Part shown: positions 1 to 64,000 of the stretch, in pieces
How the letters are laid out: each line of letters opens with the position of its first letter
How positions within the stretch are numbered: position 1 is the stretch's first letter
From: Brachycybe producta
Taxonomy: Eukaryota; Arthropoda; Diplopoda; Playtdesmida; Andrognathidae
NCBI GenBank assembly: GCA_036925085.1
Contig: JAUPFP010000003.1
Location: forward strand, 4,031,501 to 4,095,500
DNA: 64,000 bases
Reading direction: 5' to 3'
Notes under the pieces: model-generated
The model's input: only the letters and a program-made list of their open reading frames with translations
Told to the model about the DNA's origin: nothing
The model's database searches: none
Translations under genes and position numbers: made by a program

Positions 1-500
1 ATGTAACAAGTGCCAATTGGAACAAGCACCAAATGTAACAAGTGCCAATTGGAACAAGCACCAAATGTAACAAGTGCCAATTGGAACAAGCACCAAATGT
101 AACAAGTGCCAATTGGAACAAGCACCAAATGTAACAAGTGCCAATTGGAACAAACACCAAATGTAACAAGTGCCAATTGGAACAAGCACCAAATGTGACA
201 AGTGCCAATTGGAACAAGCACCAAATGTAACGAGTGCCAATTGGAACAAGCACCAAATGTAACGAGTGCCAATTGGAACAAGCACCAAATGTGACAAGTG
301 CCAATTGGAACAAGCACCAAATGTAACAAGTGCCAAATGAAACAAGCACCAAATGTAACAAGTGCCAAATGAAACAAACCCCAATTGGAACAAGTGCCAA
401 ATGGAATAAAGGCCACATGTACCAAGTGCCATTGTGCGCCAAAAAGTAACAATTGCCAAACATAACAAGTACGAAATGGAACAAACGTCAAAGGTGTAAA
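1..500. repeat. 16-bp minisatellite (32-bp double unit)
   Basis: A tandem array whose 32-bp unit is two related 16-mers, CACCAAATGTAACAAG and TGCCAATTGGAACAAG. It is nearly perfect to about 350 and decays to about 500. It lies downstream of the last visible TMEM117 exon on that gene's strand, so it is probably in a TMEM117 intron. A diverged array of the same 16-mer recurs at about 33.58-33.75 kb. No coding exon is visible here on either strand. Confidence 0.9.
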
Positions 501-608
501 AAGCGACAAATGGAACAAATACCAACTTTGGCGTTTGCGGGGGAGAGGGGGGTCTATTTGGCACCTAATCAGTTGGCGTTTTTTTTTTCTCTTCTTCTGT
601 GTTCTTAC

Positions 609-3600
609 CTATCATGGACGGAACAAAGGCTGTGCATTTCTCTTCCAATGAGTAACCCAAATAACGAGAGTTCATTAGCATATCTCCTTCTCGATAACTT
701 CTGTTGGTCAACGGGTCATCTTGGAGAGAACGACTTGAGTATGTCCAAAGGGATCGGTTACCTAAATAAAAAATTCAACTTTGAACCCTCTGAAAGGGGG
801 TTTATATCTATAATATTATAACCTGTGGCTATGACGTCATAGTCCGAAACGGCATAAACTTTGAAATCTGGTCCCAAATACTGTCCGTAAGCTTCTGGCG
901 AATAGAAGATTTGATTTTTCCACATATTTATGTCAAGAATCATTACTAAGAAGATGATTCCATAATTGAACCATTTGCCTAAAATTCAAATTAAACCCCT
1001 CAAAAAATTAGTACATTTTTCTTTTGTTACAAGTATTTGAGGCCCGCCTCGCTGATAACTTGATAAGAGCATGCATCTGGAATGCAATAAGGTGGCTGAA
1101 TGGATATTTATTTTATTTTGGACTATACCCAAATGACGCCACTTGCAGTGGTGGTCCAACCGACGGTTTTTGAGAAAATTTCTATTTTTCAAGCTAAGCG
1201 TTTTTCAGAAGATACATTACGAAAAAATTCAAAGTGTTTTAGAAACTAGAATAGCTGGTGATAATGCTAAAAGTATTTTCATAATGATATCTTTCAAAAT
1301 AAACTTTTTATGAAAAATTTGAAAAAAAGGCCGAAAAATAGTTTTCAATGAAATTTCAATGGAACCCCCCCCCCCCCCCCAAAAAAAACGGGTCATTTTT
1401 TCAAACTGAACTATAAAATTGTTTATTTTTTAAGATATTGCAATGAAAAAACTTTTAACATAATCTTTTACCATTCTAGTTTTTTAAACAATTTGAATTT
1501 TTTTTTTCGCTCTGACGTTTTCGCGTCAAAATTTTTACAAAAACAGCTATGGAGCATAACATTAGCCACTGCAGTAGCGTCATCTAGGGGGAGGGAAGAG
1601 AGAAAAACAAAATATCTATTCAGCCACCTTAATCAGTAAGGCGGTATGTTGTGGTTGTTTTAGTTACCCGTGATGTTAATCTTCCAGAACCTTTGTAAGT
1701 TCATTGGACAATCACAGAAGTTCAATTTAACTGCTTTGATCTTCAAACCCGGAAGATTGATGTCCAATGTGCTCGTAAAATGAGGAAAGTCCCAATCCTA
1801 AATACGAGATGAAGAAGTCAGAGAAACCCCAAGAAAACACGAGTTTAGGAAGTACAATTTGCAAGAGTTTTCATTAAAAACCTGCATGACAATAAGAAGA
1901 TCCATGACTAGAATGAAGGAGGCCAAATAGGCTCGAGAGAGTTCGGTGGTGGCCACGAAATCTCTGTTCAGTTTGTCCCAATTGATGAGATCGCTGACTA
2001 TGAGAGTGACGACCAGTGCGCTCATTCCGACGGCACCACTCCAGAATGTTACAATTCGAGTGTTTCCGGTTCTCCAGAACGCTCTGATATTTGGTGCCCA
2101 TGTCGGATATAGGTTATCCTGAAGCATCATGTCTGTTACCTGAGAAGAGAGAACGGACAGTACTGGTCAGTACGTTGTGGCACGAAAATACTGATCGTAG
2201 TTCAGAAAAGGTCAAAAGAGCTTTTCTTACCATCCATGCTGTCACGAAATCTCCAAGCCAAGTACCACAGGCTGCGGCTTTCATCAGTGAGGAATTTCTG
2301 ATACCCATTAGGGCTTTTTTTTTTAAAGGACGAAAGACAGTCTTAAAGCGGCTGAATAGATTTGTATTTTGTTTTTGTCTCCCCCGGATGGCGCCACTTC
2401 AGAGGCTAATGCTATGCTCCATAGACGTTTTTGTAAAATTTTGGATGCAAAAACGTCAAGCGAACGTTCTTTTAGAAACATCATTCTGAAGAAATTCAAA
2501 TTGTTTTCAAAACTAGAATGGTAAAAGATGATGCTAAAAGTTTTTTCATGGCAATATCTTAAAAATTAAACAATTTTATAGTTCAGTTTGACAAATGGTC
2601 CGTTTTTTTTTGGTTTTTCCATTGAAATTTCATAAAAAACTGTTTTCAGCCTTTTTCAAACTATCATAAAAAGTTTATTTTGAAAGATATCATCATGAAA
2701 AAACTTTTAGCATTATTATCAACTATTCTAGTTTTTAAAACACTTTGAATTTTTTTGTAAAGTTTCTTCTGAAAAACGTTCACTTGAAAAATAGAAATTT
2801 TCTCAAAACCTCGGATTGGAGGGGGATAGGGGGGAAGACATCCTTTAGAACATAATAGCCACTGCAGTGGCGCCATCTGGGAGTCAAAAACAAAATAAAT
2901 GTCTATTGAACCATCTTGAATGATGTCAAACGGCTCATGACTTACAGGAAATTTGGTATTTCCAATAGTTTGGATGTCCCACGCGTAGAATAGCATTATA
3001 AAGACTGGAGAAAATGTAAAGAGTTACAATCACAGTTAAGAACATTATCATCCAAGAACCCTGTTCCTCATGAAACATTTTAAGGCGACACAAACGAGCT
3101 GAAAAGAAAATGGAGCGGAAAAGGTAAAGGCAAATTAGTCCAAAGTTAAGGCCCTTATATTCAGCACCATGAGGTTAATTTTAGTTAAGGTATGGTCGCT
3201 CTTGACTGCGCATGTGTATAGTTCAAGTGAACCGTGCACATGCGCAGTAGAGTGCGATTTCGTGCACAAACACCATAACTAAAGCAGCAGTAATGCAAGT
3301 TGGTTCTGTACTGCGCATGTGCATTGTTTAAATGAAACCAACCAAAGTAGTAAATGATTAGTTCAGTGGTGGCGTTCTGCACATGCGCAGTAGAAAATGA
3401 TTGTGCATTTTTGTTGTATTACTTCACGGTTTACATGAAACCTGAAGTAGTGCAGCAACAATGTGATTTTCTACTGCGCATGTGCATTCTTTAAATAAAC
3501 TGACCAAATACTTAGTAAATGATTATTTGAGTGACTGCATTCTGCACATGCGCAGTAGAGAGTGATTGTGTGTATTCCTTTTGCATTAGGCCTACTTCAT

Positions 3601-6600
3601 GATGTGCGCGAGACCTGATGTAAAGTAATTCTCTACTGCGCATGTGCATTCTTTTAAATAAATCCAATGAAAGTAGAATGATACTGTATTGACTGCATTC
3701 TGCACATGCGCAGTAGAGTGAGAGAGAGAGAGCTACCTTTAAGCTACATTGACCTCATGGTCTGAGCAAGATTTTTTGATTCAATTTTATAATAAAAGAG
3801 AGTATTGACTGACCCAATAGAAGTCTGTGAATGGCGCGTTTACCGATGCCCATTCCGATTATCGTGGCTGTTAGCCACAGGAACACTTTGACCAATGTCC
3901 ACTCCCATTCTGGAGGGTATTTGGTGATTACGAAGGCGAAAACGTTTCCCACGATGGGAATGGCACTCTCTGAAAATATAAAAGTCCCTTTTTATGTATA
4001 ACTGAAAATGTTACAAGAAGGGCGTATTAGAAACTAGAAGAGTAACTGACTCATTTTCATGTTGATATCTTTTGAATTGTGTTTTTTTTTTGAGCCAAAC
4101 TTGAAGTGAAAAATGAAAATTGAGCCTTCGGGAAAATTTGTCAAAGAAGAGATTCAGTAACTCTTCTAGTTTCTAAAAGACTTTCTAACCAAACCCTCGA
4201 ACTCTTGTTTTATTCTGTCTTTTAGGAGTAAAATAACGAAAAACTAGAAAGTGTTTTCGAAACTAGAAGGGGGTAGCTCAATCACTTAATAGGTATTTTC
4301 ATGTTTTTGATATCGTTCAAAATAAACTTTTTGTGAGTTTGAATTTGACCTAAATTTAAGCATTTTTATCTATGAAAACATTGAAAAGTTTATTTTGAAA
4401 GATATCAACATGAAATTACTATTACGTGATTGATATATGGCGCGAATTTTTATGCAAATATGTGGTCTCTCAGTTTGTGGCCCAAATGCCAATTGTGAAG
4501 TAATCATCTGCAGTTATAGCTGGTTAGAGGCTAGAATGCTAGATGTTTGGTTACTATCAGTTGTCAACTAGACTACTAGCCTCTAAGCAGTGTTTTGACT
4601 GACAAAGCCATAATTGTTGGTTTGATCTAAACGGGATTGTTATTAACAATTGGCTCGTGTGCCACAGATTGAGAAGCATGTGCTTGAATATACTGCATAA
4701 AAATCCGAACCCTAATGATTGATTGAGCTACCCTTCTACTCCTGAAACGCAGAATAATCTAGAGTTCTAAAATTAGCTGTTCATAAACCAGCTTTAGCCC
4801 AGTTTTAGAAGAAGGCAATGCCTGGTTCAGACCTTGAGATTGATGCAAGTTAAAGGTTAGAACGCTTCTTAAAGCGTATGTGTCCAATCTTAACACTGCA
4901 CATGCGAACCGTGCATTACATTAACCTCACGGTATGAACGAACCGTTTTGGAGAGGAGACTGTCGAGGTTTTATCGTACCAGTGTGGCTATGCGAAACCG
5001 GATCCTCGGCAAAAATGAGAAAATTACAGAAAATGACAAAATAAACTACGAAGAGACGAGAATAAGGATGTTGGAAGTAGTAACGGCAATCCTGTTCCAT
5101 GTACAAAGAGTACTGACTGATGGCATCGATAGATTCACGGTGACCGACATTCGAACCACTCGTACCACCAACACCACCTCCTCCTACTCCTCCTCCTCCA
5201 CCACCACCACCTTTGGCTGTTTCGAACAATTTGTTCGTACCGTAATACACATACTGTCCACTACTTGATAAGGGCACTTCTGAACACAATTTGGTACTCG
5301 TGTGTAGGTGGTCACGATACCGTGGGTACGGACCCTGGTTTGGCTGAAAACTCAGTTGGCGCGGGTTCGATACGCACGAGTATGTGATTCTCTGTCCATT
5401 AGAGTCAACTTCTACGAGGCAGGACTTTAGAGGAACGAGTGGTACATAGGAAGTTGGAGATTGTTGGTAACAACAAGCTGCATGGTTATTGGTGGACATG
5501 GTACCACCGATCGATTGATGGTACGGATACTTCTGTCGAAGATGCAGAAGGGTACTGGTCTCATCTGGGCTGCAATCTGCGGAAGAACGTCGATCGGACA
5601 TGGTTAACGTTGTCAGCGAACTGTATCGTTGATGGTAGTTGCCCAGGAAGTTGGTTTCAAGCAGATCCGTTGTCGTTTCGGTTACTGGAAGGCCATTGCC
5701 GGTACCTGGAAACCCACCCAGGGTTTAGAGAAAAAATAAATCACGTTTAAAGTTGGTTTTTGAAGTGGAAACGCCTCTTTCGGATACAGAATTATGAAAG
5801 TCTTGAATGTGTTTTAGAAACTAGAAGGGGCAGCTTAATAACTTAAGGATATTTACAGGTTGTTATCTTTCAAAATAAGCTTTTTATTAGCTATTTTTTT
5901 TAATTTTTGTCTATAAATAGTTTATTTTGAAAGATATCAAACATGAAAATATCCTTAAGTGTTGAACTGCCCTTCTAGTTTTTAAAACACTTTCTAGTTT
6001 CATCCTTAATTTTGCTCTTCTGTTCATAAAATATATTAAGAAGAAATTGAAAGTGTTTTAGAAACTAGAAAGGGTTAGTACAGTCACTTAAAAAGGGTAT
6101 TTTCATGTTTTGAAATTTTTCAAAATAAACTTTTTTTTTTTGCAAGTTTAAAAATGTCCAAACTTTTAAGCAGACAATATTTTTAATTTTTGTCTATAAA
6201 TAGTTTATTTTGAAAGATAATCAAACATGAAAAATACCCATAAGTGACTGAGCTACCCTTCTAGTTTCTAAAACACTTTTAAGTTTCTCTTAATGTTGCT
6301 CTTCTGAAAGACAGAATAACCAGAGTTTCAAAGTGGCGTTTAAAATCTAAAATAAAAACGTTAAAGAAAACGTTATTTAAAACACATTTAAATAAATGTG
6401 GTTAATTGTGACCTGGACTGTCCATTAGGCAATTGGAAGTTGTCGTAGAAGGACGTCTCAAGTCACTGGCCACCGAACTACGAGCACTGTCGTCGATGAA
6501 ACGAATATCCTGTCCTAAATTGGTCCAGAAGCTGATGGCATGTCCATTGGCGTGGCCGTAAGGTGGTCGGTGATGACCACTGACGACTTTTTCATCTTCG

Positions 6601-6713
6601 AAACAGTCGTCGCTCAGTTGACCACTGTCGATACGAATGCTGACAACTGTCGGTGACATTTTGTCGGCTAAGACGCTTCCGTAGTCGAAACTGATGGACG
6701 ACTTTATAGCCAT
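609..6713 (-). CDS. TMEM117: TMEM117-like multi-pass membrane protein, 3' end off window
   Basis: Exons in transcript order (minus strand): 6713-6413, 5705-4980, 3969-3814, 3098-2946, 2313-2231, 2139-1882, 1797-1668, 978-823, 761-609. All junction phases agree. The start ATG at 6713 has a good context (ACAATGG) and an in-frame TGA upstream. The conserved part begins MEQDCRYYFQHPYSRL and continues FCNFLIFAEDPVSHSHTE, WMIMFLTVIV, GTWLGDFVTAWMVTDMMLQD, NWDKLNRDF, FILVMDLLIVMQDWDFPHF, ITGKWFNYGIIF, MWKNQIFY and CTAFVPSMI, in the same order as vertebrate TMEM117. Several hydrophobic membrane segments are visible. TMEM117 is known as a plasma-membrane/ER multi-pass protein linked to ER-stress responses; a role here is inference. 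About 300 residues, including a run of glycines, precede the conserved core. The final donor at 608 leads to an exon outside the window. Oddities are a 61-nt intron (762-822), a weak GTCACA donor after exon 1 and an A-rich acceptor before 2313. Confidence 0.9.
1088..1632. repeat. Fold-back MITE, TTAAGGTGGCTG family (TMEM117 intron)
   Basis: Inverted-repeat element starting (T)AAGGTGGCTGAAT and ending ATTCAGCCACCTTAA. Its arms include the phrases 'gatggcgccactgcagtggct' (shortened in this copy) and AAAGTTTATTTTGAAAGATAT. Related copies lie at 2343-2921, 42735-43285, 46344-47270 and 52498-53076. Partial copies lie near 20.05-20.58, 31.61-31.70 and 58.73-59.13 kb. There is no coding capacity. 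Confidence 0.8.
2343..2921. repeat. Fold-back MITE, TTAAGGTGGCTG family (TMEM117 intron)
   Basis: Second copy of this family in the TMEM117 gene. It fills most of the intron between the exons ending 2946 and starting 2313. It begins TTAAAGCGGCTGAATAGA and ends in a diverged TCTATTGAACCATCTTGAA. The arms pair across an A/T-rich core. Confidence 0.75.
3185..3740. repeat. Repeats of a TGCACATGCGCAGTAGAG palindromic module
   Basis: Eight or so occurrences, in alternating orientation, of a module built round GCACATGCGCAGTAGAG and its complement CTACTGCGCATGTGC. They are spaced about 100-110 bp apart and lie in the TMEM117 intron between exons 3814-3969 and 2946-3098. The same module builds the tandem array in P450 intron 1 (53.76-54.54 kb). 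Confidence 0.8.
4229..4760. repeat. Fold-back MITE (CTAGAAGGGTAGCTCAATCA family) split by another MITE
   Basis: The left arm (GTGTTTTCGAAACTAGAAGG, then a core TTCAAAATAAACTTTTT) and the right arm (TTTATTTTGAAAGATATCAAC, then GATTGAGCTACCC) are separated by an inserted GGCTCGGATTTTTATGC-family element at 4436-4717. A related, more diverged fold-back lies just left at about 4020-4185. All are in the TMEM117 intron. Confidence 0.7.
4436..4717. repeat. Fold-back MITE, GGCTCGGATTTTTATGC family (nested)
   Basis: Ends resemble GCGAATTTTTATGCAAATAT and TGCATAAAAATCCGAACCCTA. The interior carries the family hairpin GCTGGTTAGAGGCTAGA...TCTAGCCTCTAA. It is inserted inside the 4229-4760 element. Other members: 10916-11698 (compound), 39662-39945, 47452-48000 and 54655-54858, with a decayed part at about 8.10-8.32 kb. 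Confidence 0.75.
5792..6290. repeat. Two fold-back MITEs of the CTAGAAGGGTAGCTCAATCA family
   Basis: Two adjacent inverted repeats (about 5792-5995 and 6044-6290) fill TMEM117 intron 1. Each arm reads GTGTTTTAGAAACTAGAAGG at the outside and TTTATTTTGAAAGATATC at the inside. They do not interrupt the coding exons at 4980-5705 and 6413-6713. Confidence 0.8.
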
Positions 6714-8680
6714 TGTTTTCTTTATAATAGGTTTCGGTGTCTGTCACTCAGGAACGCTGCTGCTGCTGCTGTTTTTTCTGCCAGTTCCTCGCTATTATTA
6801 TCACTGCTATTATAGTGTCCATTATTAGCAGTGATAATAATACCGTTTCTTTCGAGACATATAGGCCTTAGAATTTCTTTTTTTTCTGGTCATGGATGAA
6901 AATACACGGCGTTCTGAACGTTATTTGTATTCCGCATCGTTAGACGTTATTTGCTTTCTGCATCGTTTAAAGCAAAAATGATGCAAAAGCCTGCTTCAGT
7001 CCATAAGCAACTTTTGTTTTAGATCTTGGATACCCAACATGGATAAAAAAAAGGTAGAAAACAGAAAGAAATATAGTTTCAGTTACGATTCTGCTTTCTG
7101 TCGCGGACAAGGGGTTTTCACACATTGCAACAGAAAACACTTTAAGGAAAGGAGATAATGAATAAAAACAGAAGGAGCCTTAAAGAATGATGCACCTAAT
7201 GGACGCTTTTCTATTGGCTGATAAAATGTCATTCCGCGTGGCAGAATTTAAAGTTAACAATTTCGACTTTTTTCTGCCAACTTTCTGTTATTTAACAGTA
7301 AAATAGAAACAAGGACATTAACCATGAATATAGTAAAATAGAATTATTAAAATTAGATAAAATTTCTTTTTAGTTGCATTTTTTTCCTTCCTGCATCTGA
7401 GATTTTTGTCCTAAGGGCTGGATCACACATTCATAAAAAAAATCATAGTAAAGCAGAAATGTCTGCTTTACTTAGCGTTCAGGAGTTCTCACATATCGCA
7501 AATAAATCACTTCAACTGGAATTTTTTTCAATTTATAGAAGATTTAAGAGGAGGAGCCATAAAGAATGACGTGTATCAAGAAGCGCCTTCCTATTGGCTG
7601 ATAAAAATGTAATTTCTAGTAGCAGAAATCTTCATCTTGTTTTTGTGGGCTTACTTTCAGCCAAATAAATAGAATAAAATTATTCAAATGACATGAAATT
7701 TCTTTTTTTTTTTCAATGGAGTTTTCTTCTTTCTTTCTGCATGTGTGATTCAGCCCCCCTTTTAGTGTTTATGAAGTTCTTCTAACTTGAGGCAACTTTT
7801 GGTTAATTAAAAGTATTAACCACAAATGTTCTCGTTTTTCTCTTTTCTGTTTTTGTGATGGAAATTGAATCTCTTTTGATGAACAAGTTGAATTTTTTTT
7901 TAGTTCTTGTGAATGAGAACTTAAAGGAATCATGGGAAGGGTTTTTTGACCCGGGGGGGGGGGAGGAATTGTAGCCAATTGCAGATCCTTTTAAAAATCA
8001 TAATGTAGTCTGGATTTGTTCTAATTTTTTGTGTTGGAGTTTTACAACAAACATGTTGAAGAAGATAAAAATCATTATCATTTTAGTATTAATTGCAATT
8101 ATGGTTTTTTTTTCTAATAAAAAAAAAGCTAGTGAGAGGCTAATGTCTTAGTTACTATCAGCTGTCAACTAGTTATAGCCTCTAACCAGTGGTTTTAATT
8201 GAGAGAAAAAAATCATAATTGTTGGTTGATCTAAACGGAGATTGTTACTTCACACAATTTGGCTCTTGAGCCACAGATTGAGAAACATTTGCTTTTGATA
8301 TTTTGCATAAAAATCCGAGCTCTACTAATTAATGGAAGTGATGTTTGAGTTTTTATAACCTTTGACATTTGCTCATTTTGGCTTTTTAAATGACTGAATT
8401 TGTCTTTTTATTTCCTTCAAAATTGAAACTTTTAAACTGAAAATTATTTTGCTTTGTTCTTTTTTTCTTTTTCTTTTCTAGTCTTTTAAATAATAGAATC
8501 AAGTGAATATTTTATTTTAAACGATAAAAGCAACGAAATATATTCAGTTTTTTTTTCGTAAATTTTCTTGATTCACTTGTTAAATGGAGCATAAATCTAA
8601 AAACTTGTATTTTGGGTTCTAAAAAAAATACGTATAAAAAATACCCTTAAAGCCCCTTAAAGTAGGCAATCACTGCTAGC
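6714..8680. other. Gene-free stretch upstream of TMEM117
   Basis: It probably contains the TMEM117 promoter and 5' UTR close to 6714-6850, where a short CTG repeat and an imperfect ATTATTATCACTG inverted repeat lie. Further right are two or three relatives of a repeat with internal 'gcctattggctgataaaa' and 'aagaatgacg' words (about 7.00-7.43 and 7.42-7.76 kb), a poly-G run near 7950, and a decayed GGCTCGGATTTTTATGC-family piece (about 8.10-8.32 kb). I see no supported gene. Confidence 0.6.
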
Positions 8681-8740
8681 TAGCCTATTTTTCTCTTTTT
8701 CTCATTGCATTTGCGCAATGACCTTTTAACCTTTTCTTTT

Positions 8741-8750
8741 CCTCTTGCTT

Positions 8751-8792
<42 letters not shown>

Positions 8793-8955
8793 CTCTCTCT
8801 CCCTATTTTTCTCTCTCTTCCCTCTCTCTCCTTCTTTCTCTCTCTCGCTTCCTCTTTCTCTCTCTTTCTCTCTCTCTCTTCCCCCTCTCTCTCTCTCTGT
8901 CTGTCTGTCTGTCTCTCTCTCTCTGTCTCTTTCTCTCTTTTTCTCTCTCCATTCA
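8741..8955. repeat. Pyrimidine (CT)n simple-sequence tract
   Basis: About 215 bp of almost pure CT/TC dinucleotide with interspersed CCC, TTT and (TCTG)n. Open frames read through it on both strands, as expected for a dinucleotide repeat, and are not genes. Confidence 0.95.
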
Positions 8956-9415
8956 ATCTCCATTGAATGAGTTCTAATTTTCTAAATAAGATGGGTAAGA
9001 ACATGTCTTCCCGACATCCTTTGCGTTTGAGACAGAATGGCGTCCACGTTTTGTCCTCCACGCCATTATGTTCTCATTTTCTAAGGATGAATTTTTAGAG
9101 TTATTTTATTATTATAGCATCTCTCTCTCTCTCTCTATGTTGAGGAATGTTCATTTTGATGGTCTACATGGGTTACTCTTGTCAGAGTACAGATTCAGTC
9201 ATTCCGTACATTCACTAGTCAGTTTGGAAAAAAACTCCGTCAATTTAGTAGTTAATCTACTCGTTGACTATAGTATTTTAGACAATTTGCAACAAGAACA
9301 AAAAAAGCTAACATCAAAAAGCGAATCTAAGAGTTATTGGATGCGTTCAGTTTCTAAGCGCTTTCGAAGTGACTCAAAGAGCTTTGCAATGTATGAAGCA
9401 CATTTCATATCTTAA

Positions 9416-10695
9416 GGCCGCGGGTCCACATTAAGCTGACAAAAGTGCAACATGTGTTCGAGACAAAAATAACAAAAATTCCAGAAAAAATAGATTTTTA
9501 AAACAAAATTACAACAAATTTATGACAAGACACAAAAAAAATTGGTTTTGTGTTCTATAGCTGTCCTCTACGTAAACTACGCAAACTGTTCTGTTGTTGT
9601 TTTAATACTAACTGTCCACAACTGCAACAGACAACAGTTGACAAATTGTTGCATAATACAGAGACAAAACACAAACATTTTGAAGTTTACCCACTTGAGC
9701 CGTTAGACATGGAATAGTTTGTGAAATTGTAGACAAAACAAAACACAGAAGTAGCAGAATTGTTTCAGAATTGTCGCCAATTTGTCTCGAAACACTTGAG
9801 TTTCTGGTTTGTCTTTTGTCAGCTTGATGTGGATCGGCCTTTAGAAAACACACAAATGAAACCTTAGGCCCGGTTCACATCAAGGTGACAATAGTGCAAC
9901 ATGAGTTTCAGACAAAAACACAACAAAAACGCCAGAAAAAAAAGCAGATTTTGAAAATAAAACAAAACTGAAACAATTGTCAGCAGTATATACTCAAGAC
10001 AAAACCACAACAAATTTGTGACAAAACACAAACAAATTTGGGTTTTGTTTTGTGTTTCTATAGCTGTCTTTATGGGTAAACTACGCAATTGTTCTGTTGT
10101 TGTTTTAATACTAACTGTCCACAACTGCAACAGACAACAGTTGACAAATTGTTGCATAATACAGAGACAAAACACAAACATTTTGAAGTTTACCCACTTG
10201 AGCCGGAAGACATGGAATAGTTTATGAAATTGCAGACAAAACAAAAACAAAACACAAAAGTTGTAGAAATGTTTTAGAATTGTCTCCAATTTGTCTGAAA
10301 ACACTTGAGTTTCTGTTTGTTTGTGTTTTGTCAGCTTGATGTGGATCGGCCTTAAAGCCGGGTCCACATCAAGTTGACAAAAGTTCAACCATGATTTCTA
10401 GGGACAAAAATACCAAGAAAAGCAGATTTTGAAAACAAAACAAAACTGAAACAACTGTCAGAAGTACAAACACAACAGTTGACAAAATGTTGCATAATAC
10501 AAAGACGAAACACAAACATTTTGATATTTAATGACTTGAGCCAGAAGACATGGAATAATTTATGAAATTGCAGACAAAACAAAAACAAAACACAAAAGTT
10601 GCAGAAATGTTTTAGAATTGTTTCTAATTTGTCTAAAAACACTTGAGTTTCTGTTTTGTTTGTGTTTTGTCAGCTTGATGTCGATCCAGCCTTAA
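9416..10695. repeat. Three head-to-tail copies of a CCACATCAAG...CTTGATGTGG element
   Basis: Copies at about 9416-9842, 9867-10355 and 10357-10695. Each starts near GGTCCACATTAAGCTGACAA and ends near TTGTCAGCTTGATGTGGATC, so they have inverted termini. The interior is rich in ACAAAACACAAA. A fourth copy lies at 44938-45421. Reading frames in the interior recur in all copies with stops and are not supported as genes. Confidence 0.8.
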
Positions 10696-10915
10696 ATGTT
10701 TCATAGCAATTAATTGTAATCAACATAGTTAATGTTATTCAGTTGATTTGAGTACACTCTGTATATAATTTAATGATTGTTTGTGTTGCATTGTGGGTGA
10801 AATTGAGTGGCTAAGGGGTTATGACACAATTGAATCTTCTTTTTTCCCATCTTCCGAGTGATTTATTGGTCATGTTGCGGATGAAAACGTATTCGATCCG
10901 TTTTCTGTTATAAGT

Positions 10916-11698
10916 AGAGCTCGGATTTTTATGCAATGTCAAGCAAATGGTTTTCCATCTGTGGCCCCCAAATGCCAATTGTAATTTTTTTTTTCTAATC
11001 AAAAAGGCTGGTTAGAGACTAGATGTCTGGTTATGATCAGTTGTCAATTAGAGAGATCTAGCCTCTAACCAATGTTTTTAATTGAAAAAACCCATAATTT
11101 TTGTTTGATGAAAACGGGGTTTGTTACTTTGCAATTGACTATTGGGCCACAGATTGAGAAACATTTACAAATCAAGCAAATGGTTTTCCATCTGTGGCCC
11201 CCAAATGCCAATTGTAATTTTTTTTTCTAATCAAAAAGGCTGGTTAGAGGCTAGATGTCTGGTTATAATCAGTTGTCAACTAGAGATCTAGCCTCTAACC
11301 AGTGTTTTTAATTGAAAAAACCATAATTTTTGTTTGATCAAAACGGATTTGTTACTTTGCAATTGGCTATTGGGCCACAGATTGAGAAACATTTGCGAAT
11401 CAAGCAAATGTTTCTCAATCTGTGGCACCAAGTGCCGATTGTGAATGTAATCATCATCCTCATCATTAGAGTAACTGCAATAATTACTTTTTCTAATCAA
11501 AAGGATGGTTAGAGAATAGATGTCTGGTGACTATCAGTTGTCAACTAGAAAGTTCTAGCCTCTAACCATTGTTATTTTATTGAAAAAAACCTTAATTGTT
11601 GGGTTGACCTAAACGCGGGATTACTACCTTACAATTGGCTCTTGGGGCCACAGATTGAGAAACATTTGCTTGATATTTGCATAAAAATCCGAGCCATA
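10916..11698. repeat. Compound GGCTCGGATTTTTATGC-family repeat
   Basis: Outer ends match the family TIR (AGCTCGGATTTTTATGCAAT and GCATAAAAATCCGAGCC). Inside, the CTGGTTAGAG...CTCTAACCAG hairpin unit is repeated about three times in tandem at roughly 240-bp spacing. This suggests nested insertion or internal duplication. Confidence 0.75.
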
Positions 11699-11829
11699 AT
11701 CATAACTAAAGCAAGGAGCAGAAAAATACTTCCGTTTTAGTCAGAGAACTTGGTTAGAGGCCGTGATAAAATTTCTAGTCTCTAACCAGGTTCTTCGATT
11801 CAAACTATTATTTTTTTTCTGATCATTTT

Positions 11830-12420
11830 AGACCCAAATTCAAGAAGAAAACTTGACACTTGAACTTTTAACTTTTTCAACATAAAACAAGAGTTTTTCT
11901 ATATCCGAACCCTGCTCAGAGGATACAAGTTGAAGGTCAATTATTAAGTTTTCTTTTTGAACTTGTGCCTTAGCACGTGAACCTCTACTTGAACTCTCTA
12001 AGCAGGGTTACAATTTAGAAAATTGTTTTCAATAGAATTCAATAAAACAGGTTTTTTTTCCCTACGTTCGAACCTTGCTTAGAGGATTCAAGTTGAAGCT
12101 AAATTATTAAGTTTCCTACTTGAACTCTCTAAGCAAGGTTACAATTTAGAAAATTGTTTTCATTAGAATTCAATAAAACAGATTTTTTCTTTCTACATTT
12201 GAACCCTGCTGAGAGGATTCAAGTTGAAGTTCAATTATTAAGTTTTCTTCTTGAATTTAGGCCATAAGCGTGTGATATCCTATTTGAACTCTCTAAGCAG
12301 GGTAACAATTTAGAAAATTCTGTTCAACAAAAGTTTTTTTTTCTCTACATTTGAACCCTGCTCAGAGGATTCAAGGTGAAGCTCAAGTGACAAGTTCTCT
12401 TCTTGAATTTCGACCTTAAG
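11830..12420. repeat. Diverged tandem repeats, about 130-180 bp
   Basis: Four or so copies of a unit containing GAACCCTGCTCAGAGGATTC, 'agttgaag', 'ttcttcttgaatt' and ACTCTCTAAGCAGGGT. Adjacent units alternate a motif and its complement, so short hairpins are possible. Related pieces occur at about 45.64-45.70, 45.97-46.06 and 51.68-51.88 kb. Confidence 0.65.
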
Positions 12421-12785
12421 CCGGGATTCCACATACTTGAAAGAAAAAAAATAGAAAATAGAAACAGAAGTATGAAGAAAAAAAAAATCAGAAAAAAAAA
12501 TGTTTCTGCTACATTTTCTGCTTTCCGTCACATTCAAGGGTTTGTCATAATTATATTTTACAATCAAAAACACTTTTGAGTTTATAGAAGAGGGATAAGA
12601 AGAATATCAAAAGGAGGCGCCTGAAAAAAGCGCTCTTCTTATTGGTTTATAAAGTGTAATTCCGCCTAGCAGAAAAAAATGTCACCTGCTATTCTGCTAA
12701 ATAAATAGAATAAAATTAATTTAAGCTGAATAAATTCCATTTTTTTTGAGTGGCTATATTTCTGCATGTGAGAACTTGGCCTTAA
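12418..12785. repeat. MITE-like element with GCCGGGATTCCACAT end
   Basis: About 365 bp starting TTAAGCCGGGATTCCACATA and ending with a diverged complement near CATGTGAGAACTTGGCCTTAA. The interior words (TTATTGGTTTATAAAGTGTA, AAATAAATAGAATAAAAT) are shared with elements at about 7.42-7.76 and 44.29-44.90 kb. The TTAA at both ends could be part of the TIR or a target duplication. Confidence 0.6.
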
Positions 12786-13788
12786 GTTAACAAATGTGTT
12801 TATTGTTGCAAAGCGCCACCTAGTGGTTGAGTGTTATCAAGTGCCCTTATTTTCTTTTACAAGAAGCATAGAACTGATGACATTTTTTTTTTTCTTTCTA
12901 CAAAATATTTGAATTTACATTCAAATAAAAAAGGGACAAATACCTGAGAACCCAGTTGATAGAGAGTAGAATGACCTTTTTTGTTCTGCTTCATCTTTCA
13001 TTGTTTCTTCTATATTTCAATCGAAAGGGTTGTGAAGATGATATCTCCATTGCAATATCCAATATTGCTAATATCAATGGTGATATTTCTGGTCCCTAGA
13101 AAAATCCTAGATGGAGAAAGAAAGAGGAGAATTGGTTGTTTTTCCACCTAAATATGTAGAGCAATCGATCCAATTTTTTTTTAGCCCTTCTAGGCTCTTA
13201 GAGTTTATCCCATGTTGTATTTGAGGAGCACTTTTGGTTTAGAGCGGAGATCTAAGGGTTCTTATATGATAGAAAAGGGCATGGAAATAGAGGGTAGAAA
13301 TATATATCGGTTGTAAGGAGGGTGGAATTCAGTTCTGCGAACTTCAACTAGGGGTTTGCGACCTCAAGAAAAAAAATATACTGAAACGCCCATTCTAGTA
13401 TATAGAGAAAGAGAGATTCACAATGAAAAACACACCCAACCACATCTCACACACATCAAGGACACAACACTTTCTATTATATATTGGGTGCATTAGCAAT
13501 CTTTTATTTTCTTATTGTTTTAAGATATCTTTTCTGATCATGCGCATATGTGAGAAGAAAATTTAGCTAAATTCATCAGATATATGGCTTACTGATAGCC
13601 TCTGTGTATATCCCTTTAGCCTTTTTTTTGGTGCTGCTATCAATTCTTTTAGTTGTTTTATGAAGATTTCTATGATTGTGCCAACCTCTACCCCTCCATG
13701 GTGTGTGTGTGTGCCAACTTACCCCCAAGTGCGGGGTAGATTGGCACATGTTACATATGTTAGAAAAAAAAGGCTACTACAGCGTTTA
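12786..13788. other. AT-rich gene-free stretch
   Basis: No exon, RNA gene or clear repeat family is recognised on either strand. It contains a short GT run near 13705 and low-complexity poly-A/T. Confidence 0.5.
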
Positions 13789-14216
13789 TTAGAGATGGGA
13801 CAAATTATAAATTTTCTCGAATCCGGATTCGAATCCTAAAAAGTTCTCGAATCTCTCGAATCCTTCAAATATAAGAATCCTATATTATTCATTAAGAAGA
13901 TACAAACAAATGAAATAATATTAAATATTAAATTATTAATAATAAAAAACAAAGTGTGGCTTCACTCAGGGTCGCCGCCACAAGGTGATCCATTGGTGAT
14001 CCCCGGATACAACACCGAAATTACAACAATCGCCGGTTTTTTTTAAGTGAACGCTTCTTCTATTGGACATCAATTGGAGTTAAAACTAATTTTACCAAAG
14101 TTTTAACAGTTTTAACAGGTTAGGATTCGAAAGATTCGAAAGACGAAAAAAAAAAGCGCGAAGATTGGGGTTTTCGAATCTTCGCGGGATTCGAGGATTC
14201 GATTGTCCCATCATTA
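13789..14216. repeat. hAT-like non-autonomous element
   Basis: Left end TTAGAGATGGGACAAATT and right end TTGTCCCATCATTAG, so short inverted termini around AGRGATGGG, a form common in hAT elements. Arms hold multiple TTCGAATC words. The centre has a conserved GGTGATCCATTGGTGATC block. Copies: 23197-23569, 26648-27060, 31709-32115 and a fragment at 38930-39040. No transposase frame. Confidence 0.75.
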
Positions 14217-14319
14217 GCTGATTTTTTAATTTTTCATTATTTTTTCTTTCAGAAGAGCAAAATTAACAAAAACTAGTTGTTTTAGAAACTAGAAGAGTAG
14301 GTGGTTGGGCTATAGGGGG

Positions 14320-14339
14320 GGGGGGGGGGGGGGGGGGGG
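14320..14339 (+). repeat. Poly-G run
   Basis: An unbroken run of about 20 G residues. Its length is unreliable in any assembly. Similar shorter runs occur near 1366 (C), 7950, 15730 and 51530. Confidence 0.9.
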
Positions 14340-14850
14340 TTTGCTATGTATTTTCTATGAAAAGATTCGAGGTTGGTCGGATTTTGGCCAGCCGACTTCA
14401 TCATGAAATCCATAGAATTTCACTTTCTAAGACATTTAACAGAAGCGCCACATATCTTTCAATGCAAACTATCATAGAAATATTCTGATTTTTTTTTAAA
14501 TTTCTATTTTCTGTTGGTTTTGCAGCATGTGTGATTCTTCCTTTAGTGTTGCTCCTGAAATGCAGAATAATTAAAGAGGACTCCATAGAAAAAATACTTG
14601 TGTAAATGCACGGTAGATGGCGCCTGCAACCTCTATAGGGGTGGGCAATTACACTCGTCGCCAATTAGTTGAAATTGAATGTAGCCTCCTTTTAGCTCTA
14701 AAAGCGGCTCCAATACAACCTTAATTATCAGAGCACGTGACAAACTTAACCCAGAACATAAGTGAAGAGAGAGAGAGAGCACGTGTAGAGAAATAGCGAT
14801 GACGCAATTAAAAGTTTGCCACGTGACAAAAAAAGGAAGACTATTTGACG

Positions 14851-15046
14851 GGCAAGTGTAGCCAGCACTAGCTTTTTGTTGGCTCCGCCCTTTTATGAGC
14901 GTCAAACCAAATATCAACCAATTAGAAATTGATAAGCGCGGTGCATGTGACATCATCAGACCAAATAACAAACCAATTAGAAATTGATGACGCTCATAAA
15001 AGGGGCGGAGCAAACGAAAAGCTAGTTGCTGGCTACACTTGGCCTG
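14851..15046. repeat. Fold-back MITE, GCCCAGCACTA family
   Basis: Ends GGCAAGTGTAGCCAGCACTA and a diverged complement. The interior shares GGCTCCGCCC, TTATGAGCGTCA and CCAATTAGAAATTGAT with the ACAGGCA family, so the two families are related. Other copies: 19869-20060, 31293-31446, 39254-39394, 60098-60290. Confidence 0.8.
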
Positions 15047-15073
15047 TGACTGCGAGTCCATAGAGTTGAAGAA

Positions 15074-15280
15074 ACAGGCATTTAGAAATCGGGACGAACA
15101 CAAGTTGTCTCCGCCCTTTTTATGACGACCGGGAACTTCTAATTGGTTTGTTGTGTGGTTCGACGTTGAAAAGGGCGGAGCATATGACGTCAAACTACAT
15201 AACCAACCAATTAGAAGTTCCCGGTCGTCATAAAAAAGGGCGGATCCAACTTGTGTTCGTCCCGATTTCTAATTGCCTGT
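15074..15280. repeat. Fold-back MITE, ACAGGCAATTAG family (copy)
   Basis: A near-perfect palindrome of about 207 bp beginning ACAGGCATTTAGAAATCGGG and ending with the complement. It is flanked by GTTGAAGAA on the left and GTTGAAGAG on the right, an 8 of 9 target duplication. The reading frame that spans this and the previous element is an artefact of their palindromes. Confidence 0.9.
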
Positions 15281-16150
15281 GTTGAAGAGTTTCAGTACAT
15301 TTCTATCGAAGGAGGGCTAGTGGCGACATCTAACGCTACACGTACAAAATAAATGATATACTTGCAATTCTTAATCGGAGTCCAAAATGGTGTTTACGTT
15401 GTAAAATATCTTGATAATAATTTGAAGAAGAAGAAAAAATCAAAACGAATTTTTGTTGTCTTTTGATGAATTTGCCGCCAATTTTGTATTAAATTAAGGC
15501 AGCGCTTCAGCTTAATTTATTTTAGTCCTTGTTTGAATCTCACACCTAATCATATCGATTGTTATATTATAAAAAAACAAAATAAGATACAACAATATCG
15601 AACTAATAAACAAAAATCAAAATGAAATGAAATCAAAGGAAATTTTTATTATTCGAATACAAGTCGAGAATAACAAGACAACAAAACAAAAAAAATGAAT
15701 AATAACTTAATAAATAATTTTTTGGAGGGGGGGGGGGGGAGGGGGAATTTACATCTAATAAAAAGTTGCTCAAAAAACATAAAATTTATGCAACTTTTTG
15801 TTTTTTGTAAAATCTGATTGATTGATTTTTCTTCTGATGATGAATTTTTTTTTTCTTGTTTGAATAATAATACAATTTTAGTTTTTATTTTTACATTACA
15901 ATAGATACTAAATAAGAGGGGAGAGGGTATAAGGAGAGGAGGAAAAGGGGATGTAAGACCAAAGGAGAGAAAGGGATGGGAGAGAAAAAAATCTCAAAAA
16001 AAAAAAGTTTGGTTATTTAGCTTTCTGAAAGTAATTTTTAAAAAAACTAAATTATAAATTTGTTAGAAAGTAAATGAATTAGTTTTTTTTTTTAAAAAAA
16101 CTAATGATGTGATTGAGGGCCTAAATGTAACTCACACAAATTTCTCTCAA
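15281..16150. other. AT-rich gene-free stretch
   Basis: Contains a block (about 15.29-15.35 kb) whose complement lies at about 18.32-18.39 kb, beside another ACAGGCA MITE, plus poly-G and poly-A runs. No exon or RNA gene is seen. Confidence 0.5.
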
Positions 16151-17470
16151 AAGATTGATCCAGTTAGTTAAAAACTTAAAACATTTGAGAAAAAAACTTT
16201 CTTCAAAATTGGAGTCAGGTTCCTGAAAAGAATGAAATAAAGTTTCTCAAAAAGACTGAGATACTCAAAAGATGTTTCTGAAAGAATTACGAGAGAAGTT
16301 TCACAAAAGATTGAGAGAAGTTTCTCAAAAGATTGAGAGAAGTTTCTCAAAAGATTGAGAGAAGTTTCTCAAAAGATTGAGAGAAGTATCTCCAAAGATT
16401 GAGAGAAGTATCTCAAAAGATTGAGAGAAGTATCTCAAAAGATTGAGAGAAGTTTCTCAAAAGATTGAGAGAAGTTTTGGAAAAGATTGAGAGAAGTTTT
16501 GGAAAAGATTGAGAGAAGTTTTGGAAAAGATTGAGAGAAGTTTCGGAAAAGATTGATAGAAGTTTCGGAAAAGATTGAGAGAAGTTTCGGAAAAGATTGA
16601 TAGAAGTTTCTCAAAAGATTGATAGAAGTTTCTCAAAAGATTGAGAAGTTTGATGGAAAATTGAGAAGAGCTTCTCAAAAGATTGAGATTAGTTTCTCAA
16701 AAGATTGAGAGAAGTATCTCAAAGATTGAGAGAAGTATCTCAAAGATTGAGAGAAGTTCCTCAAAAGATTGAGAGAAGTTTCTCAAAAGATTGAGAGAAG
16801 TTTTGGAAAAGATTGAGAGAAGTTTTGGAAAAGATTGAGAGAAGTTTTGGAAAAGATTGAGAGAAGTTTTGGAAAAGATTGAGAGAAGTTTCGGAAAAGA
16901 TTGATAGAAGTTTCGGAAAAGATTGAGAGAAGTTTCGGAAAAGATTGATAGAAGTTTCTCAAAAGATTGATAGAAGTTTCTCAAAAGATTGAGAAGTTTG
17001 ATGGAAAATTGAGAAGAGCTTCTCAAAAGATTGAGATTAGTTTCTCAAAAGATTGAGAGAAGTATCTCAAAGATTGAGAGAAGTATCTCAAAGATTGAGA
17101 GAAGTTCCTCAAAAGATTGAGAGAAGTTTCTCAAAAGATTGAGAGAAGTTTTGGAAAAGATTGAGAGAAGTTTTGGAAAAGATTGAGAGAAGTTTCGGAA
17201 AAGATTGATAGAAGTTTCGGAAAAGATTGAGAGAAGTTTCGGAAAAGATTGATAGAAGTTTCTCAAAAGATTGATAGAAGTTTCTCAAAAGATTGAGAAG
17301 TTTGATGGAAAATTGAGAAGAGCTTCTCAAAAGATTGAGATTAGTTTCTCAAAAGATTGAGAGAAGTATCTCAAAGATTGAGAGAAGTATCTCAAAGATT
17401 GAGAGAAGTTCCTCAAAAGATTGAGAGAAGTTTCTCAAAAGATTGAGAGAAGTTTCTCAAAAGATTGAGG
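16150..17470. repeat. 22-bp minisatellite with higher-order repeats
   Basis: Tandem array of the unit AGTTTCTCAAAAGATTGAGAGA with variants (TTTTGGAAAAG, TTTCGGAAAAG, TATCTC). A marker unit GATTGAGATTAGTTTCTC recurs at 16681, 17029 and 17333. The higher-order periods are therefore about 348 and 304 bp, differing by exactly two 22-bp units. Because 22 is not a multiple of 3, the long open frames on the minus strand come from the array itself. The array ends about 180 bp beyond the stop codon of the peptide precursor gene. Confidence 0.95.
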
Positions 17471-17648
17471 ATCGTTTTTTTATAAAATGTTGATTTCGAA
17501 GAAGATATCACGATGAAAATACTTTCAGCCAATTCATTTACTATTCTAATTTCTAACAAAATTTAAATTTCTTCTTAAGTTATTTCAAAAAAGCTGATTA
17601 ACCAATTTTTTTTTGGAGATTTTTTTTTTATAGTTTTGTTTGTAATTT

Positions 17649-20600
17649 TTAGCGTCCCAAACCCGTCCACAGAATTGAAGGGTTATAATAATGTTTCCTT
17701 TGACCCCCATCTTCACTACTTTTTGACCGAGTTACAAATTTTAATTCTTGACCGTCTCTACGGTCTTGTTTCGAGAAAGTTGTTGTTCCTCCTTCGTGAG
17801 GAGGTCCGAACGGTCCGAGATTTTCGATGGAACGCATTTCTTGACGTCGCCAAAGTTCCTTTTGTGCGGCATCAAAAAATCTTCTCAAGTCAGTGAATAA
17901 TTCTGGACCTAAAGGTGCCGACGATGATGGACGTTTTCCCAGTCCGATCCATTTGAGTCCTGGATCGTATTTCGGTCGGCTCGTTCCCGTCTTTCGAATC
18001 CTAGGAGTCATGTTTTCATTTTGGTTATGATGGCTCGGTTCGCTTTCGTAATGGTCATTCTTATGAAGTGATTCTTGTTGACCAATGCTTTGGTCCGGTT
18101 CTTCGAGATCTTTCAAAATTTCCGTTATTTCTCCATTGGTTTTTCTCAACATCGGAGATTCTTCTTAAAATAAATAAATGAAAAAAAAATGTATTTATTT
18201 ATTAATAACTTGTTATACAATTTTTTAAAAAAAACTTTTAGGCCTTGTTTCCATTGGGGTGAAAATTTGAACTTTTTTTTGAAAATTTCAACTGATGAAA
18301 AATTGAACAAACGTGACCTTTGCCCTATGTGTAGCGGTTAGATGTCGCCACTAGCCCTCCTTCGATAGAAATGTACTGACACTCTTCGACACAGGTATTT
18401 AGAAATCGGGACGAACACAAGTTGGATCCGCCCTTTTTATGAAGTCCGGCAACTTCTAATTAGTTTGTTGTCTGGTTCGATGTTAACAAGGGCGGAGCAT
18501 GTGACGTCAGACTACATAACCAACCAATTAGAAGTTGCCGGTCGTCATAAAAAGGGCGGAGCCAACTTGTGTTCGTCACGATTTCTATCTGCCTGTCGCT
18601 CCAAGTCGCCTAATGCTACTCCTCCTACATGTAGCTAGGAAAAGGGGCCAAGTGGGCCAGAAAGAGACCAGAGATATTGTTTCTCAAATTAAGGAACCTC
18701 TCTTGCCCCTTTTATATAGGTTTTTATTTCAAATAAAAAGCAATATGTTGAATATTTTTTTTAAACTCAATCAATATTAATTCGTTAAGTGGGTGGTGGG
18801 GTTTAAGGAGGAAGAGGAGGAGGAGGAGGAGGCTAATTAAAATCGTCTTGAGTGCGAATTAATGTCGTTACTGAAAAAGTATAAAGTAAACACACCTACA
18901 CTTATTAATCTAATAATTTATGCAAACAATGGACTTGAGGAGGATTCGTGTAAAATGAACAAAACAACAGATTTCTGAAAAGGTCTTCATTGGATTTGTG
19001 TCTTAAGATAATATTAATCCCATATTTTGATTAGGGATCAGTTTCTTCTTCTTCTTCTTCTCATTATTATTAGAAGTATTAAAATTGAAGAGAAGAAATT
19101 CAACTTAAAACAGATGAAAATCCTTTTATGACAATATTAATTGAAAATATTGTATAATCGACATTGGAATTAATTATTAATTGTGTGATTTTTTTAAAAA
19201 ATCAAGTTTGTTGCTGTTGTCCCGGAGGGGGGAGGGTTGTGAGATTGGTTCACACATGCTGAAAAACAAGCAGGAAAAATTAGATATAATTATAATAATT
19301 TACAAAAAAAAATGTTAGAATTAAGTTAAAATAATAAAATTTATAAATAAAAAAAAATGTTAGAGAAAAAATTTGGAATTTAGAAAAAAAAAAAAAATTA
19401 GAAAAATCAGAGAATTAGAAAATTTGCAAAAATGTCAGAACAATATTGTGAAATTTGTTGTTAAAAAAAATATTTAAACTAACGTGTTTAAATACTTTTT
19501 TTTAATTTTTCAATATTGTTCTGACAAATTATAAAATTTTATAAAAAAAAAATATCAAGAGAATTTTGCAAAAATTATAAAAACCTGAAAAAATACGAGA
19601 GTTACAAAATTTACAAAAAAAAATTATGAAAAACTTGTGATAATCATAGTATTATAAATAAAATTATTACAAAAATGTCAGAACAAAATTGTGTAATTTT
19701 GAAAAAAAAAATATTAAACACGTTAAAATTGCATAATTTATATCAAAAAAAGTCAGAAAAAACTTTGGAATTTAGAAAAAAATTATAAAAATCAGAGAAT
19801 TAGAAAATTTGCAAAAATGTCAGAACAATATTGTGAAATTTTTTTTAAAAAAAATATTTAAAGATGACACAGGCATCTGTAGACAGCTGTTTGTTTTGGC
19901 TCCGCCCCTTTTATGAGCGTCAGACCAAATATCAACCAATTAGAAATAAAAAGGGCGGAGCATGTGACAACAGACTCAGTAACAAAAACCAATTAGAAAT
20001 TGATGACGCTTATAAAAGGGCGGAGCCAACGAAATTCTGAAGCTGTCTACAAATGTCTGTCATAGCATTAGCCATTGGTGTGGCGCCACCAGGGGGGAGG
20101 GGGGGACAACAGCAAAATAAATACAGGCAATTAAAAATCGGGACGAGCAGAAGTTGGCTCTGCCCTTTTTATGACAACCGGCAACTTCTAATTGGTTTGT
20201 TGTGTGGTTCAACGTTGAAAAGGGAGGAGCATGTGACGTCAGACTACATAACCAATCAATTAGAAGTTGCCGTTCGTCATAAAAAGGGCGGAGCCAACTT
20301 CTGTATGTCCCGATTGCTAATTGCCTGTTCTACAGATGCCTGTCAACAGTGTTCTCTGACAGGCAATTAGAAATCGGGACATACAGAAGTTGGCTCCGCC
20401 CTTTTTATGACGACCGGCAACTTCTAATTGGTTTGTTGTGTGGTTTAACGTTGAAAAGGGACGTCAGACAACATAACCAACCAATTAGAAGTTGCCGGTC
20501 GTCATAAAAAGGGCGGAGCCAACTTCTGCTCGTCCCGATTTCTAATTGCCTGTAAATAAATATCTATTCAGCCACCTTAATTAAGTAACGTTTTAGAATA

Positions 20601-23600
20601 CGACTGTGTTTGTTGCTCTAAAAAAAACCGCAATTTAAATAGTTTGTGTTCCCAATAAACTCATTAAAACTTCTTTTTTTTATCTTAAGGCGTTTTAATA
20701 TTATAAATTTGCATATTCTAATGACGCCTCTCTTATGTATTTTAATTATAATGAATTTTCCTATCCAACTTTTGCCGAGAACCGAAAATAAAAACAGGGG
20801 AAAAATACAAAACTCTGGGGGCTTTAGGCGGAAGTCAATTATGAAAAAAACTTAAACAGGGGTCAATCACATTTATTCACCGATTTAATAATTACCCACA
20901 TTTTGTTTCATTATTATCTTATATATTATTATTATTATTATTATTAAAATCAACTATAATGGATGTGGGTGGTTTTTACATTTTATGAGAAAAAATGTTT
21001 TTCTAGTTTTTTATTTTGTAACACGTTTTCAATGCGGGTTAAAAAAACTTGTTTTTTTTTAATAAAGTAGCCATTTGTAAATTATGCAAATGATTCAGGA
21101 ACAGAAAAAAAAAAGAACTATGGAAAATATTTATATAGAAAATATATTTATAGGAAAAACCGGTAGAACCGGTTTTCCAATTACTGAAACTGATAGAACC
21201 GGTTCACCAGTATATAGGCTGCCGAACGGATAAAAAAAATGGTTCCGAACCAAATGTATAGGTTTGGTTCGGTTCTACCCTTTTGTCACCTCTAATTAGT
21301 CTAATGTGCTGCACAAATCTGCTAATGCATAATGGGAACCGGTTCGAACAGGTTTTGATCAGTTTGTCGATTATGAATTTCTGACGAACCGGTTTTGATC
21401 AGTTTGTCGATTATGACGAACCGGTTTTGATCAGTTTGACGATTATGACGAACCGGTTTTGATCAGTTTGTCGATTATGACGAACCGGTTCTGATCAGTT
21501 TGTCGATTATGACGAACCGGTTCAAACGCATTAGCAGATTTGCGGAGCACATTAGACTAATGTGCTGTGCAAATCTGATAATGCATAATGGGAACCGGTT
21601 CATCAACATCGATGAACTTGATCAGAACCCCAGTGGTTCCCTCTGGCACAGGCCCCTCCTCTGCACTGTGGATTATTCAAATACAGTTTTAAAACCAACT
21701 TAAGGAAACAAAAGTCTTGTTTTTCCTGTTTTTAATTTTTACATTAAAGTGATTTTAATTGCGATTGAAATTAATTTAATTATTTCAATTGATTTGAGAC
21801 TAGAAAGAACAAGTGGATCCTAATGAAGCAAATAAACGAATTAACAACTGTTGTATCGAATGAATTCTGTTAATTAGTTGCAGATATTCTTGACCATTGG
21901 TCTGGTATAACTGCAGCATAAGTAAAAATCAGGCATTCTATACATTTACTAAGTAATGTATACAATGATATAGAATGCCTATTTCGGTAATAAACAAGGG
22001 TGGACTGGCTTATCGGTAGAGATGTCAACAGGGTCGGAACTGATAGAACCGGTTCGCCAATAACTGGAACTAATAGAACCGGTTCGCCAATAACTGGAAC
22101 TAATAGAACCGGTTCGCCAATAACTGGAACTAATAGAACCGGTTCGCCAATAACTGGAACTAATAGAACCTGTTCGCCAATTACTGGAACTGGTAGAACT
22201 GGTTCGCCAATTACTGGAACTGGTATAACTGGTTCGCCAATAACTGAAAGTAATAGAACCGGTTCGCCAATTGCTGAAACTGGTAGAACCGGTTCGCCAA
22301 TTGCTGAAACTGGTAGAACCGCTTCGCCAATTACTGGAACTTGTAGAACCGGTTCGCCAATTACTGGAACTGGTAGAACCGGTTCGCCAATTACTGAAAC
22401 TGGTAGAACCGGTTCGCCAATTACTGAAACCGGTAGAACCGGTTCGCCAATTACTGGAACTGATAGAACCAGTTCTACTTATCGGAAGGGGGGGGGGGCA
22501 TTTTTTCTGATGGGCCGCTTAGACAGACAGCAAAGCTAAGGGGCGCAGAAATAACTAGAGTAAAGGAGGCGCCAGTTTTATTCTTGCCTCTAGTGCAAAA
22601 TTAGATAATTATAGCCAGTGGCGCCCACAGGATAATTTCATAAGGGAGGGGGAGGCAATTCCCAAACTAAAAAATTATTAGCCCATACTATTATGACCCC
22701 CAACATGTGGCTCATTAGTGTTCATTTTCCACCTAAGGCGCGCATGCGTCTTTTGTCTACGAGCCTTATACCCTTTGAAACTATAAGTGTGGCTTTTGAG
22801 TAAAACACACCCTGTATAAATGTTGTTTCCTATCCAATCTCACTCGAAGTTACTTTTATTAAAACAAAACTCAGGTGATTTCATTAAAAAATATTGCCTC
22901 ATATAACACGGAAATATGGAGGGGTGGTGTGGGAGGGGGAGGGGGTGCAAAATAAGTTTCCAATAATAAAAGACTAGAAGAAGTAAATGAGGCAATTTGA
23001 GCAAAATGATGAAGCCTCGCATTTTCTTTATTCGAGAATTCATTTTCAAGCGGAAAAACAAATTCATTACTAAGGGAGGGTGGTTACATTGTAACCAATA
23101 ATAAAAAAAAGAACAATTTATATAAAAATTCATCATATTTATAAACAACAAAACGATTTTTCTTTAAAAAAAAAAAGTTCAAAGTTTATAATAATGAAGG
23201 GACATTCGAATCCGGAGAATCTTGAAAAATATTCGAGATTCGAAAACTCAAATCTTTCGAATCCTAACCTTTAAAAAACTTAAAAACTTTCGTAAAAATT
23301 AGTTTTAACCCCAATTGACGTCCGATAGAAGCATTCACTAACAAAAAACCGGCGATTGTTGGCAATTTCGGTGGTGGTATCCGGATTACCAATGGATCAC
23401 CTTGTGGCCTGACCCTGAGTGAAGCCACACTGTGTTTTTAATTATTAATAATTTAATATTATTTTATTTATTTGTATCTTCTTAATGAATAATATATATA
23501 GGATTCTTTTAGGAAGGATTCGAGAACCGATTCGGATTCGAGACAATTTAGGATTCGTTTCACCTCTAGTTTATAACCTTAAGAGGGCAAATAAGAAGTT

Positions 23601-25004
23601 TATTGGTTGAGAATCTCAAAGCAATTAATTTGCTAATAAATTCTTCCCTCTGTCATAGGGGCCCCTCTTTGAACTGATTGTGAAAAGTAATTATTCAAAA
23701 ATCGATTTGTAAGGAAAGAGAAACATGAAAGTGTTTTAGAAACTAGAAGGGTAACTCAATCACTTAAAGGTGTTTTCATGTTGATATCTTCTTTCATAAT
23801 AAACTTTTTACGTAAATTTTAAAATGACCTAACTTTTTAAGCAGACAACACTTCGTTTTCTTTTTAATATTATGTCTATAAAAAAAAAGTTTATTTTGAA
23901 AGATATGAGCATAAATATCACTTCAGGTGGTTTTAAAGTGTAAACGGGGGTCTCGCAAACTCTTGCAAAAAGAAACTTGAATGTGTTTTAGAAACTAGAA
24001 AGGAAGCTTGTTCGCTTAATTGTGTTTTGATGTTGATATCTTTCAAAATAAACTTTTTATGTGAATTTGAAAATAACCCAACTTTTAAGTTGGAGACATT
24101 TTTAGCAGAAAATAAGTTTTTGATTTTTTTTTTGGCTATAAAATTTTTATTTTGAAAGATAATCAACAGGATAACACCTATAAGTGATTGAGTTACCCTT
24201 CTAGTATCTAAAACACTTTTAAGTTTCTGGTAATTTTCGCAAAGGAAAGACAGAAATAATCTTGAGTTCAGTAGGCGAGTTTAAACTTTAAAAAACCACC
24301 TTAAGATGGTTTTATGAAATGATGAGCAATACTATAATGATTGAGCCACCCTTCTAGTTTCTAAACCACTTTTCAAAATAAACAGATGGTTCGAAAGTGC
24401 TTTATAAACTAGAAGGGTACCTCAATCATTTAAAAGGGTATTTTCATGTTTGATATTTTTCAAAAATATAAAAAAAGTTTATTTTGAAAGATATCAACAT
24501 GAAAAAAACCTTTTAGGTGATTGGAGCTACCCTTCTAGTTTCTAAAACACTTTCTAGTTTCTGGTAATTTTTGCAACCTGAAAGACAGAAATAATCTTGA
24601 GTTCAGGAGGCGAATTTACACTTTAAAAAAACCACCTTAAGATGGTTTTATGAAATGATAAGCAACACTAGTGATTGAGCTACCCTTCTAGTTTTTATAA
24701 CACTTTCTAGTTTCTCTTCATTTTGTTCTACTGAAAGACAGAGATAATATTGAGTTCAGGAGATGAATTTACACTTAAAAAACCCACCTTAAGATGGTTT
24801 TGTGAAATGATGAGCAATAATACTTTAATGATTGAGCTACCCTTCTAGTTTCTAACCCACAGTTTGAAAAAAAAAATCAGCTGTTCATTAAACAATATTA
24901 AACTCACCATTGGCTCTGAATGAATCATCATCGGTTGCAATTGAAACAATAAAAATTGCCAAACTTATTAGTGTCCATGTCACAAAACATTCTTTTATCC
25001 CCAT
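17649..25004 (-). CDS. Secreted precursor with two Y-x-P-x3-W-x-GL-amide peptides
   Basis: Two exons on the minus strand. Exon 1 is 25004-24908: ATG, then a hydrophobic stretch TLISLAIFIVSIA that looks like a signal peptide cleaved near residue 23, then a strong GTGAGT donor. Exon 2 is 18163-17649, after a TTTATTTTAAG acceptor; phase 1 to phase 1 gives about 203 residues. Two internal repeats end in amidation-plus-cleavage signals. The first is KYDPGLKWIGL followed by GKR, with Y98, W104, L107. The second is HYYNPSILWTGL followed by GR and stop, with Y192, W198, L201. Upstream cuts are RIRK and QRK. Expected mature peptides are TGTSRPKYDPGLKWIGL-amide and HYYNPSILWTGL-amide. Linkers are acidic or polar with further RR sites. 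The layout is that of a neuropeptide or peptide-hormone precursor. I do not recognise the family. The C-terminal GL-amide recalls allatostatin A (YxFGL-amide), but the F is missing. The 6.7-kb intron is full of repeats. Confidence 0.78.
18391..18596. repeat. Fold-back MITE, ACAGGCAATTAG family (copy)
   Basis: Palindrome of about 206 bp inside the large intron of the peptide precursor gene, starting ACAGGTATTTAGAAATCGGG. The left flank (GTCGCCACTAGCCCTCC and neighbours) is the complement of sequence flanking the 15.07-kb copy, so the two MITEs sit in copies of one larger repeat. Confidence 0.85.
18600..19868. other. AT-rich intron sequence, no exon seen
   Basis: Low-complexity A/T sequence within the peptide precursor intron. 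It includes a (GGA)n stretch near 18810, (TTC)n near 19045 and repeated words such as AATTTGCAAAAATGTCAGAA (about 19420, 19670 and 19810). No coding or RNA gene is supported. Confidence 0.5.
19869..20060. repeat. Fold-back MITE, GCCCAGCACTA-related
   Basis: Ends ACAGGCATCTGTAGACAGCT and the complement AGCTGTCTACAAATGTCTGT. The interior shares TTATGAGCGTCAGACCAAAT and GGGCGGAGC with the other members. It abuts a partial TTAAGGTGGCTG-family element that continues to about 20575. Confidence 0.75.
20123..20553. repeat. Two adjacent ACAGGCAATTAG MITEs inside a TTAAGGTGGCTG-family remnant
   Basis: Copies at 20123-20328 and 20359-20553. Outside them, AGGGGGGACAACAGCAAAAT on the left and ATCTATTCAGCCACCTTAAT on the right belong to the TTAAGGTGGCTG family, so the MITEs inserted into that older element. 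The stretch on to 21150 is AT-rich and empty. Confidence 0.8.
21150..21620. repeat. ACCGGTT-rich degenerate repeats
   Basis: Repeats of GACGAACCGGTTTTGATCAG (about five, 38-bp period, 21385-21530) between arms containing TTAGTCTAATGTGCTGC and its complement. The same words recur at 41.51-42.12 kb. The centre is a minisatellite inside a short inverted-repeat element. Confidence 0.8.
22000..22480. repeat. 30-bp minisatellite (ACCGGTTCGCCAATAACTGG)
   Basis: About 15 copies of a 30-bp unit, so one frame reads a 10-residue repeat (roughly G-T-N-R-T-G-S-P-I-T) without stops for 179 codons. No promoter, splice or homology support is seen, and variants change residues freely, so I treat it as non-coding. 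The same ACCGGTT words build the repeats at 21.2-21.6 and 41.5-42.1 kb. Confidence 0.85.
22500..23196. other. Gene-free intron sequence
   Basis: Within the peptide precursor intron. No exon or recognised repeat family. It contains a GGGAGGGGGAGG purine-rich patch near 22930 and A-runs. Confidence 0.45.
23197..23569. repeat. hAT-like non-autonomous element (copy)
   Basis: Same family as 13789-14216 in opposite orientation. It has TTCGAATCC-rich arms and the conserved GGATCACCTTGTGG centre, and lies in the peptide precursor intron. Confidence 0.75.
23720..24870. repeat. Cluster of CTAGAAGGGTAGCTCAATCA fold-back elements
   Basis: At least three fold-backs (about 23725-23935, 23975-24230, 24385-24560) and right-arm remnants to 24870. 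All are left of exon 1 of the peptide precursor, whose donor is at 24907. Words: GAAACTAGAAGG, TTCAAAATAAACTTTTTA, TTTATTTTGAAAGATATCAAC. Confidence 0.75.
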
Positions 25005-25469
25005 CCTCCTTTGTTGTTTGTGGCTCTTCTACTTTTTATGAAGACAAAATCGACACAAGTTTTAAAAATTTTGTGTTTGGTCTCTTTAGGTGTTTTTTTT
25101 TTCTTCCTGAAAGTTGAAGTTTTCAGGTGACAGATGATGATGATCAGGATTGGGTTTGTTTCTACCTAAAGAGCCCTTAATTTTCTTTTGCCCACTTTTA
25201 TGACCATTGCTGGCTGGCTGGCTGGTTGGTTGGCTCGAACGCAAAAACCGCCAAAACAATATCACAGAGAGGGTGGTTTTTGGTTCTGACGTCACTAAAC
25301 TTAACAACCAATAGCAGAACAATTTCGATTGCTTTTATAGTCTTTTTTCTTTCTAGGTTTTAATTTTATATACAGAGGTGTCTCAAAAATAAAAATTGGA
25401 ATTTATTCAAGAACCTAGAAGAAACTAGAAACTAGAATGTGTTTTCAGAAACTAGAAGGGTAGCTCAAT

Positions 25470-25679
25470 ACAGAGGCAATTAGAACTCGGGATAAACAGA
25501 AGTTGGCTCCGACCTTTTTATGTCGACCGGCAACTTCTAATTGGTTTGGTTATGTAGTCTGACGTCAATTGCTCCGCCCCTTTTCAACGTCGAACCACAC
25601 AACAAACCAATTAGAAGTTGCCGGTCGTCATAAAAAGGGCGGAGCCAACTTCTGTTTGTCCCGATTTCTAATTGCCTGT
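25470..25679. repeat. Fold-back MITE, ACAGGCAATTAG family (copy)
   Basis: About 210 bp, flanked by AGCTCAAT on both sides (an 8-bp target duplication). The target is itself an arm of the CTAGAAGGGTAGCTCAATCA family, which dates this insertion as later. It lies about 470 bp upstream of the peptide precursor start. Confidence 0.9.
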
Positions 25680-25684
25680 AGCTC

Positions 25685-26525
25685 AATCACTTAAGAGGCT
25701 ACTTCGCAAAATGACTTTGTAAAATCTTCACAAAGAGCGCTAGCATCGTTTTTCTATTGAGCCCATAGACCCGACGATGTTAAAGAAGAAACGTTAATTT
25801 TTAAAATACACAGCAGTCGCGGCGGCAATTTGTTTATTTTTCATATTTAAAGTTGTCCAATTTTGATGATTCAAAGTGCAATGTGGCAATTTAAATAGAT
25901 GCCGATCGAGAGATAAAATGACAAAAAATTGGTAAGTGCGGTTCTATTTTTAAAAAAACTATTTTGAAAATTGGTAATTTCTAATTCTTATGATAAACAC
26001 CATTGAATAAGCCCAAATGAGAAGAAAAAAACATCCATTAAAATGTTGATAAAAAATACGTAAAAATAAATTTAAAAAAACCACAATTAAACCACAGTGA
26101 AGCCAACACATTGGCGCACGTGCTGATTTTTATTTCTGGTTTTATAAAATTATTTTTACGTATTTTTACGAGCATATTTTAATGGATGTGTTTTTTGCTT
26201 ACGAGCGTGTACTCAATGGAGTTTAACATAAGAATTAAAAATTCGTGATTTTGAAATATTTTTAAAAAATAGAAGCACACTTACCAATTTTTTGTCATTC
26301 TATCACTCGATCAGCATATATTTAAAGTGCACATTGCACTTTGAACCATCAAAATTGGACAAGTTTAAATATGAAAAATAAACATATTGCCGCCGCGACT
26401 GTTTGTATTTTAAAAATTAACATTTTTTCTTTAACATTGGGTCTATGAGCTCAATAGATAAAAGATGCTAGCGCTCTTTGCGGAGATTTTTCGAAGTAAT
26501 TTTGCGATGTGTAGACTCTTAAAAA
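25685..26525. repeat. Large 0.84-kb fold-back element
   Basis: The left arm (25.69-25.99 kb: GAGCGCTAGCATCG, CAGTCGCGGCGGCAATTTGT, CATATTTAAAGTTGTCCAAT) is complementary to the right arm (26.21-26.52 kb: ACATATTGCCGCCGCGACTG, GATGCTAGCGCTC). Each arm is about 300 bp, with roughly 200 bp between. No reading frame. This is the only copy seen in the window. Confidence 0.85.
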
Positions 26526-26647
26526 CAGAAGTAGCACAAACGACAATGTAAAAAACGAACTGGACAATAGCTAAATAAAATACTTGACTAGTCTACAACT
26601 TTAGTTTTAATTCATTTTAGTGCTTGAATTTAGTTTTTACTTGACTT

Positions 26648-27060
26648 GGGACGAATCCTAAAAGGTTCTCGAATCCCTCGAATCCTTCAAATATATGAAT
26701 CCTATATTATTCATTAAGAAGCTACAAATAAATAAAATAATATTAAATATTAAATTATTAATAATAAAAAACACAGTGTGGCGGCACTCAGGGTCAGGCC
26801 ACAAGGTGATCCATTGGTGATCTCCGAATAACCACCGAAATTACAACAATCGCCGGCTTTTTTTTGTTAGTGAACGCTTCTATTGGACGTCAATTGGGGT
26901 TAAAACTAATTTTTACGAAAGTTTTTAACAGTTTTTTTTAAGGTTAGAATTCGAAAGATTCGAAAGACGAAAAAAAAAAGCGGCGAAGATTCGAGTTTTC
27001 TAATCTCGAATATTTTTCAAGATTCGCGCGGGATTCGAAGATTCGAATGGCCCATCCCTA
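26648..27060. repeat. hAT-like non-autonomous element (copy)
   Basis: Member of the 13789-14216 family, ending GATTCGAATGGCCCATCCCTA. Orientation is as in the 13.8-kb copy. Confidence 0.75.
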
Positions 27061-27379
27061 GTTGTTACCAAAAATTTAGTTAACTTTTCCCTGTGTTTTT
27101 TTAAGGATGTTTTGAACTTGTTGCGATCATATAAAAATAACAAACACTTTTAAAGTAATACTTTAATAACAACACTTTCATTTGCTCTTTCTTATCTTAA
27201 AACACGTTGAAAATTTTAACATAAAAGAACAATATGTTTTTCTCATTGTTCTTTTAAAGTAAAAACAGGAGACTTGAAAAAAAAAAAGCTTTCACTTTTT
27301 TTTTTGCTTTTCTGCATCAAAATGATAAAAAATAGCTTATAAAATATGAAAAAAGCAGCTGGTTATCGATTCACTTAAT

Positions 27380-28530
27380 AATTCTATATTTTTAAAGAAT
27401 AAAGAAGGTCGCCATTTTGTTTTGTTTTTTGAAGAAATAAACATATTGAGAAAAAACTGATAAATTCAATATGAAAAGATGATTTATTGCTAATTGACGG
27501 CCATCTACTAAAAAAAAAGTCGGCCATTTTCAATTCTGAAAATATATTTAAAAAACCATAAATTCTATCTAATAAAGAAGATAACTTCTTGCCAATTGGC
27601 ATCCATTTTGTTTAAAATAATTGCAATTTGCATTGTTAAAACGATGTGGATCAAGAAAAACATTTGTTCCTAATAAAGAAGCTCGCCATTTTGTATTTTG
27701 AAAATATATTTAAAAAACCATAAATTCTATCTAATAAGAAGATAACTTCTTGCTAATTGGAAGCCTTTTTGTACTTTGAAAATAAATTAACAAAAAAACA
27801 AACAAACAAGAAAAAGCTATCTAAAAAAGGCAACTTGTTGACAGTTGGCCGCCATTTTGTATTTTGAAAATAAATTAAAAAAATAAACAAGAAAATGCTA
27901 TCTAAAAAAGGCAACTTGATGCCATTTGGCAGCCATTTTGTATTTTGAAAATAAATTAACAATAAAAAACAAGAAAATGCTATCTAAATAAAAAAGGCAA
28001 CTTGTTGCCATTTGGCAGCCATTTTGTATTTTGAAAATAAATTTAAAAAAAACAAACAAGAAAATGCTATCTAAAAAGGCAACTTGATGCCATTTGGCAG
28101 CCATTTTGTATTTTGAAAATAAATTTAAAAACAAACAAACAAGAAAATGCTATCGAAAAAGGCAACCTGTTGCCATTTGGCAGCCATTTTGTATTTCAAA
28201 AATAAATCAACAAAAATGATATCTAATAAGAACGTCGCCATTTTGTATTTTGAAAATATATTTTTAAAAAAAAACCACAAATTCTATCTAATAAGTAGAT
28301 AACTTATTGCCAATCGGCAGCCATCTTGTTTAAAATTATTCTATTTTTCATTTTTAAAACAAGATGGACACAAAATATTGTTTATAACAAGAGGGCCGCC
28401 ATTCTGTTTTGTTTTTGAAAGTATATACAAAAAACTCTCAAATTTTATCTAACAAGAAGACAACTTATTGTTAAAAAGGCAGCCATCTTGTTTAAAATGA
28501 TTTTTTAAATCATGATTTTTATCCACCTTG
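27380..28530. repeat. Diverged tandem repeat, about 115 bp (GGCAGCCATTTTGTATTTTG)
   Basis: Around eight units carrying GGCAACTTGTTGCCATTTGG, CAGCCATTTTGTATTTTGAA and AAACAAGAAAATGCTATCTA. The best preserved lie at 27.76-28.24 kb. Inverted units recur at 28.88-29.06 kb. Open frames on the minus strand follow the repeat and are not genes. Confidence 0.85.
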
Positions 28531-29204
28531 CCTGAAATAATTTATACATAGGTGTCTCAGTGCCATTTTTTTTTTGGTAGTGAAGGACATTTATGATGTC
28601 TTTTCCATTCACTTATAATACAAAAGAAAAATATCAGAGGGCCAAAAAAAGAAAGGAAAAATCTCTTAAATAATGGTCAAAAGTAGAGTTCTTTTAAGAA
28701 AGAAGAAGAAGCTCTTGAATCCTAATTCCTATCAATAAATAAAGAACTCATTGAACCACAAAACCTCACAATTCGATTTCTAAGCATCATTTTTTATGAG
28801 GATTGAAATGAAATATTTGATATCAGAAACCAGAGAAGCATGGTAAAAGGATTAACCAACCAACAAAGAAATGCAATAAGAAATTTCGGCAGCCATTTTA
28901 AGCAAGATGGATGCCAATTGGCAACAAGTTGTCTTATTTTTAGATAGCATTTTTGTTTTGTTTTTTGTCAATTTTTCAAAATACAAAATGGCTGCCAATT
29001 GGTAACAAGTTGTCTTAAAAAACAAAATGGCGACCTTCTTATTAATTCATATTCGTTTTAAAAACACAAAAATGCTGTCATTCTTAAACAAGATGGTTTC
29101 TTCAAAGATAATTTCAGGTAGTTTTATGATATGGGGGGGAGGGGGGTTCACAAATAGCTGATTTTCGAACTCTTGATTATTTTGTCTTTTCAGAATAAAA
29201 ATTA

Positions 29205-29430
29205 AAAGAAACTAGAAAGTTTCTTTAGAAACTAGAAGGGTAGCTGAATCACTTCAGTGCATTTTCATGTTGATATCTTTCAAAATAAACTTCTTATGTA
29301 AATTTTGAAAGTGATCCATTTTTTAAAAAATATTTGTATATAAAAAGTTTATTTCGAAAGATAAACTCTTTAGGTGATCGAGCTACCCTTTCTAGTTTCT
29401 AAAACACTTTCTAGTTTCTCCTAATTTTGC
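29205..29430. repeat. CTAGAAGGGTAGCTCAATCA fold-back element
   Basis: Left arm TTTAGAAACTAGAAGGGTAG, core TTCAAAATAAACTTCTTATG, right arm AGCTACCCTTTCTAGTTTCT. An isolated single element in gene-free sequence. Confidence 0.8.
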
Positions 29431-30180
29431 TTTTGAAAGACAATAATCACGAATTCGACAGGTGTGTTTTACATTTTAAAATCACCTTGATTACTATTCT
29501 AGTTTCTAAGTTTGTATTTCTATGTTTATTAGAAGCTAGAATAACCAAACTTTTCTTAGACTAGAACTCTTTAAATCTCCAAGGATTTAATCGTTTTTTT
29601 ATGGGTTTCCGTTAATCTCAACCTAAATTCATCATCTGCTTTTTGGGGAGTTCAATCCATTGTCAATATGGGTTTTTATTGCTTCATATTTTCGGTTTTT
29701 TTTTCTGGTTAAAAGATCAGAAATAACTAAAGATAATCTTAAGAAGAAGAAGAAGAAAACGTTAAAGTCGATTATCTTTTGTTTATTCTTTTTGCTTGAA
29801 TCAGTTTCTTTAACAAAAGTTACATTAAACCTGTTAGACAAAGATAATAGAAAGAATCATTGGGAAGGGAGGAGGGGGGGGGAGGCATACAGACTGTGTG
29901 ATTCAGCTACCCGTCTAGTTTCTAAAGTACTTTCTAGTTTTCTGAAAGACAACAAAAAAACAAATAATCATGAGTTCGTAAATCAGCTGTTCACAGTCCA
30001 TCCTATAAAGCCGCTTAAGCTGGACGTACAGACCAAAATTAGTTGTTCGTAAACCACTCGGGAACTGTTCGAGAGCTGCTCGCGAGCATATATAACGTCT
30101 ACAATAAAAAAACTTTGCATGTTCGCGTTTGCATGGCGAACATTTCTCGAGATTTTGTTTATTACTGGTAAGTTCGCATA

Positions 30181-30757
30181 ACAGGCAGTTAGAAATCGGG
30201 ACGAACTTGTGTTGGCCCCGCCCACTTTTCAATTTCCAATTGGTTAGTATTTGGTCTGACGCTCATAAAAGGGCGGGGCAAGCGACTATCTCCTTGTTTT
30301 TACATGCCTGTTTTAGACTTATGCCCTTTTCATACTAGCGTTAGAGCACTTTAAATGGTGTGAGCATGCGTATTGCCGTCTATCATTTTACATATAGGAA
30401 TGTGATTGCAAATTCGTGTTAGCAGCGCCATCTATTGCATGCAGTTTACTGTAAAGTTGATCAATAGATGGTGCTGCTAACGTTAATCTGCATTCATTTT
30501 CTTTTGTATAATTATAGACGGCAAGCGCCATGCTCAGACAATTAGAAATCGGGACGTACAGAAGTTAGCTCCGCCCTTTTTTATGACGAACGGCAACTTC
30601 TAATTGGTTGGTTATGTAGTCTGACGTCACATGCTCCCGCCCTTTTCAACGTCGAACCACACAACAAACCAATTAGAAGTTGCCGGTCGTCATAAAAAGG
30701 GCGGAGCCAACTTCTGTATGTCCCGATTGAAGTTCTTCCCGATTTCTAACTGCCTGT
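30181..30757. repeat. ACAGGCA MITEs flanking a separate fold-back
   Basis: Short copy 30181-30311, then a distinct fold-back of about 200 bp (30330-30535; arms share GCGCCATCTATTG/CAATAGATGG and GCCGTCTATCATTTTA/TAATTATAGACGGC), then an ACAGGCA copy 30536-30757. No gene. Confidence 0.8.
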
Positions 30758-30759
30758 CA

Positions 30760-32110
30760 AAAATACACTTTGAAATAATCTCAAACACAATGTGTAAATT
30801 ACACTTATATTGAAAACAATTAAGTTTCAATTGCAGTAAGCAAAAAACCGCAATTATTTTCCTACCACGTATGTAAAAAAAATTACTTTACGTAAAAAAA
30901 AAATTGTCAATTTTGTCTAAACAAAGTTTATTTTAATTACGGTATGTTTTAAGAATATAGTGACAATTTTTTATTAATATATTATAATAATTATTGTATA
31001 TAAATCTTTAACTAATATATAATTAAATAAGTTATTAAGACAAAATTGACTAATTTTTTTATGAAGTTGTTTTAAAATATAGATTTTCATGAAATTTTAA
31101 CAGAAATTGATACAAATTTACCCTTAAAAAAGTACACGGAAAGTTTAGAATTGTATTTTTGTTGCTATTTATTAAAACATTAGGATTATTGTATATAAAT
31201 TTTTAACTAATAATTGAATAAGTTATGAAGACAAAAAGTTGACAAATTTCTACATCAAACATGTTTTAAAATATAATTATGTACTTTAATAAATAGGCAG
31301 TTATGCTCAGCACTAAAATATCGTTTGCTCCGCCTTTTTATGACATCATTGACCAAGTAACAAAACCAATTAGAAATTGATGGCGCTCCATAGAAGAGGC
31401 GGGGCAAACGAATTTTTTTTTTGTGCTGAGCTGAACTGCCAATGTCTTTAATAAAGATTTCTCCATGAAATATTAACAGAAATTGATAAAAATTTACCCT
31501 TGAAGTCTCAAGTTCAGTTTAGAATTGCATTTTGGCTGCTATTTATTTTTCAGTAGCCTTATTTTCGTGTTTATATCTTTCAAAATAAACTTTTATGGTT
31601 AAAAATGAAATTTCTCCGGATGGCGCCACTGTAGTGGCTTATACTAAGCTCCATTGACTTTTTTTTTTGGAAAATTTGGATGCAAAAATGTCAAGCGAAC
31701 GTTTTTATTAGGGATGGGCCATTCGAATCCTCTAATCCTGCGAATTTTGAAAAATATTCGAGGTTCGAAAACTTGAATCTTCGCGTTGTTTTTTTTTTCG
31801 TCTTTCGAATCTTTCGAATCCTAACCTAAAAAAGCTGTTAAAAATTTTAGTAAAAATAGTTTTAACTTCATTGAAGTCCAATAAAAAAGCGTTCACTAAC
31901 AAAAAAACCCCCGGCAATTTCGGTGATATCCGGATCACGAATATCAACTTGTGGCGACTCTGAGTGCCACACTTCGTTTTTGTTTTTTTATTATTAATAA
32001 TTTAATATATTTAATATTATTTCATTTATTTGTATCTTCTTAATGAATAATATAGAATTCTTATATGAAGGATTCGAGGGATTCGAGAACCTTTTCAGAT
32101 CGGATTCGTC
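30760..32110. repeat. AT-rich stretch with two MITEs
   Basis: Contains a GCCCAGCACTA-family copy at 31293-31446, a partial TTAAGGTGGCTG element at about 31.61-31.70 kb, and a hAT-like element at 31709-32115 that starts TTAGGGATGGGCCATTCGAA. A nearly repeated block (TTTTTAACTAATAATTGAAT and neighbours) occurs at about 30.99-31.10 and 31.19-31.28 kb. No exon seen. Confidence 0.65.
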
Positions 32111-32115
32111 CCTTG

Positions 32116-33050
32116 CGTCCAAATGTTATTACAACCTGTAAAAACACTGAAAACGCTCAATTTTGAAGCTTTTAATATCTCTCTTTTTCTGACCAACAAC
32201 CAAATTATTCAGATTGGTTTGGAAATTATTCAATTTCCAAACCAATTCGATGGTTTTTATTAAGTTTTAAAGTGAATCTTGAAGAAGAAGTAAAAAAATA
32301 AAACCGGCTCAGAAACAAAAATTTAAATAGTTTTGAGAGAAAAAAACTCCCAACACCAATAATAGATCAATATTTATTTTTAAGAGTTGAAACAAAAATT
32401 ATTTGACATATTTTTCACCTCAAAATGAGAAGAAAAGATGATTTTTTTTTTACTTTTCTTGAAAAGGTGATTTGAAAAAAGGTAGGGGTTTTTTTTTCAT
32501 TCCTTTTTATTTGACATTTGTTCAAAAGATAAGTTTTTGTAAAAACTTTTTCTTCTTCATCTTCTAATATTTGTGGGTCTATTTCTATCTTTTTTACTCT
32601 CTTTTTCAATAAAAAATATCTTAAAAAAATATGACAGCTTTCAAATATTTTTAGTGACTTTATCAGGTGTTGATAAAACACGCAGAGGAAATGGAAGTAA
32701 ATTTGAACAAAAATACCCCCTAAAAAAAGTGTGTTTTTAGAGACAAGAGTTCAAACTTTGGAGCCCTTTTGTACATTTTTCTGTCCACCTTTTTTTCTCT
32801 CCTAACCTTTAAGCTGCTTTATTTTCATTTCTTTATAATAAATGTTTTAAGACGAAGACAAAAGTGAGAAAAATAGAAGAAAAAATCTTTAAAAATATTT
32901 CTATGAAAAGCTGATTTTTTTTCTTCTTCGAACTCTTTAGTTAGAGATTGAGATTTCGGTTTATCCGAAACAGAAAACCGCGGTTTTTTTTTATGAAAAA
33001 CCGTCTCCAAAAACCGTGGTTTTCGGTTTTTATTAAAAATAAAATCAATC
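32116..33050. other. AT-rich gene-free stretch
   Basis: Between the 3' end of EOGT and the 5' end of the peptide precursor gene. No exon or RNA gene is visible. Around 32.94-33.04 kb there are imperfect repeats of AAAACCGNGGTTTTCGGTTT. Confidence 0.45.
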
Positions 33051-33051
33051 A

Positions 33052-34010
33052 ACAGGCAATTAGAAATCGGGACGAGCAGAAGTTCGCTCCGCCCTTTTTA
33101 TGACGACCGGCAATTTCTAATTGGTTTGTTGTGTGACTGGCTCAGTACAGCTAACTGGGTCACTACAGCTACTAGGCTCACTACAGCCACCAGGGTCACT
33201 ACAGCTACCAAAAAATATAGGCCTTTTTATTTATCAATACGTTTAGTTTAGATTAGATTCGTTTCGGTTAGGTTAGGTTTCATTATGTTCGATTAGGTTT
33301 CATTATGTTCTGTACGTGTCGGTTAGGTTTGGTTAGGTTCGGTTAGGATCGGTTAGGATCGGTTAATTTCGGTTTGGTTAGGATCGGTTAGGTTCGGTTG
33401 GTATCGGTACTTTTTTGGTTAGGATCGTTAAGGTTCGATTAGGTAAGGTTCGGTAAAGTTTTATTAGGTAAGGTTCGGTTAGGTTAGGGAGAAAGGGTTA
33501 TTTTGTTAGCTGTAGTGAGGAGAAAGTGATAAAAAAAAAAGATCTATATTTTGTCCCCCTATTTTTTGGGGGCGACTGAATAAGCGCCAAATTGAACAAA
33601 CGCCAAACTAAATAAGCGCCAAATTGAACAAACGCCAAACTGAATAACCGCCAAATTTTTGGCTTTTATTCAGTTTGGCGTTTCTTCCATTTGGCGCTTA
33701 TTCAGTTTGGCGTTTGTTCCATTTGGCGTTTGTTCAATTTGGCGCTTGATCAGCACCACCATTTTTTGGTAGCTGTAGTGACCCTTTTGATGAACAAAAG
33801 GTCTATTAATTTTTTTGGTAGCTGTAGTGACCCAAGTAGCTGTTCTCCCCTTAGTAGCGCTTGTGAGCCTCGGTAGCTGTACTGACCCCCAACCTGTGGT
33901 TCAACGTTGAAAAGGGACGTCAGACTACATAACCAACCAATTAAAAGTTGCCGGTCGTCATAAAAAGGGCGGAGCCAACTTCTGTATGTCCCGATTTCTA
34001 ATTGCTTGTA
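33052..34010. repeat. ACAGGCAATTAG MITE split by a 0.76-kb insertion
   Basis: The left MITE part, 33052-33136, stops inside TTTGTTGTGTG. The right part resumes at about 33895 with TGTGGTTCAACGTTGAAAAG and runs to the terminal TTGT at 34010. Compared with intact copies, 33137-33894 is extra sequence, with TGTG possibly duplicated at the junction. Confidence 0.8.
33137..33894. repeat. Inserted element: inverted ends, GGTTAGG-like and 16-bp repeats
   Basis: The left end has repeats of GGGTCACTACAGCTACC and the right end their complement GGTAGCTGTAGTGACCC, so the termini are inverted. Inside are about 250 bp of degenerate GGTTAGGTTCGGTTAGGATC (33.24-33.48 kb). Next comes the 16-bp CGCCAAATTGAACAAA repeat, which switches orientation near 33.66 kb. 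Confidence 0.75.
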
Positions 34011-34049
34011 TTTGTTATTAAGGGGTAAATGAATGCCTGTCTTATGTGA

Positions 34050-34256
34050 ACAGGCAATTAGAAAACGGGACGAACAGAAGTTGGCTCCGCCCTTTTTATG
34101 ACGACCGGCAACTTCTAATCGGTTGGTTATGTAGTCTGACGTCACATGCTCCGCCCTTTTCAACGTCGAACCACACAACAAACCAATTAGAAGTTGCCGG
34201 TCGTCATAAAAAGGGACGGAGCCAACTTCTCTTCGTCCCGATTTCTAATTGCCTGT
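34050..34256. repeat. Fold-back MITE, ACAGGCAATTAG family (copy)
   Basis: Intact palindrome from ACAGGCAATTAGAAAACGGG to the complement, only 40 bp from the split copy, in tandem association with it. The following 34.26-35.08 kb is AT-rich with no exon seen. Confidence 0.9.
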
Positions 34257-35087
34257 TGAACAAGATAATTGCATCAGTTTATGTTAACTTTATATACTAA
34301 TGGTATATATGATTGTAGAATAATTAGACTTAAGCGTTTTTAAAAGGAAATTTCATTTATTCAAAATGTTTGAAGAAAATGAAACAAGTTTCCATAAAAC
34401 TTTGAACAAAAAATTGACACAAATGGTAAAATTAAACATGTTTAAAATACTCCTAGGAACCAATTACAATCAACTTTTTTTTCGTTTAATGCTTTCAGTA
34501 CTTGGAAACGGGGTTTTTTTTAAAATAAATTTCACAATTTTTTTAAATGTTTCAAACTCACGTCATGTGAAATAATTCCATGAAATGAAATATTTCAATG
34601 GCACATCACAAGTCCCAATGGAAACAAAGCCTAATTATCGCCAATAAAAAAATGTTTGTTAAATTTTCGTGTAACTTGAAATGAAATAACAGAAATTCTG
34701 AAATTGCCACAAAAAGTTAAAAAAAAGTACTCTTCTAGTTTCTAAAGTAATTTCAATTTTCTTCTAAATGTTGCTTCTGAAAACACAAACTAACCGTGAA
34801 TTTTATTCCCATTGTTTTTTTTTTTCATTTGCATATTATGCAAATATCTACTTAAAAATACTTTAATCAATAATAATAATCTTATTTTGTAGGAAGGCCA
34901 AAAAAAAAGAAATATGAAAGTGAAGTTATTAAATATGAAATGAATGTCTCGTAGACAACAACGTACACACACACATGTTGCTGTTAATTAAGATTTAATT
35001 TAAATTAAAGCACGAAAAACATAAGTTTTCAAAATTAGTTTTAAGAAGAAGAAAAAAAAATGGTGGCCGAGCCGCAGACTTTTGTTT

Positions 35088-35093
35088 TTTATT
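35088..35093 (-). terminator. Candidate poly(A) signal of EOGT
   Basis: AATAAA on the minus strand, about 18 nt beyond the EOGT stop codon (35113-35111). It is the first such hexamer downstream. The very short 3' UTR it implies is an inference. Confidence 0.45.
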
Positions 35094-35110
35094 TGTTTGT
35101 TTAATTTTCT

Positions 35111-38100
35111 TCACAGCTCGTTATGTTCAAATGTCGGTTCGGTACGAAGTTGTTTCCATTGAGGATGGTTACGAACGTGTTCGGCTGCTTTTCGCACGAT
35201 TCGAACAAATTCTCTCGGGTCGAATTCGTAGTTGGTGAATTTTGCGTGGGCGCCTTCGGTTGGATGATTTCCCTACGAGGGTTTTATTTTTTTACAAAAA
35301 GCACACAATTATATGATGAATTAATTATGCATTTGATATTATTATTAAATGAAAAATCTCAAGGATGAAGAGGAGAAAATTTTGAGGGGGAGGTTTTTTT
35401 TTTTTTGTTGCTTATGATGTGCCTCTTGTTTCCATTAGGTCAAAATAAGTAGGTGAAAAAGGAATTATGATTTGGGTCGATTTTTTTAAAGAATGGCGAA
35501 GTTTCCACACGGTCTCTTTAAAATTTTATCCGATCGAATTTCATTTTTGGTCTTATGTTTTGACCTAATGGAAACAGGGCTTTTGATGTAGGTGGGTTGT
35601 AAAAGTCTTTAGCATTAGGTCAAAATTGTAGGTGAAAATGAATTTTGAGCGGGTCAATTTTTAACGAATGGATAATTTAGACGAATTAGACAATTCTTAA
35701 ACATTGACCTGATCAAAATTCATGTTGAACTATTTTGACCTAATGTAAACAGGGCCTTTGATATAGATGGGTGTAAAAGTCTTTAGCATTAGGTCAAAAT
35801 TGTAGGTGAAAATGAATTTTGAGCTGGTCAATTTTTTAACAAATGGACAATTTATACAAATTTTGGACGAATTAGACAATTTTTAAACATTGACCTGATC
35901 AAAATTCATGTTGAACTATTTTGACCTAATGTAAACAGGGCCTTTGATATAGATGGGTGTAAAAGTCTTTAGCATTAGGTCAAAATTGTAGGTGAAAGTG
36001 AATTTTGAGCGGGTCAATTTTTTAACGAATGGACAGTTTAGACGAATTTTGGACGAATTAGATAATTCTTAAACATTGACCTGATCAAAATTCATTTTGA
36101 ACTATTTTGACTTAATGGAAACAGGGCCTTTGATGTAGGTGGGGCAACAAAAGTCATTAGTTTACACGTGTTTCAAAGAAAGTCTCTTCAAAAGTTGAAA
36201 CACGTGGCAACTCCAAACGAGACTGGGTCTCACACACAAGTCTCAAAGAAAGTTTCATCACGTAGAATGTCAAATCATACTACAACCTTTTGAGTTGCAT
36301 GTCTGATTGCAACTATTATTGCACAGAAGGTGAAAAGTTGCTTTGTCTGATATAGAGGCTTAAAGCCCTTATCACACTGGCAACGTTTAATGCAGTTCAA
36401 CTTGCAATGCAACTTGTTATGTGACTTGCAACTAGAACTTTGTAATAAACTTCTATATCACACTCAAAACTAGTTTTACAACCTAATTCCGATCAAGTTT
36501 TCAAACTTTTGTCTGTCCACACTGTGTGAAGCCATTAGGATCAGCTAACAGGAAGTTCATAAACCGGAAGTTATGAAACCGAAAATTCATTCAAAGTTTC
36601 ACAAAAAATCTTTCAGAAGTTGAACATGTGCGACTCAATGAGAGACTTGAGTCTCACACTTGTTGAAAGTTTTATCAAGTTGCATGTCATAATCACACTA
36701 ATAAAGAAGTTGCATGTCAAAGTTGCAAGTTTTATTGCATCAAAAGTTGCTAGTGTGATAGGGGCTTTTAGTTTTCAAAAAAGGTTTTCAGGTTGCAATT
36801 AAGTGAGGATGTGTTCAGTCAGGCAATTAGAAAACGGGATGAACAGAAGTTGGCGCCGCCCTTTTTATGACAAACGCAACTTCTAATCGGTTGGTTATGT
36901 AGTCTGACGTCACATGCTCCGCCCTTTTCAACGTCGAACCACACAACAATCCAATTAGAAGTTGCCGGTCGTCATAACAAAGGCGGAGCCAACTGAAGTT
37001 CTCCCCGATTTCTAAATGCCTGTTTTAAAAGAGGGCTCCTTCGAAAAATACTTGAGTAAATGCAAGGTAGATGGCGCTTGCAACCGCCATAGGTGGCCAA
37101 CTACACTCGTCGCCAATTAGTTGAAATCGAAGGCAGGCAAACAGGCAATTAGAAAACGGGCTGAACAGAGGTTGGCTCCGCCCTTTTTATGAGGACTGGC
37201 AACTTCTAATTGGTTGGTTATATAGTCTGACGTCACATGCTCCGCCCTTTTCAACGTCGGACCACACAACAAACCAATTAGAAGTTGCCGTTCGTCATAA
37301 AAAAGGGGCGGAGCCAACTTCTGTTCATCCCGTTTTCTAATTGCCCTGTAGGTTGTGTTGGGTGGATGGAAGAGAAGAAATTCTTACTTTGTCTTGCGGC
37401 TTCAGCTTGGATTGTTTTTCCCACGTGAAGTAGCGAACTCCTCGTAGACGAGCTAAATCGTGATAACAACCGGGATCCTCGCAATTGTAGCTACCGAAAG
37501 AGAAGAAAAAATGTAACGAGGAATTTATACTGTGCTAATTAGAAAATTATCCACAGACAACTTAAATGTCCTGTTTCCATTAGGTCAAAGGCCATAGGCC
37601 TACATATATATAGATGAATTCTAGTTTTTAAAACACTCTTCTTAAATGTTGCTTCTAGGTTATAACGCATCATTTGCATATTATGCAATGGAACTAATGT
37701 TATTTTCTGTCTTTGAGGAGAGCCAAATTAAGAGAAAATTGAAAGCGTTTTAAAAAAACTAGAAGGGTAACTCAATCACTTAAGGCTATTTTCATGTTGA
37801 TTATATCTTTCAAAATAAACTTTTTTATGTCAATTTGCAATTGACAATAACCTGACGATGGTTTTTTTTTAAGTCTATAAAAAGTTTATTTTGAAAGATA
37901 TCAACATGAAAGTACTATTAAGTGATTGAGCTACCCTTCTAGTTTCTAATAAAATTTCTAATTGTCAGTTTGAAAATGACCGAACTTTAAGAAGACGATC
38001 TTTTTTAATTTTTTTTTATTGAAAAGTTTATTTTGAAAGATATCCACACGAAAATGCCCTTAAGTGAGACAGTTACCCTTCTAGTTTTTTATAATTTTTC

Positions 38101-41100
38101 TCCTGAAAGACAGAATAATCAAGAGTTTGACAATAAGAGCTAATTTATAAACCCATTTAAGGTGGTTTTAAAATGTAAACGTTCCTGGAACTAATGGTTT
38201 TTCAAAGAGCCAAACCTTAAATTAAGAAAACATTAGTGTTTTTTTTAGAAACTAGAAGGGTAGCTCAGTCACTTTAATTGTATTTTCATGTGTCAGTTTG
38301 TAAATAATGTTTTAAGCAAATATATGTTAATTTTTTCCCAATAAAAAGTTTATTTTGAAAGATATATGAACATGAAAATATATAAAATGATTCAGTTACC
38401 GTTCTAGTTTTTAAAACACTTTTCAATTTCTCATTGTACTAAGGCTTTCTTCTATGTTATTTTAAAACAAACTGAACAACTTACTCTATGAAAAGCTACC
38501 AGTGGAAACTGTTTAACATAAAATTTGGAAATAAATTAGAATATTTTTTCGTCTTAAACGGATTTCATGTTATTCTAGAATTCTAGGGGACTAGAAGCCG
38601 TTTTCGTGTTAAACGGTTTTCATTGCGCAATAGACAAAGTGAAAAGACTGTGTTGAAACACAAAAAAGTTCAGTTTTGTCGTACATTTCGAATACAGCTG
38701 ACCAATCTGGTAAAAAGAGGATATGGGTCAATCCGGCTCCATGAATTCCGATTAATATGTCGGTGTTACGAATAACCTTTTTAAAAAAAATAACAATTTT
38801 AAATTGAGCGATATTTTATAATTAAACAAAATTAACATAATAGATTTTGTTATTCAAACCTGAAGTTGGTCTTCAAACTTTTGGTTCCTAGTTTTAAAAA
38901 AAACAAGCAATTATTAAATAAATTCGAAGAGTTAGGACGAATCCTAAATTTTCTCAAATCCGAATCCTAAAAGGTTCTCGAATCCTTCAAATATAAGAAT
39001 CCTATATTATTCATTAAGAAGATACAAATCAATGAAATAATATGGAAAAGGTTGAAAAGGGTAGAGGGGGGGGGAGGAGAGAAACGTGGAGGGGGAAAAA
39101 GTGGGGGGTGACAGAAATTGAAATGAAAGGAGTAAAAAAAAGGAACAAACGATGCGCATGCGCACACCAGAGAAAATGAAAAACTCATTTTCTTTTTCAA
39201 ATATAAAAAGGGGAGGGGATAATAGTAGCAAAATTAAACTACAGTTTATCACGGGCAATTGTGCCCAGCATTAGAATTTCTTTTGCTCCGCCCTTTTATG
39301 AACGTCATCAATTTCTAATTGGGTTTGTGACTTGGTCTGATGTCATAAAAGGGCGGAGGAAAAGAAATTCTAACGCTGGGCACAATTGCCTGTGAATTTG
39401 GCTCCCGTCATTTATGACGGGTTACCCCACTAGTTCTTTATACTTTGGTAATATATTGTGGCAGTTTTTTTTTTGGAATATACTGTAATTACCAATTGAA
39501 ATCCACTTTTGTGACGTCAAATTGATTGGTTGCTTTAAGGGCCTTTATTAACTGCACAAAATAAGCAACATTTAAGCACATTTTGTAAGAAAATTTCTAG
39601 ATTAAAGTAGCCAGCTTTTTTTTTAGAAGTAATTTTGCAAAAAAAAAATTGATGTTATTAGTAAGGCTCGGATTTTTATGCAAAATATCAAAGCAAATGT
39701 TTCTCAAACTATGGCCCAAGAGCCAATTGTGAAGTAACAACTTCCCGTTGAGATCAACCAACATTTTTTTTAAAGAAACACTGGTTAGAGGCTAGAACTT
39801 TGTAGTTGACAACTAATTGTAACTAGGCAATCTAGCCTCTAACCAGCTTTTTTTTTAATTAGAAAAAGAAGTATAATTGGCACTTTTTGGGCCACAGATT
39901 GAGAAACACTTGCTTGATATTTTGCATAAAAATTCTAGTCCTAAATTATTAGAAAGTAGAATGGTAAAAAAATGAACTAGAAATAAAATGTTTTCATGAA
40001 GATATTTTTAAAAATGAAATATTTATCGAAGTTTGAAAAACATAATTAAAATGAGTGGGCAGATAGAACCCATTACAGGCATTTAGAAATCGGGACGAAC
40101 CGCCCTTGTTATGACGAACACAACTTCTAATTGGTTGGCTATGTAGTCTGACGTCACATGATCCGCCCCCTTTTCAACGTCGAACCACACAACAAACCAA
40201 TTAGAAGTTGCCGGTCGTCATAAAAAGGGCGGAGCCAACTGAAGTTCTTTCCGATTTCTAAATGCTTGTGAACCCATAAGGGCCGATCCTGCAGGAACAG
40301 ACTAATCGTAGGTCACTAGGTGACCTACACTTTTAGATATGAACTGTGGGTCACTCAGTGACTTGCACTTTTGTACATTCTAGAGAGGCACAGTCTCTCA
40401 GAACTGCTACAACAAGTTTAATGTAACAACAAGTTTAATGTAACTGTTACTATCAATCTGCAGATTGCCTAGGCATTCTGCAAAACAACCAACCTGCTAG
40501 TTAATCAGCAAAATTCAACGCCTAAAATGTATTGAATTTTGCAGAATCACTAGCAGGTTGGTTGTTTTGCAGATTGTCTACGCAATCTGCAGATTGACTG
40601 ATTCCGCAGATTTGACAGTAACATAGCCACACTTTCAAAAGTGTAGGTCATTGAATGACATACAGTTCTGAAGTGTAGGTCATCTAGTGACCTATGGTTA
40701 GTCTGTCCCGATCCCCCTTGCATATTGCGGGGAAAAGGTGCAGGAAATCATGATGATTTCTATTTTTCTGCATGTGGGATTCAGGCTCTCTTACTCTTCT
40801 AGTTTCTAATAATCTTTTCAATTTTTTTTTCTTCATCTAAAAAGCTGGGGCCACTTAATTTTGACAAAGGTCCACTTTTACTTTATCTTCATTGAGAATT
40901 CTTCTGTAAGTCGTACTTCTGGACAATAACGTTACTCGAAGTTTCTTCTCGAAAAAAACAAATTTAAATTAATTAAGATCCATTTTTATTAATTACATCT
41001 TTTTGTTTGTTTGCGTTAATTAATAATTACTTCGCTTGACGTCACTTCCTGTGTGATGCCAAGTCTGTGAATCACGTGATGACTAAATGCATGAAAAAGT

Positions 41101-44100
41101 CCACTTTGCTCGCAGCCATTTATCTTGAAAAAAGAACTATTGGTCAACTATCGGTCGACGTCATAAAAAGGGCGGAGCCAACTGTGCTTAATTAACATTC
41201 TTTGCAGTTATCTTACTAGAGGCATATTGTAATACATTCCAAATATCATTCTTGGTAGTAAAGGTAGAACTAGATGTCGAAAACAGACCTACAAATAAGT
41301 TACAAGTTAACTCTTTGAGGTGTATTCTTAATGCAGTATAAGGCTGGCTTCACGCGGACCACTTTGTGGCGCCACATCTTTAGCGGATCACTGATTTCAA
41401 TGGTATTGACCTTGAGCCACCGCCACCGTTGTTATGCTCCAAAGTGGCGACCACCGCCTTTTTTTTTTCTTGGAGCTAATCAAGGTCATACACGTGGCCC
41501 GCACATTAACAGCTAGAGGTAGTAACGGGTGGAACCGAACCGTTTCTACTCTGTTTGGAACCGGTTTAATCCGTTCGCGGATCGCAATTTTTTGGGAACC
41601 GGTTCCTTGACGAACTGGTTCCCAATGTGCATTGGCAGATTTGCGCAGCACATTAGTTAGAGGTTGCAAAGGGTAAAACCGAACCGTTTTTACTCCGTTT
41701 GTAACCGGTTTAATCCGTTCGCGGTTCGCAATTTGTTTGGGAACCGGTTCTTATCAGTTCGTTGATCTTGACGAACTGGTTCCCAATGTGCATTGGCAGA
41801 TTTGCGCAGCACATTAGTTAGAGGTTGCAAAGGGTAAAACCGAACCGTTTTTACTCCGTTTGTAACCGGTTTAATCAGTTCGCGGTTCGCAATTTTTTGG
41901 GAACCGGTTCTTATCAGTTCGTCGATCTTGACGAACTGGTTCTCGATGTGCATTAGCAGATTTGTGCAGGGCGTTAGTTAGAGGTGGCAAAAGGTAGAAC
42001 CGAACCGAATCTATTCGGTTCAGAGCCAGTTCTTATCAGTTCGACCTATACTGGAGAACCGGTTCTATCAGTTCTAGTAATTAGCGACCGGTTCTATCGG
42101 TTCCGAACCGTTGACATCTCTCTTGACAGCAGGTCATAGTTAGTTGTATTTGACTTTCTTAACACATGCGCCACTTTGTGGCGCTGCTCAGTGGCGACAC
42201 CGAGTGGTTCGTGTGAAGCCAGCCATAAAAAAGTTGGAGATTTCAAGAATTTATAAGGTGTTTGACGACCTCTTAGCCGCTTCTTTACCGTTTTTCCTTT
42301 ATATTCACGAAGATCTTGAATTGGGTGTCTCGTAAAAGCTTTCCAAGTTACTCCGAAGTTACTTCGATACGGCATCTTGGGTGAAAAGATAGTCGAAGAT
42401 CGTCGTTAGAATTTCAATTATGTTTTAGTATTGGACAGAAGTAGGGTTTGTTTTTTCTCAGGTGGTTTTAAAAGGTTTTTTTGTGGTCAATTTTTACTTT
42501 TGATTTGATACTAGAAGAGTAAAAAGAATCCAGTGATATTATTTTAATGACGATATCTTTCAAAATAAATTTTTTATGGCAAAAAAAAAAATACGAAAAT
42601 TGTATGTTTTTATGGCTAATTCTTAAAAAAAAAATGCTTAATTTTTATTTTGTTGAGATTGCCATAAAAAGTTTATTTTAAAAGATACCGTCATAAAAAT
42701 GTTACAGCTCGGTTCCTTTATACTTCAACTTTTTAAGGTGGCTGAATAGATATTTATTTTGTTTTTGTCCCACCGAATGGCGCCACTGCAGTGGCTAATA
42801 CTAAGCTCCATAGACGTTTTTGTAAAGTTTGGATGCAAAAACGTCAAGTGAACGTTTTTTAGAAACAAAATTCTGAAAAAATTCAAATTGTTTTCAAAAC
42901 TAGAATGGTAAAAGATGATGCTAAAAGTTTTTTCAATGGCAATATATTAAAAAAATAAGCAATTTTCATAGTTCAATTTGAAAAATGACCCGTTTTTTGG
43001 TTTTTCCTTTTTTTTTAAACTCATAAAAAGTTTATTTTGAAAGATATCATCATGAGAAAAAAACTTTTAGCATTATCACCAACTATTCTAGTTTCTAAAA
43101 CACTTTGAATTTTTTTTTTTTTTTTTTGCAATGTTTCTCCTGAAAAACGTTCGCTTGAAAAACATAAATTTTCTCAAAATCGCGGGTTGAAGGGGAGAAG
43201 AGACCTCCTATAGAATAAAATAGCCACAGCAGTGGCGCCATCTGAGAGGACAAAAACCAAATAAATATCTATTCAGTCACCTTAATGGAAACGGAGAAAT
43301 AATACCAACAAAAGAAACTGACTGTGTCCCAGATGAGGATGCGAATATTGGTCGTGAAAGTGTTATTCATATGGAGTGATGCGTAAAGATTGAAGAAATC
43401 GCAGAAATGATGATACATGTTAACAGCTGCGAAAAAAAATTTAAAACATGACGTCAGAAAGGAATCTGGCTAAAAAGCCAGAAACATACGATCAATTCTG
43501 GCTTGTCAATCCTGGCTTTTCAAAATGCCACAATTCATAGTTTATGTGGTGGAGTTGGTTTATTCAATCCAAGTTTTATTGTTTTTTCAATTTTGGCTTG
43601 AACAATCTGATCGGCCAGATTTTTACTTCAATTTTTTTGTGTGGATTGAACTGATTGAAACGTCACGGTGTGTGGCGTGGATTGACAAGCTTTGGAACGT
43701 TGGAGACATACGAATATGTTCAAATCGCAATGCTTTTCATGATGAGAAAAATGAGTAAATTAATTTAAAAAATAGGTAAAAAAAAACAGGGATTAACAAG
43801 CCAGCATTGACATGCCAGAATTGATCGTCTGAATCCAGCGTTTGTTTAGTTGAAACTCACTTGCGTCCAGTTTCATAATAAATGTCGGCTCGGTGACCGT
43901 CACGTCGCAGATATCCGTTGGATCGTTTTCGATCCTTGTGAAATGTTTCAGCTCTGGAGCCCTTTGATTTTATTAATATTATTATGGGTTAATTATTAGG
44001 GGGCCACTTTAATGAGGTGTCTCATTGAGTTTTACCAGGATTGAAGGGGGCTCATGTGGGTCCCTTCCTCTTGGAGTCGAGCCTTGTCGATACTGCAGTG

Positions 44101-47100
44101 GCCACCCACTTGACCCTCGCGGATTATGTCCATTCTGTATCTGGTTTTTGTTTATTGTTCGTAAAGAAAAAAATTAGGAGTTTTAAGAGTTAAAAGGAGG
44201 GCCCTATGTGGCCCACCATGGCCCTCCTCTTAAGAGTATCAAGCCCCAGGTTAAACCTGCTTATTTAAAGCTGAGAAATTGAAATTTTGGTTAGGCCTGA
44301 GTCTCACATGCGTGGAAAAGCAGAAAACAGAAAAAAAGTTGTCTTTACATTTCTGTTTTCTGTTGCGTTAAACCTGGAACATACACGCGGAATTCCGTTC
44401 AGAAAATCAAAACAGAATATTTTTAAATGAGAAAATTTTCCTTAAAAAGTTAACTGAAAATTTATTAAAAATGAGTTGAACAAAGCTCAACTTTTTCCGT
44501 TCTCATCAAAATATTCCGTTCAAATTCCCACCAATCAGAAAGAGAAGCATGTGACATCACTAAAAAGCAAAATGGATAGAGGGCGCGCACAACTTTCCTC
44601 ATTACTTTTCTGTTTCTATGTGTGAACAACACAGATACCGAAAAGGAAAATGACTTTTTTTCCGTTTCCTATTTTCTTTTTCCTTGGCGGAAATCCGCGT
44701 GTGTGTTCCCGGCTTTATTCCACAACAGAAAACACTTCAAGGACACTTTTAAGTTTATACAAAAGAGGAGAAGTGTAATTCCGCAAGGCAGAATTTAAAT
44801 AGCAGCCAAATAAATAGAATGGAATTATTCATATTTTGATAAACTCCTATTTTAGCTAAAAAAAAAAAATGTTTCGGCATGTGTGACCTTAGCCTCAAAG
44901 TTGCTTCTAAAATGCAGGATAATAACCCTTAGGTCTAAAGGCCCGGTCCACATCAAGCCAACAAAACAGAAACTCAGTGTTTCAAGACAAATTGGCGACA
45001 ATTCTAAAAACATTTCTGTCACTGTTATGTTTTGTTTTTGTTTTTGTTGACAATTTGACAAACTATTCCAATGTGATGGCGAAAAGTAGGTAAACATCAA
45101 AATGTTTGTGTTTTGTCTCTGTATTATGCAACATTCTGTCAACTCTTGTCTGTTACAGTTGTGGACAGTTAGTATTAAAACAACAACAGAACAGTTGCGT
45201 AGTTTACGTAAATGACAGCTATAGAAACAAAAAACAAAACCCAAATTTGTTTGTGTTTTGTGTCAGACAAATTTGTTGTGTTTTTGTCTTGAGTACATGC
45301 TTACAGTTGTTTCAGGTTTTGTTTTGTTTTCAAGAATCTGCTTTTTTTTTGGCGTTTTTGTTGTGTTTTTGTCTCTTGAACTCATGTTGCACTTTTGTCA
45401 GCTTGATGTGGATCGGGTCTAACGTAGAAATTTCTTTTCGTAAAACTGTTTCTTTAATACCTTATTGGTTCGAGGATTTCTTGGAGGGAAGTAAAATTAA
45501 AAAAGATGTCATTTCCCTGGCAATACCTCAAGTACTTTGCACATTTTAGTGAAGATTGGCCCTTTTTTTAAAAAAAAAAAAAGTAGAAAAGGTCACTTTT
45601 TTCAGTATTCAGTTTTTCTTTAACAAATATGAAGACCTAAATTCAAGAAGGGGAAACTGTTGCACTTGAACTTCAACTTGTGAAGCCTCTGAGCAGTACA
45701 GGCAGTTAGAAATCGGTCAGAACTTCAGTTGGCTCCGCCCTTGTTATGACGACCGGCAACTTCTAATTGTCTGGTTATGTAGTCTGTGACGTCACATGCT
45801 CCGCCGTTTTCCACGTCAGACTACATAACCAGCCAATTAGAAGTTAGTTGCCGGTCGTCATAACAAGGGCGGAGCCAACTGAAGTTCTGACCGATGTCTA
45901 ACTGCTTGTCTGAGCAGTTGGGTTCCTACATAGCAAATCCATGTATTAATTAATATAGTTTAACATGGTTGTTTTCAATGTTGTAACCTCTACTTTGAGG
46001 GTTCAACTTGAAGTTCAAAGTGTCATGTTTTCCTTCTTGAATTTGGGCCACAGTTTCTAACCTCTTCTTTTTTTTTTAAGACAGTCAAAATTAAGGGAAA
46101 ACTTGTTTTAGCATAATTGGCAAATATGCAAATGAAGTTACTGGTTAAGTGTCTTTCATTTGGGATTGAATGAATAACAAAGGAACCACACAAACAAAAA
46201 AAATCAAAAGTGTCTAGACCATATTAATCTCATAATTTGTATTTTAGTAATTCTGTGGACTCAATTTTTGTTCCGGATTTATGAAAAATGATTGTTTATT
46301 TTTTTTAAATATTTTTTTTTCTTGTTTTTTTATTATTGAGAATTAAGGTGGCTGAATAGATATTTATTTTGTTTTTGTCCTCCTAGATGGCGTCACTACA
46401 GTGGCTAATTGCTAAGCTACATAGACGTTGTTTTTTTTTTGGAAAAATGTGGATGCAAAAACGTTAAGTGAACCGGTTTTTTTTTTAGAAACTATTATGA
46501 AAAAATGCAAATTGTTTTAAAAACTAGACGAAAAAATAAACGATTTTATAGTTCAGTTTGAAAAATTATCCGTTTTGAGGTTTTTCCATTGAAATTTCAT
46601 TGAAAAACTATTTTCAACCTTTTTTTAGAATTTATTATAAAAGTTCAAATTGTTTTAAAAACTAGAATGGTAAAAGAGTGTGTTAAAAAGTTTTTTCACG
46701 GCGATATCTTAAAAAATAAACGATTTTATAGTTCAGTTTGAAAAATAATCCGTTTTGAGGTTTTTCCATTGAAATTTCATAAAAAAAAACTATTTTCGTT
46801 TTTTTTTTCAAACTGACATAAAAAGTTTATTTTGAAAGATATCGCCATGAAAAAACTTTTAGCATTATCGCCAACTATTCTAGTTTCTAAAACACTGAAT
46901 TTTTTTTGTAATGTTTCTCTTGAAAAACGTTCGCTTGAAAAATAGAAATGTTCTCAAAACCGCATTTTTGAGGAAGAAACCTCTTATAGAACGTAAGAGC
47001 CACTGCAGGCGACAGGCAATTAGAAATCGGGACAAACAGAAATTGGCTCCGCCCTTTTTATGACGAGCGGCAACTTCTAATTGGTTATGTAGTCTGACGT

Positions 47101-50100
47101 TGAAAAGAACTGAGCATGTGACGTCACACTACATAACCAATTAGAAGTTGCCGCTCGTCATGAAAAGAGCGAAACCAACTTCTGTTTGTCCCGATTTCTA
47201 ATTGCCTGTCTGCAGGCGCGTCATCTCAGACGACAAAAACAAAATAAATATCTATTCAGCCACCTTAATTGAACGGTTTATTAAATTGTCTTATATACAA
47301 ACCGGTTTTTCTGGTTTACAAACTGAAAACATTTCATCCGTTCTTTCTCGAATGTAACCGAAATCGCCCTGTTTGAAAAATGTTGCTTCTTGTTCAGCTT
47401 TTGATTTTACCCTAAAAAAAAGAAATTTTAGGAAATTAAAATAATTATTAGGGCTCGGATTATTATGTTTCTCAATCTGTGGCTCAAGAGCCAATTTTGA
47501 AGTAACAATCCCCCCCATTTAGATCAACCCACAATAATAGTTTTTTTTAATGAAAACCACTAGTTAGAGGCTAAGAACTCTAGTTGACAACTGATAATAA
47601 CTAGACATCGAGCCTCTAACCAGCCTTTTTAATTAAAAAAAACATAATTGCAGTTGCTGTAATGATATAATGGTTAGGGCTCGGATTTTTATGCATTATT
47701 GAAACAAATGTTTCTCAATCTATGGCTCGTGAGCCAATTGTGAAGTAACAATCCCATTTGGATCAACCAATATTTGTTTTTTGTTTGTTTGTTTGCAATC
47801 AAAAATACTGGTTAGAGGCTAGAAGTCTAGTTGGCGACTGATAGTATCCAGACATCTAGCCTCTAACCAGCCTTTTTAATTAGAAAAAAAGCATAATTGC
47901 CGTTCCTCTAATGATAATGATGATTACTTCACAATTGGCCCTTTGGGTCACAAATTGAGAAACATTTTGTTTTGATATTTTGCATAAAAATCCGAGAACT
48001 AAGAATAAACCATTGCAAAATATGCAAATGAAGGAGAATAATTATATAAATTTATTTTTTCTGCGTTTCAAATGCCACATTAAATAGAAATTAAAATTGT
48101 TTTAGAAACTAGAAGAGTAAATTGAATCACGCGCCTCTCAAAATATGATTATTCTCTCTTTCAGGTACAAAATGAAGAGAAACTTGAACGTGTGTTTAGA
48201 AACTAGAAGGGTAATTCAATTATTTAAGGGTATTTTCATGTTTGATATCTTTCAAAATAAACTTTTTTTGTCAATTTGAAAATGACCAAACTTTAAGTAG
48301 ATGATATTTTTTTAAAAAAATTTGTCTAAAATGTTTATTTTGAAAGATATCAGCATGGTAATACAATTAAGTAATTCAGCTACCATTCTAGTTTCTAACC
48401 GCACTTTCAACTCTCAGAAGCAAAATTAAAAAAAAACTAGAAAGTGTTTTAGAAAATAGAAAAGTAACTCAATCACTTATGGGTATTTTCGTGTTGATAT
48501 CTTTCAAAATAAACTTTTTATGTAAATTTTAAAATGACGCAACTTTAAACAGACAATATTTTTTTTTTGTCTATAAAAAGTTTATTTTGAAAGATATCAA
48601 CATGAAAATAACCTTAAGTGATTGAGCTACCCTTCTAGTTTCTAAAACACTTTCTAGTTTTTCTTGAATTTTGCTTCCGATTATTCTGTCTTTCAGAAGA
48701 GCAAAATGAGGAGAAATTTGAATGTGTTTTAGAAACTAGAAGGGTAGCTCAATCCCTTAAGGGGTATTTTCATGTTGATATCTTTTCAAAATAAACTTTT
48801 TATTTGAGTTTAAAAATGACCCAACCTTTAAGTTGTATTTTTTAAATTTTTGGTCTATAAAAAGTTTATTTTGAAAGATATCAACATGAAAATACCCCTG
48901 AAGGGATTCAGCTACCCTTCTAGTTTCTAAAACACATTTAAATTTCTCCTCATTTTGCTCTTCTGAACGACAAGAATAAATAGGCAATTAGAAATCGGGA
49001 CGAACAGAAGTTGGCTCCGCCCTTTTTATGACGACCCGCAACTTTTAATTGGTTGGTTATGTAGACTGACGTCACATGCTCCGCCCTTTTCAACGTCGAA
49101 CCACACAACAAACCAAGTAGAAGTTGCCAGGTCGTCATAAAAAGGGCGGAGCCAACTTCTGTTTGTCCCGATTTCTAATTGCCTGTCAAGAATAATCAAG
49201 AAGAGTTCGAAAAATCAGCTATTTATATAAACCATGAATCTTAATGGTGTTTTCATGTTGATATTTTTTTCGTAATTTTAATAAAAATGAAATAAAATGA
49301 ATATATTATAATTATATGATGATGTAATCAGTAATCACCATCCGTTATGATCTCCGAGACATTTCGGATAAGAATACTGAAATTGTCGGCTACAATTTGT
49401 CTCGTAACCCCAGCATCCTTTGCGATCTAAATGCATCTGCAATAATAATAAGGAACACATAATGTATGTTACCGGCAATGTGTGAAATGCAGACATTGTA
49501 CATAAAATGCCTAGGAAATCTATAGAATGCGTGACTGTTTTTATAGGCAAAGTATGAAATGTCTTGTGTTATTTTAACATACAATATACTTTCCCTAGGC
49601 ATTGTATGTAATACCTAGGCATTATACAGAACGACAAGTAATATTCAGGCAAAGTATGGAAAGAAGGTGAAAATAAGCGGAAGTATTTTATACTTTGCCG
49701 GTTTTCCTTTTGGCATTGCGTTGAATGCCTAGGAAATGTGTGAAATATTAAACCTTTAATACTTTGATGCCCCATTTACGGCACTCTATAGATTTACTAG
49801 GCATTTTATATACAATGCTTGCATTTCACACATTGTCGGTAACACATACAAAATAATGTATTATACAGTCTGTCTCAAAATGAACGCCCCTCAATCTTTT
49901 ATATCAAAATATATAAAACACAATGGCAGCAAGCTTTTAATCGTTTAAAATAACCAATGTGCAAAAAAAGCAGTCATTCTACAAACTCGTTGGACAATCT
50001 GCGAAGCCAACAATCTAATTAATGCATTGCTTAGAGACTAGAATGTGTCAAGAAGTTTCAGGGTGGGATTGACTTAAGGTGGCTTTTAAGTGTAAACGCC

Positions 50101-51297
50101 TCTCGAACTCTGATCTTATTCTGTCCTTTTTTGAAGACAAACTTGAATAGGTTTTAGAAACTAGAAGGGTATCTCAATCATTCATGTTGATATCTTTCAA
50201 AATAAACTTTTTATGTCAATGTGAAAATGATCGAACTTTAAGTAGACGATATTTTTTTTAAAAAAATTGTCTATATAAAAAGTTTATTTTGAAAGATTAT
50301 CAAACATAAAAATACCCTTAAGGAATTGAGCTACCCCTTCTAGTTTCTAAAACACATTCAAGTTTTTCTTCATTTTGGAAATGATTGATATCATCGTAAA
50401 AATCTCATCATTTTATCTTTCCAGGAGCAAAAATGACGAGAAACTAGACAGTATTTTCGAAACTAGAAAGGGTAGCTTAATCTCTTAAGGGTATTTTGAT
50501 GTTTGATAATCTTTCAAAATAAACTTTTTATAGACGATTTTTTAAAAAATATCGTCTACTTAAAGTTTAATCATTTTCACATTTACATAAAAAGTTTATT
50601 TTGAAAGATATCAACATGAAAATACCCTTAAGTGATTAAGCTGCCCTTCTACTTTCTAAAACACTTGATTTTTATAATTTTGCTCTTCTGAGATAGACTA
50701 GAATAACGAATGAGTTTTTAAAAAAAATCAGCTGTTCAATAAAACCAATCTTAAAACAACTTTTTTTATTTGGCGCCAATTTCGTGACATCATCATTGTT
50801 TTGTTTTGTTTTTAAATACTGCACATTCCGTTATTCATCGGTTTACTACGGAAGCCGTGGAGGCTCATGTGTGAAATAATTTTCAACATACTTATCTCTG
50901 AAATTTCAGAGATAGTACAGTATGTTGAAAATTATTTAACATATTAGCCTCCAGGGCTTCCGTAGTTTACTCAGCTGTTTGACGTCAAGTCCATATATAT
51001 ATATATATATATATTTTTTTTATGGTCGTGACGTCACACTGCTTTAAAAAAGTCAATGGATAACGTGAAATGTGACGGTTTTCTCTTATACGTCACTTTG
51101 TACGGGCACTGGAGATCGTGGCGACATCTAGCGGCTTCCACTGGATTATTGCTGAAATATGGAGCCATGTGTTGTGCTGGAAGATTAATTTTCGATTGCC
51201 ATTGCTTTTCATTTAGAGCAATTGTTGTTGTTACTGTTCCGTTTAGTAGAAAATATAGAAAAAGAACCAGACTAGAACGGATTGACCTAGAGAACAA
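35111..51297 (-). CDS. EOGT: EGF-domain O-GlcNAc transferase (EOGT), 16 exons, complete
   Basis: Minus-strand exons: 51297-51097, 49436-49339, 47411-47303, 45561-45461, 44140-44036, 43961-43861, 43426-43323, 42375-42289, 41288-41217, 41123-41046, about 40947-40881, 39551-39493, 38887-38860, 38776-38685, 37490-37388, 35272-35111. Phases join through to about 521 residues, near the usual EOGT length. EOGT moves GlcNAc from UDP-GlcNAc onto Ser/Thr of folded EGF repeats in the ER lumen. Visible support: signal peptide [108 protein letters not shown]; the GT61 motif [32 protein letters not shown]-type C-terminus with [15 protein letters not shown]; and final HNEL, a KDEL-like ER retrieval signal. 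Exon 13 is only 28 nt. The introns are full of MITEs. The gene is head-to-head with the P450. Confidence 0.95.
35430..36140. repeat. Tandem repeat of about 175-180 bp (EOGT last intron)
   Basis: Three good copies and one diverged copy of a unit with TTAGGTCAAAATTGTAGGTG, ATTTTGAGCGGGTCAATTTT and GACCTAATGTAAACAGGGCC. Each unit is partly self-complementary (AGGTCAAAAT / ATTTTGACCTAATG), so each may be a small fold-back that expanded in tandem. Confidence 0.85.
36160..37350. repeat. Fold-back sequence plus two ACAGGCA MITEs (EOGT last intron)
   Basis: 36.17-36.77 kb has an imperfect inverted repeat (AAGCCCTTATCACACT...AGTGTGATAGGGGCTT at its ends; GTTGCATGTC words). ACAGGCA copies lie at 36820-37023 and 37141-37349. 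Between them, 37.05-37.13 kb (GTAGATGGCGC, ACACTCGTCGCCAATTAGTT) resembles 14.59-14.69 kb. Confidence 0.75.
37733..38430. repeat. Two or three CTAGAAGGGTAGCTCAATCA fold-backs (EOGT intron 14)
   Basis: Elements at about 37733-37960 and 38205-38430, with a right-arm remnant between them (37.98-38.11 kb). Standard arm words are present. None touches the exon at 38685-38776. Confidence 0.75.
39254..39394. repeat. Fold-back MITE, GCCCAGCACTA family (copy)
   Basis: Short member (about 140 bp) starting GGGCAATTGTGCCCAGCATT and ending AACGCTGGGCACAATTGCCTGT-like (shown in part). It ends about 100 bp from EOGT exon 12 (39493-39551). A hAT-like fragment and a GGGGGGGAGG patch lie just left (38.93-39.13 kb). 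Confidence 0.85.
39662..40269. repeat. GGCTCGGATTTTTATGC MITE and an ACAGGCA MITE
   Basis: The first element, 39662-39945, is intact, with ends AAGGCTCGGATTTTTATGCA and GCATAAAAATTCTAGTCCTA. The second, 40075-40269, is flanked by GAACCCATT and GAACCCATA, an 8 of 9 target duplication. Both are in the EOGT intron between exons 11 and 12. Confidence 0.85.
40303..40710. repeat. Fold-back element with CACTAGGTGACCTA ends
   Basis: About 408 bp. Outer arms TAGGTCACTAGGTGACCTAC and GTAGGTCATCTAGTGACCTA, inner arms CAACCAACCTGCTAGTTAAT and ACTAGCAGGTTGGTTGTTTT. A single copy in the window, in EOGT intron 11. Confidence 0.85.
41343..42226. repeat. 0.88-kb element with GGCTGGCTTCAC inverted ends (EOGT intron 8)
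   Basis: Left end GGCTGGCTTCACGCGGACCA, right end GTGGTTCGTGTGAAGCCAGC. The inner arms share CCACTTTGTGGCGC. The interior (41.51-42.12 kb) holds about four roughly 150-bp repeats of AGAGGTTGCAAAGGGTAAAA, ACCGAACCG and TGCGCAGCACATTAG, related to 21.2-22.5 kb. It lies between EOGT exons 9 (41217-41288) and 8 (42289-42375). Confidence 0.8.
42735..43285. repeat. Fold-back MITE, TTAAGGTGGCTG family (EOGT intron 7)
   Basis: Well preserved copy: TTAAGGTGGCTGAATAGATA at the left and ATCTATTCAGTCACCTTAA at the right. It ends only about 38 bp before EOGT exon 7 (43323-43426). Confidence 0.9.
43455..43850. repeat. Imperfect palindrome filling EOGT intron 6
   Basis: The words CCAGAAACATACGATCAATT and GAATTGATCGTCTGAATCC, and GGCTTGTCAATCCTGGCTTT and ACAAGCCAGCATTGACATGC, face each other. 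The open frame at 43525-43758 lies between the arms and has no support. Confidence 0.65.
44290..45421. repeat. Two MITE-like elements (EOGT intron 4)
   Basis: 44.29-44.90 kb is a compound of the CCACAT/CATGTG-ended family (as 12.42-12.79 kb) with an inner inverted repeat GTTAAACCTGGAACATACAC. 44938-45421 is a CCACATCAAG...CTTGATGTGG element, the fourth copy in the window. It ends about 40 bp from EOGT exon 4. Confidence 0.75.
45698..45909. repeat. Fold-back MITE, ACAGGCAATTAG family (copy)
   Basis: Flanked on both sides by CTGAGCAGT, a perfect 9-bp target duplication. It interrupts a CTCTGAGCAGTT-type repeat in EOGT intron 3. Confidence 0.92.
46344..47270. repeat. TTAAGGTGGCTG fold-back with nested ACAGGCA MITE
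   Basis: Outer element from TTAAGGTGGCTGAATAGATA to ATCTATTCAGCCACCTTAAT. An internal block (ATTGTTTTAAAAACTAGA...GAAATTTCAT) is duplicated. An ACAGGCA MITE at 47012-47209 is inserted near the right end, flanked by CTGCAGGCG on both sides (9-bp duplication). Confidence 0.9.
47452..48960. repeat. Cluster of GGCTCGGATTTTTATGC and CTAGAAGGG fold-backs (EOGT intron 2)
   Basis: 47452-47660 (partial) and 47677-47998 belong to the GGCTCGGATTTTTATGC family. About 48085-48425, 48430-48680 and 48700-48960 belong to the CTAGAAGGGTAGCTCAATCA family. The last is one of the clearest palindromes in the window. Confidence 0.8.
48980..49186. repeat. Fold-back MITE, ACAGGCAATTAG family (copy)
   Basis: Flanked by CAAGAATAA on both sides (9-bp target duplication) inside the right flank of a CTAGAAGGG fold-back. 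It ends about 150 bp from EOGT exon 2 (49339-49436). Confidence 0.92.
49447..49862. repeat. Fold-back element touching the EOGT exon 2 acceptor
   Basis: Arms CATAATGTATGTTACCGGCA / GGTAACACATACAAAATAAT and GAAATGCAGACATTGTA / ACAATGCTTGCATTTC. The centre has the repeated word GCCTAGGCATT. The left end lies within about 10-20 nt of the acceptor at 49437. Confidence 0.75.
50135..50670. repeat. Two CTAGAAGGGTAGCTCAATCA fold-backs (EOGT intron 1)
   Basis: About 50135-50370 and 50435-50670. Each has arms GAAACTAGAAGGG and TTTATTTTGAAAGATATC. A short palindrome (TTTCAACATACT...AGTATGTTGAAA) and an (AT)n run follow at 50.88-51.02 kb. Confidence 0.75.
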
Positions 51298-53597
51298 TTA
51301 TTAGAACAGGTTTTTTTTTAAAAAAAAAACTAGAAAACTCAAAACGACACCAAAAAAAAAAAAACTTTTGACAAAAGTTTTGTAGTTTTTTTCGATTAAA
51401 CTTACATTTTTTTCTGTTGTTTAAATGTTGACATTTATCAGCTTTAACATGATCACGTTATATTTACATTGAAGATATTATAATTTTTGTTAACTAACTT
51501 AACTATGTTTTTTTAACCATTCACAAAGAGGGGGGGGGGGGGACAGTAGACGCAGACGAACAGAAGTTAGCAAAGTTTTTCAGTTGTCCTGAAAAAGTTT
51601 TCCCTGAAAAAGTTTCCCCCTCAAGGGGATTTTTTGAAAGTTTTAAACAAAGGGAAGTTTTTCGGACAGAAACTTTGGCTAAAATTCAAGAAACTTGTAA
51701 CATCATCTTGAACTCTCTAAGCAAGGGTTCAACATAGAAACAATTGTTTCATTGTATTCAATAAAACACGATTTTTTTTTCTATATTGGAGCTCCCTGTT
51801 TGGAGGGTTCAAGTTGAAGTTCAAAGTTGCTAAGTTTTTTTTTTTTCTTGAATTTGAGCGTTGTTTTTTTTTTTTATAAAAGGGGCGTTTTTAAGTTGAA
51901 TACCTTTTTTTTCTTCTGTATATTTCACACGAATACTGTTTAGTATTTTTTTCACAATATTATTATGCTGTTTATCTATCTGTTGCTAGGCAACCACGTT
52001 TGTTTACATTGATGGCCACGTGTTAATAATAAAAATAGGGAAAATTACGTGGAAGATAGGGATTTTTTTTTCTTCATTTTTTGAACAAAAATAGGTTTAT
52101 TACCAAAAATAAAAATCTAGAACGCCTTTTTTTAAAGTAAATTATAAACGAATTTCAGAGATTTATTTAGAAACTAGAATTGTCAGCAAAAATATAGAGA
52201 AAATGTTCATAATTATATTTTACAAAATAAACTTTTTTTTATGACAATTTTAGAATAAAAGATGACTTCAACTCTTGATTAAGATAAACTAGAAATTGTT
52301 TTAGAGACTAGAAGAGTAGCTTAATCACATTTTCATGTTGACTTCTTTAAAAATACAGGATATCAACATGAAAATAGCATTGCGTGATTGGAACTACCCT
52401 TCTAGTTTTCTAAAACAATTTCTAGTTTCTCTTAATTTTGCTTTTCTGAATGACAAGAATAATCAAGAGTTAGAAAATCAGCTGTTTATAAGCCATCTCA
52501 AGGTGGCTTGAATAGATATTTATTTTGTTTATGTCCCTTTAGAGGGCGCCACTGCAGCAGCCCTTTATCTTGTATAGAAGGTCTCTTCCCCCCCTCCATT
52601 CGCAGTTTTGAGAAAATTTTTATTTTTCAAGCGAACATTTTTCAGGAAAAACATTACGAAAAAATTCAAAGTGTTTTAGAAACTAGAATAGTTGGTGATA
52701 ATGCTAAAAGTTTTTTCATGATGATATCTTTCAAAATAAACTTTTTATGAGTTTGAAAAAAAAAGACTAAAATAGTTTTTCATGAAATTTCAATAGAAAA
52801 ACCAAAAAACGGGTCATTTTTTTAAACTGAACTATAAAATTGTTTATTTTTTAAGATATATTGCCATTTAAAAAACTTTTAGCATAATCTTTTACCATTC
52901 TAGTTTTGAAAACAATTTGAATTTTTTTTGGTAATGTTGTTTCTAAAATATGTTCACTAGACGTTTTTACATCCAAATTTTACAACAAAAAAAGTTTATG
53001 AATATTAAACATTAGACACTGCATTGGCGCCATCCGAAGGGACAAAAACAAAATAAAAATCTATTCAGCCACCTTAAGATTGAAAATATGTGACACATGG
53101 TGTGGAACCGGTCTTAGAAAATTTGTTTTGTTATTTATATCTTAAGGATGTCACAATAAATTCTATTGTTTCTTTTGATGTGTGTGGGGGGGAAGGTCAA
53201 GGTTGCCTTATTTTTGACCAGTTTGTTCACAGGCAGTTAGATATCGGGGAGAACTTCAGTTGGCTCCGCCCTTGTTATGACGACCGGCAACTTCTAATTG
53301 GTTTGTTGTGTGGTTCGACGTTGAAAAGGGCGGAGCATGTGACGTCACACTACATAACCAACCAATTAGAAGTTGCCTGTCGTCATAACAAGGGCGGAGC
53401 CAACTGAAGTTCTCCCTGATTTCTAACTGCCTGTGTTTGTTCTGGTTGATTGATGGAAGGAGGATCTTCACAATAACATTTGAGGTTTTTTTTTGTTCTT
53501 TTGAACAAAACTTTCGAATTATTATTAAAAATAATAAGAGAAACTCAGAACCTTTTTATAATTTTTTTTTCTTCTGTGTGACAATTTCTAAGCAGTT
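51298..53597. promoter_or_regulatory. Shared upstream region of EOGT (-) and P450 (+)
   Basis: About 2.3 kb between two start codons pointing away from each other. It must hold both promoters, but no specific motif stands out. It contains a poly-G run near 51530, repeat pieces at 51.68-51.88 kb, a CTAGAAGGG fold-back (about 52155-52430), a TTAAGGTGGCTG element (52498-53076) and an ACAGGCA MITE (53229-53434, flanked by GTTTGTTC on both sides). Confidence 0.5.
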
Positions 53598-56500
53598 ATG
53601 ATGTATCATAGAATTTTATTATTTCGCAAGATGTTTAATATTAATAGAGGAAATGGACCAATGAGATTTTTGAAGACACTCAAAGATGTACCTGGACCTA
53701 AACCTTTACCATTAATTGGAAATTTAAATCTCTTTGAACCCTTTGGTAAGAAAAGGTTTATAGAGGTAGAGGCCTGGTTATTAAGATCATCGCTCTCTAC
53801 TGCGCATGTGCAGAATGCAGGCACTGAAGTATCCTCTACTTTGATTGGTGTGCATCTGAACAATGCACATGCGCAGTTGAGAAAGCGATTGTACCTTAAC
53901 CTACATTAATTTGGTAAGAAAAGGTCAGAGGCCTGGTTATTAAGATCATCGCTCTCTACTGCGCATGTGCAGAATGCAGGCACTGAAGTATCCTCTACTT
54001 TGATTGGTGTGCATCTGAACGATGCACATGCGCAGTTGAGAGAGCGATTGTACCTTAACCTACATTAATTTGGTAAGAAAAGGTCAGAGGCCTGGTTATT
54101 AAGATCATCGCTCTCTACTGCGCATGTGCAGAATGCAGGCACTGAAGTATCCTCTACTTTGATTGGTGTGCATATGAACATTGCACATGCGCAGTTGAGA
54201 GAGCGATTGTACCTTAACCTACATTAATTTGGTAAGAAAAGGTCAGAGGCCTGGTTATTAAGATCATCGCTCTCTACTGCGCATGTGCAGAATGCAGGCA
54301 CTGAAGTATTCTCTACTTTGATTTTTGTGCATCTGAACGATGCACATGCGCAGTTGAGAAAGCGATTGTACCTTAACCTACATTAATTTGGTAAGAAAAG
54401 GTTAGAGGCCTGGTTAAGATCATCGCTCTCTACTGCGCATGTGCAGAATGCAGGCACTGAAGTATCCTCTATTTTGATTGGTGTGCATCTGAACAATGCA
54501 CATGCGCAGTTGAGAAAGCGATCATACCTTAACCTACATTAACTTCATATGCTTTGAATTTGGACTTTATAGTTGATTTTGCAACTTTCTTATTGCTGTT
54601 TTTTTAAAACATTTTGTGTTATTTGACATTTGACTTATGTCAGCTTCTAATTAAAAAAAAGTAACTGTAACTGAAGTTACATGACATTTAGAGGCTAAAA
54701 TTACTGGTTACTATCAGTTGTCAACTAAGAGTTCTATAGCCTCTAACCAGTGTTTTGATTAGAAAGTTGCTCTGATGATGATGGTTACAATTGGCACGTG
54801 GGCCACAGATTGAGAAACGTTTGCTTGATATTTGCATAAAAATCTGAGCCCTACTGATGACTAATTAAGTAACTTAAATTACGGTTACTTTTAAAAGTGA
54901 AAACTACTACTAATTGGAAAGTAACTGTAACTGAAGTTACATTTTGAATATTTTTTTTTTGTCATATAGCCGACTTAATATTTTAATTTCATTTACATGC
55001 TGGACGATCGCTGACCACCAAACTGACCAATCGAAATATAAATTGTTTCGTTATATATAGGTCCGTACGCTCTTGAAAAAGTGAACGATGCGGCCGCAGA
55101 TCTCCATCGAGAGTACGGTCCGATCGTACGCCTCAAGCTCGGAGTGGACATCGTGTTTCTGTTCGATCCGACCGACGTGGCCACGGTGTTCCACAACGAG
55201 AGCAAATATCCCGAAAGACCCGTGTTCGAGGCTCTCCTCAAATACAGACGTCAGAATCCCGACAAATATCTCCACATGGGACTTTTCACTGAGTTTGAGC
55301 CGTTCTTTTTTTTAGTTCGTAATTTTCATTAGTTGATTCCTTTTTTTTTTTTTTTTCTTCTTAAAGTAACGGCGAAAATTGGGCTTACGTAAGAAGTCTC
55401 GTCAATTCTCTTCTTCATCTCGGAGCTCCGAATCCTTACTTTACGAACCAGGCCAAAGTGGCCGAAGAGTTCGTCGAACATCTGAAGGGAGTTCGGGATA
55501 CGGACAACAAAGTTACGGATCTTTTGGAACTTCTTTATAAATACACTCAAGAAGGTTGAAATCTTCTTAACGTTATTTTAATATATTTGATCGGGCGGTT
55601 TTTATTTCACAGCTTTGAAGAAACAATTTTATGGAAGAAACTTAGACTTGATCCACATCAAGCTATGGGAAGACACCAACCTTGGCGACACAGGCGACTT
55701 TTAAAACACTTTTTCGGCAAGAAAAGGAAGTCGAGTTGTCGCCCAAACCAAACACTTTCAAAAGACTGCAGAGATTTTAAAATCACCTGTGTGTAATGGA
55801 AAAAACGATCTCGCCTGTGGTGAGAATTGAACACCTTCCGGAGACAGTAGTTGGAAAGTATTTCGAAAGTCACCTGTGTCACCAAGGTTGGCGTCTTTCC
55901 ATAGAAAACACATTGCGGCGACAGCTCAGCGACCTTCGACTTCATTTTGTCGTTGAAAAATCTTTCGAGAGTCGCCTGTGTCGCAAAAGGTTGGCGTCTT
56001 TCCATAGAAAACACATTGCGACGACAGCTCAGCGACCTTCGGCTTCATTTTGTCGTTGAAAAGTCTTTCAAGAGTCGCCTGTGTCGCAAAAGGTTGGCGT
56101 CTTTCCGTAGAAAACACATTGTGACGACAGCTCAGCGACCTTCGACTTCATTTTGTCGTTGAAAAATCTTTCAAGAGTCGCCTGTGTCGCAAAAGGTTGG
56201 CGTCTTTCCATAGAAAACACATTGTGACGACAGCTCAGCGACCTTCGACTTCATTTTGTCGTTGAAAAATCTTTCAAAGGTCGCCTGTGTCGCAAAAGGT
56301 TGGCGTCTTTCCATAGAAAACACATTGTGACGACAGCTCAGCGACCTTCGACTTCATTTTGTCGTTGAAAAATCTTTCGAGAGTCGCCTGTGTCGCAAAA
56401 GGTTGGCGTCTTTCCATAGAAAACACATTGCGACGACAGCTCAGCGACCTTCGGCTTCATTTTGTCGTTAAAAAATCTTTCAAGAGTCGCCTGTGTCGCA

Positions 56501-59365
56501 AAAGGTTTGCGTCTTTCCATAGAAAACACATTGCGACGACAGCTCAGCGACCTTCGGCTTCATTTTGTCGTTAAAAAATCTTTCAAGAGTCGCCTGTGTC
56601 GCAAAAGGTTTGCGTCTTTCCATAGAAAACACATTGCGGCGACAGCTCAGCGACCTTCGACTTCATTTTGTCGTTGAAAAATCTTTCAAAGGTCGCCTGT
56701 GTCGCAATAGGTTGGCGTCTTTCCATAGAAAACACATTGCGACGACAGCTCAGCGACCTTCGACTTCATTTTGTCGTTGAAAAGTCTTTCAAAAGTCGTC
56801 TTGTGTGCCACGGCTCTAAAATATATATAAACAAATAAACATCTTCTTGTAAAATTCGTCATTTACTTTTCTAGTTACGAAGAGATTTTCATTTTAATGT
56901 TTCTTCTGAAAAGCAGAATAATTTGGAATTTTATTTCAGTATTTCAGTCGACAGTTACAAGTCTTACATGTTTTACGTTCTCATTTAGCAATCGGTCTAG
57001 TTTGTTTCGGAACGCGGCTCGAATGTTTCAACTGTAATTCGGATAACGAAATCAACAGGAACGTTACGGAGATGTTGGATTCGATGGGACGTACTCTTTT
57101 GGAGTTTCCCTTATGGAGAATCATTCCGACTCGGACTTACAGAAAATTAGTCGAGACACAAATAAATCTTGAACAGTAAATCAAACAAAAGTCACCATTT
57201 TTTTGGTTCATTTTTAAGCTGATTTTAAATTGTTAAACGATCTTCAAACTATATCGTTATTTTGTCTTTCGTGACCAAAATCACGACAAACTTGAAAGTG
57301 TTTTAGAAACTAGAAGGATACCGGGTGTTTGATATCTTTCAAAATAAACTTTTATGCTATTTTTGAAAATAACCCAATTGAAGCAGATGGTAATTTCTTT
57401 TAATTTATGGTTCTGAAACGTTTATTTTGAGCTATAATTGGAGCTATAATTCTAGTTTATAAAACACTTTCTTGTTAATCTTGCACAACACTACATCGGA
57501 TTGGAACGGAAAGAATCGTAATATTTTGATAAATGCTTATTATCAAAATATTCCGTTTCGTTCCGATCCAATGCGGTTTACTAGTGCTGTCAGCTTTACT
57601 GTTGATTTTGCTTTCCCCGAAAGACAAAAAAAATCAGAGAGTTCGAAAATCAGCTGTTCGTAAAATATCTGAAACTGTTTTTTTTTTTTTTTAATTTATT
57701 TTCAAGAATGACTTCGAGGTTGTTAGAAGAAGCACGGAAACGATTTCGGCTCGATCCTTCGCAGACGAATCAGAGTCCGTTCTTGAACTCTCTTCTTAAG
57801 CTTGATTCTCTGGACGAACGTGATTTAAATCTGGTTGTGATGGAAATCTTTCAAGCCGGAATCGATGCCGTATTTACAATATTAATAATGGAAGTTTTAG
57901 AATTTTCGACAATAGTAATTAATCTCCAATCTTTAACGTTTTATTTAGACGGCTTCTGCCATTGCGATGACTCTTTATCATCTCGGACGTAACGTAGAAG
58001 TTCGACGTAAAGTATTTTCCGAAATCGATAGCATCTTGCCGAGAAATGTACCTCTGACTACGAATTTACTTCACGAATTTAAGTTTTTACGAGCTTGCAT
58101 CAAAGAAACATTTAGGTGCTCTTCAATTTGCACCTGAAATACATAATAATGGGAGAGATCGAGAATCCCTGTTTACACTCGAAAACCACCTCCATATTGA
58201 TTTCATCTTCTTTGTTTTATTTGTTTTTAGATTGACTCCTCCCGTCGGTGGAACAGCTCGAATTCTTCCAATTTCGTTGGTTCTTTCTGGATACGAACTT
58301 CCGGCGAAAGTAATTTTTGCTAATTTTCAATAGAGTGGAAAAAAAATCGTAAATTTTAACAAATCTTTATTAAAAAAAAAAACTTCCAGACGCTCGTGAT
58401 AGGGAACCATCCGGTGATGTCTCGTAGTGAGGAATTCGTTTCGAAACCGAACGAATACGATCCAACGAGGTGGTTACGAAACGACGGAACAAGTAGATCA
58501 AATGTCCCACCGTTCGTTTCGCTTCCGTTTTCATTTGGAATTCGTACGTGTCCCGGACGACGTTTCGCAGAACAGGAAATAATTTTACTATTGATCAAAG
58601 TGAGTGACATTTGCAGTTTTTTTTTTCCGACAGAGGATATCTTTCGGATATTCTTTCTTTCGATTAGAAGCTTGCTAGCCTCTAAGCTAAGGCTATGGAG
58701 TTAACTTATTATACAGGTTGCATCGTAGACACATTAAGGTGGTTTTGTCTCCTCAAATGGCGCCACTGCAATGACTAATGCTGAGCTCCGTAGACGGTTT
58801 CGTAAAACTTGGACGCAAAAACGTCGAGAAGAATATTACGAAAAAAATTCAAATTGTTTTTCAAACTAGAATGGTAAAAGATTATGTTAAAAGTTTTTGA
58901 TGGCAATATCTTGAAAAATAAACAATTTTATAGTTCAGTTTGAAAATGACCCTTTTTTTTGGAGGTTTTTTTTATTGACATTTCACGAAAAACTATTTTC
59001 GGCCTTTTTTTTCAACCTTGTCATAAAAAGTTTACTTTGAAAGATATCATCATGAAAAAAAAACTTAGCATTATCATTGACTGTTCTAGTTTCTAAAACA
59101 ATGAATTTTTTTTTTCATAATGTTTCTCTTGAAAGACTATAAGCGGCTACTAATCGAAAGTATTTTGAAAGAGATCGAAAGGCACTTTTGCAATGAATTT
59201 AACAAAATTTATTATTTTTCGTTTGATCTCTTGTTCATTTTTTCTCCTCTTCCGTAGTTATTTCAGAAATTTGATTGCATTTATCAGGGATCCGATGTCG
59301 GTATGATTATGAGACTAAATTATATTCCAGATAAAACTCTTGATTTTATTCTTATTGAAAGGTAA
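53598..59365 (+). CDS. Mitochondrial-clan cytochrome P450, 9 exons, complete
   Basis: Exons: 53598-53745, 55061-55292, 55367-55554, 56989-57175, 57707-57869, 57949-58115, 58231-58309, 58390-58599, 59258-59365. Phases agree and give 493 residues. A TAA three codons before the ATG fixes the start; the second codon is also ATG. The N-terminus (HRILLFRKMFNINRGNG) is basic and has no ER anchor, as in mitochondrial P450s fed by adrenodoxin. Motifs in order: VPGPKPLPLIGNL; NGENWAYVRSLVN; the I-helix AGIDAT at 302-307; E359-T-F-R362 (ExxR); PTRW (413-416); and the haem loop F435-S-F-G-I-R440-T-C442-P-G, followed by RRFAEQE. The C-terminus MRLNYIPDKTLDFILIER is typical of the clan. The substrate is unknown; family members make or clear steroids, vitamin D-like sterols or xenobiotics. 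I cannot assign a CYP number. Introns 1 and 3 hold tandem arrays; AATAAA follows the stop. Confidence 0.95.
53746..54545 (+). repeat. Tandem array of about 159 bp carrying copies of the exon 1 splice donor
   Basis: Five units containing CTACTGCGCATGTGCAGAAT and AATGCACATGCGCAGTTGAG. Each next unit starts TTTGGTAAGAAAAGG, the same sequence as the exon 1 donor (CCCTTTG|GTAAGAAAAGG). The real donor GT is at 53746. Copies of it lie at 53914, 54073, 54232 and 54391, with a spacing of exactly 159 bp after the first. Confidence 0.92.
54655..54858. repeat. GGCTCGGATTTTTATGC-family MITE, left end decayed (P450 intron 1)
   Basis: The right arm GCCACAGATTGAGAAACGTT and GCATAAAAATCTGAGCCCTA is intact, and the central AGAGGCTA...TAGCCTCTAACC hairpin is present. 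Flanking AGTAACTGTAACTGAAGTTA occurs on both sides (54.66 and 54.92 kb). Confidence 0.7.
55660..56815. repeat. 103-bp minisatellite (P450 intron 3)
   Basis: About nine full units with GTCGCCTGTGTCGCAAAAGG, TTGGCGTCTTTCCATAGAAA and CAGCTCAGCGACCTTCGACT, 90-97% alike by eye. It is preceded by an inverted part-unit at about 55.66-55.71 kb. Because 103 = 1 mod 3, open frames of about 71 codons recur every unit and are not genes. Confidence 0.95.
57290..57475. repeat. CTAGAAGGG fold-back element (P450 intron 4)
   Basis: Decayed copy: GAAAGTGTTTTAGAAACTAG, ATCTTTCAAAATAAACTTTT, then TTTATTTTGAGCTATAATTG. Next to it (57.49-57.58 kb) is a short palindrome around GGATTGGAACGGAA/TTCCGTTTCGTTCCGATCCA. 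Confidence 0.65.
58733..59135. repeat. TTAAGGTGGCTG-family element, truncated (P450 intron 8)
   Basis: Begins ATTAAGGTGGTTTTGTCTCC, carries GGCGCCACTGCAATGACTAA and the AAAGTTTACTTTGAAAGATA core, but lacks the final right arm. It accounts for most of the intron before the last coding exon. Confidence 0.7.
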
Positions 59366-59367
59366 AT

Positions 59368-59373
59368 AATAAA
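59368..59373 (+). terminator. Candidate poly(A) signal of the P450 gene
   Basis: AATAAA begins 3 nt after the stop codon (TAA, 59363-59365). Further AATAAA hexamers follow at about 59.40-59.42 kb, so the true site may be the later one. Confidence 0.45.
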
Positions 59374-59534
59374 CAATACATTTTATAATTGACAATAATA
59401 AACAAATGTTAAAATAATAAAGAAAAATTACAAAAAAAAAGACAAATCTGCTGCACCGATTTTTAAATTTCAGGTGGTTTTAAATTGTAAAAACGTCTCT
59501 CGAACTGTTGACTTATTCTGTCTTTCAGGTGCTG

Positions 59535-60290
59535 AATGAAGGAGCAACTTTGAATGTGTTTTAGAAACTAGAAAAGGTAACGCAATCACTTAAGAGGATA
59601 TTTTCATCTTTCAAAATAAGCTTTTTTTATATCAGTTAGAAAATTATCTAATTGTAATTATACATTTTTTTTACAATTTCTCTTAATAAAAAGTTTATTT
59701 CGAAAGATTAAATGTTACCCTTTCTAGTTTCTAAAACTCTTTTCTAGTTTCTCTAAATTTAGGTTCCTCGTAAAGCAGAATAATCAAAAGTTTATTTTTT
59801 AAATTTATTATCGTTTAAAATAAACCTTTCCTAAGGTTTATTTTGAAAGATAAAACAACATGAAAATGCCATTAATTTATTATCGAGTGATAAAAAGTAA
59901 CCATTCTAGTTTTTTAAACTCTTTTCAAAAGTTTATCTTAATTTTGTTCCTTGAAAGACAGCTAAATAATCAGATTTTGAAGATTTCTATGGCCGTTAAA
60001 GGTGACCTTTATGTCTTAGCCTTTAAGGGTCACTGTACTCAATGTTGTTGCTATGATTGATTAAACAGCTGTTTAATCAATCGACGTGTCTAGGGCCCAG
60101 GCAAGTGTGCCCAGCACTAAGATTTTATTGACCCCACCCTTTTATGAGCGTCAGACCAAATATCAACCAATTAAAAATTGAAAAGGGCGGGGCATGTCAT
60201 ATCAGACCAAGTAACAAACCAATTAGAAGTTGAACACGCTCATAAAAGGGCCGGGCCAATAAAATATTAGTGCTGGGCACACTTGCCTGT
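59535..60290. repeat. CTAGAAGGG fold-back and a GCCCAGCACTA MITE
   Basis: The fold-back is at about 59535-59740. The MITE at 60098-60290 starts CAGGCAAGTGTGCCCAGCAC and ends with the complement; its interior is GCGTCAGACCAAATATCAAC. A palindrome TTAAACAGCTGTTTAATCAA precedes it. Confidence 0.8.
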
Positions 60291-60998
60291 GTCTGGGGGC
60301 ATGTCTTTCCATAGTAATCGGCCGGCGTAGTTTTTGGGCTGAAAAGCGGCTCAAATCAATGGCGAAAAAAATGTTTTCGTCGTCTTAAAAAGGACGATGA
60401 AAATCTTAGTAAAGAATCTACTTTTGTTAGAAACTAGAAGAGTAAATTAAAGTAATGACAACAAGGGAACTACATTAGCAAGCAAGAAGTAGAAGTAATA
60501 ATCCGTCACATAATTGAAGCGTGAGAAGTGTACAAATATGGCGTTTACCCGGTAAAATCAACTCCGGTGGTGGGGAGCACCATGTTAAGTCACCCTTATT
60601 GTTTACTTATAAATCGTTGTTGTTCAATTTTTCAACTAAGGACGATAAGCTTAATAACGTAACATAAAATGACATTACGTCACGTTCATGATGACTTTTT
60701 TTCTATCGACAGTCATTTTCGCTCATTTCTAGGCCCTAAATTTCCCGCAAAACGACCTTTATTCTGGTTTTTATTTACCTTTATTGATCTCTATACTAAA
60801 TACTATTGCCTCGATTGATTAAATTTCATTTAAGTATTGTTATTCCATCGGAATTGGCCGTAAATGTTGAGATTGTTGACTGAAAATCCAATAAAAAATG
60901 TAGTTTTTTATCGACTAAAAAGGGCGATAAAAGTTGCATTAAATAAAGAAAATCAAAGTTTATTAGAAACTAGAAGAGTAAATTAAAACAACAAAAGT
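60291..60998. other. Gene-free stretch
   Basis: Two loosely similar blocks (about 60.35-60.46 and 60.89-60.99 kb) share AAAAGGRCGATRAAA and TTAGAAACTAGAAGAGTAAA. No gene seen. Confidence 0.5.
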
Positions 60999-61883
60999 GA
61001 AAAAAATTAAAAGAAATACAAGATTTCGAACTTATGTTAGCCAACGCGCATTGAAAAAAATGTCATGCCGCGAGCGTCTGCTATTCCAGTGGCCTGGAAA
61101 GATTTTCGCGTGCTTTTGACGCGTGCACATCTGGCAGAATCGCGCATTTTGAATGTGGTGATTTCGCTTCATGCTGCACCCGAGGTAGTGCGTGCAGCAT
61201 GAATAAAAAGACAGGCGGTACAAAACTACCTTGAGTGTCTTACTGTATCTAATGAAAATAGGGGGGTTTGGTACATTAGGAGGGACGACGCGTCTGAAAT
61301 CCTGGCGGTCACTGAGGCACCTAAAACACGGCCACGGACTCCAACAAAACTCGTCAAATATAGCCTCCAACAACCTATCATGTGGTAGTTACATAGCCTT
61401 CTATTACATTCTTATATAATAGAGGGCTATGTAAATGGGTAAATAGTAAACATGAAAAAATTAAAAGAAACTGATATTAGATAACGCGAGTTTAAAAAAA
61501 AAATGTCATGCCGCGAGCGTCTGCTATTCCAGTGGCCTGGAATAATTTTCGCGTGCTTTTGACGTGTGTACACCTGTCAGAATCGCGCATTTTAAATGTG
61601 GCGATTGCGCTTCATGCTGCACCTGAGGTAGTGCGTGCAGCATGAATAAAAAGACAGGCGGTACAAAACCTACCGTGAGTGTCTTACTTTATCTAATGAA
61701 AATAGGGGGGCTTGGTACATTAGGAGGGACGACGCGTCTGAAATCCTGGCGGTCACTGAGGCATCTGAAACACGGTCATGGACTCCAACCAAACTCGGCA
61801 AATATTGTCTCCAACAACGTATCATGTGGTAGTTACATAGCCTTCTATTACATTCTTCTATAATAGAAGGCTATGTGAATGGG
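60999..61883. repeat. Direct duplication of about 440 bp, GC-richer
   Basis: Copies at about 60999-61440 and 61452-61883 share TCATGCCGCGAGCGTCTGCT, GGAGGGACGACGCGTCTGAA and long near-identical stretches. Each copy ends in a hairpin (ACATAGCCTTCTATTA and TAATAGARGGCTATGT). A 46-codon ATG frame (61062 onward, and its equivalent near 61507) is open in both copies, but nearly all differences change residues, so coding is doubtful. I do not recognise the sequence. Confidence 0.7.
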
Positions 61884-62337
61884 ACATACTTTATAGACAT
61901 AATATCGATTTTTCACGTTGTCCGGGACATCTATTTGTATGATGGGCTTTTAATTAATAAACACGATTTCTTGTTCACAGGTATTCAATGGGAGAACGTA
62001 TCGTGGTTGTCAGTTGAGGCGCCGAATCCTAACTCGTGCCATATGCTATTAAATTGTCAATTAACTACACCGGTAGAACTACGTACAGCCATAGCCACCT
62101 ATATACAATTGGTGTATAGGGTAGATTGGTATAGGTGGCTTATGGATGTACGTAGACTTAGTGGTTGGTAGCATGATAGCATGGCCGGTTGGGTGGGGGG
62201 CTTCTCGAACGAAGAAGGTATTGTGGCGACCAATGAACCAAAAGGAATGTGGGGATAGGCTGATTCCGAGATCAGAAGAATGTCGGGATTTGTTCCTCCA
62301 TGTGTTTTGCGTTGTGGGGTGGGGACGAACTCTTTAA
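61875..62337 (+). other. Possible unrecognised exon(s)
   Basis: After a good acceptor-like TTCTTGTTCACAG (ends about 61980), an open frame reads GIQWENVSWLSVEAPNPNS, LLNCQLTTPVELRTA and YRVDWYRWLMDVRRLSGW to a stop at 62169-62171. An overlapping frame runs on to about 62337. Composition is richer in GC than the surroundings. I cannot match it to a family. It could be exonic, part of the adjoining duplicated unit, or chance. Confidence 0.25.
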
Positions 62338-62487
62338 ATTAAAGAGTCGTTCTACACCAAGAGTGCCTTCGATTGCCGCAACTGCAACAAGCAAGCACCT
62401 GGATTGGTTTTTTTTTTTTTTTTTCTAGAAAAAAACCATCAACGGTTACAACAATCTCTTTCCTAATTACTGCGTAGTGTCCGAAAA

Positions 62488-62660
62488 GCCGCAATAAGCC
62501 TGCATCCGAATTGGAATCCATTTCGACTAACATGTTGCAGCCATAAGACTTAATACCAGATTACGACACGTGGAAGTGTTCGAAATGGTAACGCAATAAG
62601 CCTGCATCCGATTGGAATCCATTTCGACTAACATGTTGTAGCCATAAGTCGAAACTACAT
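62488..62660. repeat. Short direct repeat of about 60 bp
   Basis: GCAATAAGCCTGCATCCGA, ATTGGAATCCATTTCGACTA and ACATGTTG occur at about 62.49 and again at about 62.59 kb. A 20-base poly-T run lies at 62408-62427. No gene is supported in 62.34-62.85 kb. Confidence 0.75.
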
Positions 62661-62855
62661 TGACACTGCAAAATGTAATTAATGTATGCGAGCTGCGCGA
62701 CTGAGGGAACAACATCTCGGAGAGCTGGAGAGCTTCCAAATATTTTCAATGGTAATTATCTTATTGTTTCATATTAAATTTAATGAGTGACAACAACGTG
62801 AAAAATCGTTAATTTAATCAGTGTATTGAATTGATCTCATTTAAATGAGATTAAA

Positions 62856-63222
62856 AAAAGGGGTGAAAATAAATTTTGACCGATTTTCAAACGAAAATTG
62901 ATCGAAATTTATTTTCACCCCTTTTTTTTATCAAAAATTTTATTTTGACAAATTTTGATTCAGAATTAAAAGTTAAACTGATAATTAAGGTAGAAAAACG
63001 GGGTGAAAATAAATTTTGACCGATTTTCAAACGAAAATTGATCGAAATTTATTTTCACCCCTTTTTTTTATCAAAAATTTTATTTTGACAAATTTTGATT
63101 CAGAATTAAAAGTTAAACTGATAATTAAGGTAGAAAAACGGGGTGAAAATAAATTTTTGACCGATTTTCAAACGAAAATTGATCGAAATTTATTTTCACC
63201 CTTTTTTTTATCAAAAATTTTA
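62856..63222. repeat. Tandem repeat of about 140 bp, each unit with a hairpin
   Basis: Three copies (units starting near 62860, 63000 and 63141). Each has GGGGTGAAAATAAATTTTGA paired with AAATTTATTTTCACCCC about 40 bp later, then a shared tail AATTAAAAGTTAAACTGATA. Confidence 0.9.
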
Positions 63223-63227
63223 TTTGG

Positions 63228-63411
63228 AGGGCAGTTAAAAATAGGTCAAAACTTCAGTTGGCTCCGCCCTTGTTATGACGAGTTATGAAGTCGGACGTTG
63301 AAAAGGGCGGAGCATGTGACGTCAGACTTCATAAAAAGATAATTAGAAGTTGCCAGTAGTCATAACAAGGGCGGAGCCAACTCATGTTTTGACCTATTTT
63401 TAACTGCCTGT
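63228..63411. repeat. Fold-back MITE, ACAGGCAATTAG family (diverged copy)
   Basis: GGCAGTTAAAAATAGGTCAA at the left and TTGACCTATTTTTAACTGCC-like at the right (in part), with the family core GGGCGGAGCATGTGACGTCA. It inserted into the last unit of the 140-bp array. Confidence 0.85.
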
Positions 63412-63535
63412 CTCACAGCGCTTTGGCCGCAACTACATAATTTTAAGTTTGGCGCCGTGTGTTGTTTTGTCACATGATCTTTACACGTCATTACTGGGTT
63501 CTAACGGCGGCGGCCGCCGCCATAATATAATCTGA

Positions 63536-63607
63536 AATGGATTTGTTGAAATTAATTTGTGGTGTTGTTGGTGTCAATTTATTTTTCTTTAACGGTATAT
63601 TCCTAAT
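63536..63607 (+). CDS. Possible first coding exon with hydrophobic N-terminus
   Basis: ATG in a good context (TGAAATGG) follows GGCGGCGGCCGCCGCC, the most GC-rich stretch in the window. The frame reads MDLLKLICGVVGVNLFFFNG, then IFLIV before a GTATGA that could be a splice donor (about 63610), and is stopped two codons later otherwise. This resembles a signal peptide or first membrane span. Continuation would be beyond the window or in unseen exons. Evidence is thin. Confidence 0.3.
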
Positions 63608-64000
63608 TGTGGTATGAAAAAGGTAATATAAACGTTTATGTTAACATATTTTTACGTTTAATTTTTAAATTCAGTTATCGGCTAATTTTGTCGGTTGACC
63701 GCTTATAGATTTCGGCGGTGGCTAATTGAATAACTACCGTAGTGATCCTAGTGGTGGTTGTCTGTAATAAGAAGTGTTTCGATCAGCTGTTTATTAGCGG
63801 CACCGTATACATTATTGTATGAATGCGTTTCTAACTACAAAATATATGATACATGACGTCATACTGACTGTAATAACTGTGCAAACGCACATATTAAGAT
63901 TGTATGTAGCTAATGGGACGAATGACTGTGGACGAATAACATCGTTTTTTTGTTGTTTTTCTGTCATTTTAAAGAAATTTTCTGGAAAAACTGAACTTTA

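What the first reader, a model, noticed from the sequence alone, without database searches (positions are those of the whole stretch)
17649..25004. A peptide-hormone precursor of an unrecognised Y-x-P-x3-W-x-GL-amide family
Two exons joined by phase-matched splice sites give a signal peptide, two internal repeats and correct processing signals at each (GKR; GR then stop; upstream RK). The repeats agree at Y, D/N, P, W, G and L despite different surroundings, which argues for selection on mature peptides. I know no named family with this signature. Allatostatin A ends in FGL-amide and is the nearest I can think of, but its diagnostic F is absent in both copies.
Basis: partly seen in the sequence, partly recalled or inferred. 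Interest (0 to 1): 0.88.

Follow-up and report, generated by a model that had tools for sequence, protein, structure and literature searches.

The report
Unrecognised arthropod amidated peptide-hormone gene
This stretch of an arthropod genome holds a gene for two short, similar signalling peptides that match no family we could find, and a distant relative keeps the same two peptides almost unchanged, which suggests they are real hormones.

Summary
On the minus strand, exon 1 (25004-24908) and exon 2 (18163-17649) join at a GT-AG, phase-1 intron. They give a 203-aa protein with a signal-peptide-like N-terminus, RIRK-TGTSRPKYDPGLKWIGL-GKR and RK-HYYNPSILWTGL-GR-stop.

The strict motif with Gly-basic occurs twice in the 295-Mb genome, both times here. 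A search of 5.77 billion proteins found one homologue, P0001 (E 5.4e-24, 50% identity). It keeps both peptides (9 and 8 of 10 core residues), both amidation signals, the upstream RxRK and RK sites, and a linker.

It is not the allatostatin-A gene: a canonical AstA precursor lies 1.68 Mb away on the same contig. Pfam, NCBIfam, PDB and open-access text searches name no such family. Limits: no transcript, peptide, tissue or receptor evidence; no homologue for exon 1; key chelicerate surveys not readable here; Pro follows KR in both species. Best reading: a secreted precursor of an undescribed Y[DN]P[GS][LI]xW[IMT]GL-amide family, probably acting through a GPCR (inferred).

The parts
24908..25004 (-). 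Exon 1, coding part (97 nt): ATG to GT donor, encodes the predicted signal peptide
   Evidence: no homologue of this exon found
24936..25004 (-). Predicted signal peptide MGIKECFVTWTLISLAIFIVSIA (cut most likely after A23)
   Evidence: Hydropathy maximum 3.23 for the 9-mer starting at residue 12, none above 0.81 after residue 30; only such candidate in 20 kb upstream. Cleavage position by the -3,-1 rule, recalled; the rule put it after residue 21
18164..24907 (-). Intron, 6744 nt, GT-AG, phase 1, rich in repeats
17649..18163 (-). Exon 2, coding part (515 nt incl. stop TAA): both peptides and spacers
   Evidence: homologous to P0001
17991..18002 (-). RIRK cleavage site before peptide 1 (RFRK in P0001)
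17940..17990 (-). Predicted peptide 1: TGTSRPKYDPGLKWIGL-NH2 (core YDPGLKWIGL 17940-17969)
   Evidence: 13 of 17 residues identical in P0001; core 9 of 10
17931..17939 (-). GKR: amidation glycine and dibasic site; followed by Pro in both species
17853..17930 (-). Conserved linker PSSSAPLGPELFTDLRRFFDAAQKEL (P-x4-PLGP-x2-F-x-DLR-x-FFDAA), role unknown
   Evidence: 15 of 26 residues identical in P0001
17721..17744 (-). Short conserved stretch LKFVTRSK upstream of peptide 2
   Evidence: 8 of 10 identical over residues 173-182
17694..17699 (-). RK cleavage site before peptide 2, conserved
17658..17693 (-). Predicted peptide 2: HYYNPSILWTGL-NH2
   Evidence: 8 of 12 residues identical in P0001; core 8 of 10
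17649..17657 (-). GR then stop: C-terminal amidation signal, conserved

Best explanation
A two-exon arthropod gene encodes a secreted peptide precursor of a family not recognised in the sources searched. Exon 1 supplies the signal peptide (predicted). In the secretory pathway, prohormone convertases cut at RxRK, GKR and RK (inferred from conserved sites). Carboxypeptidase removes the basic residues and PAM-type enzymes turn the exposed glycine into an amide (inferred). This gives two related peptides, TGTSRPKYDPGLKWIGL-amide and HYYNPSILWTGL-amide. They share the C-terminal signature Y[DN]P[GS][LI]xW[IMT]GL-amide and probably act on one or two peptide GPCRs as neuropeptides or hormones (inferred). 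The two copies appear to have been kept distinct since before the two species split (inferred from two sequences).
For: Gene structure, in-frame GT-AG junction and stop. Signal-peptide candidate unique in 20 kb upstream. Homologue P0001: 62 of 127 identical in the BLASTP alignment, E 5.4e-24 for residues 92-203. Conservation is concentrated in the processing signals and peptides: GKR 3/3, RK 2/2, GR 2/2, RxRK 3/4, peptide 1 13/17, peptide 2 8/12. The variable spacer at 137-172 scores 5/36 and the N-terminal spacer 10/54. Orthologous copies are more alike (9/10, 8/10) than the two copies within a precursor (5/10, 6/10), which suggests that each copy is conserved in its own right.
Against: No RNA-seq, peptidomic or receptor data. 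Exon 1 is joined by prediction alone; P0001 looks like an exon-2-type ORF (inferred) whose own N-terminus is not a clear signal peptide. The KR after peptide 1 is followed by Pro in both species; Pro at P1' usually hinders convertases (recalled), and the 26-residue linker is also conserved (15/26), so peptide 1 might stay attached to the linker. Only one homologue was found, from an unnamed source. The whole-precursor search had found none (0 of 29 candidates), and a profile containing P0001 found only P0001 again.
Confidence: 0.85

Rival explanations
1. It is a diverged member of a named arthropod neuropeptide family (for example an allatostatin-A paralogue, or a family described in chelicerate or myriapod surveys that could not be read here). 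Not exclusive with the best explanation's gene model.
For: GL-amide ending and upstream Tyr recall AstA's Y/FxFGL-amide (definition read in passages of PMC9263205). Specialist surveys (Veenstra 2012 spider mite, Veenstra 2016 chelicerates; seen only as references) were not read.
Against: A canonical AstA gene sits at C3:2364820-2366052, holding 11 of the 13 genome-wide AstA-pattern hits, while neither copy here has the F of FGL. None of the 38 Ixodes neuropeptide entries in Table 1 of PMC7828734 is a WxGL-amide by name. Exact-string searches found no such peptide.
Confidence: 0.25
2. A secreted, amidated peptide with a non-hormonal role: an antimicrobial, salivary or venom-gland peptide.
For: Amidated Trp-containing peptides also occur in venoms and as antimicrobials (recalled); no tissue data exclude it.
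Against: Two distinct copies each conserved between divergent species, with conserved basic sites and a variable, polar spacer, is the usual neuropeptide layout (recalled). Both peptides are short with few charges and no cysteines (sequence).
Confidence: 0.08
3. The bioactive product is one longer peptide: the first copy plus the conserved linker (TGTSRPKYDPGLKWIGLGKRPSSSAPLGPELFTDLRRFFDAA...), with KR-P left uncut, and only the C-terminal copy is amidated.
For: KR is followed by Pro in both species; the linker is conserved at 15 of 26 sites.
Against: The Gly-Lys-Arg amidation triplet is retained exactly in both species and the WxGL core matches the C-terminal copy, whose amidation signal is clear.
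Confidence: 0.15
4. Chance ORF, pseudogene or two unrelated exons.
For: A stretch of this composition stays open in 62 of 20,000 resamplings, and the intron is long and repeat-rich.
Against: Homologue at E 5.4e-24 with conservation focused on peptides and processing sites.
Confidence: 0.03

Closest known systems
Allatostatin A (Y/FxFGL-amide)
   Same: GL-amide C-terminus, an upstream Tyr, GKR processing, multi-copy secreted precursor
   Different: No FGL: the position before GL is I, M or T and a Trp lies one further back; Pro at the third position of the 10-residue core; two copies against 12 [YF]xFG[LV] units in this genome's own AstA ORF
Tachykinin-related peptides / tachykinins (FxGxR-amide, FxGLM-amide; start of the abstract of PMC6880623 in the listing)
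   Same: aromatic-x-Gly near the amidated C-terminus
   Different: Trp for Phe, and the chain ends at Leu; no Arg-amide or Met-amide. Resemblance of the motif only
Myoinhibitory peptides / allatostatin B (Wx6W-amide, recalled)
   Same: amidated, Trp-containing
   Different: no C-terminal Trp, no W-x6-W spacing
GLW-amides of cnidarians (recalled)
   Same: Gly, Leu and Trp near the amide
   Different: order and ending differ (GLW-amide against WxGL-amide)

Membership tests
Amidated neuropeptide/peptide-hormone precursors (general class) | N-terminal signal peptide | tested here: inconclusive
   Strong hydrophobic core with a -3,-1 site in exon 1; no SignalP run and no transcript joining the exons
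Amidated neuropeptide/peptide-hormone precursors (general class) | Gly-basic amidation signals at each copy | tested here: met
   GKR and GR-stop, both identical in P0001
Amidated neuropeptide/peptide-hormone precursors (general class) | Basic cleavage sites upstream of each copy | tested here: met
   RIRK/RFRK and RK, kept in P0001; Pro after GKR is a caveat
Amidated neuropeptide/peptide-hormone precursors (general class) | Mature peptides conserved above spacers across species | tested here: met
   13/17 and 8/12 against 5/36 and 10/54; but the linker is 15/26, and there are two sequences only
Amidated neuropeptide/peptide-hormone precursors (general class) | Expression in neural/endocrine cells, peptide detected, receptor | not testable with these tools
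   No transcript, peptidome or receptor data
Allatostatin A | C-terminal Y/FxFGL-amide | tested here: not met
   WIGL and WTGL; definition in PMC9263205 (passages)
Allatostatin A | Only AstA gene of the genome | tested here: not met
   Canonical AstA ORF of 410 aa at C3:2364820-2366052
Tachykinin-related peptides | FxGxR-amide C-terminus | tested here: not met
   Sequence
Any Pfam or NCBIfam family | Profile match | tested here: not met
   0 families for precursor and P0001 in Pfam (asked up to E 10, but HMMER's filters drop most matches above about 0.1); 0 in NCBIfam up to E 1 for exon 2 and P0001 (a prokaryote-oriented library)

The most novel reading that the evidence does not exclude
A new arthropod neuropeptide family, Y[DN]P[GS][LI]xW[IMT]GL-amide, with two ancient paracopies that have evolved separately, outside the families of the usual arthropod catalogue and with its own unknown receptor. 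A conserved PLGPxxFxDLRxFFDAA linker would then be a second, non-amidated product.
Probability: 0.55. Interest if true: 0.75.

Novelty: new variant of a known kind. Interest (0 to 1): 0.62.

Why it matters
New neuropeptide families are rare finds in arthropods. [quoted passage not shown] A conserved amidated peptide pair that no family model or searched text names gives a definite ligand to test against orphan GPCRs. It also shows that a word-based search with a whole precursor can miss such a gene's relative: here the full-length query found nothing and a query drawing on the peptide-bearing part found the homologue.

Tried and rejected
Whole-precursor protein search: 0 of 29 candidates passed, probably because at most 100 words are drawn from a 203-residue query; residues 92-203 found P0001, 1 of 21 candidates. 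A masked two-sequence profile found nothing beyond P0001, 1 of 7 candidates. Alignment scans of genome contigs (28 pattern stretches, 0 confirmed) and viral contigs (7, 0 confirmed) found nothing. AstA identity was rejected; the Pfam AstA model was useless as a genome probe, finding 0 although the AstA gene is there, so a missing Pfam hit means little for such short peptides. Paralogues: none by six-frame search (2 matches, this gene's two exons) and none evident with a looser DNA pattern (4 hits against 4 in the control; the two other hits were not examined). The DNA pattern was one N short and its 0 is meaningless. PDB profile search: 0. Rfam on the window, gathering threshold: 0.

The host species was not identified. 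TTAGG arrays and a code-5 mitochondrial contig with COI directly followed by COII suggest an arthropod outside the pancrustacean ground pattern (recalled rule). Chelicerate and myriapod were not separated. My notebook line about T-arm-poor tRNAs was not borne out and was corrected.

Papers. PMC9263205, PMC4888303, PMC4244043, PMC8525892 and PMC4039509: passages only. PMC7828734: passages and the figures-and-tables section. PMC6880623: start of abstract in a listing. Veenstra 2012/2016: seen only as references. Exact-string hits: one search gave 0 papers; one search gave 1, a bean mitochondrial carrier sequence; one search gave 18, of which I opened one, a cone-snail conoporin fragment, and judged the other 17 unrelated by title. 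The broader listings were capped or short lists seen as titles and starts of abstracts. Statements that nothing is in print rest on these calls alone.
Full report
What is there. The window is a 64-kb piece (C3:4031501-4095500) of a 295.3-Mb, 442-contig genome. On the minus strand, an ATG at 25004 opens a 97-nt coding exon ending at 24908, followed by GTGAGT. The next exon begins at 18163 after a T-rich tract and TTTTAAG, in phase 1, and runs to a TAA stop ending at 17649. The join reads AAT G|AA GAA and gives a 203-residue protein. The stop-to-stop frame around exon 1 starts at 25028, so the ATG is the first in frame.

The precursor. Residues 1-23 are a signal-peptide-like segment (hydropathy maximum 3.23 for the 9-mer at residue 12; nothing above 0.81 after residue 30). 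A scan for ATG, basic residue, hydrophobic core, cleavage site and phase-1 donor finds only this exon in the 20 kb upstream of exon 2; the plus strand has one such hit in 64 kb. The criteria were written after the exon was known. The rest of the protein holds RIRK-TGTSRPKYDPGLKWIGL-GKR and RK-HYYNPSILWTGL-GR-stop, separated by a linker and a variable spacer.

More than chance. The motif had 0 hits in 300 Markov resamplings of the window, and two exact DNA-pattern hits in the whole genome, both here, against none for the reversed pattern. Because the pattern came from the copies themselves, this only shows rarity. A looser pattern is no better than its control (4 against 4). Of six residues identical in the two copies (counting the amidation glycine), four use different codons.

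The homologue. The search with the full precursor gave nothing (0 of 29 candidates). Restricting the words to residues 92-203 gave one protein, P0001, 167 aa, from one contig of source 'lgn' (11,667 nt), E 5.4e-24, 50% identity over 99% of the region, among 21 candidates. A masked profile of both found no third member. P0001 reads RFRK-ASNSRPKYDPGLKWMGL-GKR ... RK-THYNPSLYWTGL-GR at its end. Identity by segment: signal exon 4/32 and N-terminal spacer 10/54 (alignment unreliable there), RxRK 3/4, peptide 1 13/17, GKR 3/3, linker 15/26, variable spacer 5/36, residues 173-182 8/10, residues 183-187 0/5, RK 2/2, peptide 2 8/12, GR 2/2. Core peptides are 9/10 and 8/10 identical between species but only 5/10 and 6/10 between the two copies in one precursor. 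This suggests that the duplication is older than the species split and that each copy is held by selection on its own. With two sequences and no nucleotide data for P0001, no formal test of selection was possible.

Not allatostatin A. AstA is defined by Y/FxFGL-amide throughout arthropods (PMC9263205, passages). A pattern for it gave 13 hits in the genome, 11 of them clustered at C3:2365066-2365829. The frame there is a 410-residue ORF with 12 [YF]xFG[LV]GK units. So the genome has its own AstA gene and this one is different. Neither copy here has the Phe. The Pfam AstA model missed that gene, so the Pfam negatives for the present protein carry little weight by themselves.

Mechanism. Shown by sequence and conservation: amidation-ready copies, conserved basic sites, conserved peptide cores. 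Inferred: secretion, convertase cleavage, amidation, GPCR signalling. Two points need care. First, KR is followed by Pro in both species; convertases usually cut poorly before Pro (recalled). Second, the linker PxxxxPLGPxxFxDLRxFFDAA is conserved at 15 of 26 sites, close to the 8 of 12 of peptide 2. Either the linker is a further product, or the first copy is released as a longer peptide. The clearest product is HYYNPSILWTGL-amide at the C-terminus.

What is known. Exact-string searches in 5.39 million open papers for WTGL, WIGL, WSGL, WVGL, WMGL and related amide spellings and precursor fragments found no such peptide. Two hits were opened and are unrelated, a cone-snail conoporin fragment and a bean carrier protein; 17 more were judged by title. 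Broader searches brought up no description in the titles, starts of abstracts or passages that I looked at. The Ixodes catalogue of 38 entries (PMC7828734, Table 1) has no entry of this kind by name, and PDB and NCBIfam give nothing. The specialist surveys most likely to hold it were not read, so 'unrecognised' is a bounded claim.

Host. TTAGG telomere arrays and a mitochondrial contig read with code 5 mark an arthropod (recalled rule). COI is followed directly by COII, which is not the pancrustacean ground pattern (recalled). I did not settle between chelicerate and myriapod.

Verdict. It is a new family within a known kind of system, pending a check of subscription surveys, transcripts and peptides.

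Noticed in passing
window 1798-5724, minus strand: Exons of a TMEM117-family gene (PF15113, E 8.1e-38 and 9.5e-17).
   Followed up: no
window ~56938-58704, plus strand: A cytochrome P450 gene (PF00067, E 5e-17 for the ORF 58360-58704, only 0.054 for 57606-57992) whose best-scoring solved relatives are mitochondrial CYP11 enzymes; the first exon was placed by eye. Possibly one of the ecdysteroid-making mitochondrial P450s (inference).
   Followed up: partly
window 21870-22547: A 30-bp minisatellite that is open in several frames on both strands and makes long spurious ORFs.
   Followed up: no
window ~16400-17480: A 22-bp tandem array beginning somewhat under 200 bases downstream of the precursor's stop codon, also giving spurious ORFs (outer limits by eye).
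   Followed up: no
window 18391-20599 and 25472-25725: Several copies of a roughly 90-105-bp sequence in both orientations inside and just beyond the intron, probably a small dispersed mobile element.
   Followed up: no
window ~55658-56800: A roughly 120-bp tandem repeat with open frames, upstream of the P450 gene (seen by eye).
   Followed up: no
G000:C3:2364820-2366052 (within L015): Canonical allatostatin-A precursor ORF with 12 [YF]xFG[LV]GK units; the 11-position Pfam model fails to find it in the genome.
   Followed up: yes
G000:C1:12697416-12698753, C17:4027703-4029047 and others: Copies of the mitochondrial COI gene on other contigs, one covering nearly the whole profile with one TAA inside, likely nuclear mitochondrial inserts.
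   Followed up: no
G000:C442 (15,359 bases): Apparently the mitochondrial genome, with a rearranged gene order: frames that I read by eye as ND4L, ND4 and ND5, with tRNA-His between the last two, lie on the same strand as COI.
   Followed up: partly
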